Source of the DNA: Acidimicrobiaceae bacterium
GTDB taxonomy: Bacteria; Actinomycetota; Acidimicrobiia; Acidimicrobiales; RAAP-2
Assembly: GCA_025463285.1 (NCBI GenBank)
Contig: JAOBWI010000068.1
Location: forward strand, 1-38,573
DNA: 38,573 nucleotides
Reading direction: 5' to 3'
Both the position numbers and the translations under genes were made by a program. How positions within the stretch are numbered: the stretch's first letter is position 1; each line of letters starts with the position of its first letter. Below, piece by piece: positions 1 to 38,573 of the stretch. The notes under the pieces are model-generated. The model ran no database searches and was not told the origin of the DNA. It worked only from the letters and a program-made list of their open reading frames with translations.

Positions 1-1853
1 GCGGCGTTGCGCAACGTCGCGGTAACGGTCGGACCGGCGGTGTTGATGACGCCACTGGTGCTCGTCACCGCGAAGGAACTCTGGGCCTGTGAGTAAGTGG
101 AGGGACAGAGTCCGCTAAAGAACGCGGCGCCGTCGGGACTACCGAGGCCGGAGGCCTCGTCGTAGCCCGCCGTCGCGTTGTACTGGGCGACGTTGTAGAG
201 ATCGTTGTTGCCGCTCGTGACGTCGACGTAGCCGGTGGCGGCCATGGCGTAGAGAGAGGGATTGACGAAGCCGAGACGACTGACCCCACAGGCCTGCGCG
301 GCGACGGCGATGAGGGAGCTCACCAACGGTGCGCCGATGGACGTGCCACCGATGCCCCCCCAGCCGCCCGAGCACGAGTGTTGGCAGAGTCCCGAACCGG
401 CCCCCGTGTAGTACTGAATGAAGCCGGTCGACGGATCGCCCATCACCGACAGGTCCGGCACCAAGCGCATCGTCCCACCCGCGGCGATGCCCGGCGCGCT
501 CTGCCAGCTGGGACGGCTCCACAGGGTCGAGGTCCCGCCGCCGCCCGCGCCACAGTTAGAGGAGGTGCACTGGTCGTTCCAGACTGACTCACTCAAGGGA
601 TCGATGTTGTTCACGGCCAGCCCGCCCACTCCCGTGACGTAGGGCTGGGACGCGGGGTCGTCGACGGCCAGCGCGGAAGTGGAGCCGCCCTGGACGCCTT
701 TGCAGTCCGAGGAGCCCTCGTCGCCCGCGGCCGCCACCAGGGTCTGTCCCTGCGCGGCCATCTCTTCAAAGATGAGCTGTTCGACCTGCGCGCTGCCGTT
801 GGTGGCGGCCTCGCAGACTCCCCACGAGGTGGTCACGATGGTGGCCGTGTCTTGACTGGCGATCTCGGAGTAGATGTCGGTCGGACCGGCGCCGTTCTGG
901 GTGCCTTGATAGACCTCTAGGGCCGCGCCGGGGGCGAGCGCGGAGGCTTCTTCGACGTCCAGGGTGGCTTCGTCGGGAGCGTTATCGGCGTTGTCGCTTT
1001 GGGTCGGGCCGCCGTCGACGTTGATTGACGTGATGGTTGGCGTCAACCCGTAACAGGCGTCGTAGGTGCTTACGTTGCTCGCGTTGTACGTGGCGAGCTC
1101 GTAGACGCCGATGGTCTGACCGACACCGGTGTTGCCGGCCGTCCACTCGGAGTTCAAGCCATAGAGCGCCGCCTGCTGCTGCACGGTGTAGCCGCCCACG
1201 CTGTTGGGTGTCGTGCCGGTCGAACTTCCGGCGGCCGGACACGTCCCGGCGATCGCCACCCCATGAGTGGCCGACGCGTTCGTTGACTCGGGCGCCACCG
1301 TCGAGAGTCCCGCGACGGCCGTGACGTCCTTCGCGATGGCCTGAGGCAGTGACGCCGCCGCGGCGAAGTGCGCGTCGAGCACGCCACCCGCCAAGCGCAC
1401 GGTCTGCACGGGTGCGTCAAAGGCGCGGGCGATCTGCGTCGTGGTCCCGACCACGCGCAAGAGGTTGTGACCGGTACTGAGGTCGCCGACTCGCAGTCCG
1501 TACCCGGCAAAGTACGTGCGTACGGCGCTCACCGTGGACGCGGTCGCCCCGAAACGCCGGGCGTACTGCGCGGGAGTCAAGAAGTGGTGAAAATACGGCG
1601 ATGAGGGGTTGGAGAGGTCCGCGATGAAGGAGTTCAACTGGCCGCGATGCTGCTCGGCCAGCGCGAGATCGAAGGAGGTGGTGATGGTCTTGTTGACCAC
1701 GGTGTCGTTGGTCGCTACGGGCGACAGTCCACTGAGCGAGAGTCGGGCCTGACTCGCGCCGGCGACCAGAGCGGTGACGGGCAGGGGTAGAACCACCAGG
1801 GTTGCTGCCACCGCGAGGACGCGCCACCGCCAACGAGCGCGAGATCCGACCAT
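1..1853 (-). CDS. Secreted S53 (sedolisin/kumamolisin-type) serine-carboxyl peptidase, 3' end beyond window
   Basis: About 617 residues are visible; the C-terminus lies off the left edge. ATG start at 1853. A Sec signal peptide is clear: basic RARWRWR, a hydrophobic stretch at about residues 11-31, and an AGASQA cleavage region. Residues ~40-190 match a pro-kumamolisin activation domain. The catalytic domain keeps the S53 set: Glu295 and Asp299 in DEATLD, the oxyanion Asp378 in AAGDEG, and the nucleophile Ser505 in GGTSIGAP. The Ca2+ site region is DVTSGNN (from Asp544) and GYDEASGLGSPDG. Family members are usually active at acid pH and self-process. After residue ~585 a Thr/Ser/Val-rich extension begins, perhaps a beta-sandwich domain, but it is cut off. 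A monocistronic secreted protein-degrading enzyme is likely. Confidence 0.93.
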   Translation of the reverse strand, partial: MVGSRARWRWRVLAVAATLVVLPLPVTALVAGASQARLSLSGLSPVATNDTVVNKTITTSFDLALAEQHRGQLNSFIADLSNPSSPYFHHFLTPAQYARRFGATASTVSAVRTYFAGYGLRVGDLSTGHNLLRVVGTTTQIARAFDAPVQTVRLAGGVLDAHFAAAASLPQAIAKDVTAVAGLSTVAPESTNASATHGVAIAGTCPAAGSSTGTTPNSVGGYTVQQQAALYGLNSEWTAGNTGVGQTIGVYELATYNASNVSTYDACYGLTPTITSINVDGGPTQSDNADNAPDEATLDVEEASALAPGAALEVYQGTQNGAGPTDIYSEIASQDTATIVTTSWGVCEAATNGSAQVEQLIFEEMAAQGQTLVAAAGDEGSSDCKGVQGGSTSALAVDDPASQPYVTGVGGLAVNNIDPLSESVWNDQCTSSNCGAGGGGTSTLWSRPSWQSAPGIAAGGTMRLVPDLSVMGDPSTGFIQYYTGAGSGLCQHSCSGGWGGIGGTSIGAPLVSSLIAVAAQACGVSRLGFVNPSLYAMAATGYVDVTSGNNDLYNVAQYNATAGYDEASGLGSPDGAAFFSGLCPSTYSQAQSSFAVTSTSGVINTAGPTVTATLRNA

Positions 1854-1901
1854 GGCGCCAGCCTAGAGAAGCGAGTGCCCAAGTTATCGTGCGACGTTCG
1901 T

Positions 1902-1936
1902 ATTGTTGAACAATTGTTATTAAAGTTACGTAACTT
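1902..1936. promoter_or_regulatory. AT-rich palindromic operator-like region upstream of the S53 protease
   Basis: Three inverted repeats are packed into an AT-rich island in otherwise GC-rich DNA. They are ATTGTTGAACAAT (1902-1914), AACAATTGTT (1909-1918) and the perfect 14-bp palindrome AAGTTACGTAACTT (1923-1936). The last overlaps the stop codon of the DUF4395 gene. Reading toward the protease, TTCAAC then about 18 nt then TAACTT is a plausible -35/-10 pair, and the palindromes would overlap its -35. This looks like a binding site for a dimeric repressor (the first repeat resembles MarR-type sites), but the regulator is not visible. It could also act as a terminator for the upstream gene. 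Confidence 0.4.
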
Positions 1937-2428
1937 CGAAGCCCGAACGACGATAACGCTCGCGGAGATCTCCGCACTCTTCACACACGGACTCCGGTAC
2001 GAGGCCGCGACGAATGAGCCAACCGAAGATGGAGCACCCGAGGCAGTAACCCAGAAATCCCTCGAGCGACGCCGCGCCCACCAGCGGAAGAAGAATCCAC
2101 CGAGCGTCGAGCCAACCGGCACTCAACCAGGTGATCAGTGCGGCCGACGAAAAAACCAGACCCATGGCCTGGGCGAATCGCTTGGGGGGCCGGGGACGAA
2201 CCTCTGCCACGCGCTCAGGCGCGGCGCAGTGACGTGCACCGCGAACCACCCGAGGGGCGAGATCTTGGGGCCGGCCGCGACGCGCGCCACGAAGCCATAG
2301 GTGAGAGGAATCAGTAGCCAGGCGGCGCCGGTCATAAAAGCGAGGACCGACAGGAGAACTACGCCGAGCGCCACGGTTCGCGCGGCCGCGTCGTTCACGG
2401 GATTCGGGAACGAGAAGAACCTCTTCAC
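1926..2428 (-). pseudogene. DUF4395 membrane protein gene interrupted by a frameshift in a six-G run
   Basis: Two overlapping reading frames together make one DUF4395-type protein. The first half (FPNPVNDAAARTVALG, then membrane helices, to FVPGPP) runs from GTG 2428. The second half (PPKRFAQAMG, helices, then the CLGC-x-IF motif and a C-terminal CEEC) is in another frame and ends at 1926. The switch falls at the G6 run 2184-2189 (C6 on the coding strand); one extra C would give the family's continuous PGPPKRFAQ. This is therefore a real recent mutation, phase variation or a sequencing error. The family is an integral membrane protein of unknown function, often near thioredoxin or sulfur genes; here it follows a TauE/SafE exporter by 35 nt. 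TAGGGT 7 nt before GTG suggests its own leaderless promoter. Confidence 0.75.
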
Positions 2429-2435
2429 TCCACTT

Positions 2436-2441
2436 ACCCTA
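2436..2441 (-). promoter_or_regulatory. -10 element of a leaderless promoter for the DUF4395 gene
   Basis: On the minus strand TAGGGT lies exactly 7 nt before GTG 2428. The only purine-rich match, GGAG, touches the start codon and is too close to act as a ribosome binding site. The arrangement fits transcription starting at the GTG itself. Confidence 0.5.
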
Positions 2442-2463
2442 GTGAAAAGGGCAACTTTCGACG

Positions 2464-3234
2464 CTAGCCGAGAGCCAACTTGATGGTCGTAACTACGCCC
2501 ACGACGATGACCAGAATCCGTACGAAGGCCGGCGAGAGTCGCACGACCAACATTGCTCCCAGCCACCCACCGAACAGGGTTCCGATGAGCAGCATGATGA
2601 CGTACTGCCCCGCGAGGTGACCGTACACCACGAAGATCGCGGCGGCCACCACGTTGATCATCATGGAGACGGCGTTGCGCAGACCCTGGAGTTCGAAGAT
2701 CTCATAGGGCAGCACCAGGGCCATGACGGCGAGCAACAAGATGCCGATGCCGGCGCCGAAGTAGCCGCCGTAGATGGAGACCAGGAAAATGCCAATGTAG
2801 AGCGCCCACCGCCGCGCCCGGTGCGCGCTGTCGATGTGCGCGAGTGAGCGCGTCACGTAGGGAGAGACGGCGAAGAGGACCGTGCCCGCCCCGATAAGCC
2901 ACGGCACCACCGTGCGAAAGGTAGACGGCGAGCCCTCCAGCAAGAGCGCCGTCCCCAGTCCACTGCCCAGGACGCAAGAAGGGATCAGGGTCACAAGGAG
3001 CTTCTTGTGCGGGCGCAACTGCACACGAAAGACGCGCAGTGATCCCAGGTAACTCGGCACGACCCCGACGGTGGTCGTGATGTTGGCGGTGAGAGCCGGA
3101 ACACCCAGGCCCAACATCGTGGGAAAGATAATAAACGTTCCACCACCGGCGATGCCGTTCGCGATCCCCGCGCCGACGCCGGCAAGCAACATGATGCCGA
3201 GGCGCCACCCGAGTGGAATGGTGCCAACAAACAT
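2464..3234 (-). CDS. TSUP/TauE-SafE family membrane transporter (probable sulfite or organosulfonate exporter)
   Basis: 256 residues and almost wholly hydrophobic, with about 8 predicted membrane helices. The N-terminal repeat carries the family pattern NGIAGGGTFIIFPTMLGLG followed by the TANITTTVGVVPSYLG segment. A second half with GGYFGAGIGILLLAVM is the internal repeat typical of TauE/SafE proteins. The family moves small anions such as sulfite, sulfoacetate or other C2 sulfur compounds across the cytoplasmic membrane; the true substrate cannot be told here. ATG 3234 is preceded by TAGAGT and 7 nt with no ribosome binding site, so it is probably leaderless. It is followed after 35 nt by the DUF4395 gene, which often shares sulfur-related neighbourhoods, and is divergent from the Nudix gene. 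Confidence 0.88.
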   Translation of the reverse strand: MFVGTIPLGWRLGIMLLAGVGAGIANGIAGGGTFIIFPTMLGLGVPALTANITTTVGVVPSYLGSLRVFRVQLRPHKKLLVTLIPSCVLGSGLGTALLLEGSPSTFRTVVPWLIGAGTVLFAVSPYVTRSLAHIDSAHRARRWALYIGIFLVSIYGGYFGAGIGILLLAVMALVLPYEIFELQGLRNAVSMMINVVAAAIFVVYGHLAGQYVIMLLIGTLFGGWLGAMLVVRLSPAFVRILVIVVGVVTTIKLALG

Positions 3235-3241
3235 TGTTACT

Positions 3242-3247
3242 ACTCTA
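3242..3247 (-). promoter_or_regulatory. -10 element of a leaderless promoter for the TSUP transporter
   Basis: TAGAGT on the minus strand lies 7 nt before ATG 3234. There is no Shine-Dalgarno match in between. Confidence 0.5.
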
Positions 3248-3308
3248 CGTATGATGCCTTTTCTCCCCTTGAGAGCCTGGAATCCGCCATATCGTTCGCA
3301 CCGTCATC

Positions 3309-3314
3309 TACCGT
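3309..3314 (+). promoter_or_regulatory. -10 element of a leaderless promoter for the Nudix gene
   Basis: TACCGT lies 7 nt before GTG 3322, and the spacer TAGCGGC has no ribosome binding site. Confidence 0.5.
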
Positions 3315-3321
3315 TAGCGGC

Positions 3322-3786
3322 GTGCACCTCTTGAGTGGCGAACTCATCATTCCCAAGGACGCGCCGGACGATCTCATTCGGGCCGCGGGCGGCGTCGTTA
3401 CCCGCTTCGTGCTCGGCGGACGCGTGGAAGTCGCGTGCATTTACCGCGAAGCGCGAGGCGACTGGACGTTCCCCAAAGGAAAACTTGAAGAGGGCGAGAC
3501 CTTCGAACAGGGCGCGCTGCGTGAGGTGTACGAAGAGATCGGGATGAAGTGCGGCATCGTGCGCTTCATTGGCATGACGAACTACACGCACCGTAAGGGC
3601 AAGCCCAAGATCGTCGCCTACTACCTCATGAACGTCGACGACGGAGAGTTCGCGCCCAACGAAGAGGTGGACGTGCTCGTTTGGCTGCCCTTAGAACACG
3701 TGCGATCACACCTCACCTGGGATCGTGACCAGGAGCTCTTCGACCTCGTCATGGAGATGCCCGAGGTCCGCGCGCTCGCGTCGTAG
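3322..3786 (+). CDS. Nudix (MutT-type) hydrolase
   Basis: 154 residues, a single Nudix domain. The Nudix box runs from Gly53 to Gly74 and is complete: G-x5-E59-x7-R67-E68-V-x-E71-E72-x-G74, where the glutamates bind the catalytic divalent metal. The preceding WTFPKGKLEEGE resembles diadenosine-polyphosphate or (p)ppGpp-type Nudix enzymes more than MutT itself. Such enzymes hydrolyse a nucleoside diphosphate linked to another moiety; the actual substrate cannot be assigned. GTG start chosen from the leaderless promoter spacing. The stop codon is followed within 5 nt by a fragment of a tnpB transposon gene, so the extreme C-terminus (RALAS) may have been altered by that insertion. Confidence 0.9.
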   Translation: MHLLSGELIIPKDAPDDLIRAAGGVVTRFVLGGRVEVACIYREARGDWTFPKGKLEEGETFEQGALREVYEEIGMKCGIVRFIGMTNYTHRKGKPKIVAYYLMNVDDGEFAPNEEVDVLVWLPLEHVRSHLTWDRDQELFDLVMEMPEVRALAS

Positions 3787-3790
3787 CGCG

Positions 3791-3853
3791 TGTGGGCACC
3801 GGGCTCACGCCGACGTGAACGCCGCGCGCAACATTCTTCGGGCCGGTAGGTAG
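3791..3853 (+). pseudogene. 3' remnant of an IS200/IS605-type tnpB (OrfB) gene
   Basis: Reading TGT at 3791 in frame gives CGHRAHADVNAARNILRAG, then Arg and TAG at 3851. This is the highly conserved tail of TnpB/OrfB proteins: the last zinc-ribbon cysteine (C-x-C-G type), then HADxNAAxNIL and a final Gly. Only about 20 codons survive; nothing before 3791 reads as TnpB, since the Nudix gene ends at 3786. No tnpA, no left end and no complete element are visible. Downstream (3854-3949) are two small hairpins that could be what is left of the transposon right end. In intact elements the tnpB 3' end plus right end also encodes the guide (omega) RNA. Confidence 0.65.
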
Positions 3854-3861
3854 CCCGCGTA

Positions 3862-3917
3862 GGGTCGAAACTGACCCACTACCCGATATTGAGGGCTCAC
3901 TCATCATGACCGTGATG
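3862..3917 (+). other. Two small hairpins between the tnpB remnant and tRNA-Ser
   Basis: GGGTC (3862-3866) pairs with GACCC (3873-3877) across a 6-nt loop. CATCA (3902-3906) pairs with TGATG (3913-3917) across a 6-nt loop. They lie directly downstream of the tnpB stop, where IS200/IS605 elements carry subterminal hairpins. The stems are only 5 bp, so they may be chance. Confidence 0.3.
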
Positions 3918-3949
3918 GCGATGAGAGGCTTTTAGTAGGCTCTTTCCAG

Positions 3950-4043
3950 GGAGAGGTGGGTGAGTTCGGTTTAAACCACATTCCTGCTAAGAATGCGGCC
4001 TGCGAAAGTGGGCCCGAGGGTTCAAATCCCTCCCTCTCCGCCA
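3950..4043 (+). tRNA. tRNA-Ser, anticodon GCU
   Basis: A complete 94-nt class II tRNA. The acceptor stem GGAGAGG (3950-3956) pairs with CCTCTCC, followed by discriminator G and an encoded CCA (4041-4043). The anticodon stem CATTC/GAATG encloses CTGCTAA, giving GCU and reading AGC/AGU serine codons. The long variable arm (GGCC...GGCC) is typical of serine tRNAs. The T arm is GAGGG-TTCAAAT-CCCTC. It lies just before rimO, separated by a strong hairpin. Confidence 0.97.
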
Positions 4044-4049
4044 TTAGCA

Positions 4050-4068
4050 CCGAGCGCGTCGCGCTCGG
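4050..4068 (+). terminator. Hairpin after tRNA-Ser (probable terminator or processing stem)
   Basis: CCGAGCGC (4050-4057) pairs perfectly with GCGCTCGG (4061-4068) around a 3-nt loop, 6 nt after the tRNA CCA end. There is no U-tract, so it is either a GC-rich actinobacterial-type terminator or a stable stem in the leader of rimO. Confidence 0.5.
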
Positions 4069-4091
4069 CGACGCTAGGCGAAGGGACTGTG

Positions 4092-5390
4092 GTGCGGTAC
4101 TGGATCGAGACGCTCGGGTGCCCGAAGAACCACGTCGACTCCGAAAAATTGGCGGGACTGCTGGAGTCCCAGGGTTATCTCGAAGCGACCAGTCCCGACC
4201 TGGCTGACCTGGTCGTTGCTAACACCTGCGCCTTCATCGAAGCGGCCCGCGAGGAGTCGATCGAGACCGTCCTCGACCTGGCCGATCGCCAGCTCGAAGG
4301 TTCTCGTCTCGTGGTCACCGGCTGCATGGCCGAGCGTTACGGCGATGAGTTGGCCCGCGCCCTGCCCGAGGTCGATCTGGTGGCGGGATTTGGCGAGAGC
4401 CTCATCCCGTCGACCTCCACGCCCGTGAGTTTGCGTGAGCGACCGTCGTCGTTCGATCTTCTTAACCTGCCGCGACCGAAGTCGAAGGCCCCGTGGGCGT
4501 ACGTGAAGATCGCCGAAGGGTGCGATCGTCGCTGCGGATTTTGCGCCATACCGACGTTTCGGGGTGATCAACGATCCCGCTCGACGGCGGAGATCCTAAG
4601 CGAGGCTCGTTCCCTCGTGGAGGGTGGCGTTCGCGAGCTGGTCCTGATCGCACAAGACCTGGCCAGTTGGGGACACGACCGACGAAGCGCCGGACGGGGC
4701 GAAGCGATCGAAGTGCTCGACCAGGGTGGCACCCAGCCGCTCATTGATCTCACCGCCACGTTGGCCCACGAAGTGGACCGGGTGCGGCTGCTCTACCTCT
4801 ATCCCTCGGGCCTCACGCAGGGTTTGATCGAGACGATTCTGGCGACGGGCGTGCCGTACTTCGACCTCTCCCTGCAACACTCCTCGCGACCGTTGCTGCG
4901 CGCGATGCGTCGATGGGGTGACGGGGATCGCTTCTTGGAGCGCATCGCCGCCATCCGAGCGGTCGAACCCGACGCCACCTTTCGTTCGTCGTTCATTCTC
5001 GGCTACCCCGGGGAGAGCGAGGACGACCAGCGACGACTGCTCGAGTTCGTGGAAGAAGCGCAGCTGGATTGGGCCGGGTTCTTCACCTTCTCCTCGGAGG
5101 TGGGCACGTACGCCAATGACCTCGACGAACCGGTGCCGCACGAACTAGCCCTCGAGCGACTGCGCGAGGTCTCCGAACTCCAAGACACCATCACCGCGAA
5201 GAAGCGCGACGCCTTAGTCGGTACCTACCAGCGACTCCTCGTCGACGCGCCCGGCGTCGCGCGCAGTGAACGCGAGTGTCCTGAGATCGATGGCGTCGTA
5301 CTCGTCGACCCCGCACTTAGCGTGGGTTCGATGGTGGACGTAGAGATTGTGGCGAGTCACGGCACCGACTTAGAGGCGGTGCTGCGGTGA
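4092..5390 (+). CDS. rimO: Ribosomal protein S12 methylthiotransferase RimO
   Basis: 432 residues from GTG 4092. AAGGGAC a few nt upstream is the likely ribosome binding site, and GTG 4089 is a near-equal alternative. The reading frame stays open further upstream through the tRNA, which is not coding. Three parts are present. The UPF0004 domain has its [4Fe-4S] cysteines at C10 (LGCPKN), C46 (NTCAF) and C78 (TGCMAE). The radical-SAM core has C144-x3-C148-x2-C151 followed by AIPTFRGDQRSR, which is the RimO rather than the MiaB signature. A short TRAM-like end (IDGVVLVDP) closes it. It methylthiolates an aspartate of ribosomal protein S12. A loop after QDLASWGHD contains roughly 15 extra residues (RRSAGRGEAIEV), longer than I expect for the family. 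It overlaps pgsA by 4 nt. Confidence 0.95.
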   Translation: MRYWIETLGCPKNHVDSEKLAGLLESQGYLEATSPDLADLVVANTCAFIEAAREESIETVLDLADRQLEGSRLVVTGCMAERYGDELARALPEVDLVAGFGESLIPSTSTPVSLRERPSSFDLLNLPRPKSKAPWAYVKIAEGCDRRCGFCAIPTFRGDQRSRSTAEILSEARSLVEGGVRELVLIAQDLASWGHDRRSAGRGEAIEVLDQGGTQPLIDLTATLAHEVDRVRLLYLYPSGLTQGLIETILATGVPYFDLSLQHSSRPLLRAMRRWGDGDRFLERIAAIRAVEPDATFRSSFILGYPGESEDDQRRLLEFVEEAQLDWAGFFTFSSEVGTYANDLDEPVPHELALERLREVSELQDTITAKKRDALVGTYQRLLVDAPGVARSERECPEIDGVVLVDPALSVGSMVDVEIVASHGTDLEAVLR

Positions 5391-5959
5391 GTACCGAACG
5401 TACCTACGGACCAAGCGCGCTACTCACGCCGGCCAACTTGATGACCGGGTTTCGCCTCGTCGCGGCGCCCTTCTTTATCTACCTCCTCATCTTCTACCGG
5501 ATCTCGTGGTGGACCGTGGCCGTGGGTCTCTCGGTGGCGGCCTCGGACTACTTCGACGGCATCGTGGCTCGCCGCCACGGCACCACCACCTCGGGCGCCT
5601 TTCTCGACCCGCTGGCCGACAAGGTCATCGTGCTCGGCGGACTGTACGCGGTCATCGTCTCACGCCCCCACGGGGTGACGTTCTTCGTCGTTCCGGCGAT
5701 CATCATCACCCTGCGCGAGGTCGGCATGAGCGTCTACCGCGCCCGGGCCGCCCGCCACGGCGTGTCCATTCCCGCCAGTCGCTTGGCTAAGTGGAAGACC
5801 TTCGTACAGGACTGGGCCATCGGATTTACCGTCGTGCCCGTCACCGCCCACCACCCGGCTTTCGCCTTCGTGACCATCTGGCTCGCCGTGGTGCTGACCG
5901 TCTATACCGGTGTGCAGTACTACTACGCGGGCAAAAGAGTCGTCGCGCGTGCGAGTTGA
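5387..5959 (+). CDS. pgsA: CDP-diacylglycerol--glycerol-3-phosphate 3-phosphatidyltransferase
   Basis: 190 residues with several membrane helices. The CDP-alcohol phosphotransferase motif is intact: D54-x2-D57-G58-x2-A61-R62-x7-G70-x3-D74-x3-D78. The N-terminal LLTPANLMTGFRLVAAPFF segment and overall length match PgsA, which makes phosphatidylglycerol phosphate at the inner membrane face. Other CDP-alcohol transferases (phosphatidylinositol phosphate or cardiolipin synthases) share the motif. The rimO-pgsA-cinA order, common in actinobacteria near recA, favours PgsA. GTG start overlaps the rimO stop as GTGA, implying translational coupling. Its 3' end overlaps cinA by 11 nt. Confidence 0.9.
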   Translation: MSTERTYGPSALLTPANLMTGFRLVAAPFFIYLLIFYRISWWTVAVGLSVAASDYFDGIVARRHGTTTSGAFLDPLADKVIVLGGLYAVIVSRPHGVTFFVVPAIIITLREVGMSVYRARAARHGVSIPASRLAKWKTFVQDWAIGFTVVPVTAHHPAFAFVTIWLAVVLTVYTGVQYYYAGKRVVARAS

Positions 5960-7223
5960 GATTGTCGCCGTCGGCACCGAACTGCTCCTAGGGCAGATCC
6001 CCGACACCAACTCCCAGTGGCTGGGCGAGCGACTCGCGGCCAACGGCATCCCCTCGTACTTCCATCAACACGTGGGCGACAATCACCAACGTATCGTGCT
6101 GGCCTTTCGCACGGCGTTAGCGCGCAGCGACGCGATGATCGTCTGCGGCGGCCTCGGTCCCACCCAAGATGACATCACTCGCGCCGCGTTGGCCGAAGTG
6201 ATGAACGTTCCCCTTGATCGCGACGAGGCGATCGTGTCCACGATTCGCTCACTGTTCGAATCACGCGGTCGGTCCATGCCCGACAACAACCTGCTGCAGG
6301 CCGACGTACCGCGCGGCGCGACGATTATTCCTCAGACGCGAGGCACGGCCCCGGGACTCATCTGCAACGTCGGTCTCAAGGTGGTCTACGCGGTTCCCGG
6401 CGTGCCCTACGAGATGACCGACATGTTCGAACGCGCCGTTTTGCCCGACCTACTCCGCCGACAGCGCGAAGCGGGCGAGACGTCGGTCATTCGAAGCCGC
6501 GTTCTTCGCACGTGGGGGGCGAGTGAGTCCGCCCTGGCCGAGGCGGTGGCTGATCGCTTTGACGAACTGGAGAAGGGCGGGCGGGTCACCATTGCCTTTC
6601 TCGCCTCGGGCATCGAAGGCATCAAGGTCCGTCTCACCGCACGGGGCGACGATGACGACCACGCCCTGTCGATGCTCGTCCACGAAGAAGAAAAAGTGCG
6701 CGCACTGATCGAAGAGAAACTGGGCGACATCATCTTCGCCACCGACGATCAGTCGATGGAAGACGTGGTGGCCTCTCAACTGTCGTCTCGCGCTCTGACT
6801 CTGGCCGTCGCGGAGTCGCTGACGGGCGGTCTCATCGCCAGTCGACTGGTCAACGTCCCGGGCGCGTCGGCCTGGTTTCGCGGGGGCGTCGTGAGCTACG
6901 CCTCGCAAGTCAAGTTCGACGTGCTGGGCGTGCCCGAGGGGCCGGTCGTCAGCGGTCCGGCCGCCGAGGCTATGGCGCGGGGCGTGCGAGAATTACTGAA
7001 GTCCGATATCGGTCTGAGTGTCACCGGCGTGGCCGGGCCCGAGGAGCAAGATGGTCAGGTGCCCGGCACGGTCTTCGTGGGACTCAGCGTCGGCGAGAAC
7101 CTCACGCACAGCGCGCTTCGACTGCCGGGAGATCGACCGCGAATTCGCGCCTACAGCGCGATTAGTGCGCTCGACGTGTTGCGTCGCGCCCTCGAACGCC
7201 CCGAGTACACGCGAGCTAAATAG
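5949..7223 (+). CDS. cinA: CinA: molybdopterin-binding-like domain plus nicotinamide-nucleotide amidohydrolase
   Basis: 424 residues from GTG 5949, chosen because the family begins with RVEIVAVGTELLLG; the frame is open upstream inside pgsA. The N-terminal MoCF-type domain has GTELLLGQIPDTN and CGGLGPTQDDITR. The C-terminal CinA/PncC domain has AVAESLTGGLIASRL, FRGGVVSYASQVKFDVLGV and SVTGVAGPEEQDGQVPGTVFVGL. The C-terminal domain of the family deamidates nicotinamide mononucleotide to nicotinate mononucleotide for NAD recycling; the N-terminal domain can hydrolyse ADP-ribose in some members. Length is normal for full CinA. It completes the rimO-pgsA-cinA unit. recA follows about 1.4 kb later, with one serine hydrolase gene inserted between. 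Confidence 0.94.
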   Translation: MRVEIVAVGTELLLGQIPDTNSQWLGERLAANGIPSYFHQHVGDNHQRIVLAFRTALARSDAMIVCGGLGPTQDDITRAALAEVMNVPLDRDEAIVSTIRSLFESRGRSMPDNNLLQADVPRGATIIPQTRGTAPGLICNVGLKVVYAVPGVPYEMTDMFERAVLPDLLRRQREAGETSVIRSRVLRTWGASESALAEAVADRFDELEKGGRVTIAFLASGIEGIKVRLTARGDDDDHALSMLVHEEEKVRALIEEKLGDIIFATDDQSMEDVVASQLSSRALTLAVAESLTGGLIASRLVNVPGASAWFRGGVVSYASQVKFDVLGVPEGPVVSGPAAEAMARGVRELLKSDIGLSVTGVAGPEEQDGQVPGTVFVGLSVGENLTHSALRLPGDRPRIRAYSAISALDVLRRALERPEYTRAK

Positions 7224-7262
7224 GTCGGTCCTCTAATCTCGACTCAAGAGAGCGAGGCTGCC

Positions 7263-8492
7263 GTGTCGAAGCTGCGAGTCGAAGTGGAACCCGAGTCGTT
7301 TGGATTTTCGACGGAGCGACTCGCTCGCCTGAAGCCGCACTTTGATAGTTACGTGGAGGATCGTCGCTTGGCCGGAGGGTTGGCCACGATCTCGCGCGGC
7401 GGTCAACTGATTTGGAGCGACAAGGGAGGCTACCGTGACCGCGAGAACGACCTCGTAGTAGAAGACGACACCATCTGGCGTATCTACTCCATGACCAAGC
7501 CGGTGACCGCCGTGGCGGTGATGATGCTCTACGAACAGGGTCTCTTTGACCTGAACGATCCGGCCGGAAAGTGGATCGACTCACTGCGAGAGTCTCGAGT
7601 CTTCTCGGGCGGGACGTCGGTCGCTCCGAAGACCGTACCGGCGTTGGAGCCGGTTCGCATTCACCATCTCCTCACCCACATGAGTGGTCTGTCCTACGGC
7701 TTTCAGTACATCCACCCGGTGGACGCCATCTACCGAAAGAAGGGTTACGACTTCGTGTTCAAGTCGGGCGTCACCCTCGCCGAAGCCGTCGACGACTGGT
7801 GCTCGAGCCCGTTGCTCTTTCAGCCGGGAAGGAAGTGGAACTACTCGGTGGCCTTTGACGTGCTCGGTCGACTCATTGAACTTTGGAGTGGTCAACCGCT
7901 CGATGTGTTCCTGAAAGAGCGCATCTTTGACCCCCTCGAGATGGGCGACACGGAGTGGTGGTGTCCGCCGGAGAAGGCCGATCGTCTCGCGATGCTCTAC
8001 GTGCCCGTGAACCGCGAGGCGGTGGCCTACGAGCCGTTGGCCAAGGCCTACCTGCATCCGCCGTCACTACTGAGCGGGGGAGGCGGGCTGCTCTCGACGG
8101 CGTACGACTACCACCGCTTCATGGGCCTGCTGTTGGGCGGTGGTGAACTCGACGGGGTGAGACTGTTGTCGAATCGAACCGTGGACCTTATGACGCAGAA
8201 CCATCTGCCCGGTGACGTGGATCTGGAGTCGATAGCGACGGACTCTTTTTCTGAATCCACCTACGCCGGTGAGGGCTTCGGCCTGGGGATGTCCGTGATG
8301 ATTGATCGCAGAAAGAACAAGTCGATGTGCACGGAAGGTTCTTTCGCCTGGGGCGGGGCCGCGTCGACAGCCTTTTGGGTTGACCCGCTCGAGGATTTGA
8401 CCGTAGCGTTTTATACCCAACTCGTCCCGAGCGGGACTTATCCCATCCGGCGCGATCTGCGACAGCTCGTCTATCAGGCCTTGGTCGATTGA
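7263..8492 (+). CDS. Serine hydrolase of the beta-lactamase/EstB family (class C-like fold)
   Basis: 409 residues. The nucleophile motif S76-M-T-K79 (IYSMTKPVTAVAVMMLYEQG) and Tyr194 in WNYSVAFDVLG match the S-x-x-K and Y-x-N positions of the family, although the third residue of the second motif is Val rather than Asn. A late FAWGGAAST segment corresponds to the third active-site strand (KTG box equivalent). There is no signal peptide, so the enzyme is probably cytoplasmic. That argues for an esterase such as EstB or LovD-type enzymes rather than an antibiotic-inactivating or cell-wall enzyme. GTG start with a modest GAGAG/GAGG ribosome binding region and a TAATCT -10 about 23 nt upstream. 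It sits alone between cinA and recA. Confidence 0.88.
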   Translation: MSKLRVEVEPESFGFSTERLARLKPHFDSYVEDRRLAGGLATISRGGQLIWSDKGGYRDRENDLVVEDDTIWRIYSMTKPVTAVAVMMLYEQGLFDLNDPAGKWIDSLRESRVFSGGTSVAPKTVPALEPVRIHHLLTHMSGLSYGFQYIHPVDAIYRKKGYDFVFKSGVTLAEAVDDWCSSPLLFQPGRKWNYSVAFDVLGRLIELWSGQPLDVFLKERIFDPLEMGDTEWWCPPEKADRLAMLYVPVNREAVAYEPLAKAYLHPPSLLSGGGGLLSTAYDYHRFMGLLLGGGELDGVRLLSNRTVDLMTQNHLPGDVDLESIATDSFSESTYAGEGFGLGMSVMIDRRKNKSMCTEGSFAWGGAASTAFWVDPLEDLTVAFYTQLVPSGTYPIRRDLRQLVYQALVD

Positions 8493-8587
8493 GTTCGAAT
8501 CCTCGGATCAAAGGCCTTGAATTAATGGACTATCGCGCGCCGCGGTGCCCGTAGGATCCATGATGAAAAGGTCGGTGAAATCCTAAA

Positions 8588-8605
8588 TACGAACAAGTGT
8601 TCGTA
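8588..8605. promoter_or_regulatory. LexA-binding SOS box upstream of recA
   Basis: TACGAACAAGTGTTCGTA is a perfect palindrome (7-bp arms, 4-nt centre) containing CGAAC-N4-GTTCG, the Gram-positive/actinobacterial LexA consensus. It lies about 84 nt before the recA start, as expected for DNA-damage control. lexA is not in the window. Confidence 0.9.
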
Positions 8606-8688
8606 GTACCCTGAACCCTAAGCGGATACCGACCGATGTCACAAGGGCTCCCTAATTTGCCCCCATGACAAAGAACAAGGAGACAGTA

Positions 8689-9744
8689 ATGGCAACCGAT
8701 GATCGTGCGAAGGCCCTCGACGCCGCGCTCGGCCAGATCGAGAAGCAGTTCGGCAAGGGTTCGATCATGCGCATGGGCGAAAACATGCACTTCAACATCG
8801 AATCGATCCCGACCGGTGCCCTCGCCCTCGACATGGCGCTCGGAATCGGTGGCCTCCCGCGTGGTCGCATCGTCGAGCTGTATGGTCCGGAGTCGTCGGG
8901 TAAGTCAACCCTCGCCATGCACGTGGTGGCCGAGGCGCAACGCAACGGTGGGGTGTGTGCCTACATCGACGCCGAGCACGCCATGGACCCCGTCTACGCC
9001 CGCGCCATTGGCGTCAATGTCGACGACCTTCTGATTAGCCAACCCGACACCGGCGAGCAGGCGCTCGAGATCGTCGACATGTTGATTCGCTCGGGTGCAC
9101 TCGACGTCATCGTCATTGACTCGGTGGCCGCCTTGACGCCTCGCGCCGAAATCGAAGGCGACATGGGTGACACGCACGTCGGTCTGCAAGCTCGCCTCAT
9201 GAGCCAGGCGCTTCGTAAGTTGACCGGTGGACTTTCCAAGTCCAACACCGTGGCTATTTTCATTAACCAATTGCGCGAAAAAATCGGAATCAGCTATGGG
9301 AACCCCGAGGTGACGCCCGGTGGACGGGCGCTGAAGTTCTATTCCTCAGTGCGTCTCGACATTCGTCGCATCGAATCCATCAAGGACGGCACCGAGGTGG
9401 TTGGTAACCGTACGCGCGTAAAGGTCGTGAAGAACAAGTGCGCCGCGCCGTTTCGACAGGCCGAGTTCGACATCATGTACGGCCAAGGCATTAGTCGTGA
9501 AGGCTCGGTCCTCGACGTGTCCGTGGAGCTGGGCTTCGTCAAAAAGGCCGGCGCCTGGTTCACCTACGAGGGCGAACAGATGGGTCAAGGTCGTGAGAAC
9601 GTTAAGACGTTCCTTCGCGAGAACCCACAGACGATGGCCGAAATTGACGAACGCGTGCGCGCCCACCTAGCCGAGGCTCTGGTGCCCGACGTCGTCGGCG
9701 CCGGCGAGGGTCTGGACATCGATACTCCAATTAGTTTCGACTAA
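8689..9744 (+). CDS. recA: RecA recombinase
   Basis: 351 residues from ATG 8689. AAGGAG at 8677-8682 with 6-nt spacing sets this start over an in-frame ATG at 8665, which would place the ribosome binding site inside the gene. Family hallmarks: [10 protein letters not shown] near the N-terminus, Walker [10 protein letters not shown] (66-74), [22 protein letters not shown], the LFINQLREK-type loop (here [11 protein letters not shown]) and the [17 protein letters not shown] stretch. It forms ATP-dependent filaments on single-stranded DNA, drives strand exchange, and triggers LexA self-cleavage. An SOS box lies upstream. recX, which often follows recA in actinobacteria, is absent; an acyltransferase gene comes next. 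Confidence 0.99.
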
Positions 9745-9838
9745 CGAACGCCCGACGTCGCGGACGTTGAGATCCGATGATCTTTCCGACACATGTTTAC
9801 TGTCCTCAAGATCGACGAGCCGATGACCCGGAGATAGC

Positions 9839-10516
9839 GTGACTCAGGTGAGTGCACGTCTCAGATTCCGACGATTCTTAGGTTCGCGCGTACGCTCGTG
9901 GCGCCGCTATCTCAACGACGTCGCCACGGTCGGTAACGACGACGCCTACTCCAAGGAGTTCTATTATTTCGGCGCTCGGGCCGCTTTGATGGCACCACTG
10001 GGGGTGATCTACAACGAGCGCTACCTCTCCATAGGTGACGGGACGTTGATTGGACCGAACGTGTGCCTGAGCGCGGGGATGAATGGGGATCAAGCCATGC
10101 TGGCAACGCCGACGGTCTCGATCGGTCGTACGTGCGTGATTGGACGCGGATCTCACATCATTGGGCACTGGTCGATAGAACTCGGTGACGAGATCCAAAC
10201 CGGCCCCTACGTGTATATCACCGACCAGAACCACTCCTACGAAGCAGTTGACGAGCCGGTTGGTTGGCAGCGGCCGAACGAGGCCGCCGTGAAGATTGGC
10301 TCGGGTAGTTGGCTCGGTGCCAACGTGGTGATCCTCCCCGGAACCACCCTCGGAAAGAACACCACGGTTGCCGCGGGCGCCGTGGTGCGCGGCACCTTTC
10401 CCGATCACGTTGTCGTGGGAGGGGTGCCGGCCAAAGTCCTTCGTCACTTCAGCGCTACCGAGGGCTGGGTCGCGGGTCCCGACGTGCGTGACATTCGTGA
10501 ACGCGAAGGCGCGTAG
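9839..10516 (+). CDS. Left-handed beta-helix (hexapeptide-repeat) acyltransferase
   Basis: 225 residues. Imperfect hexapeptide repeats run through much of the protein (for example IGDGTLIGPNVCLSAG, IGRTCVIGRGSHIIG, GSGSWLGANVVILPGTTLGKNTTVAAGAVV), followed by the usual GTFPDHVVVGGVPAKVLR end. ITDQNHSYE contains the His expected as catalytic base in the xenobiotic/maltose O-acetyltransferase group. It probably transfers acetyl from acetyl-CoA to a sugar or other hydroxyl acceptor; the acceptor is unknown. GTG start with GGAG (9830-9833) 5 nt before it. The first ~50 residues are basic and non-repetitive. It is alone between recA and serB; involvement with the rhamnose genes 6 kb away is only a guess. 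Confidence 0.87.
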   Translation: MTQVSARLRFRRFLGSRVRSWRRYLNDVATVGNDDAYSKEFYYFGARAALMAPLGVIYNERYLSIGDGTLIGPNVCLSAGMNGDQAMLATPTVSIGRTCVIGRGSHIIGHWSIELGDEIQTGPYVYITDQNHSYEAVDEPVGWQRPNEAAVKIGSGSWLGANVVILPGTTLGKNTTVAAGAVVRGTFPDHVVVGGVPAKVLRHFSATEGWVAGPDVRDIREREGA

Positions 10517-10540
10517 GCGATCAACACGAATCGCACCCTC

Positions 10541-10546
10541 TAACCT
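10541..10546 (+). promoter_or_regulatory. -10 element of a leaderless promoter for serB
   Basis: TAACCT lies 6 nt before ATG 10553; the spacer CTGTCC is pyrimidine-rich and cannot be a ribosome binding site. Confidence 0.55.
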
Positions 10547-10552
10547 CTGTCC

Positions 10553-11731
10553 ATGTCGCGATCAACGTTTCTCGTCACGGTTTTCGGACCCGACCGCATC
10601 GGCGTGGGTGCGGAACTCTTTGGCGCGCTGCACTCCTTAGAAGGCGACGACGTTCAGTTGATGGACGTCGCGCAGATCACCATTCGCGGCACCCTGGTGC
10701 TGTGTGCGGAAGTGAGTTCGTCGTCACTCACTCACGACTCGCTCCGGGTTGCGTTGAGCGAACGACGTATTGAAAGCGACGGTATTCGATTCAGCATCGA
10801 AGAGGTCACGCCCCGCGACAACGTGGATGGTCGACGCCTCCTCGTGACGCTCCTGGCTCCTGAGATCTCGGGCGGTCAACTCGAAGCCATTTTTCAGGCC
10901 ATCGCGTCCAGCGGCGCCACCTGCGAGCGCATCGTCCATCTGGCCAGTTATCCGGTGAACTGTTATGAGCTCATCGTGATCGGACCTGATCACAGTGCGC
11001 TGCGCGAGGCGGTGACGTCGGTGGCGAAAGAGATCGGTCTGGATTTGGCGGTCCAACGCGCGGGACTGCACCGTCGGGCCAAGCATTTGGTGGTGATGGA
11101 CGCCGATTCCACTTTGCTCCAGGACGAGGTCATCGACCTGCTCGGTGAGGCCTGCGACTGCGCGGTGGAGATTGCCGCGATTACCGCGTCGGCTATGGCC
11201 GGAGAGATCGACTTCGCGGAGTCCTTGCGACGGCGGGTGGCCCTGTTGAAAGGTCTGCCCGCGAGCGTGCTGGATGACGTGAGATCGCGGTTGCGTCTCA
11301 CGCCCGGGGCCCGCACGCTGATTCGAACGCTCCAGCGCCTCGGATACGTGCCAGCCGTGGTGTCGGGGGGCTTTCTCGAAGTGCTCTCGCCGCTGCTCGA
11401 CGAGCTCAACGTCACGTTGGTGGCGGCCAATCGCCTAGAGATAGAGGGCGGCGCTCTTACCGGACAGGTGCTCGGCGACATAGTGGACCGAGCGGGTAAG
11501 GCCACGGCGCTGCGACACTTCGCCGAAGTCGTCGGGGTGCCACTCGAACAGACCGTGGCGGTGGGTGACGGGGCCAACGACATCGACATGCTGTCCGAGG
11601 CCGGTTTGGGCATCGCTTTTAACGCCAAGGCTCTCGTCCAAGAGCACGCCGATACCGCCCTTTCGGTGCCCTATTTGGACGCCGTCTTGTACTTTCTCGG
11701 TATCAGTCGTGAGGAGATTGAGGCGACCTGA
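10553..11731 (+). CDS. serB: Phosphoserine phosphatase with N-terminal ACT domains
   Basis: 392 residues. The first ~170 contain two ACT-like regulatory regions (FLVTVFGPDRIGVGAELFGALHS, then LLVTLLAPEISGGQLEAIFQAIAS), as in actinobacterial SerB2-type proteins. The HAD domain starts with the nucleophile D183 in MDADSTLLQDEVIDLLGE, continues with VSGGFLEV, and ends with GDGANDIDMLSEAGLGIAFNAK. It dephosphorylates L-3-phosphoserine, the last step of serine synthesis; ACT domains of homologues bind serine for feedback control. Length is usual for the two-ACT form. ATG 10553 is supported by the leaderless promoter. It is monocistronic, with a ferredoxin-P450 pair following after 71 nt. Confidence 0.95.
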   Translation: MSRSTFLVTVFGPDRIGVGAELFGALHSLEGDDVQLMDVAQITIRGTLVLCAEVSSSSLTHDSLRVALSERRIESDGIRFSIEEVTPRDNVDGRRLLVTLLAPEISGGQLEAIFQAIASSGATCERIVHLASYPVNCYELIVIGPDHSALREAVTSVAKEIGLDLAVQRAGLHRRAKHLVVMDADSTLLQDEVIDLLGEACDCAVEIAAITASAMAGEIDFAESLRRRVALLKGLPASVLDDVRSRLRLTPGARTLIRTLQRLGYVPAVVSGGFLEVLSPLLDELNVTLVAANRLEIEGGALTGQVLGDIVDRAGKATALRHFAEVVGVPLEQTVAVGDGANDIDMLSEAGLGIAFNAKALVQEHADTALSVPYLDAVLYFLGISREEIEAT

Positions 11732-11769
11732 GGATCTCACTCGCTATGCCCATTTTGTTGACTCGGTAC

Positions 11770-11775
11770 TAGGGT
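11770..11775 (+). promoter_or_regulatory. Probable -10 element for the ferredoxin-P450 operon
   Basis: TAGGGT lies 27 nt upstream of the ferredoxin ATG, leaving room for a short leader that contains the ribosome binding site GAGGGAAG (11793-11800). No convincing -35 is seen. Confidence 0.4.
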
Positions 11776-11802
11776 CAGGAAGAGTACGAGTCGAGGGAAG
11801 CC

Positions 11803-11997
11803 ATGAAGGTAATCATTGACGCCGAACTCTGTCAGGGCCAAGGCCGTTGTTTTTCCATGGTGCCGAGTCTTTTTTACTTCGACGAGCTGGGCAGCGGTGT
11901 GGTCATAGGTGACGGCACGTTGACTCCCGAGACCTTGAATCTCGCTCGCCTGGCTCAAGCCAACTGCCCCGAACACGCGATCTTCATCGAGGAGTGA
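11803..11997 (+). CDS. [3Fe-4S]-type ferredoxin, P450 redox partner
   Basis: 64 residues, the usual size of actinobacterial P450-linked ferredoxins. Cluster ligands are C10 (ELCQGQGRC), C16 and C55 followed by Pro (ANCPEHAIFIEE). The spacing C-x5-C...C-P lacks the fourth cysteine, as in [3Fe-4S] proteins. The start MKVIIDAELCQG and an acidic C-terminus are typical. It carries electrons to the P450 encoded immediately downstream. Gly-Gln replaces the hydrophobic or charged residues often seen between the first two cysteines, which is normal variation. A good ribosome binding site (GAGGGA) precedes ATG. Confidence 0.94.
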   Translation: MKVIIDAELCQGQGRCFSMVPSLFYFDELGSGVVIGDGTLTPETLNLARLAQANCPEHAIFIEE

Positions 11998-11999
11998 TC

Positions 12000-13208
12000 G
12001 TGAATGACAAGCCTCCCGTCGTGGACTTCGCCACCGACTGGGACCACACCGATCCCGCTTGGGTGAAGGACCCCTATCCCATTTGGGACGACCTCCGTCT
12101 GCGCTGCCCCGTGGCCCACACCGATCGCTACGGCGGAGCCTGGTTTCCGGTGACCCACGCCGGCGTGTCGGAGGTCGCTAAAGACACGGCCAACTTCACC
12201 AGTCGAAGCGTCATCATCGCCGACAACCGCCCCGGCGACGAGAAGTTGCCCGCGCCCATCGGCGTGGCCCCGCCCATCACTTCGGACCCGCCCTTTCACG
12301 CCCTGGCACGCAAACTGATCCTTCCGGCCTTCGCGCCCGGGATCGTCAACGCCTTAGAACCCCAGATCCGCGAGCTGTGCAACAACCTGCTCGATGAGGT
12401 GATCGGCGACGAGGTGGTGAACGGATCGCTCAGTTACGCGAAGAACATTCCTCCCGGCGTCATCCGACAGATGCTGGGTTTCCCGCAAGAGGACACCGAG
12501 AAGTTCGTCGAGATGGTCCACGTCATCACCGAGATCATCGACCTGCCCTTCGAAGAACGCGAACCGCTCTTTCAGCCGGTAGAGGACTACTTCGTCGCTC
12601 AGATCGAAGACCACCAGGCCAACCCTCGCGAGGACCTAACGACCTTCTTGCTCGACGCCGAGATCGAGGGTCAGAAGTTAGCCATCGAGCACGTCGTTGG
12701 CACCATGGTGCTCATCCTCGTGGCCGGCATCGACACCACCTGGGGCGCCATCGGCGCCTCGCTGTGGCACTTGGCCCAACACCCCGATGATTTGGAGCGC
12801 TTAGTCAATGAGCCCGAGTTGATGCCCTACGCGGTGGAGGAGTTCCTGCGTTTCTACGCCCCGGTCACGATGGCCCGCTTGGTCAACGCCGACATGGAGT
12901 ACTTGGGCTGTTCGATGAAGGAGTACGACTGGGTCCTGCTCGGCTTTCCCGCCGCCAATCGCGACCCGGTCGTCTTCAAAGACGCCGATCAGTTCATCAT
13001 CGACCGGGCGGAGAACCGACACGTGTCCTTCGGCCTGGGTATTCACCGCTGCATCGGCTCGAATCTGGCCCGATTGGAGTTGCGCGTCGCCATCGAGGAG
13101 TTCATTCGTCGCTACCCCCGGTTCGAACTGGCCCGCAAAGAGGACGTGACCTGGTCCCCGGGCCAGATACGCGGGCCGAGGAATCTGCCGTTGCGGATCT
13201 TGGGCTGA
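12000..13208 (+). CDS. Cytochrome P450 monooxygenase
   Basis: 402 residues from GTG 12000, which has GGAG (11991-11994) at a good distance; GTG 11994, overlapping the ferredoxin stop, is the alternative. Heme ligand Cys351 sits in FGLGIHRCIGSNLAR. The I-helix has AGIDTT (about 242-247), the K-helix ExxR is E281-x-x-R284 in VEEFLRFYAP, and HALARKLILPAF is the C-helix. It is a soluble class I P450 served by the adjacent ferredoxin. The family oxidises terpenes, steroids, fatty acids and other small molecules; the substrate is not deducible. A fragment matching the C-terminus of this same family lies right after its stop codon. Confidence 0.95.
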   Translation: MNDKPPVVDFATDWDHTDPAWVKDPYPIWDDLRLRCPVAHTDRYGGAWFPVTHAGVSEVAKDTANFTSRSVIIADNRPGDEKLPAPIGVAPPITSDPPFHALARKLILPAFAPGIVNALEPQIRELCNNLLDEVIGDEVVNGSLSYAKNIPPGVIRQMLGFPQEDTEKFVEMVHVITEIIDLPFEEREPLFQPVEDYFVAQIEDHQANPREDLTTFLLDAEIEGQKLAIEHVVGTMVLILVAGIDTTWGAIGASLWHLAQHPDDLERLVNEPELMPYAVEEFLRFYAPVTMARLVNADMEYLGCSMKEYDWVLLGFPAANRDPVVFKDADQFIIDRAENRHVSFGLGIHRCIGSNLARLELRVAIEEFIRRYPRFELARKEDVTWSPGQIRGPRNLPLRILG

Positions 13209-13211
13209 CGT

Positions 13212-13331
13212 GAGCGCGTGGCCATCGAGGAGTTCACTCGCTACTCGGCCTTCGAGCTCTCCGATCCCCCTGAGGTCACCCGAGACGCGGGACAAGGGTG
13301 CGGACCGCTCGTTCCCCCTGAGGTCGCGTGC
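13212..13331 (+). pseudogene. Vestigial C-terminal fragment of a second P450
   Basis: Four bases after the P450 stop, the sequence reads ERVAIEEFTRYSAFEL, then EVTRDAGQGCGP, then VPPEV. This parallels the C-terminus of the intact neighbour (LRVAIEEFIRRYPRFEL, DVTWSPGQIRGP, NLPLRI) in order and spacing over about 40 codons. The nucleotide match is best at GCCATCGAGGAGTTCA. The fragment lacks the heme-binding region and any start context. It is most simply the tail of a tandem P450 duplicate deleted down to its last part. The second half has diverged strongly and shows a 13-base direct repeat TCCCCCTGAGGTC (13265 and 13313). Confidence 0.55.
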
Positions 13332-13337
13332 GTAGGG

Positions 13338-14828
13338 TTAGAGCCCGAGATTGGGGGAGCCCGTACTCCAGAGAGTCGCCATCCACGCTTCCACGTCGTC
13401 CGCGGCGCGCGGCAGAGCCGCCGAGAGGTTCCGCGCGCCCGTTGCCGTTACGAGAATGTCGTCTTCGATGCGCACGCCGATGCCGCGGTACTCCTCGGGC
13501 ACGGTGAGGTCGTTCACCTGGAAGTACAGTCCGGGCTCCACGGTCAACACGTAGCCCTCTTTCAGTTCACCGAAGTAGGAGTCGTTGCGCGCTTCGGCAC
13601 AGTCGTGCACGTCGATGCCCAGCATGTGGCTGGTGCCGTGCAGGGTGTAGCGACGGTACAGCTGTCGATCCTTGCGCAGGACTTCGTCGGGCTCAACCTT
13701 GAGGATGCCCAGTTCAAAGAGCCCTTGGGCCAGCACTCGCATGGCCGCGTCGTGGGGGGCGCTAAAGGTCGCCCCGGGCCTCACCGCATCGATGCCGGCG
13801 CTCTGCGCGGCGTAGACCAGGTCGTAGATGCGCCGTTGGGCCGGGGAATACTTCCCGCTGATGGGCATGGTCCGCGTCACGTCGGCGGTGTAGAGGTTGT
13901 GGCCCTCCACGCCGGCGTCGAGCAGCAAGAGGTCACCCCAGCGCACCGCGCCGTTGTTGCGCATCCAGTGCAGGGTGGTGGCGTGGGGCCCGCTGGCCGC
14001 GATGGTGCTATAGCCGGTGTCGTTACCTTCCACGCGAGCGCGCAGGTTGAAGACGCCCTCGATGACTCGCTCCCCGCGGCCTTCGGCGGCCGGTAACGCG
14101 CGCACCACGTCCTCGAAACCCCTGACGGTGTGGTCAACGGCGAGCTGTAGCTGCTCGATCTCGAACTCGTCCTTCACGAGACGCTCTTCGCTAAGAGCGA
14201 TGGCCAACTCCTCGTCGTCGTCGCTCGGCTCGTTCATAGCGTCGATCGCCGCGTCGTACCCTCGCAACGTCACCACGTCGGTCACGCCCAGGTCGACCAG
14301 GTCCTTCTCTAAGTTCTCGAGCGGAGTCGCGTCGATGACGTAGTAGAGGGCGGCCTCTGTAACGCCGCGTCGTTCGCCCACCCAGAGCTCGCCGAAACGT
14401 GAGTCGGTGTAAAACTCGTGGGTGGAGGCGTCGCGCCGGTGCGGCACGTAGAGCGTGGAGCGGGGTCCTTCCGTGCTGGGTGAGATAACGAGCACGCAGT
14501 CCGGTTCGTCGCTGCCGGTTAAGTAGAAGAAGTCCGATCCCGCCCGGAAGGGATAGTCGGTGTCGTTGGCGCGTACCTTGTAGTTACCCGTCGGCACGAC
14601 CAGCGTTTTGCCGGTAAATCGCTCACCGAGTCGCAGGCGTCGCGCGGCTGAGTATTTGGCTGCAGGGTGAACGTCCCTCGACGTTTCGCCCGCCGCCCAG
14701 TTTTGTGTCATGTGATCAAAGAGTGCACGGGGACTGGGCGGACGGTGAGCGCCGACCCAGACCCAGTGGTCGGAAACGGGGTGTTCGGCCGAGACGTCGG
14801 GTTCGGGGATCTCACGTTCTTCGCTCAC
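13338..14828 (-). CDS. pepP: Xaa-Pro aminopeptidase (M24B family)
   Basis: 496 residues. An N-terminal creatinase/AMP_N-type domain (RLRLGERFTGKTLVVPTGNYKVRANDTDYPFRAGSDFFYLTG) precedes an M24 'pita-bread' metal domain. Its two-metal ligands are recognisable: D in LLLDAGVEG, D in TADVTRTM, H in GTSHMLGIDVHD, E in LTVEPGLYF and E in GVRIEDDILV. It removes an N-terminal residue preceding proline, using two Mn2+ ions, in the cytoplasm. The GTG start is supported by divergence from the next gene 45 bp away. It is convergent with the P450 unit, and the antisense frame over it is long only because of GC-rich codon use. Confidence 0.93.
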   Translation of the reverse strand: MSEEREIPEPDVSAEHPVSDHWVWVGAHRPPSPRALFDHMTQNWAAGETSRDVHPAAKYSAARRLRLGERFTGKTLVVPTGNYKVRANDTDYPFRAGSDFFYLTGSDEPDCVLVISPSTEGPRSTLYVPHRRDASTHEFYTDSRFGELWVGERRGVTEAALYYVIDATPLENLEKDLVDLGVTDVVTLRGYDAAIDAMNEPSDDDEELAIALSEERLVKDEFEIEQLQLAVDHTVRGFEDVVRALPAAEGRGERVIEGVFNLRARVEGNDTGYSTIAASGPHATTLHWMRNNGAVRWGDLLLLDAGVEGHNLYTADVTRTMPISGKYSPAQRRIYDLVYAAQSAGIDAVRPGATFSAPHDAAMRVLAQGLFELGILKVEPDEVLRKDRQLYRRYTLHGTSHMLGIDVHDCAEARNDSYFGELKEGYVLTVEPGLYFQVNDLTVPEEYRGIGVRIEDDILVTATGARNLSAALPRAADDVEAWMATLWSTGSPNLGL

Positions 14829-14861
14829 ACCGACAACTTAATACCGAGCGAAAAGCCATCG

Positions 14862-14867
14862 TATGCT
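14862..14867 (+). promoter_or_regulatory. -10 element of a leaderless promoter for the crotonase gene
   Basis: TATGCT lies 6 nt before ATG 14874, and the spacer CACCCC has no ribosome binding site. The 45-bp gap is shared with the divergent pepP. Confidence 0.55.
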
Positions 14868-14873
14868 CACCCC

Positions 14874-15536
14874 ATGGACATCTGGCTGCAGCACGAAGCC
14901 TCCGTCGCCATCCTTACCTGGGACGACGGTGAGAACCGAATCAACCTCGATTCACTCGGCGCACTCCACCAACGACTCGACGAGTTAGAAGCGACCACGG
15001 GCCCTTTGGCGGTGGTCTTGACGGGGACCGGGAAGTTCTTTTCGAACGGACTGGACCTGGCGCGTTTCGCCGGTAGTCCCATCGAGTTTCGCGAGACTCT
15101 TAAGGAGCTCAAGCGAACCATTGGTCGGCTGTTCGTCTATCCCGCCTTCACCGTGGCCGCCCTGAACGGTCACGCCTTCGCCGGCGGAGCGCTCATCACC
15201 TTGGGCTTTGACTATCGCGTGATGCGTGAGGATCGAGGGTACTGGTGCATGAACGAAGCCGAGATCGGACTCGCGTTGGACGAGCAACTCTTCTCGATTC
15301 TGGAACATCGTTTGCCCAAGGCCACGGCGCGCGTGGCCGTCTTTACCGCCAAGCGCTTCAGCGGTCCCGACGCCCTCGCCGCCGGAATCGTCGAGGCCAC
15401 GACCAGCGAGGATCAGGTGGTTCGCCAGGCCATCGACATGGCTGAAAGTTACGTGATGGCCGATCGCAAGATCCTCGCGCAACACAAGCGACACGCTCAC
15501 GGGGCCGAGGCCGCCTTCTTAGGCTTCGACAACTAA
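14874..15536 (+). CDS. Enoyl-CoA hydratase/isomerase (crotonase) family protein
   Basis: 220 residues from ATG 14874; the frame is open further upstream across pepP, but the leaderless promoter fixes this start. Crotonase features: LTGTGKFFSNGLDLARF (first oxyanion-hole strand), GHAFAGGALITLGFDYRVM (second), and a CMNEAEIGLALDEQLFSILEHRLP stretch. It lacks the usual glutamate pair of true hydratases in an obvious form. The GHAFAGG...DYRVMREDRGYWCMNE pattern resembles short delta3-delta2-enoyl-CoA isomerases. It probably acts in fatty-acid beta-oxidation on an acyl-CoA. At 220 residues it is shorter than the 260 typical of hydratases. Confidence 0.87.
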   Translation: MDIWLQHEASVAILTWDDGENRINLDSLGALHQRLDELEATTGPLAVVLTGTGKFFSNGLDLARFAGSPIEFRETLKELKRTIGRLFVYPAFTVAALNGHAFAGGALITLGFDYRVMREDRGYWCMNEAEIGLALDEQLFSILEHRLPKATARVAVFTAKRFSGPDALAAGIVEATTSEDQVVRQAIDMAESYVMADRKILAQHKRHAHGAEAAFLGFDN

Positions 15537-15597
15537 GCCCGGCGTGTCTCCCCGGCGCGATTCCCAACTCGTCGATTCTTACGGGCTGAGGGCCATA

Positions 15598-15617
15598 CGT
15601 CGAACCGACGTTCGACG
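15598..15617. promoter_or_regulatory. Perfect palindrome matching the SOS-box consensus, in a tail-to-tail gap
   Basis: CGTCGAACCGACGTTCGACG has 8-bp perfect arms and a 4-nt centre, and contains TCGAAC-N4-GTTCGA, the mycobacterial-type LexA consensus. It lies between the ends of the crotonase gene (stop 15536) and rfbA (stop 15635), where no promoter is expected. As RNA it would form a stable hairpin, so a bidirectional terminator is the conservative reading. There is no U-tract on either side. Confidence 0.55.
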
Positions 15618-15634
15618 GCGCGAGGTTCGTGGGC

Positions 15635-16417
15635 CTAGATCCAACCCTGATCGCGGGCGATCTGTTCGACGTCCCCGATGCGCATGCCGGTGCGGTGCTG
15701 GAGGGTGCGAATGAGACCTCCCGCTTCGTAGAGCGACTCGTGCGTGCCGGTGTCGAGCCACGTGGTGGCGCGCGAGAGGACTTCGACACGAAGTTCGCCG
15801 AGCTCTAGGTACGCGTTGTTGAGGGCGGTGATCTCTAGTTCACCTCGAGCGCTGGGTGACAACAGCCTCGCGAACTCCGAGGCCCGTTCGTCGTAGAAGT
15901 AGATGCCGGGCACCGCGTAGCTGCTCTTGGGCGTGACGGGCTTTTCTTCGATGGAGTGCACGTGGCCGACGTCGTCAAACTCCACCACGCCGTAGGCCGA
16001 CGGATTACTCACCTGGTAGGCGAAGATGAGCGCTCCGTTAACGTCGGCGTTCTGTTGGAGATGCGTGCCGAGCCCGGGACCGTAGAAGAGGTTGTCGCCG
16101 AGAATCAGCGCGCACTTCTGGCCGTCTAGGAACTTTTCGCCCAGGATCAACGCTTCGGCCAGTCCGTTCGGTTGGTCTTGCACGACGTAGGAGATCTTGA
16201 CGCCGATCTGGGACCCGTCACCGAGCAGTCGGAAAAAGGCGTCTTGATCGTGGGGCGTGGTGATGAGAAGGATTTCGCGAAGCCCGCTCAACATCAACGT
16301 GCTAAGCGGGTAGAAAATCATCGGCTTGTCGTAGATCGGCAGCAGCTGCTTGGAGACCGCCCGGGTAATCGGGTGCAGGCGAGTACCGGTACCGCCCGCC
16401 AAGATGATTCCCTTCAC
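15635..16417 (-). CDS. rfbA: Glucose-1-phosphate thymidylyltransferase
   Basis: 260 residues. The N-terminal nucleotidyltransferase signature is complete: GIILAGGTGTRLHPITRAVSKQLLPIYDKPMI. Further family segments follow: ISYVVQDQPNGLAEAL, LILGDNLFYGPGL, VVEFDDVGHVHSIEEKP and WLDTGTHESLYEA. It joins dTTP and glucose-1-P into dTDP-glucose, the first step of dTDP-L-rhamnose synthesis. It is at the short end of the RmlA range (usually about 290). It is divergent from rfbB over a 49-bp gap. GTG start, 6 nt after TATACT, appears leaderless. Confidence 0.95.
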   Translation of the reverse strand: MKGIILAGGTGTRLHPITRAVSKQLLPIYDKPMIFYPLSTLMLSGLREILLITTPHDQDAFFRLLGDGSQIGVKISYVVQDQPNGLAEALILGEKFLDGQKCALILGDNLFYGPGLGTHLQQNADVNGALIFAYQVSNPSAYGVVEFDDVGHVHSIEEKPVTPKSSYAVPGIYFYDERASEFARLLSPSARGELEITALNNAYLELGELRVEVLSRATTWLDTGTHESLYEAGGLIRTLQHRTGMRIGDVEQIARDQGWI

Positions 16418-16423
16418 TCCATT

Positions 16424-16429
16424 AGTATA
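16424..16429 (-). promoter_or_regulatory. -10 element of a leaderless promoter for rfbA
   Basis: On the minus strand TATACT lies 6 nt before GTG 16417. It is the closest match to the consensus TATAAT among these promoters. Confidence 0.6.
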
Positions 16430-16466
16430 AGAAGTCTTCTAACCGCTTTCTAAAGGCCGGAGCGTT

Positions 16467-17444
16467 ATGCGCGTAGTGATTACTGGTGCGGCGGGCTTCA
16501 TCGGGTCTCGATTGAGCGAGCTGCTGGTCGCTAACGCCGAGCGACTGGGCTACGACGACATTGTCTTGTTGGACGCTCTCACCTACTCGGGCCGACTCGA
16601 GAACGTAGAGGCCGTCCTGCGCGATTCGCGCGTCTCGTTCATTCGCGGATCCATCACCGATCAACTCGTGACCGACGAAGTTCTGAGTGGCGCACACGCC
16701 GTCTTGCACCTGGCCGCCGAGAGCCACGTGGACCGTTCCATTACCGGTGCGCGACTCTTCTACCAGACGAACGTCATGGGGACCCAGCAGCTGTTAGAGA
16801 GTGCGCGCGCGACGGGGGTCGAGCGCTTCGTGCACGTCTCGACCGACGAGGTCTACGGCTCCATCGAGAGCGGCTCCTGGCTAGAAGATCACCTCCTCGC
16901 GCCGAACTCGCCGTACTCCTCGAGCAAGGCCGGGTCGGATCTGGCCGCCCTGGCTTATCAGCGCACCTACGGACTCAACGTTATGGTGACGCGCTGCTCT
17001 AACAACTATGGCCCTCGCCAGTTCCCGGAGAAGCTGATTCCGTTGTTCGTGACGAATCTCTTCGACGGCGTGAAGGTTCCTCTCTACGGTGACGGGCTCA
17101 ATGTTCGCGACTGGCTCTTCGTCGACGATCACTGTCGCGCACTGTTGGCCGTGCTCGAAGCGGGCCGGGCGGGCGAGATCTACAACATCGGCGGCGGCAC
17201 CGAGTTGACGAATCGCGAGATCACCCACATGATGCTCGAACTGTGCGGGAGCGACGAGTCCATGATCGAGCCGGTCGAGGATCGCCTGGGCCACGACCGC
17301 CGCTACAGCGTGGACTGGACCAAGATTCGCGACGAGTTGGGGTACCGGCCCGAAGTCGACTTCGAAGAGGGACTGGCCCGCACCGTGAAGTGGTATCGCG
17401 AAAACGAACCGTGGTGGCGCCCGCTGAAGGAGCGTGGCGCGTGA
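16467..17444 (+). CDS. rfbB: dTDP-glucose 4,6-dehydratase
   Basis: 325 residues, extended short-chain dehydrogenase fold. NAD-binding GAAGFIG is at 7-13. Catalytic residues: Thr126-Asp127-Glu128 (VSTDEVYG) and Tyr150-x3-Lys154 (SPYSSSKAGSD), followed by TRCSNNYGPRQFPEKLIPLF and the YGDGLNVRDWLFVDDH stretch. It converts dTDP-glucose to dTDP-4-keto-6-deoxyglucose. ATG has GGAG 5 nt before it, unlike the leaderless neighbours. The 3' end overlaps rfbC by 4 nt (GTGA), so the two are co-translated. Confidence 0.97.
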   Translation: MRVVITGAAGFIGSRLSELLVANAERLGYDDIVLLDALTYSGRLENVEAVLRDSRVSFIRGSITDQLVTDEVLSGAHAVLHLAAESHVDRSITGARLFYQTNVMGTQQLLESARATGVERFVHVSTDEVYGSIESGSWLEDHLLAPNSPYSSSKAGSDLAALAYQRTYGLNVMVTRCSNNYGPRQFPEKLIPLFVTNLFDGVKVPLYGDGLNVRDWLFVDDHCRALLAVLEAGRAGEIYNIGGGTELTNREITHMMLELCGSDESMIEPVEDRLGHDRRYSVDWTKIRDELGYRPEVDFEEGLARTVKWYRENEPWWRPLKERGA

Positions 17445-18013
17445 AGGTGAGCGAGCTCTCCATTGCCGGGGCGTACCTCATCGAGTCTCCGGTGTGGGGT
17501 GACGATCGAGGTTTCTTTCGCGAGTGGTTTAAGTTGAGCGACCTCGACGCCGAGAGTGTGGGGTTCCCAATTCAACAGGCCAACCTCTCCATGTCGCGCC
17601 GGGGCGTCATTCGGGGACTGCACTACTCGATTGCCCCCGAGGGACAGGCCAAGATCGTGACCTGCGCGTACGGTGAAGTCGTGGACGTGATCGTGGACGT
17701 GCGAATGGGATCCTCGACCTTCGGGCACCACGAAAAGATCCACCTGGCGGCCAACGAAGAGCACGCCGTGCTGGTGCCGAAGGGTGCGGCTCACGGCTTT
17801 TGCGTCACGAGTGAGTTGGCGGTGTTGACGTACCTTTTGTCCTCGCCCTTTAACGCTTCGCAGGAACTTGAGATCAACCCCTTCGACGAGGCCCTGGGTA
17901 TCGTGTGGCCCGTGACGGGCGAGCCGACTGTGAGCGACAAAGACGCCCGGGCGCCGACCCTCGCCGATCGTCTGCGTGACGGCAAACTGCCTCTGCACCT
18001 CGCCTCCTCCTAA
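17441..18013 (+). CDS. rfbC: dTDP-4-dehydrorhamnose 3,5-epimerase
   Basis: 190 residues from GTG 17441, which overlaps the rfbB stop; the frame is open upstream inside rfbB. RmlC features: DDRGFFREWFKLSDL near the N-terminus, QANLSMSRRGVIRGLHY with the catalytic His, KIVTCAYGEVVDVIVDVR, and VPKGAAHGFCVTSELAVLTYLLSSPFN with the expected Tyr region. It epimerises dTDP-4-keto-6-deoxyglucose at C3 and C5 for rhamnose. The reductase rfbD is not next to it, so the final step must be encoded elsewhere or the product is a different 6-deoxysugar. Confidence 0.94.
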   Translation: MKVSELSIAGAYLIESPVWGDDRGFFREWFKLSDLDAESVGFPIQQANLSMSRRGVIRGLHYSIAPEGQAKIVTCAYGEVVDVIVDVRMGSSTFGHHEKIHLAANEEHAVLVPKGAAHGFCVTSELAVLTYLLSSPFNASQELEINPFDEALGIVWPVTGEPTVSDKDARAPTLADRLRDGKLPLHLASS

Positions 18014-18034
18014 GTAACTTTCGCCCGCACTGGC

Positions 18035-18040
18035 TATCGT
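18035..18040 (+). promoter_or_regulatory. -10 element of a leaderless promoter for deoC and the nucleoside operon
   Basis: TATCGT lies 7 nt before GTG 18048. It overlaps an earlier in-frame GTG (18039), which argues that 18048 is the true start. No ribosome binding site is present. Confidence 0.5.
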
Positions 18041-18047
18041 GGGCCAG

Positions 18048-19040
18048 GTGAGCACCTCCCCACTACGCCTGGTGACGAGCGAGGACCGAGGCGTGCAGCT
18101 ACCGAAGACGAAGTCTCCGCTAGTCATCGAGTCAGAGGCGCAGTTGCGCGCCTTTCTCTCGGGGCTCTCCGGGGTGGACGCCGTGGGCGCGGAGGCGCGC
18201 GCCGCGAAGCTGGCCACGCGCTCACTCAAGAAATCGACCAAACTCGCCGCCCTGGACTTGGCCATTTCTATGGTCGACCTCACGACGCTCGAAGGGGCCG
18301 ACACCCCGGGACGGGTGCGATCGCTCTGCGCCAAGGCCGCGCGACCCGACGCCCGTGACCTCGACGTTCCCCACGCCGCGGCGGTCTGTGTCTACCCCGA
18401 CCTGGTGGGCGTGGCTCGCGAGGCCCTCGGGGCCTCGCCGGTCAAGGTGGCGGCCGTGGCCACCGCTTTTCCGTCGGGCCGGGCGTCGATGAACGTGAAG
18501 CTGTTGGACGTTCGCGAAGCCATCGAGGCCGGCGCTGACGAGATCGACATGGTGATCGACCGCGGGGCCTTTCTCTCGGGTCGCGTGGGGCAGGTCTTCG
18601 ATGAGATTGTGGCGGTCAAAGAGGTTTGCGGTCTCGTCCACCTCAAAGTGATCCTGGAGACGGGCGAGTTAGTGACCTACGACAACGCCCGCAAGGCGAG
18701 TTGGCTCGCCATGCTGGGAGGGGCCGACTTCATAAAGACCTCCACGGGCAAAGTCGCCACCTCGGCGACGTTGCCGCACGCCCTGGTGATGGTAGAAGCC
18801 GTTCGCGACTTCGCCGAGACCACGGGCCGCCTGGTGGGCGTCAAGGTGGCCGGTGGCATCAGAACCTCGAAAGACGCGCTGCGCTACCTCGTGGTGGTCA
18901 ACGAGACGGTGGGCTCGGCCTGGCTGACCCCGGATCTCTTTCGCTTCGGCGCCTCGTCGCTCTTGAACGACCTCTTAATGCAGCGACTGAAGCAATCTCG
19001 TGGCACCTACGTGCGTGCCGATGAGTTCAGCGCGGACTGA
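18048..19040 (+). CDS. deoC: Deoxyribose-phosphate aldolase
   Basis: 330 residues from GTG 18048. The class I aldolase TIM barrel carries VCVYPDLVGVAREAL, AVATAFPSGRASMNVKL, EIDMVIDRGAFLSG, LKVILETGEL, and the Schiff-base lysine in GADFIKTSTGKV, then GVKVAGGIRTSKDALRYLVVV. It splits 2-deoxyribose-5-P into glyceraldehyde-3-P and acetaldehyde. At ~330 residues it is the longer DeoC form (the short form is about 220), with an N-terminal extension of some 70 residues. It leads the chain deoC-aldh-aldh-punA-pgm, all with 1-8 nt overlaps, so acetaldehyde formed here is presumably handed to the next product. Confidence 0.95.
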   Translation: MSTSPLRLVTSEDRGVQLPKTKSPLVIESEAQLRAFLSGLSGVDAVGAEARAAKLATRSLKKSTKLAALDLAISMVDLTTLEGADTPGRVRSLCAKAARPDARDLDVPHAAAVCVYPDLVGVAREALGASPVKVAAVATAFPSGRASMNVKLLDVREAIEAGADEIDMVIDRGAFLSGRVGQVFDEIVAVKEVCGLVHLKVILETGELVTYDNARKASWLAMLGGADFIKTSTGKVATSATLPHALVMVEAVRDFAETTGRLVGVKVAGGIRTSKDALRYLVVVNETVGSAWLTPDLFRFGASSLLNDLLMQRLKQSRGTYVRADEFSAD

Positions 19041-20503
19041 TGAGCGACGATCTCACCAAATCTCAGCTCGGTTCGCTGACCTACGACGCGGCGCCGGAGT
19101 CCGCGTCGATCGCCCATCTGCAGCCCGCCTACGGCCTCTTCATCAACGGCGAGTTCACCGACCCGTCGTCGCACCAGTCCTTCGAAACCCTCAACCCGGC
19201 CAACGAAACGCCGCTGGCCCACGTGGCCCTGGCCTCTCACGCGGACGTTGATCGTGCCGTGACGGCGGCCCGCACGGCCTACGACACGGTCTGGTCCAAG
19301 ACCAGCGGAGCGCAGCGGGCCAAGTACCTCTTTCGCATTGCGCGACTCATCCAAGAGCGCTCCCGAGAACTCGCGGTCGTCGAAACGCTCGACAACGGCA
19401 AGCCGATCCGCGAGTCACGCGACGTGGACGTTCCTCTGGCCGCCGCGCACTTCTTCTACTACGCCGGCTGGGCCGACAAGCTGGACTACGCCGGCTACGG
19501 CGTGAACCCCCGGCCCTTGGGCGTGGCCGGTCAGATTATTCCCTGGAACTTTCCGCTCCTCATGGCCGCGTGGAAGTTGGCCCCGGCCCTGGCCGCGGGC
19601 AATACCTGCGTCTTGAAGCCGGCCGAGACCACGCCGCTGTCGGCGCTGTTGCTGGCGGAGATTCTCCAACAGGCGCAGTTGCCGCCGGGCGTGGTGAACA
19701 TTCTCACCGGCGACGGCACGAGTGGGGCGGCCCTGGTCGAGCATCCCGACGTGAACAAGATCGCCTTCACCGGCTCGACCGAAGTGGGGCGACTCATCCA
19801 AGAACGGGTGGCGTCGAGTAGAAAGCACCTCACCCTCGAGTTGGGTGGCAAGGGTGCCAATATCGTCTTCGAGGACGCCCCGGTGGACGAGATGATCGAA
19901 GGGATCATCGACGGCATCTTCTTTAATCAAGGGCACGTCTGCTGCGCCGGCTCGCGCCTCTTGGTCCAAGAGTCCGTGGCTGACGAAGTGCTGCGCCGCT
20001 TGATTCGCCGGGTCGATCAACTGCGCGTCGGCGATCCCCTCGATAAGAACACTGACGTCGGGGCCATCAACTCCGCCGCGCAGCTGGCCCGGATTCAAGA
20101 GCTCAGCGACTTCGGCGAGGTTGAAGGCGCTACGCGCTACACGAGTACCTGCGCGCTGCCCGACCGGGGGTACTGGTTCGCGCCGACGGTCTTCGCCGAC
20201 GTCTCGCAGTCCCACCGCATCGCCCGCGAAGAGATCTTCGGACCGGTCTTGTCGGTGCTGACCTTTCGTACGCCCGAGGAAGCCGTAGCCAAGGCCAACA
20301 ACACCAACTACGGCCTGGCCTGTGGGGTGTGGAGCGAGAAGGGCTCTCGCACGCTCTGGGTGGCGCAACGACTGAGGGCCGGCGTGATCTGGGCCAATAC
20401 CTACAACAAGTTCGATCCCACCAGCCCCTTCGGCGGGGTGCGGGAGTCGGGCTTTGGGCGCGAGGGCGGACGTCACGGTCTGGAGGCCTACCTCGATGTC
20501 TGA
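19040..20503 (+). CDS. Aldehyde dehydrogenase (likely acetaldehyde-oxidising, ALDH16-like catalytic part)
   Basis: 487 residues, the full length of an NAD(P)+ aldehyde dehydrogenase. Catalytic Cys301 (FFNQGHVCCAGSR), general base Glu267 (LTLELGGKGANIVF), Asn170 (IIPWNFPLLMAAWKL) and Lys193 (VLKPAET) are all present, with FTGSTEVG for NAD binding. ATG overlaps the deoC TGA by one base (TGATG). It probably oxidises the acetaldehyde released by DeoC to acetate. Together with the next, non-catalytic ALDH-like gene it parallels the two halves of ALDH16 proteins, in which a catalytic domain is fused to a pseudo-ALDH domain. That comparison is from memory. Confidence 0.9.
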   Translation: MSDDLTKSQLGSLTYDAAPESASIAHLQPAYGLFINGEFTDPSSHQSFETLNPANETPLAHVALASHADVDRAVTAARTAYDTVWSKTSGAQRAKYLFRIARLIQERSRELAVVETLDNGKPIRESRDVDVPLAAAHFFYYAGWADKLDYAGYGVNPRPLGVAGQIIPWNFPLLMAAWKLAPALAAGNTCVLKPAETTPLSALLLAEILQQAQLPPGVVNILTGDGTSGAALVEHPDVNKIAFTGSTEVGRLIQERVASSRKHLTLELGGKGANIVFEDAPVDEMIEGIIDGIFFNQGHVCCAGSRLLVQESVADEVLRRLIRRVDQLRVGDPLDKNTDVGAINSAAQLARIQELSDFGEVEGATRYTSTCALPDRGYWFAPTVFADVSQSHRIAREEIFGPVLSVLTFRTPEEAVAKANNTNYGLACGVWSEKGSRTLWVAQRLRAGVIWANTYNKFDPTSPFGGVRESGFGREGGRHGLEAYLDV

Positions 20504-21347
20504 TCGCCTCGATGTTCGAAAGACCTACAAGCTGCTGATTGGGGGCGCCTTTCCTCGCTCCGAATCGGGTCGCAGCTACGAAGTCACCTCGGCCGACGGC
20601 GCCTTTTTGGCCAACGCCGCCCAAGGATCGCGCAAGGACGTTCGCGACGCCGTGGTCGCGGCGCGCGGCGCGCAGTCCGCGTGGTGGGCGCAGAGTGCCT
20701 ATAACCGCGGACAGGTCATCTACCGCTTGGCGGAGATGGCCGAGTCGCGCCGCGACGAGTTACGCGAGCACGTGGCTCTGGCCGAGGGAGTCAAGGCGAA
20801 AGACGCGAAGGCCACCGTGGCGCGCTCTATCGATCGCATCGTCTGGTACGCCGGATGGACCGACAAGATCGCTCAAATTCTCGGCTCGTCCAATCCCGTG
20901 GCCGGTCCCTACTTCAACTTCTCCGTACCGGTGCCGAGCGGCGTGGTCGGCGTCATCGCCGATCAGGACTCCTCGCTCGAGGCGTTCGTCGACTCCGTGC
21001 TCGCCCCGATCGCGGTCGGTAACTCGGTGGTGGTGCTCGCTAGTGAGCGCCGTCCCACCCCGTCGATTCTGGTGAGCGAGATGACCGCGACCGCGGACTT
21101 TCCCCGTGGCGTTGTGAACGTGCTCACGGGTTTCACCGGCGAGCTGGCGCCCACCCTGGCCGGGCACGAGGACGTCGATGGTCTGGACTTAGCGGGCGTC
21201 GACGACGCCTTCGGGGACGACTTGGCCGCGCTGGCGGCCGGTTCGATCAAGCGGGTCCTGCGGCCCGACCACGCGAGAGAGACGTCGCTTCTTCGATTAC
21301 GCGCTTTCGTTGAAACCTCCACCGTGTGGCACACGATCGGTCAGTAG
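20496..21347 (+). CDS. Truncated, non-catalytic aldehyde-dehydrogenase-like protein (ALDH16 C-domain-like)
   Basis: 283 residues from ATG 20496, overlapping the preceding ALDH by 8 nt. It begins like an ALDH (YKLLIGGAFPRSESGRSYEV), keeps helices with NRGQVIYRLAEMAESRRDEL and the segment PSGVVGVIADQDSSLEAFVDSVLAPIAVGNSVVVLASERRP, then GVVNVLTGF. There is no catalytic Cys domain and no Asn/Lys/Glu catalytic set. It ends in a short segment (SIKRVLRP...VWHTIGQ) instead. The internal frame is clean and the gene is in a coupled operon, so it looks like a maintained protein, not debris. By resemblance to the C-terminal half of ALDH16 I infer a structural partner of the upstream enzyme. Alternative: a decaying duplicate. 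Confidence 0.75.
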   Translation: MSDRLDVRKTYKLLIGGAFPRSESGRSYEVTSADGAFLANAAQGSRKDVRDAVVAARGAQSAWWAQSAYNRGQVIYRLAEMAESRRDELREHVALAEGVKAKDAKATVARSIDRIVWYAGWTDKIAQILGSSNPVAGPYFNFSVPVPSGVVGVIADQDSSLEAFVDSVLAPIAVGNSVVVLASERRPTPSILVSEMTATADFPRGVVNVLTGFTGELAPTLAGHEDVDGLDLAGVDDAFGDDLAALAAGSIKRVLRPDHARETSLLRLRAFVETSTVWHTIGQ

Positions 21348-22165
21348 TGACCAACCCCTACGAACTCGCTCGCGTCGCCGCCGACGAGTTGCGAGATCAC
21401 AGTGGCGTCGACGAGTACGACGTGGCGGTCGTCTTAGGTTCGGGTTGGAAAGAAGGGGTCGTGGCTCTCGGCGAGCCCTCCAGCGTGGTCTCGACCTCCT
21501 CGCTCAGCGGATTCGTCGCGCCCACGGTGGCGGGACACCACGGCGAGATCCTCTCGATTGAGCTCGATGGCACCAGGATTGCCCTCGTCGCGGGGCGGGT
21601 GCATCTCTACGAGGGCAACTCCGCTCACCACGTGGTGCACCCCGTGCGTACGGTGATCGCGGCCGGGGCGAAAAAAATCGTCCTGACCAACGCCGCTGGC
21701 GGACTCGATCCGAGCGTGGCACCCGGCACGGTGGTCGTTATACGCGATCATCTCAACTTAACGGCGACGTCGCCCATGGAAGGGCCCTCTCCCCCCGAGG
21801 GATACGGTTCGCGGTTCGTGGACTTGAGCGATCTCTACAGTGCGCGACTGCGCTCGATCGCCCGCGACGTCGAGCCGGCCTTGAGTGAGGGCGTGTACGT
21901 CGGTCTGCGTGGTCCGAACTACGAGACCCCCGCCGAGATCGAGATGGTGCGCCGACTGGGGGCCACGCTGGTGGGCATGTCGACCGTCTTGGAGGCCATC
22001 GCCGCTCGTCACCTCGAGGCCGACGTGCTCGGACTCAGTCTGGTGACGAACTTCGCCGCCGGCGTCGCCGACGGGCCGTTGAATCACCTAGACGTCCTCG
22101 AGACCGGGCTGAGTGCCTCCGACCGACTCGGCGCTCTCCTGGCCCGAGTGCTGAGCGCTCTGTGA
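21347..22165 (+). CDS. punA: Purine nucleoside phosphorylase
   Basis: 272 residues from GTG 21347, overlapping the previous stop by one base (TAGTG). Features of trimeric PNP: VVLGSGWKEGV with the phosphate-binding Ser, the GRVHLYEG motif (phosphate Arg and His), VLTNAAGGLDPSVAPG, GLRGPNYETPAEIEMVRRLGATLVGMSTVLEA and the purine-binding Asn in LVTNFAAGV. It phosphorolyses inosine, guanosine and their deoxy forms to the base plus (deoxy)ribose-1-P. The strand usually reads MSTVPE; here Leu replaces Pro, a mild oddity. Linked with pgm and deoC, it feeds pentose phosphates to the aldolase. Confidence 0.94.
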   Translation: MTNPYELARVAADELRDHSGVDEYDVAVVLGSGWKEGVVALGEPSSVVSTSSLSGFVAPTVAGHHGEILSIELDGTRIALVAGRVHLYEGNSAHHVVHPVRTVIAAGAKKIVLTNAAGGLDPSVAPGTVVVIRDHLNLTATSPMEGPSPPEGYGSRFVDLSDLYSARLRSIARDVEPALSEGVYVGLRGPNYETPAEIEMVRRLGATLVGMSTVLEAIAARHLEADVLGLSLVTNFAAGVADGPLNHLDVLETGLSASDRLGALLARVLSAL

Positions 22166-23811
22166 ACCCGTCGTTGGTGGCAGAGGTGGAGCGCTGGATC
22201 GCCGGCGATCCCGACGACGATGATCGCGCCACGTTGCGCCAACTTCTTGACGACCGCGACGAAACCGAACTTCATCGACGCTTCGATCACCCGCTGACCT
22301 TTGGCACGGCCGGCCTACGTGGTCCCGAGATGGCTGGGCCCGCGGGAATGAATCGCGCTACCGTGCGACGCACGACGTTCGGCGTCTTGTCGTGGCTGAA
22401 GGAAAAAGGTCTCGATGGCTCACGAGGAGTGGTGGTCGGACGTGACGCACGACTCGGTTCCGAGCGCTTTAACGACGAGGCGGTGTCGGTGCTTTTAGGC
22501 GGCGGCGTGGCCGTCTACGAGATGCCCGGTGCACTCCCGACGCCGTTTGTTCCCTACTGCGTCAAGGCGCTGGGCGCCGTCGCGGGCGTCATGATCACCG
22601 CCAGTCACAACCCGCCCCAGGACAACGGGTACAAGCTCTACTCGAGTGACGGCGCCCAGATCATTCCGCCCGACGACGAGATCATTGAACGCTGGGCTAG
22701 TTCGCCGGGCGAGGTGATCTTGGCGGATCGCTCGACACCCGGGCACTCCTACATCTCTGAGTCGCTGTTCGAGGAGTACCGGCGTCATTTCGTGGCTCGC
22801 TTTGGGGTGGGTCGTAGCGACCTGCGCATCACCTACACGCCACTGCACGGGGTCGGGGGCGCCGTGATGGCCGAGCTGTTCGCCGAGGCGGGTTTTGACT
22901 CGGTGTCGCTGGTCAACGAACAGTTCGCGCCCGACGGAACCTTCCCGACGTTGCCCTTTCCCAATCCTGAAGAGCCCGGTGCCCTGGACTTGGCAATCGC
23001 CACCGCCACCGCCCACGACGCCGAGCTCATCATCGCCAACGATCCCGACGCCGACCGCCTGGGCGCCGCCGTTCGCACCGCGAGCGGGTGGCGGGTGTTG
23101 CGAGGCGATGAGATTGGCTGGCTACTGGCCTCGTCCCTTCTCGCGGAGATCAAAGAGAAGGGGGAGACCGTCGCCACCACCATCGTGTCCTCCTCCCTGC
23201 TCGAGGTGATGGCGGCGAGTGCGGGTGTTCCCTGCGTCACGACGTTGACGGGATTTAAATGGATCTCTCGCGCCGCGGGAGAGGGCGTGCTCGGCTTCGG
23301 TTACGAAGAGGCCTTGGGCTTCGCCGTTGATCCGTGCGTCGCCGACAAGGACGGCCTGTCGGCGGCGTTGGCCTTGAGCTCGTTGGCCCACTCACTCGCC
23401 CTGGAGGGTGTCACGTTGATAGAGCGCCTGGATGAGTTAGAGGAGCGATTCGGCGTGCACGCCACCGCGCAGCTTTCCCTTCGAGCGGGTGGGCCCGAGG
23501 ACCTCCCCAAGATTCGAAGCGCGGTGGAGCGGCTGGTGCGCGAGCCGCCCTCAGTGCTCGGCGACCTTGACGTGAGCGAGGTCGTCGAGCTCAATCGAGG
23601 GTGGCGCGGGCTCTCGCCAACCGAGGGCGTCGTGCTGGTGCTCCAGGCGATGGGTCGCGTGATCGTTCGCCCGTCGGGGACCGAGGCCAAGCTGAAGGCC
23701 TACCTAGAGATCACCCCGCCGCGCGACGGGTCGTTGGCGCACCAGCGTGCGGCGGCCCAGGAGCGGTTGGACGCCGTCAAAGAGAACCTCGCGACGCTGC
23801 TAGTTCTCTAA
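22162..23811 (+). CDS. Phosphohexomutase-family enzyme, PGM2-like; probable phosphopentomutase
   Basis: 549 residues, the long alpha-D-phosphohexomutase form. Phosphoserine Ser148 sits in TASHNPPQDNGYKLY, the Mg2+ loop D294-x-D296-x-D298 in NDPDADRLGAAV, the sugar loop in GYEEALGF and the phosphate loop in RPSGTEAKLKAYLE. FGTAGLRGPEMAGP near the N-terminus and FPTLPFPNPEEPGALDLA mark the PGM2 subfamily, some members of which interconvert (deoxy)ribose 1- and 5-phosphates. No DeoB is in the locus, and punA and deoA yield 1-phosphates while DeoC needs a 5-phosphate, so I infer a phosphopentomutase. Phosphoglucomutase activity is the alternative. GTGA overlap with punA; the 3' end overlaps convergent add by 12 bp. 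Confidence 0.88.
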   Translation: MNPSLVAEVERWIAGDPDDDDRATLRQLLDDRDETELHRRFDHPLTFGTAGLRGPEMAGPAGMNRATVRRTTFGVLSWLKEKGLDGSRGVVVGRDARLGSERFNDEAVSVLLGGGVAVYEMPGALPTPFVPYCVKALGAVAGVMITASHNPPQDNGYKLYSSDGAQIIPPDDEIIERWASSPGEVILADRSTPGHSYISESLFEEYRRHFVARFGVGRSDLRITYTPLHGVGGAVMAELFAEAGFDSVSLVNEQFAPDGTFPTLPFPNPEEPGALDLAIATATAHDAELIIANDPDADRLGAAVRTASGWRVLRGDEIGWLLASSLLAEIKEKGETVATTIVSSSLLEVMAASAGVPCVTTLTGFKWISRAAGEGVLGFGYEEALGFAVDPCVADKDGLSAALALSSLAHSLALEGVTLIERLDELEERFGVHATAQLSLRAGGPEDLPKIRSAVERLVREPPSVLGDLDVSEVVELNRGWRGLSPTEGVVLVLQAMGRVIVRPSGTEAKLKAYLEITPPRDGSLAHQRAAAQERLDAVKENLATLLVL

Positions 23812-24897
23812 CTCGCGCAGCGCCGCGTACCCCGGTTTGATGATGGTGTTGATCATGTGGAGCCGCTGGTCGAACTCGTAGAAGGTGCTCTTGGCGGCGT
23901 TCAGCGTGAGCCACTCCATATCGTCCAGGTTCCAGCCAAAGGTGGCGGCGCAGACCTTGAACTCTCCGCTCAGCGTGATGCCACTCATTAATCGATTATC
24001 GGTGTTGAGGGTGACGCGAAAGCGCAGCCGCTTTAGCACGTCGATCGGGTGCGTGGCAATCGAGGCGGCCGCCCCGGTGTGGACGTTCGACGTCGGACAG
24101 ACCTCTAAGGGAATGCGCCGGTCCCGGACGTAGTTGGCGAGACGCCCGAGGCGAGGCTGCCCGTCCACGTCGTGAATATCGTCCACGATGCGAACCCCGT
24201 GACCGAGTCGCTCCGCGTTGCAGAACTGCACCGCCTCCCAGATCGAGGGTAGTCCGAAGGCCTCACCCGCGTGGATGGTGAGGTGAAAGTCCTCCCGCTG
24301 GATCAAGTGGAAGGCGCGCAGCTGCCTGGTCGGAGGGAAACCGTCCTCGGGGCCGGCGATGTCGAATCCGCAGACGCCCTCGTCGCGAAAGTCGACCGCC
24401 AACTGGGCGATCGTCTCGCTCCGTGTCGCTTGACGCATGGCCGAAAGAATGGTGCGCACGACGATGCGATGTCCCTCGTTGGCCGCCTCCTTAGCGCCGA
24501 GTGCGAATCCGTCCAGTACCGCGCGCACCACGTCGGACAAGGTGAGCCCACCGTCGAGGTGTTGCTCGGGGGCGAAGCGAACCTCGGCGTAGATCACGCC
24601 GTCGCGCGCTAGGTCGATGGCGCTCTCGGCGGCCACGCGTTCCAGTTGATCTCTCGTCTGCATCACGGCAATGGTGTGAGCGAAGCCCGAGAGATAACCG
24701 ACCAGGTCGCTGCCGGGGGCGTCCACCACAAACCAGGACCGCAGTTCCTCGGGATCGGTGGTGGGCAGTGCGCGGTAGCCGCTCTCGTGGGCCAGCTCGA
24801 GGACCGTTTCGGGACGAAGACCACCGTCTAAGTGCTCGTGCAAGAGGACCTTGGGCGCTCGTCGAATGGTATCGAGCGTCAAGGTCGCGGCGGTCAT
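23800..24897 (-). CDS. add: Adenosine deaminase
   Basis: 365 residues. The zinc-TIM-barrel amidohydrolase residues are all visible: H20-x-H22 (LLHEHLDGG), H209 with catalytic Glu212 (TIHAGEAFG), H233 (ERLGHGVRI) and D300 (TLNTDNRLMSG). The NTDNRLMS ending is the actinobacterial form. It turns (deoxy)adenosine into (deoxy)inosine, which PunA can then split. ATG 24897 follows TAGCCT by 6 nt, so add has its own leaderless promoter although it lies 28 nt after deoA on the same strand. Its last 12 bases overlap the end of the convergent mutase gene. Confidence 0.95.
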   Translation of the reverse strand: MTAATLTLDTIRRAPKVLLHEHLDGGLRPETVLELAHESGYRALPTTDPEELRSWFVVDAPGSDLVGYLSGFAHTIAVMQTRDQLERVAAESAIDLARDGVIYAEVRFAPEQHLDGGLTLSDVVRAVLDGFALGAKEAANEGHRIVVRTILSAMRQATRSETIAQLAVDFRDEGVCGFDIAGPEDGFPPTRQLRAFHLIQREDFHLTIHAGEAFGLPSIWEAVQFCNAERLGHGVRIVDDIHDVDGQPRLGRLANYVRDRRIPLEVCPTSNVHTGAAASIATHPIDVLKRLRFRVTLNTDNRLMSGITLSGEFKVCAATFGWNLDDMEWLTLNAAKSTFYEFDQRLHMINTIIKPGYAALRELEN

Positions 24898-24903
24898 GGG
24901 GAC

Positions 24904-24909
24904 AGGCTA
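24904..24909 (-). promoter_or_regulatory. -10 element of a leaderless promoter for add
   Basis: On the minus strand TAGCCT lies 6 nt before ATG 24897. It sits in the 28-nt gap after deoA, suggesting a separate start inside a same-strand cluster. Confidence 0.45.
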
Positions 24910-24925
24910 CTCACGGGAGTCGGCG

Positions 24926-26209
24926 TTACTCTCGCACGATGTTCGCTACCACGGGCCCGCCTGTCGAGGGGTCCTCATCGTCGATGGAGACGGCGTCGGC
25001 GATCGCCTCGAGGCCCACGGCCAGATGCGCGTCGTCGTCGGCGTGCAGCTCGAACAGAGGCTGACCGGCCTCCACGCGCTCGTGCTCGCGCACCAGACAG
25101 AGCACTCCGGCGGCCGCACTGACCTGGTCGTCTTTTCGCGCGCGGCCCGCGCCGAGGCGCCACGCGGCCACGCCAACCCGGAGTGCGTCGACCCGTGTCA
25201 CGTAGCCGGCGCGCGGCGCGTCGACGACCTGACGACGCGCGGCCACGGGTAGCGTGGCGTCGGGGTCGCCCCCTTGGGCGCTGATCATCGCTCGGTAGGT
25301 CTCGTAGGCCGACCCGTCGTCCAACGTCGCGGCGGGATCGACGTCCAGCCCCACCAACTCCAACATCAGTCGAGCCAATGAGAGCGTGAGATCGCGAACG
25401 TCGCTCGGACCACCGCCGCGAAGAACGTCGAGCGACTCGGTCACTTCGAGAGCGTTACCCACGGCGCGACCGAGGGGCGTACTCATCGTGGTGAGCCGCG
25501 CGACGGTCTTCACGCCGTGCCCGAGACCGATCTGGACCATGGTGTGCGCCAACACCTCCGCCTTCGCCAGATCCGTGATGAAGGCACCCGCACCGAACTT
25601 CACGTCGAGCACCAGCGCGGACGTTCCCTCGGCGATCTTTTTCGACATGATCGACGAGGAGATGAGGGGAATCGACGCGACGGTCGCGGTCACGTCGCGC
25701 AGCGCGTAGAGTCGACGATCGAGCGGCGCGAGTCCCTCGCCGGCGGCGCAGATCACCGCGCCCACCGTGTCCAGTTGTTCGACGATCTCTTGGTTGGTCA
25801 GTCGAGCGCGCCAGCCCGGTATCGATTCGAGCTTGTCGAGCGTCCCGCCGGTGTGTCCGAGCCCTCGACCGGAAAGTTGCGGCACCGCCGCCCCGCACGC
25901 CGCGACCAGCGGCACGAGTATGAGGGAGATCTTGTCGCCGACGCCGCCGGTGGAGTGCTTGTCCACCGAGGGGCGCGAGAGCCCCGAGAGGTCGAGTCGC
26001 TCGCCCGAGGCGATTGCTGTCTCGGTCCACGTATTGAGTTCGTCGCTGGTGAGTCCGTTGAAGAAAATCGCCATGAGGAGAGCCGACATCTGCTCGTCGG
26101 CCACCTCACCGCGCTGGTAAGCCTCGAGCACCCACGCGATCGACTCGTCGTTCAGCACCCCACCATCGCGTTTGGTGGCGATGACGTCCACCGCGGACAG
26201 AGCGCTCAC
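24926..26209 (-). CDS. deoA: Thymidine (pyrimidine-nucleoside) phosphorylase
   Basis: 427 residues, normal length. Family segments: DVIATKRDGGVLNDESIAWVLEAYQRGEVADEQMSALLMAIFFNGL, the phosphate-binding VDKHSTGGVGDKISLILVPLVAACG, the signature SGRGLGHTGGTLDKLESIPG, and SSSIMSKKIAEGTSALVLDVKFG. It phosphorolyses thymidine, deoxyuridine and possibly uridine to the base and (deoxy)ribose-1-P. GTG start overlaps the cdd stop (GTGA), so cdd and deoA are co-translated: Cdd makes (deoxy)uridine and DeoA cleaves it. Bifunctional pyrimidine-nucleoside phosphorylase (Pdp) cannot be excluded by eye. Confidence 0.94.
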   Translation of the reverse strand: MSALSAVDVIATKRDGGVLNDESIAWVLEAYQRGEVADEQMSALLMAIFFNGLTSDELNTWTETAIASGERLDLSGLSRPSVDKHSTGGVGDKISLILVPLVAACGAAVPQLSGRGLGHTGGTLDKLESIPGWRARLTNQEIVEQLDTVGAVICAAGEGLAPLDRRLYALRDVTATVASIPLISSSIMSKKIAEGTSALVLDVKFGAGAFITDLAKAEVLAHTMVQIGLGHGVKTVARLTTMSTPLGRAVGNALEVTESLDVLRGGGPSDVRDLTLSLARLMLELVGLDVDPAATLDDGSAYETYRAMISAQGGDPDATLPVAARRQVVDAPRAGYVTRVDALRVGVAAWRLGAGRARKDDQVSAAAGVLCLVREHERVEAGQPLFELHADDDAHLAVGLEAIADAVSIDDEDPSTGGPVVANIVRE

Positions 26210-26625
26210 GGCGATCGCCGACTACCTAGATCCTCAGGCCCAAAGGCACCCGGTAGGAGTTCGCCCAGCCTGGTCGGCTCTTTTCCCGCACCGGCGTCGA
26301 CCAACAACTCGGCGCCGCCGTGTTCGTAGAGGACCTGTCGGCACCGCCCGCACGGTGCGAGGGGCCCGCCGTCCGCGGCCACGATCGCGACGGCCACTAT
26401 CCGTCCACCGCCCTGACGAATGAGATCACTGACCAGTGAACACTCGGCGCACAGCGTGAGGCCGTAACTGGCGTTCTCCACGTTCGATCCGACGACGTGC
26501 GACCCGCCGCCGCAGAGTGCCGCCGCGCCGACTCGAAGACGAGAGTACGGAGCGTAGGAACGAGTGGCCGCCTCGCGCGCTCGAGCGCGCAGCAGCGCCC
26601 AGTCAATGTCGGAGGCTGCGCTCAC
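26206..26625 (-). CDS. cdd: Cytidine deaminase
   Basis: 139 residues from GTG 26625; the frame is open further upstream across psuG, but the promoter fixes this start. Tetrameric-type CDA: N48-V-E50 substrate contact (SNVENASYG), the zinc/catalytic pair C59-A-E61 and zinc cysteines C92 and C95 (PCGRCRQVL). It deaminates cytidine and deoxycytidine to (deoxy)uridine. The C-terminal ~15 residues after LLPGAFGPEDL are a short tail. It is first in the cdd-deoA pair and divergent from psuG with overlapping promoters. Confidence 0.95.
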   Translation of the reverse strand: MSAASDIDWALLRARAREAATRSYAPYSRLRVGAAALCGGGSHVVGSNVENASYGLTLCAECSLVSDLIRQGGGRIVAVAIVAADGGPLAPCGRCRQVLYEHGGAELLVDAGAGKEPTRLGELLPGAFGPEDLGSRRSP

Positions 26626-26631
26626 GACCTC

Positions 26632-26641
26632 ACTGTACACT
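26632..26641. promoter_or_regulatory. Overlapping divergent -10 elements for cdd and psuG
   Basis: Within ACTGTACACT, TACAGT (minus strand, 26632-26637) lies 6 nt before the cdd GTG, and TACACT (plus strand, 26636-26641) lies 9 nt before the psuG GTG. The two hexamers share two base pairs, so RNA polymerase could not hold both at once. Neither gene has a ribosome binding site. Confidence 0.45.
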
Positions 26642-26650
26642 TTGCGCTGC

Positions 26651-27580
26651 GTGAACAACTTTCGATTTTCGCCCGTCGTCATCAGCGACGAAGTGGCCAC
26701 CGCGATTCGAGAAGGTCGTGGTGTCGTCGCACTCGAGACCACCATCGTGGTGCACGGCCTGCCCTCGCCGATCAACTTTGACGTGGCGCGCGAGTGCGAA
26801 GCCTCGGTTCGCAAGGGTGGTGCGATCCCGGCCACCATCGGCCTCCTGGAAGGTCGGGTGGTGGTGGGACTGAGTGAGAGCGAACTGAACGCACTGGCCG
26901 ATCCGGGTCGTCACGCCGCCAAGTTCTCCTCCCGTGATCTCGGCGTGGCACTGGCCACCGGTACCGACGGCGCGACCACCGTGGCGGGAACGATCACCAT
27001 CGCTCGTCGCGTCGGCATCAGCGTGATGGCGACGGGGGGCCTGGGAGGGGTGCACCGCGACGCGCACGACACGTTCGACGAGTCCGCCGACTTGACCGCG
27101 CTCTCGCGCACCTCGGCGGTGGTGGTGGCCTCGGGCGTTAAGTCCATCCTCGACATTGGCGCGACCTTGGAGCGCCTCGACACCCTCGGCGTACCGGTGG
27201 TGGGATACCAAACGCGCCAGTTCCCCGGCTTTTACCTCCGTGACAGTGGCTTCAGCCTCGACTGGTCGGTGGCCAGCGCCGAAGAAGCGGCGGCCACGTT
27301 TCTACGCCATCGCGAGTTCTCCTCGAGCGGACTGCTGGTCGCGAATCCGGTGGCCGCGAAGAAGGAACTCGATCGAGCGATGCACGACGCCGCCCTCGAC
27401 AGCGCGCTGGCGACGGTGCAACTCGAAGGCCTGAGTGGCAAGGAGGTGACGCCCGCTCTCTTGTCGGAGTTCGCTCGACACACCTCGGGCGTCAGCGTGC
27501 AGGTGAACCGTGACCTGGTGGTGGCCAACGCCGAACTCGCGGGCGAGATCGCCACGTCGCTCGCGCTCGCGTTGGCGTGA
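26651..27580 (+). CDS. psuG: Pseudouridine-5'-phosphate glycosidase
   Basis: 309 residues from GTG 26651, chosen because the family begins near FSPVVISDEVATAI; the frame stays open upstream inside cdd. Hallmarks: GVVALETTIVVHGLP with Glu29, ATIGLLEGRVVVGLS, FSSRDLGVALATGTDGATTVAGT, MATGGLGGVHRDAHDTFDESADLTALSRT, and YQTRQFPGFYLRDSGF. It cleaves the C-glycosidic bond of pseudouridine 5'-phosphate to uracil and ribose-5-P. It is GTGA-coupled to the kinase that makes its substrate. Such pairs recycle pseudouridine from RNA breakdown. Confidence 0.96.
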   Translation: MNNFRFSPVVISDEVATAIREGRGVVALETTIVVHGLPSPINFDVARECEASVRKGGAIPATIGLLEGRVVVGLSESELNALADPGRHAAKFSSRDLGVALATGTDGATTVAGTITIARRVGISVMATGGLGGVHRDAHDTFDESADLTALSRTSAVVVASGVKSILDIGATLERLDTLGVPVVGYQTRQFPGFYLRDSGFSLDWSVASAEEAAATFLRHREFSSSGLLVANPVAAKKELDRAMHDAALDSALATVQLEGLSGKEVTPALLSEFARHTSGVSVQVNRDLVVANAELAGEIATSLALALA

Positions 27581-28470
27581 GACGTCGCGTCGCCGTCATC
27601 GGCGACATCATGCTCGACGTGGTGGTGCAACCGGAAGGACCCCTCGCTCCGACCAGTGATACGCCCTCACGTATTCGCGTGTCGCGTGGCGGATCGGGGG
27701 CCAACGTGTCGCTGGCGCTGCGCCGAGGTGGCCACCAGGTGCACTACCTAGGCGCGGTCGGTGACGATCCTGCTCGTCACATATTTCAGATGGCCATGAA
27801 CGCCGCGGGCGTCACCTTGCAACTGAGAATCGTCGAGCAGCCCACCGGAACGGTCGTGGCTCTGGTGGCGCACGACGGTCAGCGCATGATGCTGACCGAC
27901 CGCGGCGCCAACGCCTTCCTGGACGAAGCTTCGGTCAATGAGTTCTTGAAGCAGCCGTACGATCATTTGCACGTCTCGGGTTACCTCTTGCTCGATGGGG
28001 CCACCCGAGACGTTGGCGAACACGCTCTCGCCCAGGCCCAATCGTTCGGAAGCTCCACCTCGATTGACGTCTGTTCCGTCGCGCCGTTGCGCGCCGTCAC
28101 ACCGGAGGTCTTCCTAGGGGCAGCGACTCACGCCGACAAAATCTTCGCGAACGAAGAAGAGGCGCTGGTGCTGACTACGACCGACGGCGCCGCCGAGGCG
28201 CTCGAAAGTCTGTCCGGACTTTTTCACGAGGTCATGATTACCCTCGGCCCCCGAGGCGCGATCGCGGCCTGGGGTGACCAGCGCTACTCCGTCGACGCCC
28301 GTGACGTCAACGTTGTCGATACGACCGGTGCCGGCGACGCCGCCACCGGCGCATATTTGAGTGCTCGTCTGTGGGGGGAGTCGCCCGATGGTTCGTTGCA
28401 ACTGGCCATGGACGCCGCCGCGACCGTCGTCGAGGGACTGGGCGCGCTCGGCTCATCGGGCTCGTCGTGA
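27577..28470 (+). CDS. psuK: PfkB-family sugar/nucleoside kinase, probable pseudouridine kinase
   Basis: 297 residues. The ribokinase-type fold has VAVIGDIMLDVVVQPEG at the start, RVSRGGSGANVSLALRRGGHQVHYLGAVGDD, IFANEEEALVLTT, and the C-terminal ATP/catalytic motif DTTGAGDAATGAYLSARLWG, whose Asp is the base. The fold alone does not fix the substrate. Pseudouridine is inferred from GTGA coupling to psuG; ribokinase is the alternative and would also suit a nucleoside locus. Length is normal. ATG is absent; GTG 27577 is set by the overlap. Confidence 0.88.
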   Translation: MRRRVAVIGDIMLDVVVQPEGPLAPTSDTPSRIRVSRGGSGANVSLALRRGGHQVHYLGAVGDDPARHIFQMAMNAAGVTLQLRIVEQPTGTVVALVAHDGQRMMLTDRGANAFLDEASVNEFLKQPYDHLHVSGYLLLDGATRDVGEHALAQAQSFGSSTSIDVCSVAPLRAVTPEVFLGAATHADKIFANEEEALVLTTTDGAAEALESLSGLFHEVMITLGPRGAIAAWGDQRYSVDARDVNVVDTTGAGDAATGAYLSARLWGESPDGSLQLAMDAAATVVEGLGALGSSGSS

Positions 28471-28622
28471 GGCGTCGCTTAACGATCGTGCGAACGCGGG
28501 ACGTCTCCCGTCGAGCGGTCGGGTGGACAACGCCAGAAATCAGTGAGTTGCGCAGCAAGCGCTCTGCCCTGGCGGTAACCAGCTCGAGCGGCGGCGGGAC
28601 GAAGTCACAGGCAGGGTACTAA
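28467..28622 (+). CDS. Small basic ORF after psuK, unrecognised
   Basis: 51 codons from GTG 28467, overlapping the psuK stop as GTGA, to TAA just before the convergent permease end. The product begins VRRRLTIVRTRDVSRRAVGW, is rich in Arg, Ser and Thr, and has no membrane segment or motif I know. The GTGA coupling is the only reason to list it; such overlaps arise often by chance in high-GC DNA. The 148-nt stretch otherwise holds nothing else I can name. Confidence 0.2.
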   Translation: MRRRLTIVRTRDVSRRAVGWTTPEISELRSKRSALAVTSSSGGGTKSQAGY

Positions 28623-29914
28623 TCGCGCATGTACGGCTGACCGTCCGCGGCCGGCGGTCGTACTCGACCAATCAGTCCCGCCACCACGGCGATCGTAATC
28701 AAGTACGGGAACATCTCCAAGAAGTAGAGAGAGATCGGCACCTGATAGGTCACCAGTTCGTACGAGAGATACACCGACAGACCAAAGATGATCGAGGCAA
28801 CGACCGCGCCCGACGGACGCCAACGACCAAAGATCAAAGCGGCCAGGGCGATGTAGCCGTACCCCGAGGTGTAGCCGACTTGGAACTGGCCCTGGGTGGC
28901 CATGAAGGCGGCCCCCCCGATGCCGGCGATGGCGCCCCCCAGGACGACGTTGATGTAGCGCACGCGAATGACGTCGATCCCGACGGTGGCGGCCGCGCGG
29001 GGATGCTCGCCCACGGCGCGCACGTGCAACCCGTAGCGCGTCTTGAAGAGGGCGAAGCTCACCACCCCGACCAGCACGATCATGAGATAGAAGAACCCCG
29101 ACTGATTAAAGAAGACCGGACCGATGAGGGGGATCTTCGACAGGAGGGGAATGGGCAGGTCCGGCGCCAAGTTGCCCGTGTTGAAGTTGGGAAACGGCGT
29201 GAAGACCTGGAGGTTGAGGTACGACGAGAGGCTGCTCAACATGGTGACGAGCACGATGCCGACGATGATCTGATCGGAGCGGTAGCGCAGCGCGAAGAAG
29301 GCCAGCACGAGCCCAATTAATCCGCCGATCACCGCACCGGCCACGGCGGCGTAGAAGAAGTTGTGAGTCGTCGAGGCGATCATGCTGCCCAAGAACGCCC
29401 CACCGATGAACTGACCTTCAATGGCGATGTTCACCACGCCGGCGCGTTCGCACATGACCCCCGAGAGCGAACCAAAGACGAGAACCATGGTCGTCGCGGA
29501 AGCCCCCACCAAGAACGAGGTGACGTTCACGTACCCGATGGGAGAGGGCCCTGGCGCGCGGGCCGCCCAAAAGAGCAGAGCGAGGAGAAACAAGACGGCC
29601 ACGAAGCCGAAACGTGCCATCACGCCACGGCGAGGTTCACGGAAAAATACCTCAGCCGCCAGCACCATCATCAAAAGACCGAGCACCAGGTCGGTCCAGC
29701 GAGTGGCCACGGTGAGCGTGCCGACGTGCCAGGGCGCGTTCGTCAGATTAAGCGGCGTGAAGGTGAGCTGGGAGTGGGTGTTGGCGGGACTGCCGATGGC
29801 GAAGACGAAGATCGCAAAGAGACCCACCGCCGCCATGAGGACCGCGATGACGCGGGTGCGCTTGTTCTTAGCGATCGACGAGTCGCTCGCGACGCTCGTA
29901 GGGAGGAGACTCAT
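28619..29914 (-). CDS. ABC transporter permease, nucleoside (BmpA-linked) type, second subunit
   Basis: 431 residues from ATG 29914 (ATGA overlap with the preceding permease); an upstream in-frame extension lies inside that gene and is not coding. An N-terminal ~130-residue part has three membrane segments (from VIAVLMAAVGLFAIFVF). The BPD_transp_2 core begins at TSFLVGASATTMVLVFGSLSGVMCERAGVVNIAIEGQFIGGAF and ends with VVLGGAIAGIGGAAFMATQGQF...IALAALIFGRWRPSG. It forms the membrane channel with the other permease. It matches NupQ by order (bmpA-ATPase-permease-permease), though it is about 100 residues longer than I recall NupQ being. It is the last gene of the operon, convergent with psuK. 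Confidence 0.9.
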   Translation of the reverse strand: MSLLPTSVASDSSIAKNKRTRVIAVLMAAVGLFAIFVFAIGSPANTHSQLTFTPLNLTNAPWHVGTLTVATRWTDLVLGLLMMVLAAEVFFREPRRGVMARFGFVAVLFLLALLFWAARAPGPSPIGYVNVTSFLVGASATTMVLVFGSLSGVMCERAGVVNIAIEGQFIGGAFLGSMIASTTHNFFYAAVAGAVIGGLIGLVLAFFALRYRSDQIIVGIVLVTMLSSLSSYLNLQVFTPFPNFNTGNLAPDLPIPLLSKIPLIGPVFFNQSGFFYLMIVLVGVVSFALFKTRYGLHVRAVGEHPRAAATVGIDVIRVRYINVVLGGAIAGIGGAAFMATQGQFQVGYTSGYGYIALAALIFGRWRPSGAVVASIIFGLSVYLSYELVTYQVPISLYFLEMFPYLITIAVVAGLIGRVRPPAADGQPYMRD

Positions 29915-31218
29915 GAGCCCCACACGTTCGTCGAGATTTTCAAGGTGGACGCCTGGCTGGTGCCTCGTAAGTGGAAGATCTCTTTGACCAGAATCGGGGT
30001 GGCCACGAAGAGGACTACGGCCGATTGGATCACCGTGGCGAGGTCCAGGGGTATGCCCGTGGCGGCCTGCATGTTTCGCCCCCCGACCGAGAGAGCGGCG
30101 AAGAGGAGCGACGCCCAGAGTATTCCGACGGGCCGGTTCCGCCCCAGGAGTGCGACCGTGATGGCGGTGAAGCCGATCCCGGCGTTGCCGATGAGAAAGC
30201 CGCCGTCGATGTAGTGGGTGGTGCTGGCGACCTGCACGAATCCGGCCAGGCCGGCCAGGCCTCCGGAGATGAGAAACACGATCACGATGACGGATTTGGC
30301 GCTGATGCCCGAGGCCCGTGCCGCCGACGGATTGGCGCCGGTCACGCGGAAATCGAAACCGAGCGAGGACCGATCGAGCAGCCACCAGGCGAAGAGCACC
30401 ACGGCTCCCGCCACGACGACGCCGTAACTGACCCGAAGCCCGGACTTGGTGCCAAAGAGCGGCGCGAGAATTGCGCTGGGATAGAGCGTTCGGCCGATGT
30501 CGTTCTGCTGTCCGGGCTGTTGGAAGGGCGTGGAGAGAACGGCGTAGAGCAAGAAGGCGTAGGTGACGTAGTTGAACATCAACGTCACGATGACCTCGTG
30601 GGCCCCGGTGTAGGCCTTTAAGAGTCCCGGCACCGCGGCGCACAGCATGCCGCCCAGGATCCCTCCGACCAGTGCCATGGGGAGGTGGATGAAGGTGGGC
30701 AAGCGCACCATGGAGCCCACCACCGTGCCGGCGACGCCCCCGATGACGGCCTGGCCGTTGGCGCCGATATTGAAGAGTCCCGTTTGAAAGGCGATGCCCA
30801 CCCCCACGCTCACGATCAAGAGCGGCGTGGCGTACGTCAAGGTCTCCGAGAGTGGCGTCAACGTATTGGGCCAGTTCTGGCCGGTGGTGAGCGAGTGCCA
30901 GAACCCTTGGGGATCGATCACGGATCCGGTGAAGATAGCGCGATACGCGGCGCCGACGTTGTTAAAAGAGACATTGAGAGCGTGGGGTAGTGCGTCCCAG
31001 TGGCGAAAGATCTCGCGCCACGCGTCCAGCACGGCGGGCGTGGTGACGATAATGATGATGGCCCCAAAGACGAGACCGAGGGTAAGGGCGTAGAGGGCCA
31101 CGATGATGGGACTCGTCGAGGTGTAGCGCGCCCAGAGAGATCTGTAGAGGGCGGGCCGGGGAGGATTCTCGGTCGGCGCCTCCTCGGGCGGGGCTTTCGA
31201 AGTGGCGGCGTCAGACAC
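29911..31218 (-). CDS. ABC transporter permease, nucleoside (BmpA-linked) type, first subunit
   Basis: 435 residues with about 10 membrane helices. It begins with a ~35-residue hydrophilic, Pro/Glu-rich tail (APPEEAPTENPPRP), then helices. The BPD_transp_2 core contains SETLTYATPLLIVSVGVGIAFQTGLFNIGANGQAVIGGVAG and ISGGLAGLAGFVQVASTTHYIDGGFLIGNAGIGFTAITVALLGRNRP. It corresponds to NupP in the nupNOPQ-like order. GTG start overlaps the ATPase stop by 8 nt. Substrate is inferred from the BmpA-type binding protein and the surrounding nucleoside genes; the same permease family also moves ribose-type sugars. Confidence 0.92.
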   Translation of the reverse strand: MSDAATSKAPPEEAPTENPPRPALYRSLWARYTSTSPIIVALYALTLGLVFGAIIIIVTTPAVLDAWREIFRHWDALPHALNVSFNNVGAAYRAIFTGSVIDPQGFWHSLTTGQNWPNTLTPLSETLTYATPLLIVSVGVGIAFQTGLFNIGANGQAVIGGVAGTVVGSMVRLPTFIHLPMALVGGILGGMLCAAVPGLLKAYTGAHEVIVTLMFNYVTYAFLLYAVLSTPFQQPGQQNDIGRTLYPSAILAPLFGTKSGLRVSYGVVVAGAVVLFAWWLLDRSSLGFDFRVTGANPSAARASGISAKSVIVIVFLISGGLAGLAGFVQVASTTHYIDGGFLIGNAGIGFTAITVALLGRNRPVGILWASLLFAALSVGGRNMQAATGIPLDLATVIQSAVVLFVATPILVKEIFHLRGTSQASTLKISTNVWGS

Positions 31219-32725
31219 CGGCCGCCGCCATGGACGAGCCCGCCATCAGCAGGCCGATCGACTCTCGGCTGATGGACGGCTCCACGACGCCGCTGATCTT
31301 GCCTTCGTACATGACGGCGATGCGATCGCCCAAGGCGTAGGCCTCGTCCAGCTCCGAAGTGACAATGAGCGAACCGTTGCCGCGATTGCGGTACTCGATG
31401 ATCTGACGGTGCACGTACTCAATCGATCCGACGTCAAGGCCGCGCGTCGGCTGGCTGGCCACCAAGAACTCGAGCGGTCGTGAGAGCTCGCGGGCCACGA
31501 TGACCTTTTGCTGGTTCCCTCCGGAGAGGGAACTGACGGGCGCGAAGATGGAGGTGGTGCGGATGTCGAAGTCGTGGACCAGCCGTTCGGCGTTCGCGTT
31601 GATGGCGGCGAAATTTCGCGTGCCGCACTTGGCGAACGGGGCTCGGCGCGGCGTGTTGAGCACCAGATTGTCGGCTACGGACATCGAGAGAACCAGCCCG
31701 TCGCGTTGGCGATCTTCAGGAATATGACCGAGTCCGGCGTCCAGAGCTTCGCGGGGCGTGAGATTCGTGATGTCGACCCCGCGCAGGGTGATGGTGCCGG
31801 CCTCGACGCGGCGCATACCGACGATGGCTTCGACGAACTCCGTCTGACCGTTTCCTTGGACCCCCGCCACGGCCAGCACTTCGCCAGCGCGTATATCCAG
31901 GGATACGCCGTCGACGGCCACCAGACCGCGATCGTCCCGCACGACGAGGTCGCGAATCTCCAGCACGGTCTCGCCGGGGTCGTAGGCCGTCTTCTCGACG
32001 GTGAGGTTGACACTGCGCCCGACCATCATGGACGCCAGTTCGCCTTCGGACATAGTGGGCTCGGCGGTCCCGACAACCTTGCCGAGGCGAATCACCGTGA
32101 TGACGTCGGCGATCTCCTTAACTTCCTTCAGTTTGTGGGTAATGAAGAGGATTGATTTCCCCGCGGCCGCTAGCGAGCGCATGATCTCCATCAGCGCTTC
32201 AATCTCTTGGGGCGTCAAGACGGCCGTCGGCTCGTCGAGGATGAGGAGCTCGGCGTCATGACTCAGGGCCTTGATGATTTCGACGCGTTGCTGGATACCC
32301 ACGGGCAAGTTTTCGAGCGTGGCCTCCGGATCAACGTCGAGTTTGAATCGGTGGGAGAGCTCTCGAATCTCTTGGGTGGCGCGCTTGTAGTCGATGCGGT
32401 CGAGCGACTTCGTCGGTTCAAAGCCGAGCACCACGTTCTCGGTCACGGTGAAGACCGGGACCAGCATGAAGTGCTGGTGGACCATGCCAATACCGCGACG
32501 AACCGCGTCCCCGGAGTCGTGAATCGGCGTCACCACGCCGTCAATAAGGATCTCACCCTCGTCGGGGCTGAGCAGGCCAAAGAGCACGTTCATCAGCGTC
32601 GATTTGCCGGCGCCGTTCTCTCCGAGCAGCGAGTGAATTTGACCGGGCTCCACGGTGAGAGAGATGTGATCGTTGGCGGTGAGCGAACCGAAACGCTTGG
32701 TAATACCGCGAAGTTCAAGTTGCAT
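31211..32725 (-). CDS. ABC transporter ATP-binding protein, double-domain RbsA-like (NupO-type)
   Basis: 504 residues with two ABC domains in tandem. The first has Walker A GENGAGKST (35-43) and LPVGIQQRVEIIKAL as a degenerate signature, with LLILDEPTAVLTPQE as Walker B. The second has the degenerate P-loop GVQGNGQTE and a good signature LSGGNQQKVIVAREL with LVASQPTRGLDVGS. This asymmetry (second site P-loop weak) is normal for RbsA/NupO-type importers. It powers nucleoside uptake with the two downstream permeases. ATG start with GAGG 5 nt upstream. Transcription reaching it from bmpA must pass two strong hairpins. Confidence 0.95.
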   Translation of the reverse strand: MQLELRGITKRFGSLTANDHISLTVEPGQIHSLLGENGAGKSTLMNVLFGLLSPDEGEILIDGVVTPIHDSGDAVRRGIGMVHQHFMLVPVFTVTENVVLGFEPTKSLDRIDYKRATQEIRELSHRFKLDVDPEATLENLPVGIQQRVEIIKALSHDAELLILDEPTAVLTPQEIEALMEIMRSLAAAGKSILFITHKLKEVKEIADVITVIRLGKVVGTAEPTMSEGELASMMVGRSVNLTVEKTAYDPGETVLEIRDLVVRDDRGLVAVDGVSLDIRAGEVLAVAGVQGNGQTEFVEAIVGMRRVEAGTITLRGVDITNLTPREALDAGLGHIPEDRQRDGLVLSMSVADNLVLNTPRRAPFAKCGTRNFAAINANAERLVHDFDIRTTSIFAPVSSLSGGNQQKVIVARELSRPLEFLVASQPTRGLDVGSIEYVHRQIIEYRNRGNGSLIVTSELDEAYALGDRIAVMYEGKISGVVEPSISRESIGLLMAGSSMAAAGV

Positions 32726-32742
32726 GAAGCCTCATCGTATGC

Positions 32743-32782
32743 CACGACAAAGACCCGGGAGAGCTCCCGGGTCTTTGTCGTG
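32743..32782 (-). terminator. Long perfect hairpin between bmpA and the transporter ATPase gene
   Basis: CACGACAAAGACCCGGGAG (32743-32761) pairs perfectly with its reverse complement (32764-32782) across 2 nt, a 19-bp arm. The GC-rich centre is flanked by AAAG/CTTT on the arms. The stem reads the same from either strand, so it could slow or stop transcription in either direction. It lies 17 nt before the ATPase ATG, consistent with partial termination in the operon. Confidence 0.75.
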
Positions 32783-32805
32783 ACGTAGCGCGAGAGCGCT
32801 ACGTC
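32782..32805 (-). terminator. Second hairpin directly after the bmpA stop codon
   Basis: GACGTAGCGC pairs perfectly with GCGCTACGTC, a 10-bp stem with a 4-nt loop (GAGA on the plus strand). It starts one base after the bmpA TAA and abuts the 19-bp hairpin. Such a stem protects the 3' end of an abundant upstream message or terminates it. Confidence 0.7.
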
Positions 32806-32806
32806 G

Positions 32807-33910
32807 TTATTTCGGTGTCGGAGGGTAGCTGTTCGGGTTCACCGAGATGGTGCCCGCGATGATGCCCGCCTTGACTGTGGCAATCTTCGACTTCAAAGAG
32901 GTGGGAATCGTCACGCCGCCATACTCCAACTGCGTACCGTTGTTGGCCAACGTACCGATGTACGACCCAGCCTTGAAGGTTCCCTTCGCCGCCGAGAGCA
33001 CCGCGGCCTCGACCGAGGGCTCGACGCCCTTGGCCACGGTGCCGACGAAGTACTTGCAGTCCGACGCGTCGGACAGGCAGCCGTTCGAGTCAACCCACAT
33101 GACGTAGTGTCCCGCACCAGCCCCCTTTGCGGCGACCACGGATCCCAGTCCGACCGATCCCGCCACCGGAAACACGATGTCCGCGTTCTCAGAGAAGAAG
33201 GTCGTTGTATCCGTCTTGCCGGCCGTCTGGTCGGTGAAGTTACCAATGAAGGTTCCCTTGCCACTGCACGCCGCCAGCGAGCAGGTTCCCTTACCCGGCG
33301 TCCAACCGAGGACCTTGACCTTTTTGTGCCAGGTCTTGTCGTAGTAGCGAACACCGGCGACAAAGCCGTTCATGTACAGCGTCACCGCGGAGAAGTTTTG
33401 TCCTCCGTAGGTGGCTACCGTACCGGTCTTGGTCATGCCCGCGGCCAATATGCCACCGAGGAAGCCGCCCTGGTCCGTCTCGTACTGCAGCGCTTCAACG
33501 TGCGTACCGGTCTTGACGACCGGCGCGTCGTCCACAATGGCGAACTTCTGGCTGGGGTGAGCGTTGGCCGCCGCGGCGGTCGCCGCGTCCATCAAGAAGC
33601 CGACGGTCACGATGATGCCGCAACCCTTCGAGATGAAGCTGTTGATGTTTGGTGCGTAGTCAGACGATGACGTGGACGACAGGTACTGAACGGAGATGTT
33701 GCTGTCCTGCTTCTTGGCGTCCTTTAGACCGTCCCACGCCGATTCGTTAAACGACTTGTCGTTGATGCCACCAGTGTCGGTGACAACGCATGCCTTGAAC
33801 TTCGATGAGGCCGAGGCCGCCACCGTTGTCGAGGCCACACTCACCGTCAACGTGCCGAGAATCAATGCTGCAGTTCCCAACACGGTAACGAGGCGACGAA
33901 CACTCTCCAT
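32807..33910 (-). CDS. bmpA: BmpA/Med-type ABC substrate-binding protein (nucleoside)
   Basis: 367 residues from ATG 33910, which has GGGAGAT upstream; the listed longer frame begins in unstructured leader. A signal peptide is clear (residues 1-~33, basic RR then GTAALILGTLTVSVASTTVA and an ASA cleavage region). The Bmp domain follows: ACVVTDTGGINDKSFNESAWDGL, VGFLMDAATAAAANAHPSQKFAIVDD, FLGGILAAG and VFPVAGSVGLGSVVAAKGAG. It binds purine or pyrimidine nucleosides outside the membrane. Oddity: there is no lipobox; the only Cys near the N-terminus (C41) is beyond the hydrophobic core, so it is not a typical lipoprotein. First gene of the transport operon. Confidence 0.93.
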   Translation of the reverse strand: MESVRRLVTVLGTAALILGTLTVSVASTTVAASASSKFKACVVTDTGGINDKSFNESAWDGLKDAKKQDSNISVQYLSSTSSSDYAPNINSFISKGCGIIVTVGFLMDAATAAAANAHPSQKFAIVDDAPVVKTGTHVEALQYETDQGGFLGGILAAGMTKTGTVATYGGQNFSAVTLYMNGFVAGVRYYDKTWHKKVKVLGWTPGKGTCSLAACSGKGTFIGNFTDQTAGKTDTTTFFSENADIVFPVAGSVGLGSVVAAKGAGAGHYVMWVDSNGCLSDASDCKYFVGTVAKGVEPSVEAAVLSAAKGTFKAGSYIGTLANNGTQLEYGGVTIPTSLKSKIATVKAGIIAGTISVNPNSYPPTPK

Positions 33911-34069
33911 GAATATCTCCCTTATTCGTTTGTCAATCCTCTGCAAGCACTGTCTTCGGTTCCGATGTGCTGCCGACACGACACCGTCACGTGGGGATGC
34001 TTGTCCTAGGAGACTAGCCCCGAATGGTTCGGCGACGTGGGGCGATTGACGCAGTCAAGTCCGACAAAT
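33911..34069. other. 159-bp gap between bmpA and the exporter gene
   Basis: No ORF or RNA is recognisable. It must hold the bmpA promoter and the exporter's 3' end. TTGACA lies close to the bmpA start on the minus strand, but no -10 fits at the right distance before the ATG. Two small palindromes occur: CCGAA-N3-TTCGG (34020-34032) and TTGAC-N3-GTCAA (34046-34058). Confidence 0.4.
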
Positions 34070-35524
34070 TCACTCGGAATTAACAGGAGAGCCCGCGGGG
34101 GCGCGACCGGTTAATCGGGGCAGGAGAAACGTCATTCCCAAGGACAACAGCGCGATGATCGACGAGATCTGAAAGGCCCGTTGATAGCCCGAGGTTAACG
34201 CGGCGTCCCGACTTACACGGTGCAGCAACGACGCCGTGTGGTCCGTCGCCACTGTGGCGAGTGCTGCCAAGGCCAGGGAGCCTCCCACTTGGCGTGAAGT
34301 ATTCAGCACGCCCGAAGCCAGTCCCGCGTCGGCTCGATCAACCTTCGACGTGGCGGCCATGGCTAGTGGTGAGAAGAGAAGTCCAATGGCGAAGGCCGTG
34401 ATCACCGAGGGAGCCAGCACGTGGAGGTACGTACCGTGCGGTTGAATGAGCGACAGCCAGAAGAAACCCAGGGTGGCCAAGGTCGCCCCCACCTGAACGA
34501 TCGGCCGCACGCCGGCCTTATTAATCAGTCGCGACGATACTTGGGCCCCGACGATGATGGCGACGGCGGTCGGCACGAAGCCCAGTCCGGCCTTGAGCGG
34601 TCCGTATCCCAGCACGAGTTGGAAGTAGTAGGTCAAGAAGTACCACATGGCGAAGAAGGTGCCCCCCACCAGAATCATGATGGCGTTGGCCACCGAGAGC
34701 GGACGCGAGCGAAAGATCCGAAAGGGAACGAGCGGGTGCGAGGCGACCTTGGCTTCCCAGAAGAAGAACAAGGCAATGAGAACCAGTCCGGCGATGAGCC
34801 ACTCGAGGGTGAAGGTCGACGTCCACGCGTGGGTGGTGGTGTTCACCACGGCGTAGATCACCGAGGCCAATCCTCCGGTGACGAGCACGGCGCCGGTGAC
34901 GTCGAGTTTCGCCGTCGCGTCTTTGTTGCGCAACTCTTGTAGATACATCGTCGCGGCGACCCCGGCCAGGAGTCCGAGTGGAACGTTAATAAAGAAGATC
35001 CAGCGCCAGGAGACCAGTCCCGTCAAGATGCCGCCCAGTAGTGCGCCGACCGCGCCGCCCGCGCCGGCCGTCGCGCTCCACGCCCCGAGTGCCTTGGGCA
35101 ATCGAGTTCCCCGGAAGGTGGTGATGATGATGGTGAGCGTCGCCGGCGACAAGATGGCGCCGCCCACGCCCTGAATGGCGCGCACCGTGATCATCTCGGT
35201 GCCGTTCTGGGCCACCCCGGCTCCGATGCTGGCAAGAGTGAAGACCGCCATACCAATGAGATAGACGTGACGACGTCCGAAGTAGTCGGCCGCTCGACCA
35301 CCCAACAGCAAGAACCCCGCGAACGTCAACACGTACGCGTTGATGACCCATTGCGCACTGGAGTAGGTGAAGTGGAGATCGTGGCCCATACGCGGTAGCG
35401 CCACGTTCACGATGGACACGTCCAGCACCACCATGAACTGGGCGATACACGCAATGGCGAGGATCATTCCCTCGGGCGCGTGACGCTTGATCGGTGTGAC
35501 GGCAGTCGCGTTCTCCGAGGACAT
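34070..35524 (-). CDS. MFS transporter, DHA2 (EmrB/QacA-type, 14-TM) drug:H+ antiporter
   Basis: 484 residues from ATG 35524; a longer frame runs upstream but lacks a start context. Hydrophobic, with about 14 membrane segments. Motif A-like GGRAADYFGRRHVYLIG is in loop 2-3, and the N-terminal VVLDVSIVNVALPRMGHDL carries the acidic residue of motif D1. RAIQGVGGAILSPATLTIIITTF and SATAGAGGAVGALLGGILTGLVSWRWIFFINVPLG (motif C region) are typical of DHA2 exporters. It probably expels hydrophobic cations or drugs using the proton gradient; the substrate is not predictable. TACACT 6 nt upstream suggests a leaderless mRNA. Divergent from ettA. Confidence 0.92.
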   Translation of the reverse strand: MSSENATAVTPIKRHAPEGMILAIACIAQFMVVLDVSIVNVALPRMGHDLHFTYSSAQWVINAYVLTFAGFLLLGGRAADYFGRRHVYLIGMAVFTLASIGAGVAQNGTEMITVRAIQGVGGAILSPATLTIIITTFRGTRLPKALGAWSATAGAGGAVGALLGGILTGLVSWRWIFFINVPLGLLAGVAATMYLQELRNKDATAKLDVTGAVLVTGGLASVIYAVVNTTTHAWTSTFTLEWLIAGLVLIALFFFWEAKVASHPLVPFRIFRSRPLSVANAIMILVGGTFFAMWYFLTYYFQLVLGYGPLKAGLGFVPTAVAIIVGAQVSSRLINKAGVRPIVQVGATLATLGFFWLSLIQPHGTYLHVLAPSVITAFAIGLLFSPLAMAATSKVDRADAGLASGVLNTSRQVGGSLALAALATVATDHTASLLHRVSRDAALTSGYQRAFQISSIIALLSLGMTFLLPRLTGRAPAGSPVNSE

Positions 35525-35530
35525 TTTCCG

Positions 35531-35536
35531 AGTGTA
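35531..35536 (-). promoter_or_regulatory. -10 element of a leaderless promoter for the MFS exporter
   Basis: On the minus strand TACACT lies 6 nt before ATG 35524, and the spacer CGGAAA is not a ribosome binding site. Confidence 0.5.
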
Positions 35537-35608
35537 ACCGTGAGGCTGCGACACGGATCTCTTCGAACCAATATGCGAGCCGTCCCATAATCGGTCACAC
35601 TGTAAGAC

Positions 35609-37288
35609 GTGGCCGCACAGTTCATTTTCACCATGCGAGACCTTCGACGGTTCTATCCACCGGACCGCGAGGTACTTAAAGGAATCAACCTGTCGTTCTA
35701 CCCGGGCGCCAAGATCGGGGTGATTGGCGGTAACGGTTCGGGCAAGTCGTCGTTGCTTCGCATCATGGCTGGGCTGGACGACGGCTTCACCGGCGAGGCG
35801 CGTTTGACGCCCGGGTTCAGTGTGGGATTTCTCTCCCAGGAGCCACAGCTCGATGAGACGAAAGACGTGGTGGGCAACGTGGCCGACGGCGTCGGCGAAC
35901 AACGAGATCTCCTGCTTCGCTTCAATGAGGTCTGTGCCGCGTTCGGCGATCCCGACGCCGACTTCGACGCACTCTTGAGTGAGCAGTCGGCGCTACAAAG
36001 CAAAATCGACGCCGCGAACGCGTGGGACTTAGAGCGCACTCTCGAGATCGCCATGGACGCGCTGCGCCTGCCGCCGCCCGACGCCGTCGTGGCCACGCTG
36101 TCGGGCGGGGAACGACGACGTGTAGCGCTCTGTCGACTTCTGCTCTCGAAACCGGACCTGTTGTTGCTCGACGAACCCACCAACCACTTAGACGCCGAGT
36201 CGGTCGCCTGGCTGGAGCGCACGCTCCAGGACTACAGCGGCACGGTCGTCGCCGTCACCCACGACCGCTACTTCCTCGATAACGCGGCGCAGTGGATTCT
36301 CGAACTGGATCGCGGACACGGCATTCCGTGGGAGGGCAACTACTCCTCGTGGCTAGAACAGAAGCAGAACCGACTGGCCGCCGAAGAGAAGGCCGACAAG
36401 GCTCGTCAAGCGTCCTTGCAACGTGAACTCGAGTGGATTCGTCTCTCGCCGCGAGCGCGACAGAGTAAGGGCAAGGCGCGGGTGAGCTCGTTTAACGAGC
36501 TGGTGGCTGAGTCCGAAGCGGCCGAGCGGCGCGCTGATCGACTGGAGATCGCCATTCCGCCCGGTCCTCGGCTGGGTGACGTGGTGGTTAACGCTACGGA
36601 ATTGACCAAAGGGTACGACGAGCGACTCTTGATCGAGGACCTGTCGTTCTTACTGCCGCCCGGTGGCATCGTCGGGGTGATTGGACCTAACGGGGCCGGC
36701 AAGACCACGCTCTTTCGCATGATGGTGGGAGAAGAGAAGCCCGACTCGGGCACCGTGGACGTGGGCTCCACGGTCCAGTTCGCTTACGTCGATCAGTCCC
36801 GCGACTCGCTCAACCCGCAGAACACGGTCTTTGACGAGATCAGTGGAGGACAAGAACACATGGTCGTCGGCTCGCGCGAAATCCACGCGCGGGCCTACGT
36901 GGCCAGCTTCGGCTTCAAGGGCAGCGACCAACAGAAGAAGGTCGGCGAGATCTCCGGTGGCGAGCGCAATCGCGTGCAACTAGCCAAGGTGCTGCGCAGT
37001 GCGGGGAACGTGCTCTTGCTCGACGAACCCACGAACGACCTTGACGTCGACACCCTGCGCGCCCTCGAAGACGCACTCTTAACCTTTCCCGGTTGCGCTG
37101 TGGTGATTAGTCACGATCGTTGGTTCTTGGACCGCATCGCAACGCACGTGTTGGCCTTCGAGGACGACGCGGTGGTTCGATGGTTTGAGGGAAACTTCTC
37201 GGACTACGAAGCTGAGCGCCACAAGCGCCTCGGCACGGACGCCGATCAGCCTCACCGACTTCGCTACAAGCCGATCACTCGCTCCTAG
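35609..37288 (+). CDS. ettA: Energy-dependent translational throttle protein EttA (ABC-F)
   Basis: 559 residues, the length of EttA. Two ABC domains and no membrane part: Walker A GGNGSGKS (40-47), signature LSGGERRRVALCRLLL, Walker B LLLLDEPTNHLDAES; then GPNGAGKTTLF, ISGGERNRVQLAKVL and LLLDEPTNDLDVDT. The N-terminus (FTMRDLRRFYPPDREVLKGINLSFYPGAKIGVIG) and the end RLRYKPITRS match EttA more than Uup or other ABC-F proteins. It binds the ribosomal E site and links the ATP/ADP ratio to translation elongation. GTG 35609 follows CACACT by 7 nt. Its neighbours are unrelated; it is divergent from the MFS gene. Confidence 0.93.
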   Translation: MAAQFIFTMRDLRRFYPPDREVLKGINLSFYPGAKIGVIGGNGSGKSSLLRIMAGLDDGFTGEARLTPGFSVGFLSQEPQLDETKDVVGNVADGVGEQRDLLLRFNEVCAAFGDPDADFDALLSEQSALQSKIDAANAWDLERTLEIAMDALRLPPPDAVVATLSGGERRRVALCRLLLSKPDLLLLDEPTNHLDAESVAWLERTLQDYSGTVVAVTHDRYFLDNAAQWILELDRGHGIPWEGNYSSWLEQKQNRLAAEEKADKARQASLQRELEWIRLSPRARQSKGKARVSSFNELVAESEAAERRADRLEIAIPPGPRLGDVVVNATELTKGYDERLLIEDLSFLLPPGGIVGVIGPNGAGKTTLFRMMVGEEKPDSGTVDVGSTVQFAYVDQSRDSLNPQNTVFDEISGGQEHMVVGSREIHARAYVASFGFKGSDQQKKVGEISGGERNRVQLAKVLRSAGNVLLLDEPTNDLDVDTLRALEDALLTFPGCAVVISHDRWFLDRIATHVLAFEDDAVVRWFEGNFSDYEAERHKRLGTDADQPHRLRYKPITRS

Positions 37289-37310
37289 AGCCCTCTCGGC
37301 GTACCCGACC

Positions 37311-37316
37311 TAAGGT
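37311..37316 (+). promoter_or_regulatory. -10 element of a leaderless promoter for kynA-kynU
   Basis: TAAGGT lies 7 nt before GTG 37324. The spacer CGTCGTC contains no ribosome binding site. The region just downstream of ettA (37289-37310) holds no obvious terminator. Confidence 0.5.
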
Positions 37317-37323
37317 CGTCGTC

Positions 37324-38082
37324 GTGGCGAAGAAGACGGACTACTCGACGTACCTGCGCATCAACGACCTTCTGAAACTGCAGATTCCCCTCACGCACGG
37401 CGCGGCCGATGAACTTCTCTTCATCGTCGTTCACCAGTCGTACGAACTCTGGTTCAAGGTCATGATTGATGAGTTGGCCCACGCGTCGTCGGTCCTACAC
37501 GCCAACGAACCGTGGCGGGCGCTGGCGCACCTGAAGCGCGTGGTGGAGATCGAAGAGTTGCTGCTGACGCACTTGCGACTGCTCGATACCATGTCGCCCG
37601 AAGGTTTCCTGGCCTTTCGCGATCCGCTCGACCCCGCGTCAGGATTTCAGTCCTTTCAGTTTCGAGCCATTGAGTTTCTGAGCGGCGGCGGTACAACGGC
37701 GGTACTCGGTTACGACTTCTTTGACGACGAACAGCGGGCCCGGCTAAAGGAGATCAGTGAGCGGCCTCATGTCTGGTCGGGCTTCGAACACTCGCTGCGC
37801 ACAACTCTGTCGACTTCCGCGCAGGATGATCTGTTGGATCTCTTGAGGGCGCTCTACCACGATCACGCCAGCGCTCAATTGACCTCGCTTCACGCCGTGG
37901 CCGAACTCTTGATGGACCACGACGAAAATCTGGCGCTGTGGCGCTATCAACACCTGCTGATGGCCGGTCGTCAGATTGGTCGCCGCCCCGGGACGGGAGG
38001 TAGTGAAGGTATGGCCTTTTTGGATACGACGCTGTCCCAGCGTCTCTACCCCGTGCTGTGGGAAGTGAGGTCGGTCCTATGA
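37324..38082 (+). CDS. kynA: Tryptophan 2,3-dioxygenase
   Basis: 252 residues, slightly short of the bacterial 260-280. All expected features are present: distal His37 in VVHQSYELWFKVMIDEL, GFQSFQFRAIEF with Arg114 (substrate carboxylate), and heme-ligand His210 in ALWRYQHLLMAGRQIG, then the GTGGSEGMAFL substrate loop. It opens the indole ring of L-tryptophan to N-formylkynurenine using O2 and heme iron. GTG start set by the leaderless promoter. It overlaps kynU by 4 nt (ATGA), so the two are translationally coupled. The formamidase gene (kynB) that acts between them is not seen. Confidence 0.95.
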   Translation: MAKKTDYSTYLRINDLLKLQIPLTHGAADELLFIVVHQSYELWFKVMIDELAHASSVLHANEPWRALAHLKRVVEIEELLLTHLRLLDTMSPEGFLAFRDPLDPASGFQSFQFRAIEFLSGGGTTAVLGYDFFDDEQRARLKEISERPHVWSGFEHSLRTTLSTSAQDDLLDLLRALYHDHASAQLTSLHAVAELLMDHDENLALWRYQHLLMAGRQIGRRPGTGGSEGMAFLDTTLSQRLYPVLWEVRSVL

Positions 38083-38573
38083 CCACGCGAGAGGAGTGCC
38101 AGACACTCGACCTCGAGGACGAGTTAGCGCCGCTGCGTAACGAGTTCCTCCTGAACTATGACGAGATCTATCTCGACGGGAACTCCCTCGGCCCGGTGTC
38201 GCGCAACGTGTCCTCCCGGGTTAACGACGTGGTGGATCACCAGTGGGGAAAGAAACTCGTGCGGGGCTGGAACGACGCCGGCTGGATGGCCCTGCCCACG
38301 AGGCTCGGAGACCGGATTGCTATCTTGATCGGCGCGCACAGCGGAGAGGTTGTCGTCGCCGACACCCTGACCATCGCGTTGGCGAAACTGATCGGCGGCG
38401 CTCTCAAGCTACGGCCCGATCGCCACGTGATCGTGACCGACGTGGACAACTTTCACTCGGACCTCTATATCGCTCACGCCATGGCCGCCCGCGGTGAGCG
38501 AGCCATCACCGTGAAGACCGTGGATCGCGGCTCGCTGGAGGAATCCCTGAACGACGACGTTGCGCTGGTGATG
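38079..38573 (+). CDS. kynU: Kynureninase, 3' end beyond window
   Basis: 165 N-terminal residues visible. YDEIYLDGNSLGPVSRNV is the family start; GWNDAGWMALPTRLGDRIAILIGAHSGEVVVADTLTIALAKLIGGAL and VIVTDVDNFHSDLYIAHAMAARG follow. Kynureninase is a PLP enzyme cleaving kynurenine to anthranilate and alanine. The phosphate-binding segment reads ADTLTIALAK where I would expect DTTSVNLFK-like sequence, and NFHSDLY replaces NFPTDLY; both keep some hydroxyl residues. The PLP lysine lies off the window. ATG overlaps the kynA stop. Confidence 0.92.
   Translation, partial: MTTREECQTLDLEDELAPLRNEFLLNYDEIYLDGNSLGPVSRNVSSRVNDVVDHQWGKKLVRGWNDAGWMALPTRLGDRIAILIGAHSGEVVVADTLTIALAKLIGGALKLRPDRHVIVTDVDNFHSDLYIAHAMAARGERAITVKTVDRGSLEESLNDDVALVM

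Follow-up and report, generated by a model that had tools for sequence, protein, structure and literature searches.

The window, that is, the whole stretch of 38,573 nt of DNA which was analysed, contains a group of genes for deoxynucleoside catabolism in which deoC is directly followed by two genes for proteins of the aldehyde dehydrogenase (ALDH) family. The features of this locus are:

18039..19040, plus strand: deoC, deoxyribose-phosphate aldolase, 333 aa (TIGR00126, 178 bits at a curated cut-off of 117; PF01791)
19040..20503, plus strand: catalytic ALDH16-type subunit, 487 aa (PF00171, positions 2-457 of 461)
19469..19516, plus strand: W144-P159 of the catalytic subunit, a shortened stretch that lacks the oligomerisation hairpin (14 residues between the anchors)
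19940..19942, plus strand: codon for C301 in the catalytic subunit, its catalytic cysteine (first Cys of GHVCC)
20496..20503, plus strand: 8-base overlap ATGTCTGA between the catalytic ALDH gene and the pseudo-ALDH gene, as read from the sequence
20496..21347, plus strand: pseudo-ALDH subunit, 283 aa, ATG start, homologue of the ALDH16 C-terminal domain
20886..20936, plus strand: hairpin of the pseudo-subunit, strands 131-135 and 139-147 (AlphaFold2 model)
21309..21335, plus strand: C-terminal strand 272-280 (ETSTVWHTI) of the pseudo-subunit (AlphaFold2 model, structural alignments, hhalign)
21347..22165, alternative start 21326, plus strand: purine nucleoside phosphorylase (PNP) family protein (PF01048)
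22162..23811, plus strand: phosphoglucomutase/phosphomannomutase family protein (PF02878-PF02880, PF00408)
23800..24897, minus strand: adenosine deaminase family protein (PF00962)
24926..26209, minus strand: pyrimidine/thymidine phosphorylase family protein (PF00591, PF02885, PF07831)
26206..26838, minus strand: cytidine deaminase family protein (PF00383, PF08211)

The deoC gene overlaps the catalytic ALDH gene by one base (TGATG), and the GTG start of the PNP gene at 21347 results in a 1-base overlap with the pseudo-ALDH gene (TAGTG). Thus, as an earlier note on this DNA had stated, the small gene has an intact reading frame and overlaps both neighbours, the ALDH gene by 8 bases and the PNP gene by one. 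With deoC, nucleoside phosphorylase genes and a mutase gene, the locus is a deo (deoxynucleoside catabolism) gene group, and its phosphoglucomutase/phosphomannomutase family protein is possibly the phosphopentomutase of this pathway. The deoC product carries an N-terminal extension of approximately 70 residues; its matches in the PDB begin at residue 68 or later.

The best PDB match of the catalytic subunit corresponds to residues 9-474 of LsALDH16 (550 bits; 428 bits for the next family). For the small protein, the earlier note had suggested likeness to the C-terminal domain of ALDH16 and had named a profile search as a check. Indeed, the top match of its profile was the C-domain of the bacterial ALDH16 6MVR with 250 bits, compared to 146 bits for the next family, and among the 60 matches listed of 234, ALDH16 alone reached the C-terminal tail. 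With hhalign, the pseudo-subunit was aligned to five fused C-domains over 277 columns and to the last residue (1.4e-66), while the alignment to five ordinary ALDHs encoded in the same genome comprised 227 columns and left the tail uncovered (1.4e-26). Foldseek placed 6MVR second by E-value, with a TM score of 0.90 over 284 columns, the top cover among the 50 rows listed; in a structural aligner with tied Z values 6MVR was not among the top 50 rows. In the trees, split and fused pseudo-domains form one clade separate from ordinary ALDHs and from the catalytic halves (support 100; second tree 100/100), and the catalytic halves of the split and fused forms are also united in one clade (100). Thus, a catalytic half with the catalytic Cys and a C-terminal pseudo-domain, both typical of ALDH16, are encoded here; however, ALDH16 is one polypeptide chain, and this locus has two reading frames that overlap by 8 bases. 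Because the frames are separate, we file the pair as a split variant working like ALDH16 and not as a standard member.

The Pfam Aldedh profile matches the pseudo-subunit at its positions 9-232 of 461 only, and the protein therefore has neither the catalytic domain nor its cysteine. In all 44 pseudo-domains of the joint alignment (39 split, 5 fused), other residues occupy the positions of the ALDH2-type Lys192 and of the general base Glu268, and Asn169 is retained in 2/39 split and 0/5 fused ones. This bears out the claim that the small protein lacks the catalytic Cys domain and the Asn/Lys/Glu set. The word "truncated" used for it is inexact, since the catalytic domain is gone but the C-terminal oligomerisation strand, which follows that domain in ordinary ALDHs, is kept. 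Its AlphaFold2 model (mean pLDDT 90.5) contains both the hairpin and the last strand, structural alignments of the model reach the C-terminal end of full-length ALDHs, and strand 272-280 is the counterpart of the last strand in ALDH16 and in ordinary ALDHs. Among the 25 NCBIfam models listed of 34 matched, none was over its cut-off, and the Pfam label is only "Aldehyde dehydrogenase family". Family models thus fail to set the small protein apart from an enzyme, and the ALDH count of genome annotations probably includes this non-enzyme as an additional member.

The catalytic partners have kept what the pseudo-subunits have lost: Asn and Lys are present in 38 of 39 split partners, Glu and the catalytic Cys in all 39, and this Cys is also found in the five fused catalytic halves and in 23/23 ordinary ALDHs. 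At the position of the oligomerisation hairpin the situation is reversed. The stretch between the anchors is 12-14 residues long in 37/39 split and 5/5 fused catalytic halves, compared to 18-30 residues in ordinary ALDHs (23/23) and 25 residues in the split pseudo-domains (39/39); the two exceptions, L098 and L219, have stretches of 18 and 23 residues, which is in the ordinary range. After the reference Arg, 32 of the 39 split catalytic tails comprise 14-20 residues and seven are longer, compared to 19-38 residues in ordinary ALDHs, for which the yardstick for hairpin and tail was 23 proteins from the genome of the window and from other genomes of that order. In the last strand, a lysine-centred motif, picked after inspection of the sequences, occurs in one of the 39 split catalytic tails, in 15/23 ordinary ALDHs and in 27/39 pseudo-subunits. 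Modelled on its own, the catalytic subunit reached only fair confidence (pLDDT 78.8). In summary, the parts missing from the two halves are complementary: the hairpin (37/39) and, as a rule, the C-terminal strand in the catalytic subunit, and the catalytic domain in the pseudo-subunit. This complementary loss of parts between subunits is new here.

Among the 37 genus genomes, 32, that of the window included, carry the pseudo-ALDH gene, which shows that it is not a product of chance; the copies of the relatives are 61-82% identical, and three of the genus copies end at contig ends (G004, G011, G017). Could it nevertheless be a decaying tandem duplicate of an ALDH, as the absence of the catalytic domain and catalytic residues might suggest? 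No stop codons were detected inside the listed matches of the small gene in relatives, the gene is conserved across many families, and its median dN/dS of 0.186 (153 pairs, of which the 99 with dS < 1.5 were used) indicates purifying selection, similar to the 0.183 of the adjacent PNP gene. A recent duplication of the neighbouring ALDH gene was rejected, because pseudo-domains and catalytic halves are separate clades. The check for decay proposed in the earlier note thus speaks against a decaying copy, and we consider this explanation hardly conceivable.

A match to the small gene was absent from five genomes of the genus: four of these have no full deoC, and the fifth has its catalytic gene interrupted by a contig end. 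Beyond the genus, the two halves are encoded by separate genes in 96 of 97 loci examined, the remaining one being cut, and deoC is located upstream in 88 of the 96 split loci, while the other eight have too little flanking sequence. Long open frames at L047, L210-L216 and L221, considered as fused genes, turned out to be separate genes on inspection, and in the 96 readable loci of Actinomycetota no fused form was found. According to the nearest start codon, the subunit genes overlap by 1-11 bases in 78/96 loci, and by 8 bases in 37. One of the locus sets consists of the best 80 of 588 confirmed relatives, in which distant forms are under-represented, and loci of different searches may repeat a species. 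In a sample of 296 genomes of the phylum, 68 had both halves, three the pseudo-subunit only and one the catalytic subunit only; in the three pseudo-only genomes the catalytic gene adjoins and is cut by a contig end. The pairs are on the same contig and strand in 65 of 68 genomes, and in 64 of these 65 no more than 256 bases separate the profile matches. Genomes from another family (f43), with assembled sizes of 0.6-1.1 Mb, have retained the pair too. Thus, the split arrangement is a widespread actinobacterial variant, and the description of the halves as two genes placed directly after deoC holds for the window and for most of the loci surveyed.

The survey for fused versus split forms beside deoC, which had been proposed as a further check, revealed that both exist: Proteobacteria harbour a one-chain ALDH16 gene, located after deoC in 5/5 loci with a readable upstream side, and Actinomycetota the split form. 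In the catalytic tree the split rows and the fused rows are each on one side of a branch (96, 100), while the split pseudo-domains group with weak support (65; second tree 89/61); the fused sequences in the trees are from Proteobacteria only. The term "split" would imply a direction of evolution, but the trees are compatible with fission as well as with fusion.

What could be the role of the pseudo-subunit? Its hairpin and tail are conserved above average, with 8% and 22% of equal-length windows, respectively, being as conserved. However, the N-terminal region 9-28 and helix 113-124 are far more conserved, and therefore other surfaces of the protein matter at least as much. These parts could bind something else, and since the genes are separate in Actinomycetota, one may think of an independent role as regulator, chaperone or scaffold (tethering the dehydrogenase to DeoC, for instance), with the catalytic subunit being an enzyme by itself. 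We regard this as quite unlikely: the single-chain form in Proteobacteria argues for a structural partner, the catalytic halves of both forms have the short hairpin stretch, and in the sole catalytic-only genome among the 296 the contig ends within the catalytic gene, ahead of where the small gene would lie.

We therefore favour, as the likely reading, that both genes encode a heteromeric ALDH16 in which the pseudo-subunit completes the catalytic one and which oxidises the toxic acetaldehyde released by DeoC. The catalytic subunit would perform NAD-dependent aldehyde oxidation, and the non-catalytic pseudo-subunit would lend the dimerisation hairpin and the C-terminal strand lost by its partner, in parallel to the C-terminal domain inside the single chain of fused ALDH16. 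The two proteins are thus expected to form a physical complex with partner-dependent activity, i.e. an obligate heteromer for DeoC's acetaldehyde. The overlap of the genes may ensure, by coupled translation, that both subunits are made in step. DeoC would convert deoxyribose 5-phosphate to glyceraldehyde 3-phosphate and acetaldehyde, the heteromer would oxidise acetaldehyde to acetate, and its removal would allow the use of deoxynucleosides without aldehyde damage.

Acetaldehyde as the substrate is deduced from the gene neighbourhood only. Adjacency is a basis on which a real heteromer could also be assigned to a wrong main substrate, since ALDHs are often broad; the distance between the deoC and ALDH matches is 488-1892 bases in 4/88 loci, and genes for ribokinase, RbsD/FucU or ABC transporters also surround the fused gene in Proteobacteria, perhaps a hint at other sugars. 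On the other hand, every one of the 88 loci whose flank is long enough has deoC upstream, in 84 of them at most 112 bases away, as have the five fused loci, and the genus genomes without the small gene are those without a full deoC or with a contig cut. A main substrate other than DeoC's acetaldehyde is thus a possibility to be reckoned with, but an improbable one; since both the split and the fused form regularly follow deoC, acetaldehyde is the likely physiological substrate of bacterial ALDH16. DeoC itself can do without the subunit pair, because deoC is present in 234 of the 296 phylum genomes, far more than carry the pair.

It is tempting to speculate that ALDH16 was at its root a DeoC-dedicated two-protein acetaldehyde dehydrogenase, composed of a catalytic ALDH without its former oligomerisation parts and a second ALDH without its former catalytic domain, each being useless alone, and that the proteobacterial fused form and, by extension, the animal pseudoenzyme ALDH16A1 arose from such a fusion. 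An association of ALDH16A1 with gout has been reported, on which the tie to nucleoside breakdown may bear. We consider this scenario rather doubtful. In the open-access literature searched, we found no description of a split ALDH16 or of its link to deoC.

The closest known system is the bacterial ALDH16 of Loktanella sp. (PDB 6MVR, 6MVS, 6MVT, 6MVU), whose catalytic half and C-terminal pseudo-domain match the two proteins end to end; related fused ALDH16 proteins share the short hairpin stretch of the catalytic half and the location after deoC. Unlike Loktanella ALDH16, which is one chain of 767 residues, two overlapping genes are present here and the linker is absent. In the bacterial ALDH16 structure of Liu and Tanner from 2019, the C-terminal domain reportedly consists of a Rossmann fold and a protruding flap. 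ALDH16 is reported to be a dimer whose C-terminal domain mimics the second subunit of the classic ALDH dimer. The natural two-gene form is important because it lets one add, omit or exchange the extra ALDH16 domain with no need to cut a protein, which makes the function of this domain directly testable. The coupling of an aldolase to a dehydrogenase resembles DmpFG-type pairs, in which the aldolase yields acetaldehyde and the neighbouring dehydrogenase removes it, but the dehydrogenase there is from a different, acylating family. In passages of two reviews (PMC8160307, PMC10650815), ALDH16 is described as unusual within the superfamily: it has an additional C-terminal domain and is inactive in humans, where ALDH16A1, which has lost the catalytic cysteine, is termed a pseudoenzyme; going by these descriptions, the pair differs from human ALDH16A1 in its complete catalytic half. 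Ordinary ALDHs such as ALDH1/2 and betaine aldehyde dehydrogenase are homo-oligomers according to a review passage. The pair described here shares with them the fold of the pseudo-subunit and the sequence family of both subunits, but the cofactor, catalytic and oligomerisation parts, which ordinary ALDHs have in each chain, are divided between two chains.

The earlier note had proposed that this stretch carries an ALDH16 divided over two coupled genes directly after deoC. The region is arranged as follows:

18039-23811, plus strand: deoC, the catalytic ALDH gene (19040-20503, 487 aa), the small ALDH gene (20496-21347, 283 aa), a gene of the purine nucleoside phosphorylase family and a gene of the phosphosugar mutase family, in this order
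Alongside the deoC group, opposite strand: genes of the adenosine deaminase, pyrimidine phosphorylase and cytidine deaminase families

The overlap is 1 base between deoC and the first ALDH gene and 8 bases between the two ALDH genes (ATGTCTGA), and the phosphorylase gene has a possible start that overlaps the small gene's stop codon by one base. The 283-residue product of the small gene covers the Pfam ALDH model only at positions 9-232 of 461. Directly 5' of deoC (15635-18013) are genes resembling those for dTDP-sugar synthesis, the epimerase being recognized by PF00908 and the other two by eye; their common tie to the deoC group is thymidine nucleotides, perhaps by chance. In DeoC, about 70 residues (18039-18260) precede the aldolase domain and lie beyond the matches to solved structures. 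The annotated deoC genes adjoining fused ALDH16 are likewise long (about 317-335 aa).

Both ALDH proteins find their top match among solved structures in the ALDH16 of Loktanella (6MVR and relatives), each in its own half. The catalytic protein matches residues 9-474 with 550 bits, as compared to 428 for the next family, and the small protein matches the C-terminal domain (500-763). A profile of 46 small proteins gave 250 bits to ALDH16 and 146 to the next family, and among the 60 matches listed for it ALDH16 was the sole one aligned to the C-terminus. In profile-profile comparison the small protein reached 1.4e-66 against five fused C-domains versus 1.4e-26 against five ordinary ALDHs encoded in the same genome. 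In trees, the pseudo-domains of split and fused forms are one clade, apart from ordinary ALDHs and from the catalytic halves, which, split and fused, make up a clade of their own. These results support the proposed resemblance of the small protein to the pseudo-ALDH C-terminal domain of ALDH16.

The two halves had further been said to be fused in other organisms. Indeed, plasmid records of Alpha- and Betaproteobacteria contain single-chain ALDH16 proteins of about 780-795 residues, encoded directly after deoC in all five loci where the upstream side could be read:

Fused, after deoC, annotated: Marivivens, Sinorhizobium meliloti, Rhizobium, Caballeronia
Fused, after deoC, unannotated, found by tblastn: Paracoccus
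Fused, cut by the record end: Ponticoccus, the sixth locus

A search with the C-domain gave 155 records; among the 60 listed, for which the organisms were judged, Nonomuraea has the split form and all others are Proteobacteria.

A scan of species genomes confirmed at least 588 relatives, the best 80 of which were retained; most record titles of these 80 name actinobacteria. Together with 17 others they give 97 surveyed loci. In 96 of them two separate genes encode the halves (one locus is cut); 88 of these 96 have deoC upstream (the flank is missing in 8), and with the nearest start codon the two genes overlap by 1-11 bases in 78. In other actinobacteria (L085, L091, L098, L102, L108, L111 and L114) the phosphorylase and/or the mutase gene is found upstream of deoC, not after the pseudo-ALDH gene. 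Since the position of these two genes varies among actinobacteria, deoC, ALDH and pseudo-ALDH are the stable core. In Fodinicola feengrottensis (L106, about 4588-6005) the catalytic gene was matched as two overlapping pieces with a long tree branch, which is due to a frameshift or sequencing error; the pseudo-subunit is intact. The pair is also present in L136 and L142, two bins labelled "Acidobacteria bacterium" and "Bifidobacterium breve" respectively, titles which may be wrong; in trees, L136 is placed among actinobacterial rows.

The small gene occurs in 32 of the 37 genomes of the genus, a count that includes the genome of the window. Among the other five, deoC and the catalytic gene run into a contig end in one, three are without a deoC match above the family cut-off, and one has a remnant in which the deoC start is joined to the end of the small gene. 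In this remnant (L054, 5136-5672, contig C21 of genus genome G027) deoC residues 4-138 are followed by pseudo-ALDH residues 233-283 and the catalytic ALDH is gone; a single deletion may have removed the module and left the phosphorylase and mutase genes in place. Across the phylum, sampled evenly with 296 genomes, the small gene (E <=1e-45) was found in 71, the catalytic gene (E <=1e-165) in 69 and both in 68. The four unpaired genomes reflect contig ends: in three a cut catalytic gene adjoins the small one, and in the fourth the catalytic gene leaves the contig short of the place of the small gene. Both halves are on the same contig and strand in 65 of the 68 genomes (different contigs in 3), the profile matches being separated by no more than 256 bases in 64 of these pairs and by 1415 in one. 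The class sample adds f43, a family with assembled genomes of 0.6-1.1 Mb that also keeps the small gene.

Median dN/dS, taken over the window and 17 loci close to it, was 0.186 (small gene), 0.102 (catalytic gene), 0.144 (deoC), 0.183 (phosphorylase gene) and 0.258 (mutase gene). The small gene evolves as a working gene of this group does.

DeoC yields acetaldehyde and glyceraldehyde 3-phosphate (PMC6365646). The simplest reading of the linkage to deoC is that the neighboring dehydrogenase would remove the acetaldehyde. A deoC gene (TIGR00126, E <=1e-20) is present in 234 of the 296 phylum genomes, and thus most DeoC proteins work without the ALDH pair.

In one joint alignment of 39 split forms, 5 fused forms and 23 ordinary ALDHs, the stretch bearing the oligomerisation hairpin measures 12-14 residues in the catalytic halves of 37 split (the two outliers have 18 and 23) and all 5 fused forms, 18-30 in the ordinary ALDHs, 25 in all 39 split pseudo-domains and 22 in the C-domains of the 5 fused forms. 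The catalytic subunit of the window ends with GLEAYLDV, where ordinary ALDHs continue into the last strand; this strand (ETSTVWHTI in the window) sits at the end of the pseudo-subunit. A motif of this strand centred on a lysine, picked after looking at the alignment, occurs in 15 of the 23 ordinary ALDH tails and in 1 of the 39 split catalytic tails; among the pseudo-domains, 27 of the 39 split and all 5 fused ones have it. The pseudo-subunit as modelled by AlphaFold2 (pLDDT 90.5) has two hairpin strands (131-135, 139-147) and the last strand (272-280); the model fits 6MVR with a TM of 0.90, and its alignment with full-length ALDHs spans about 270 residues and reaches their C-terminal end, skipping the catalytic domain. 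Based on the alignment and this model, the catalytic and pseudo chains lack complementary parts. The most conserved of the tested regions of the pseudo-subunit are N-terminal residues 9-28 and helix 113-124; its hairpin and tail are only moderately conserved, which lends nothing to the case for an interface.

ALDH16 and its structure are already known. The open-access literature searched contained no description of a split ALDH16, its spread in Actinomycetota, the position after deoC common to split and fused forms or the complementary loss; a search over mainly open-access papers is no proof of novelty. For ALDH16, a review proposes that tertiary contacts mimic the quaternary contacts of other ALDHs (PMC8160307). 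Together with the complementary loss and the one-chain form, this idea suggests that in the split form the pseudo-subunit would supply the hairpin and the last strand to the catalytic subunit.
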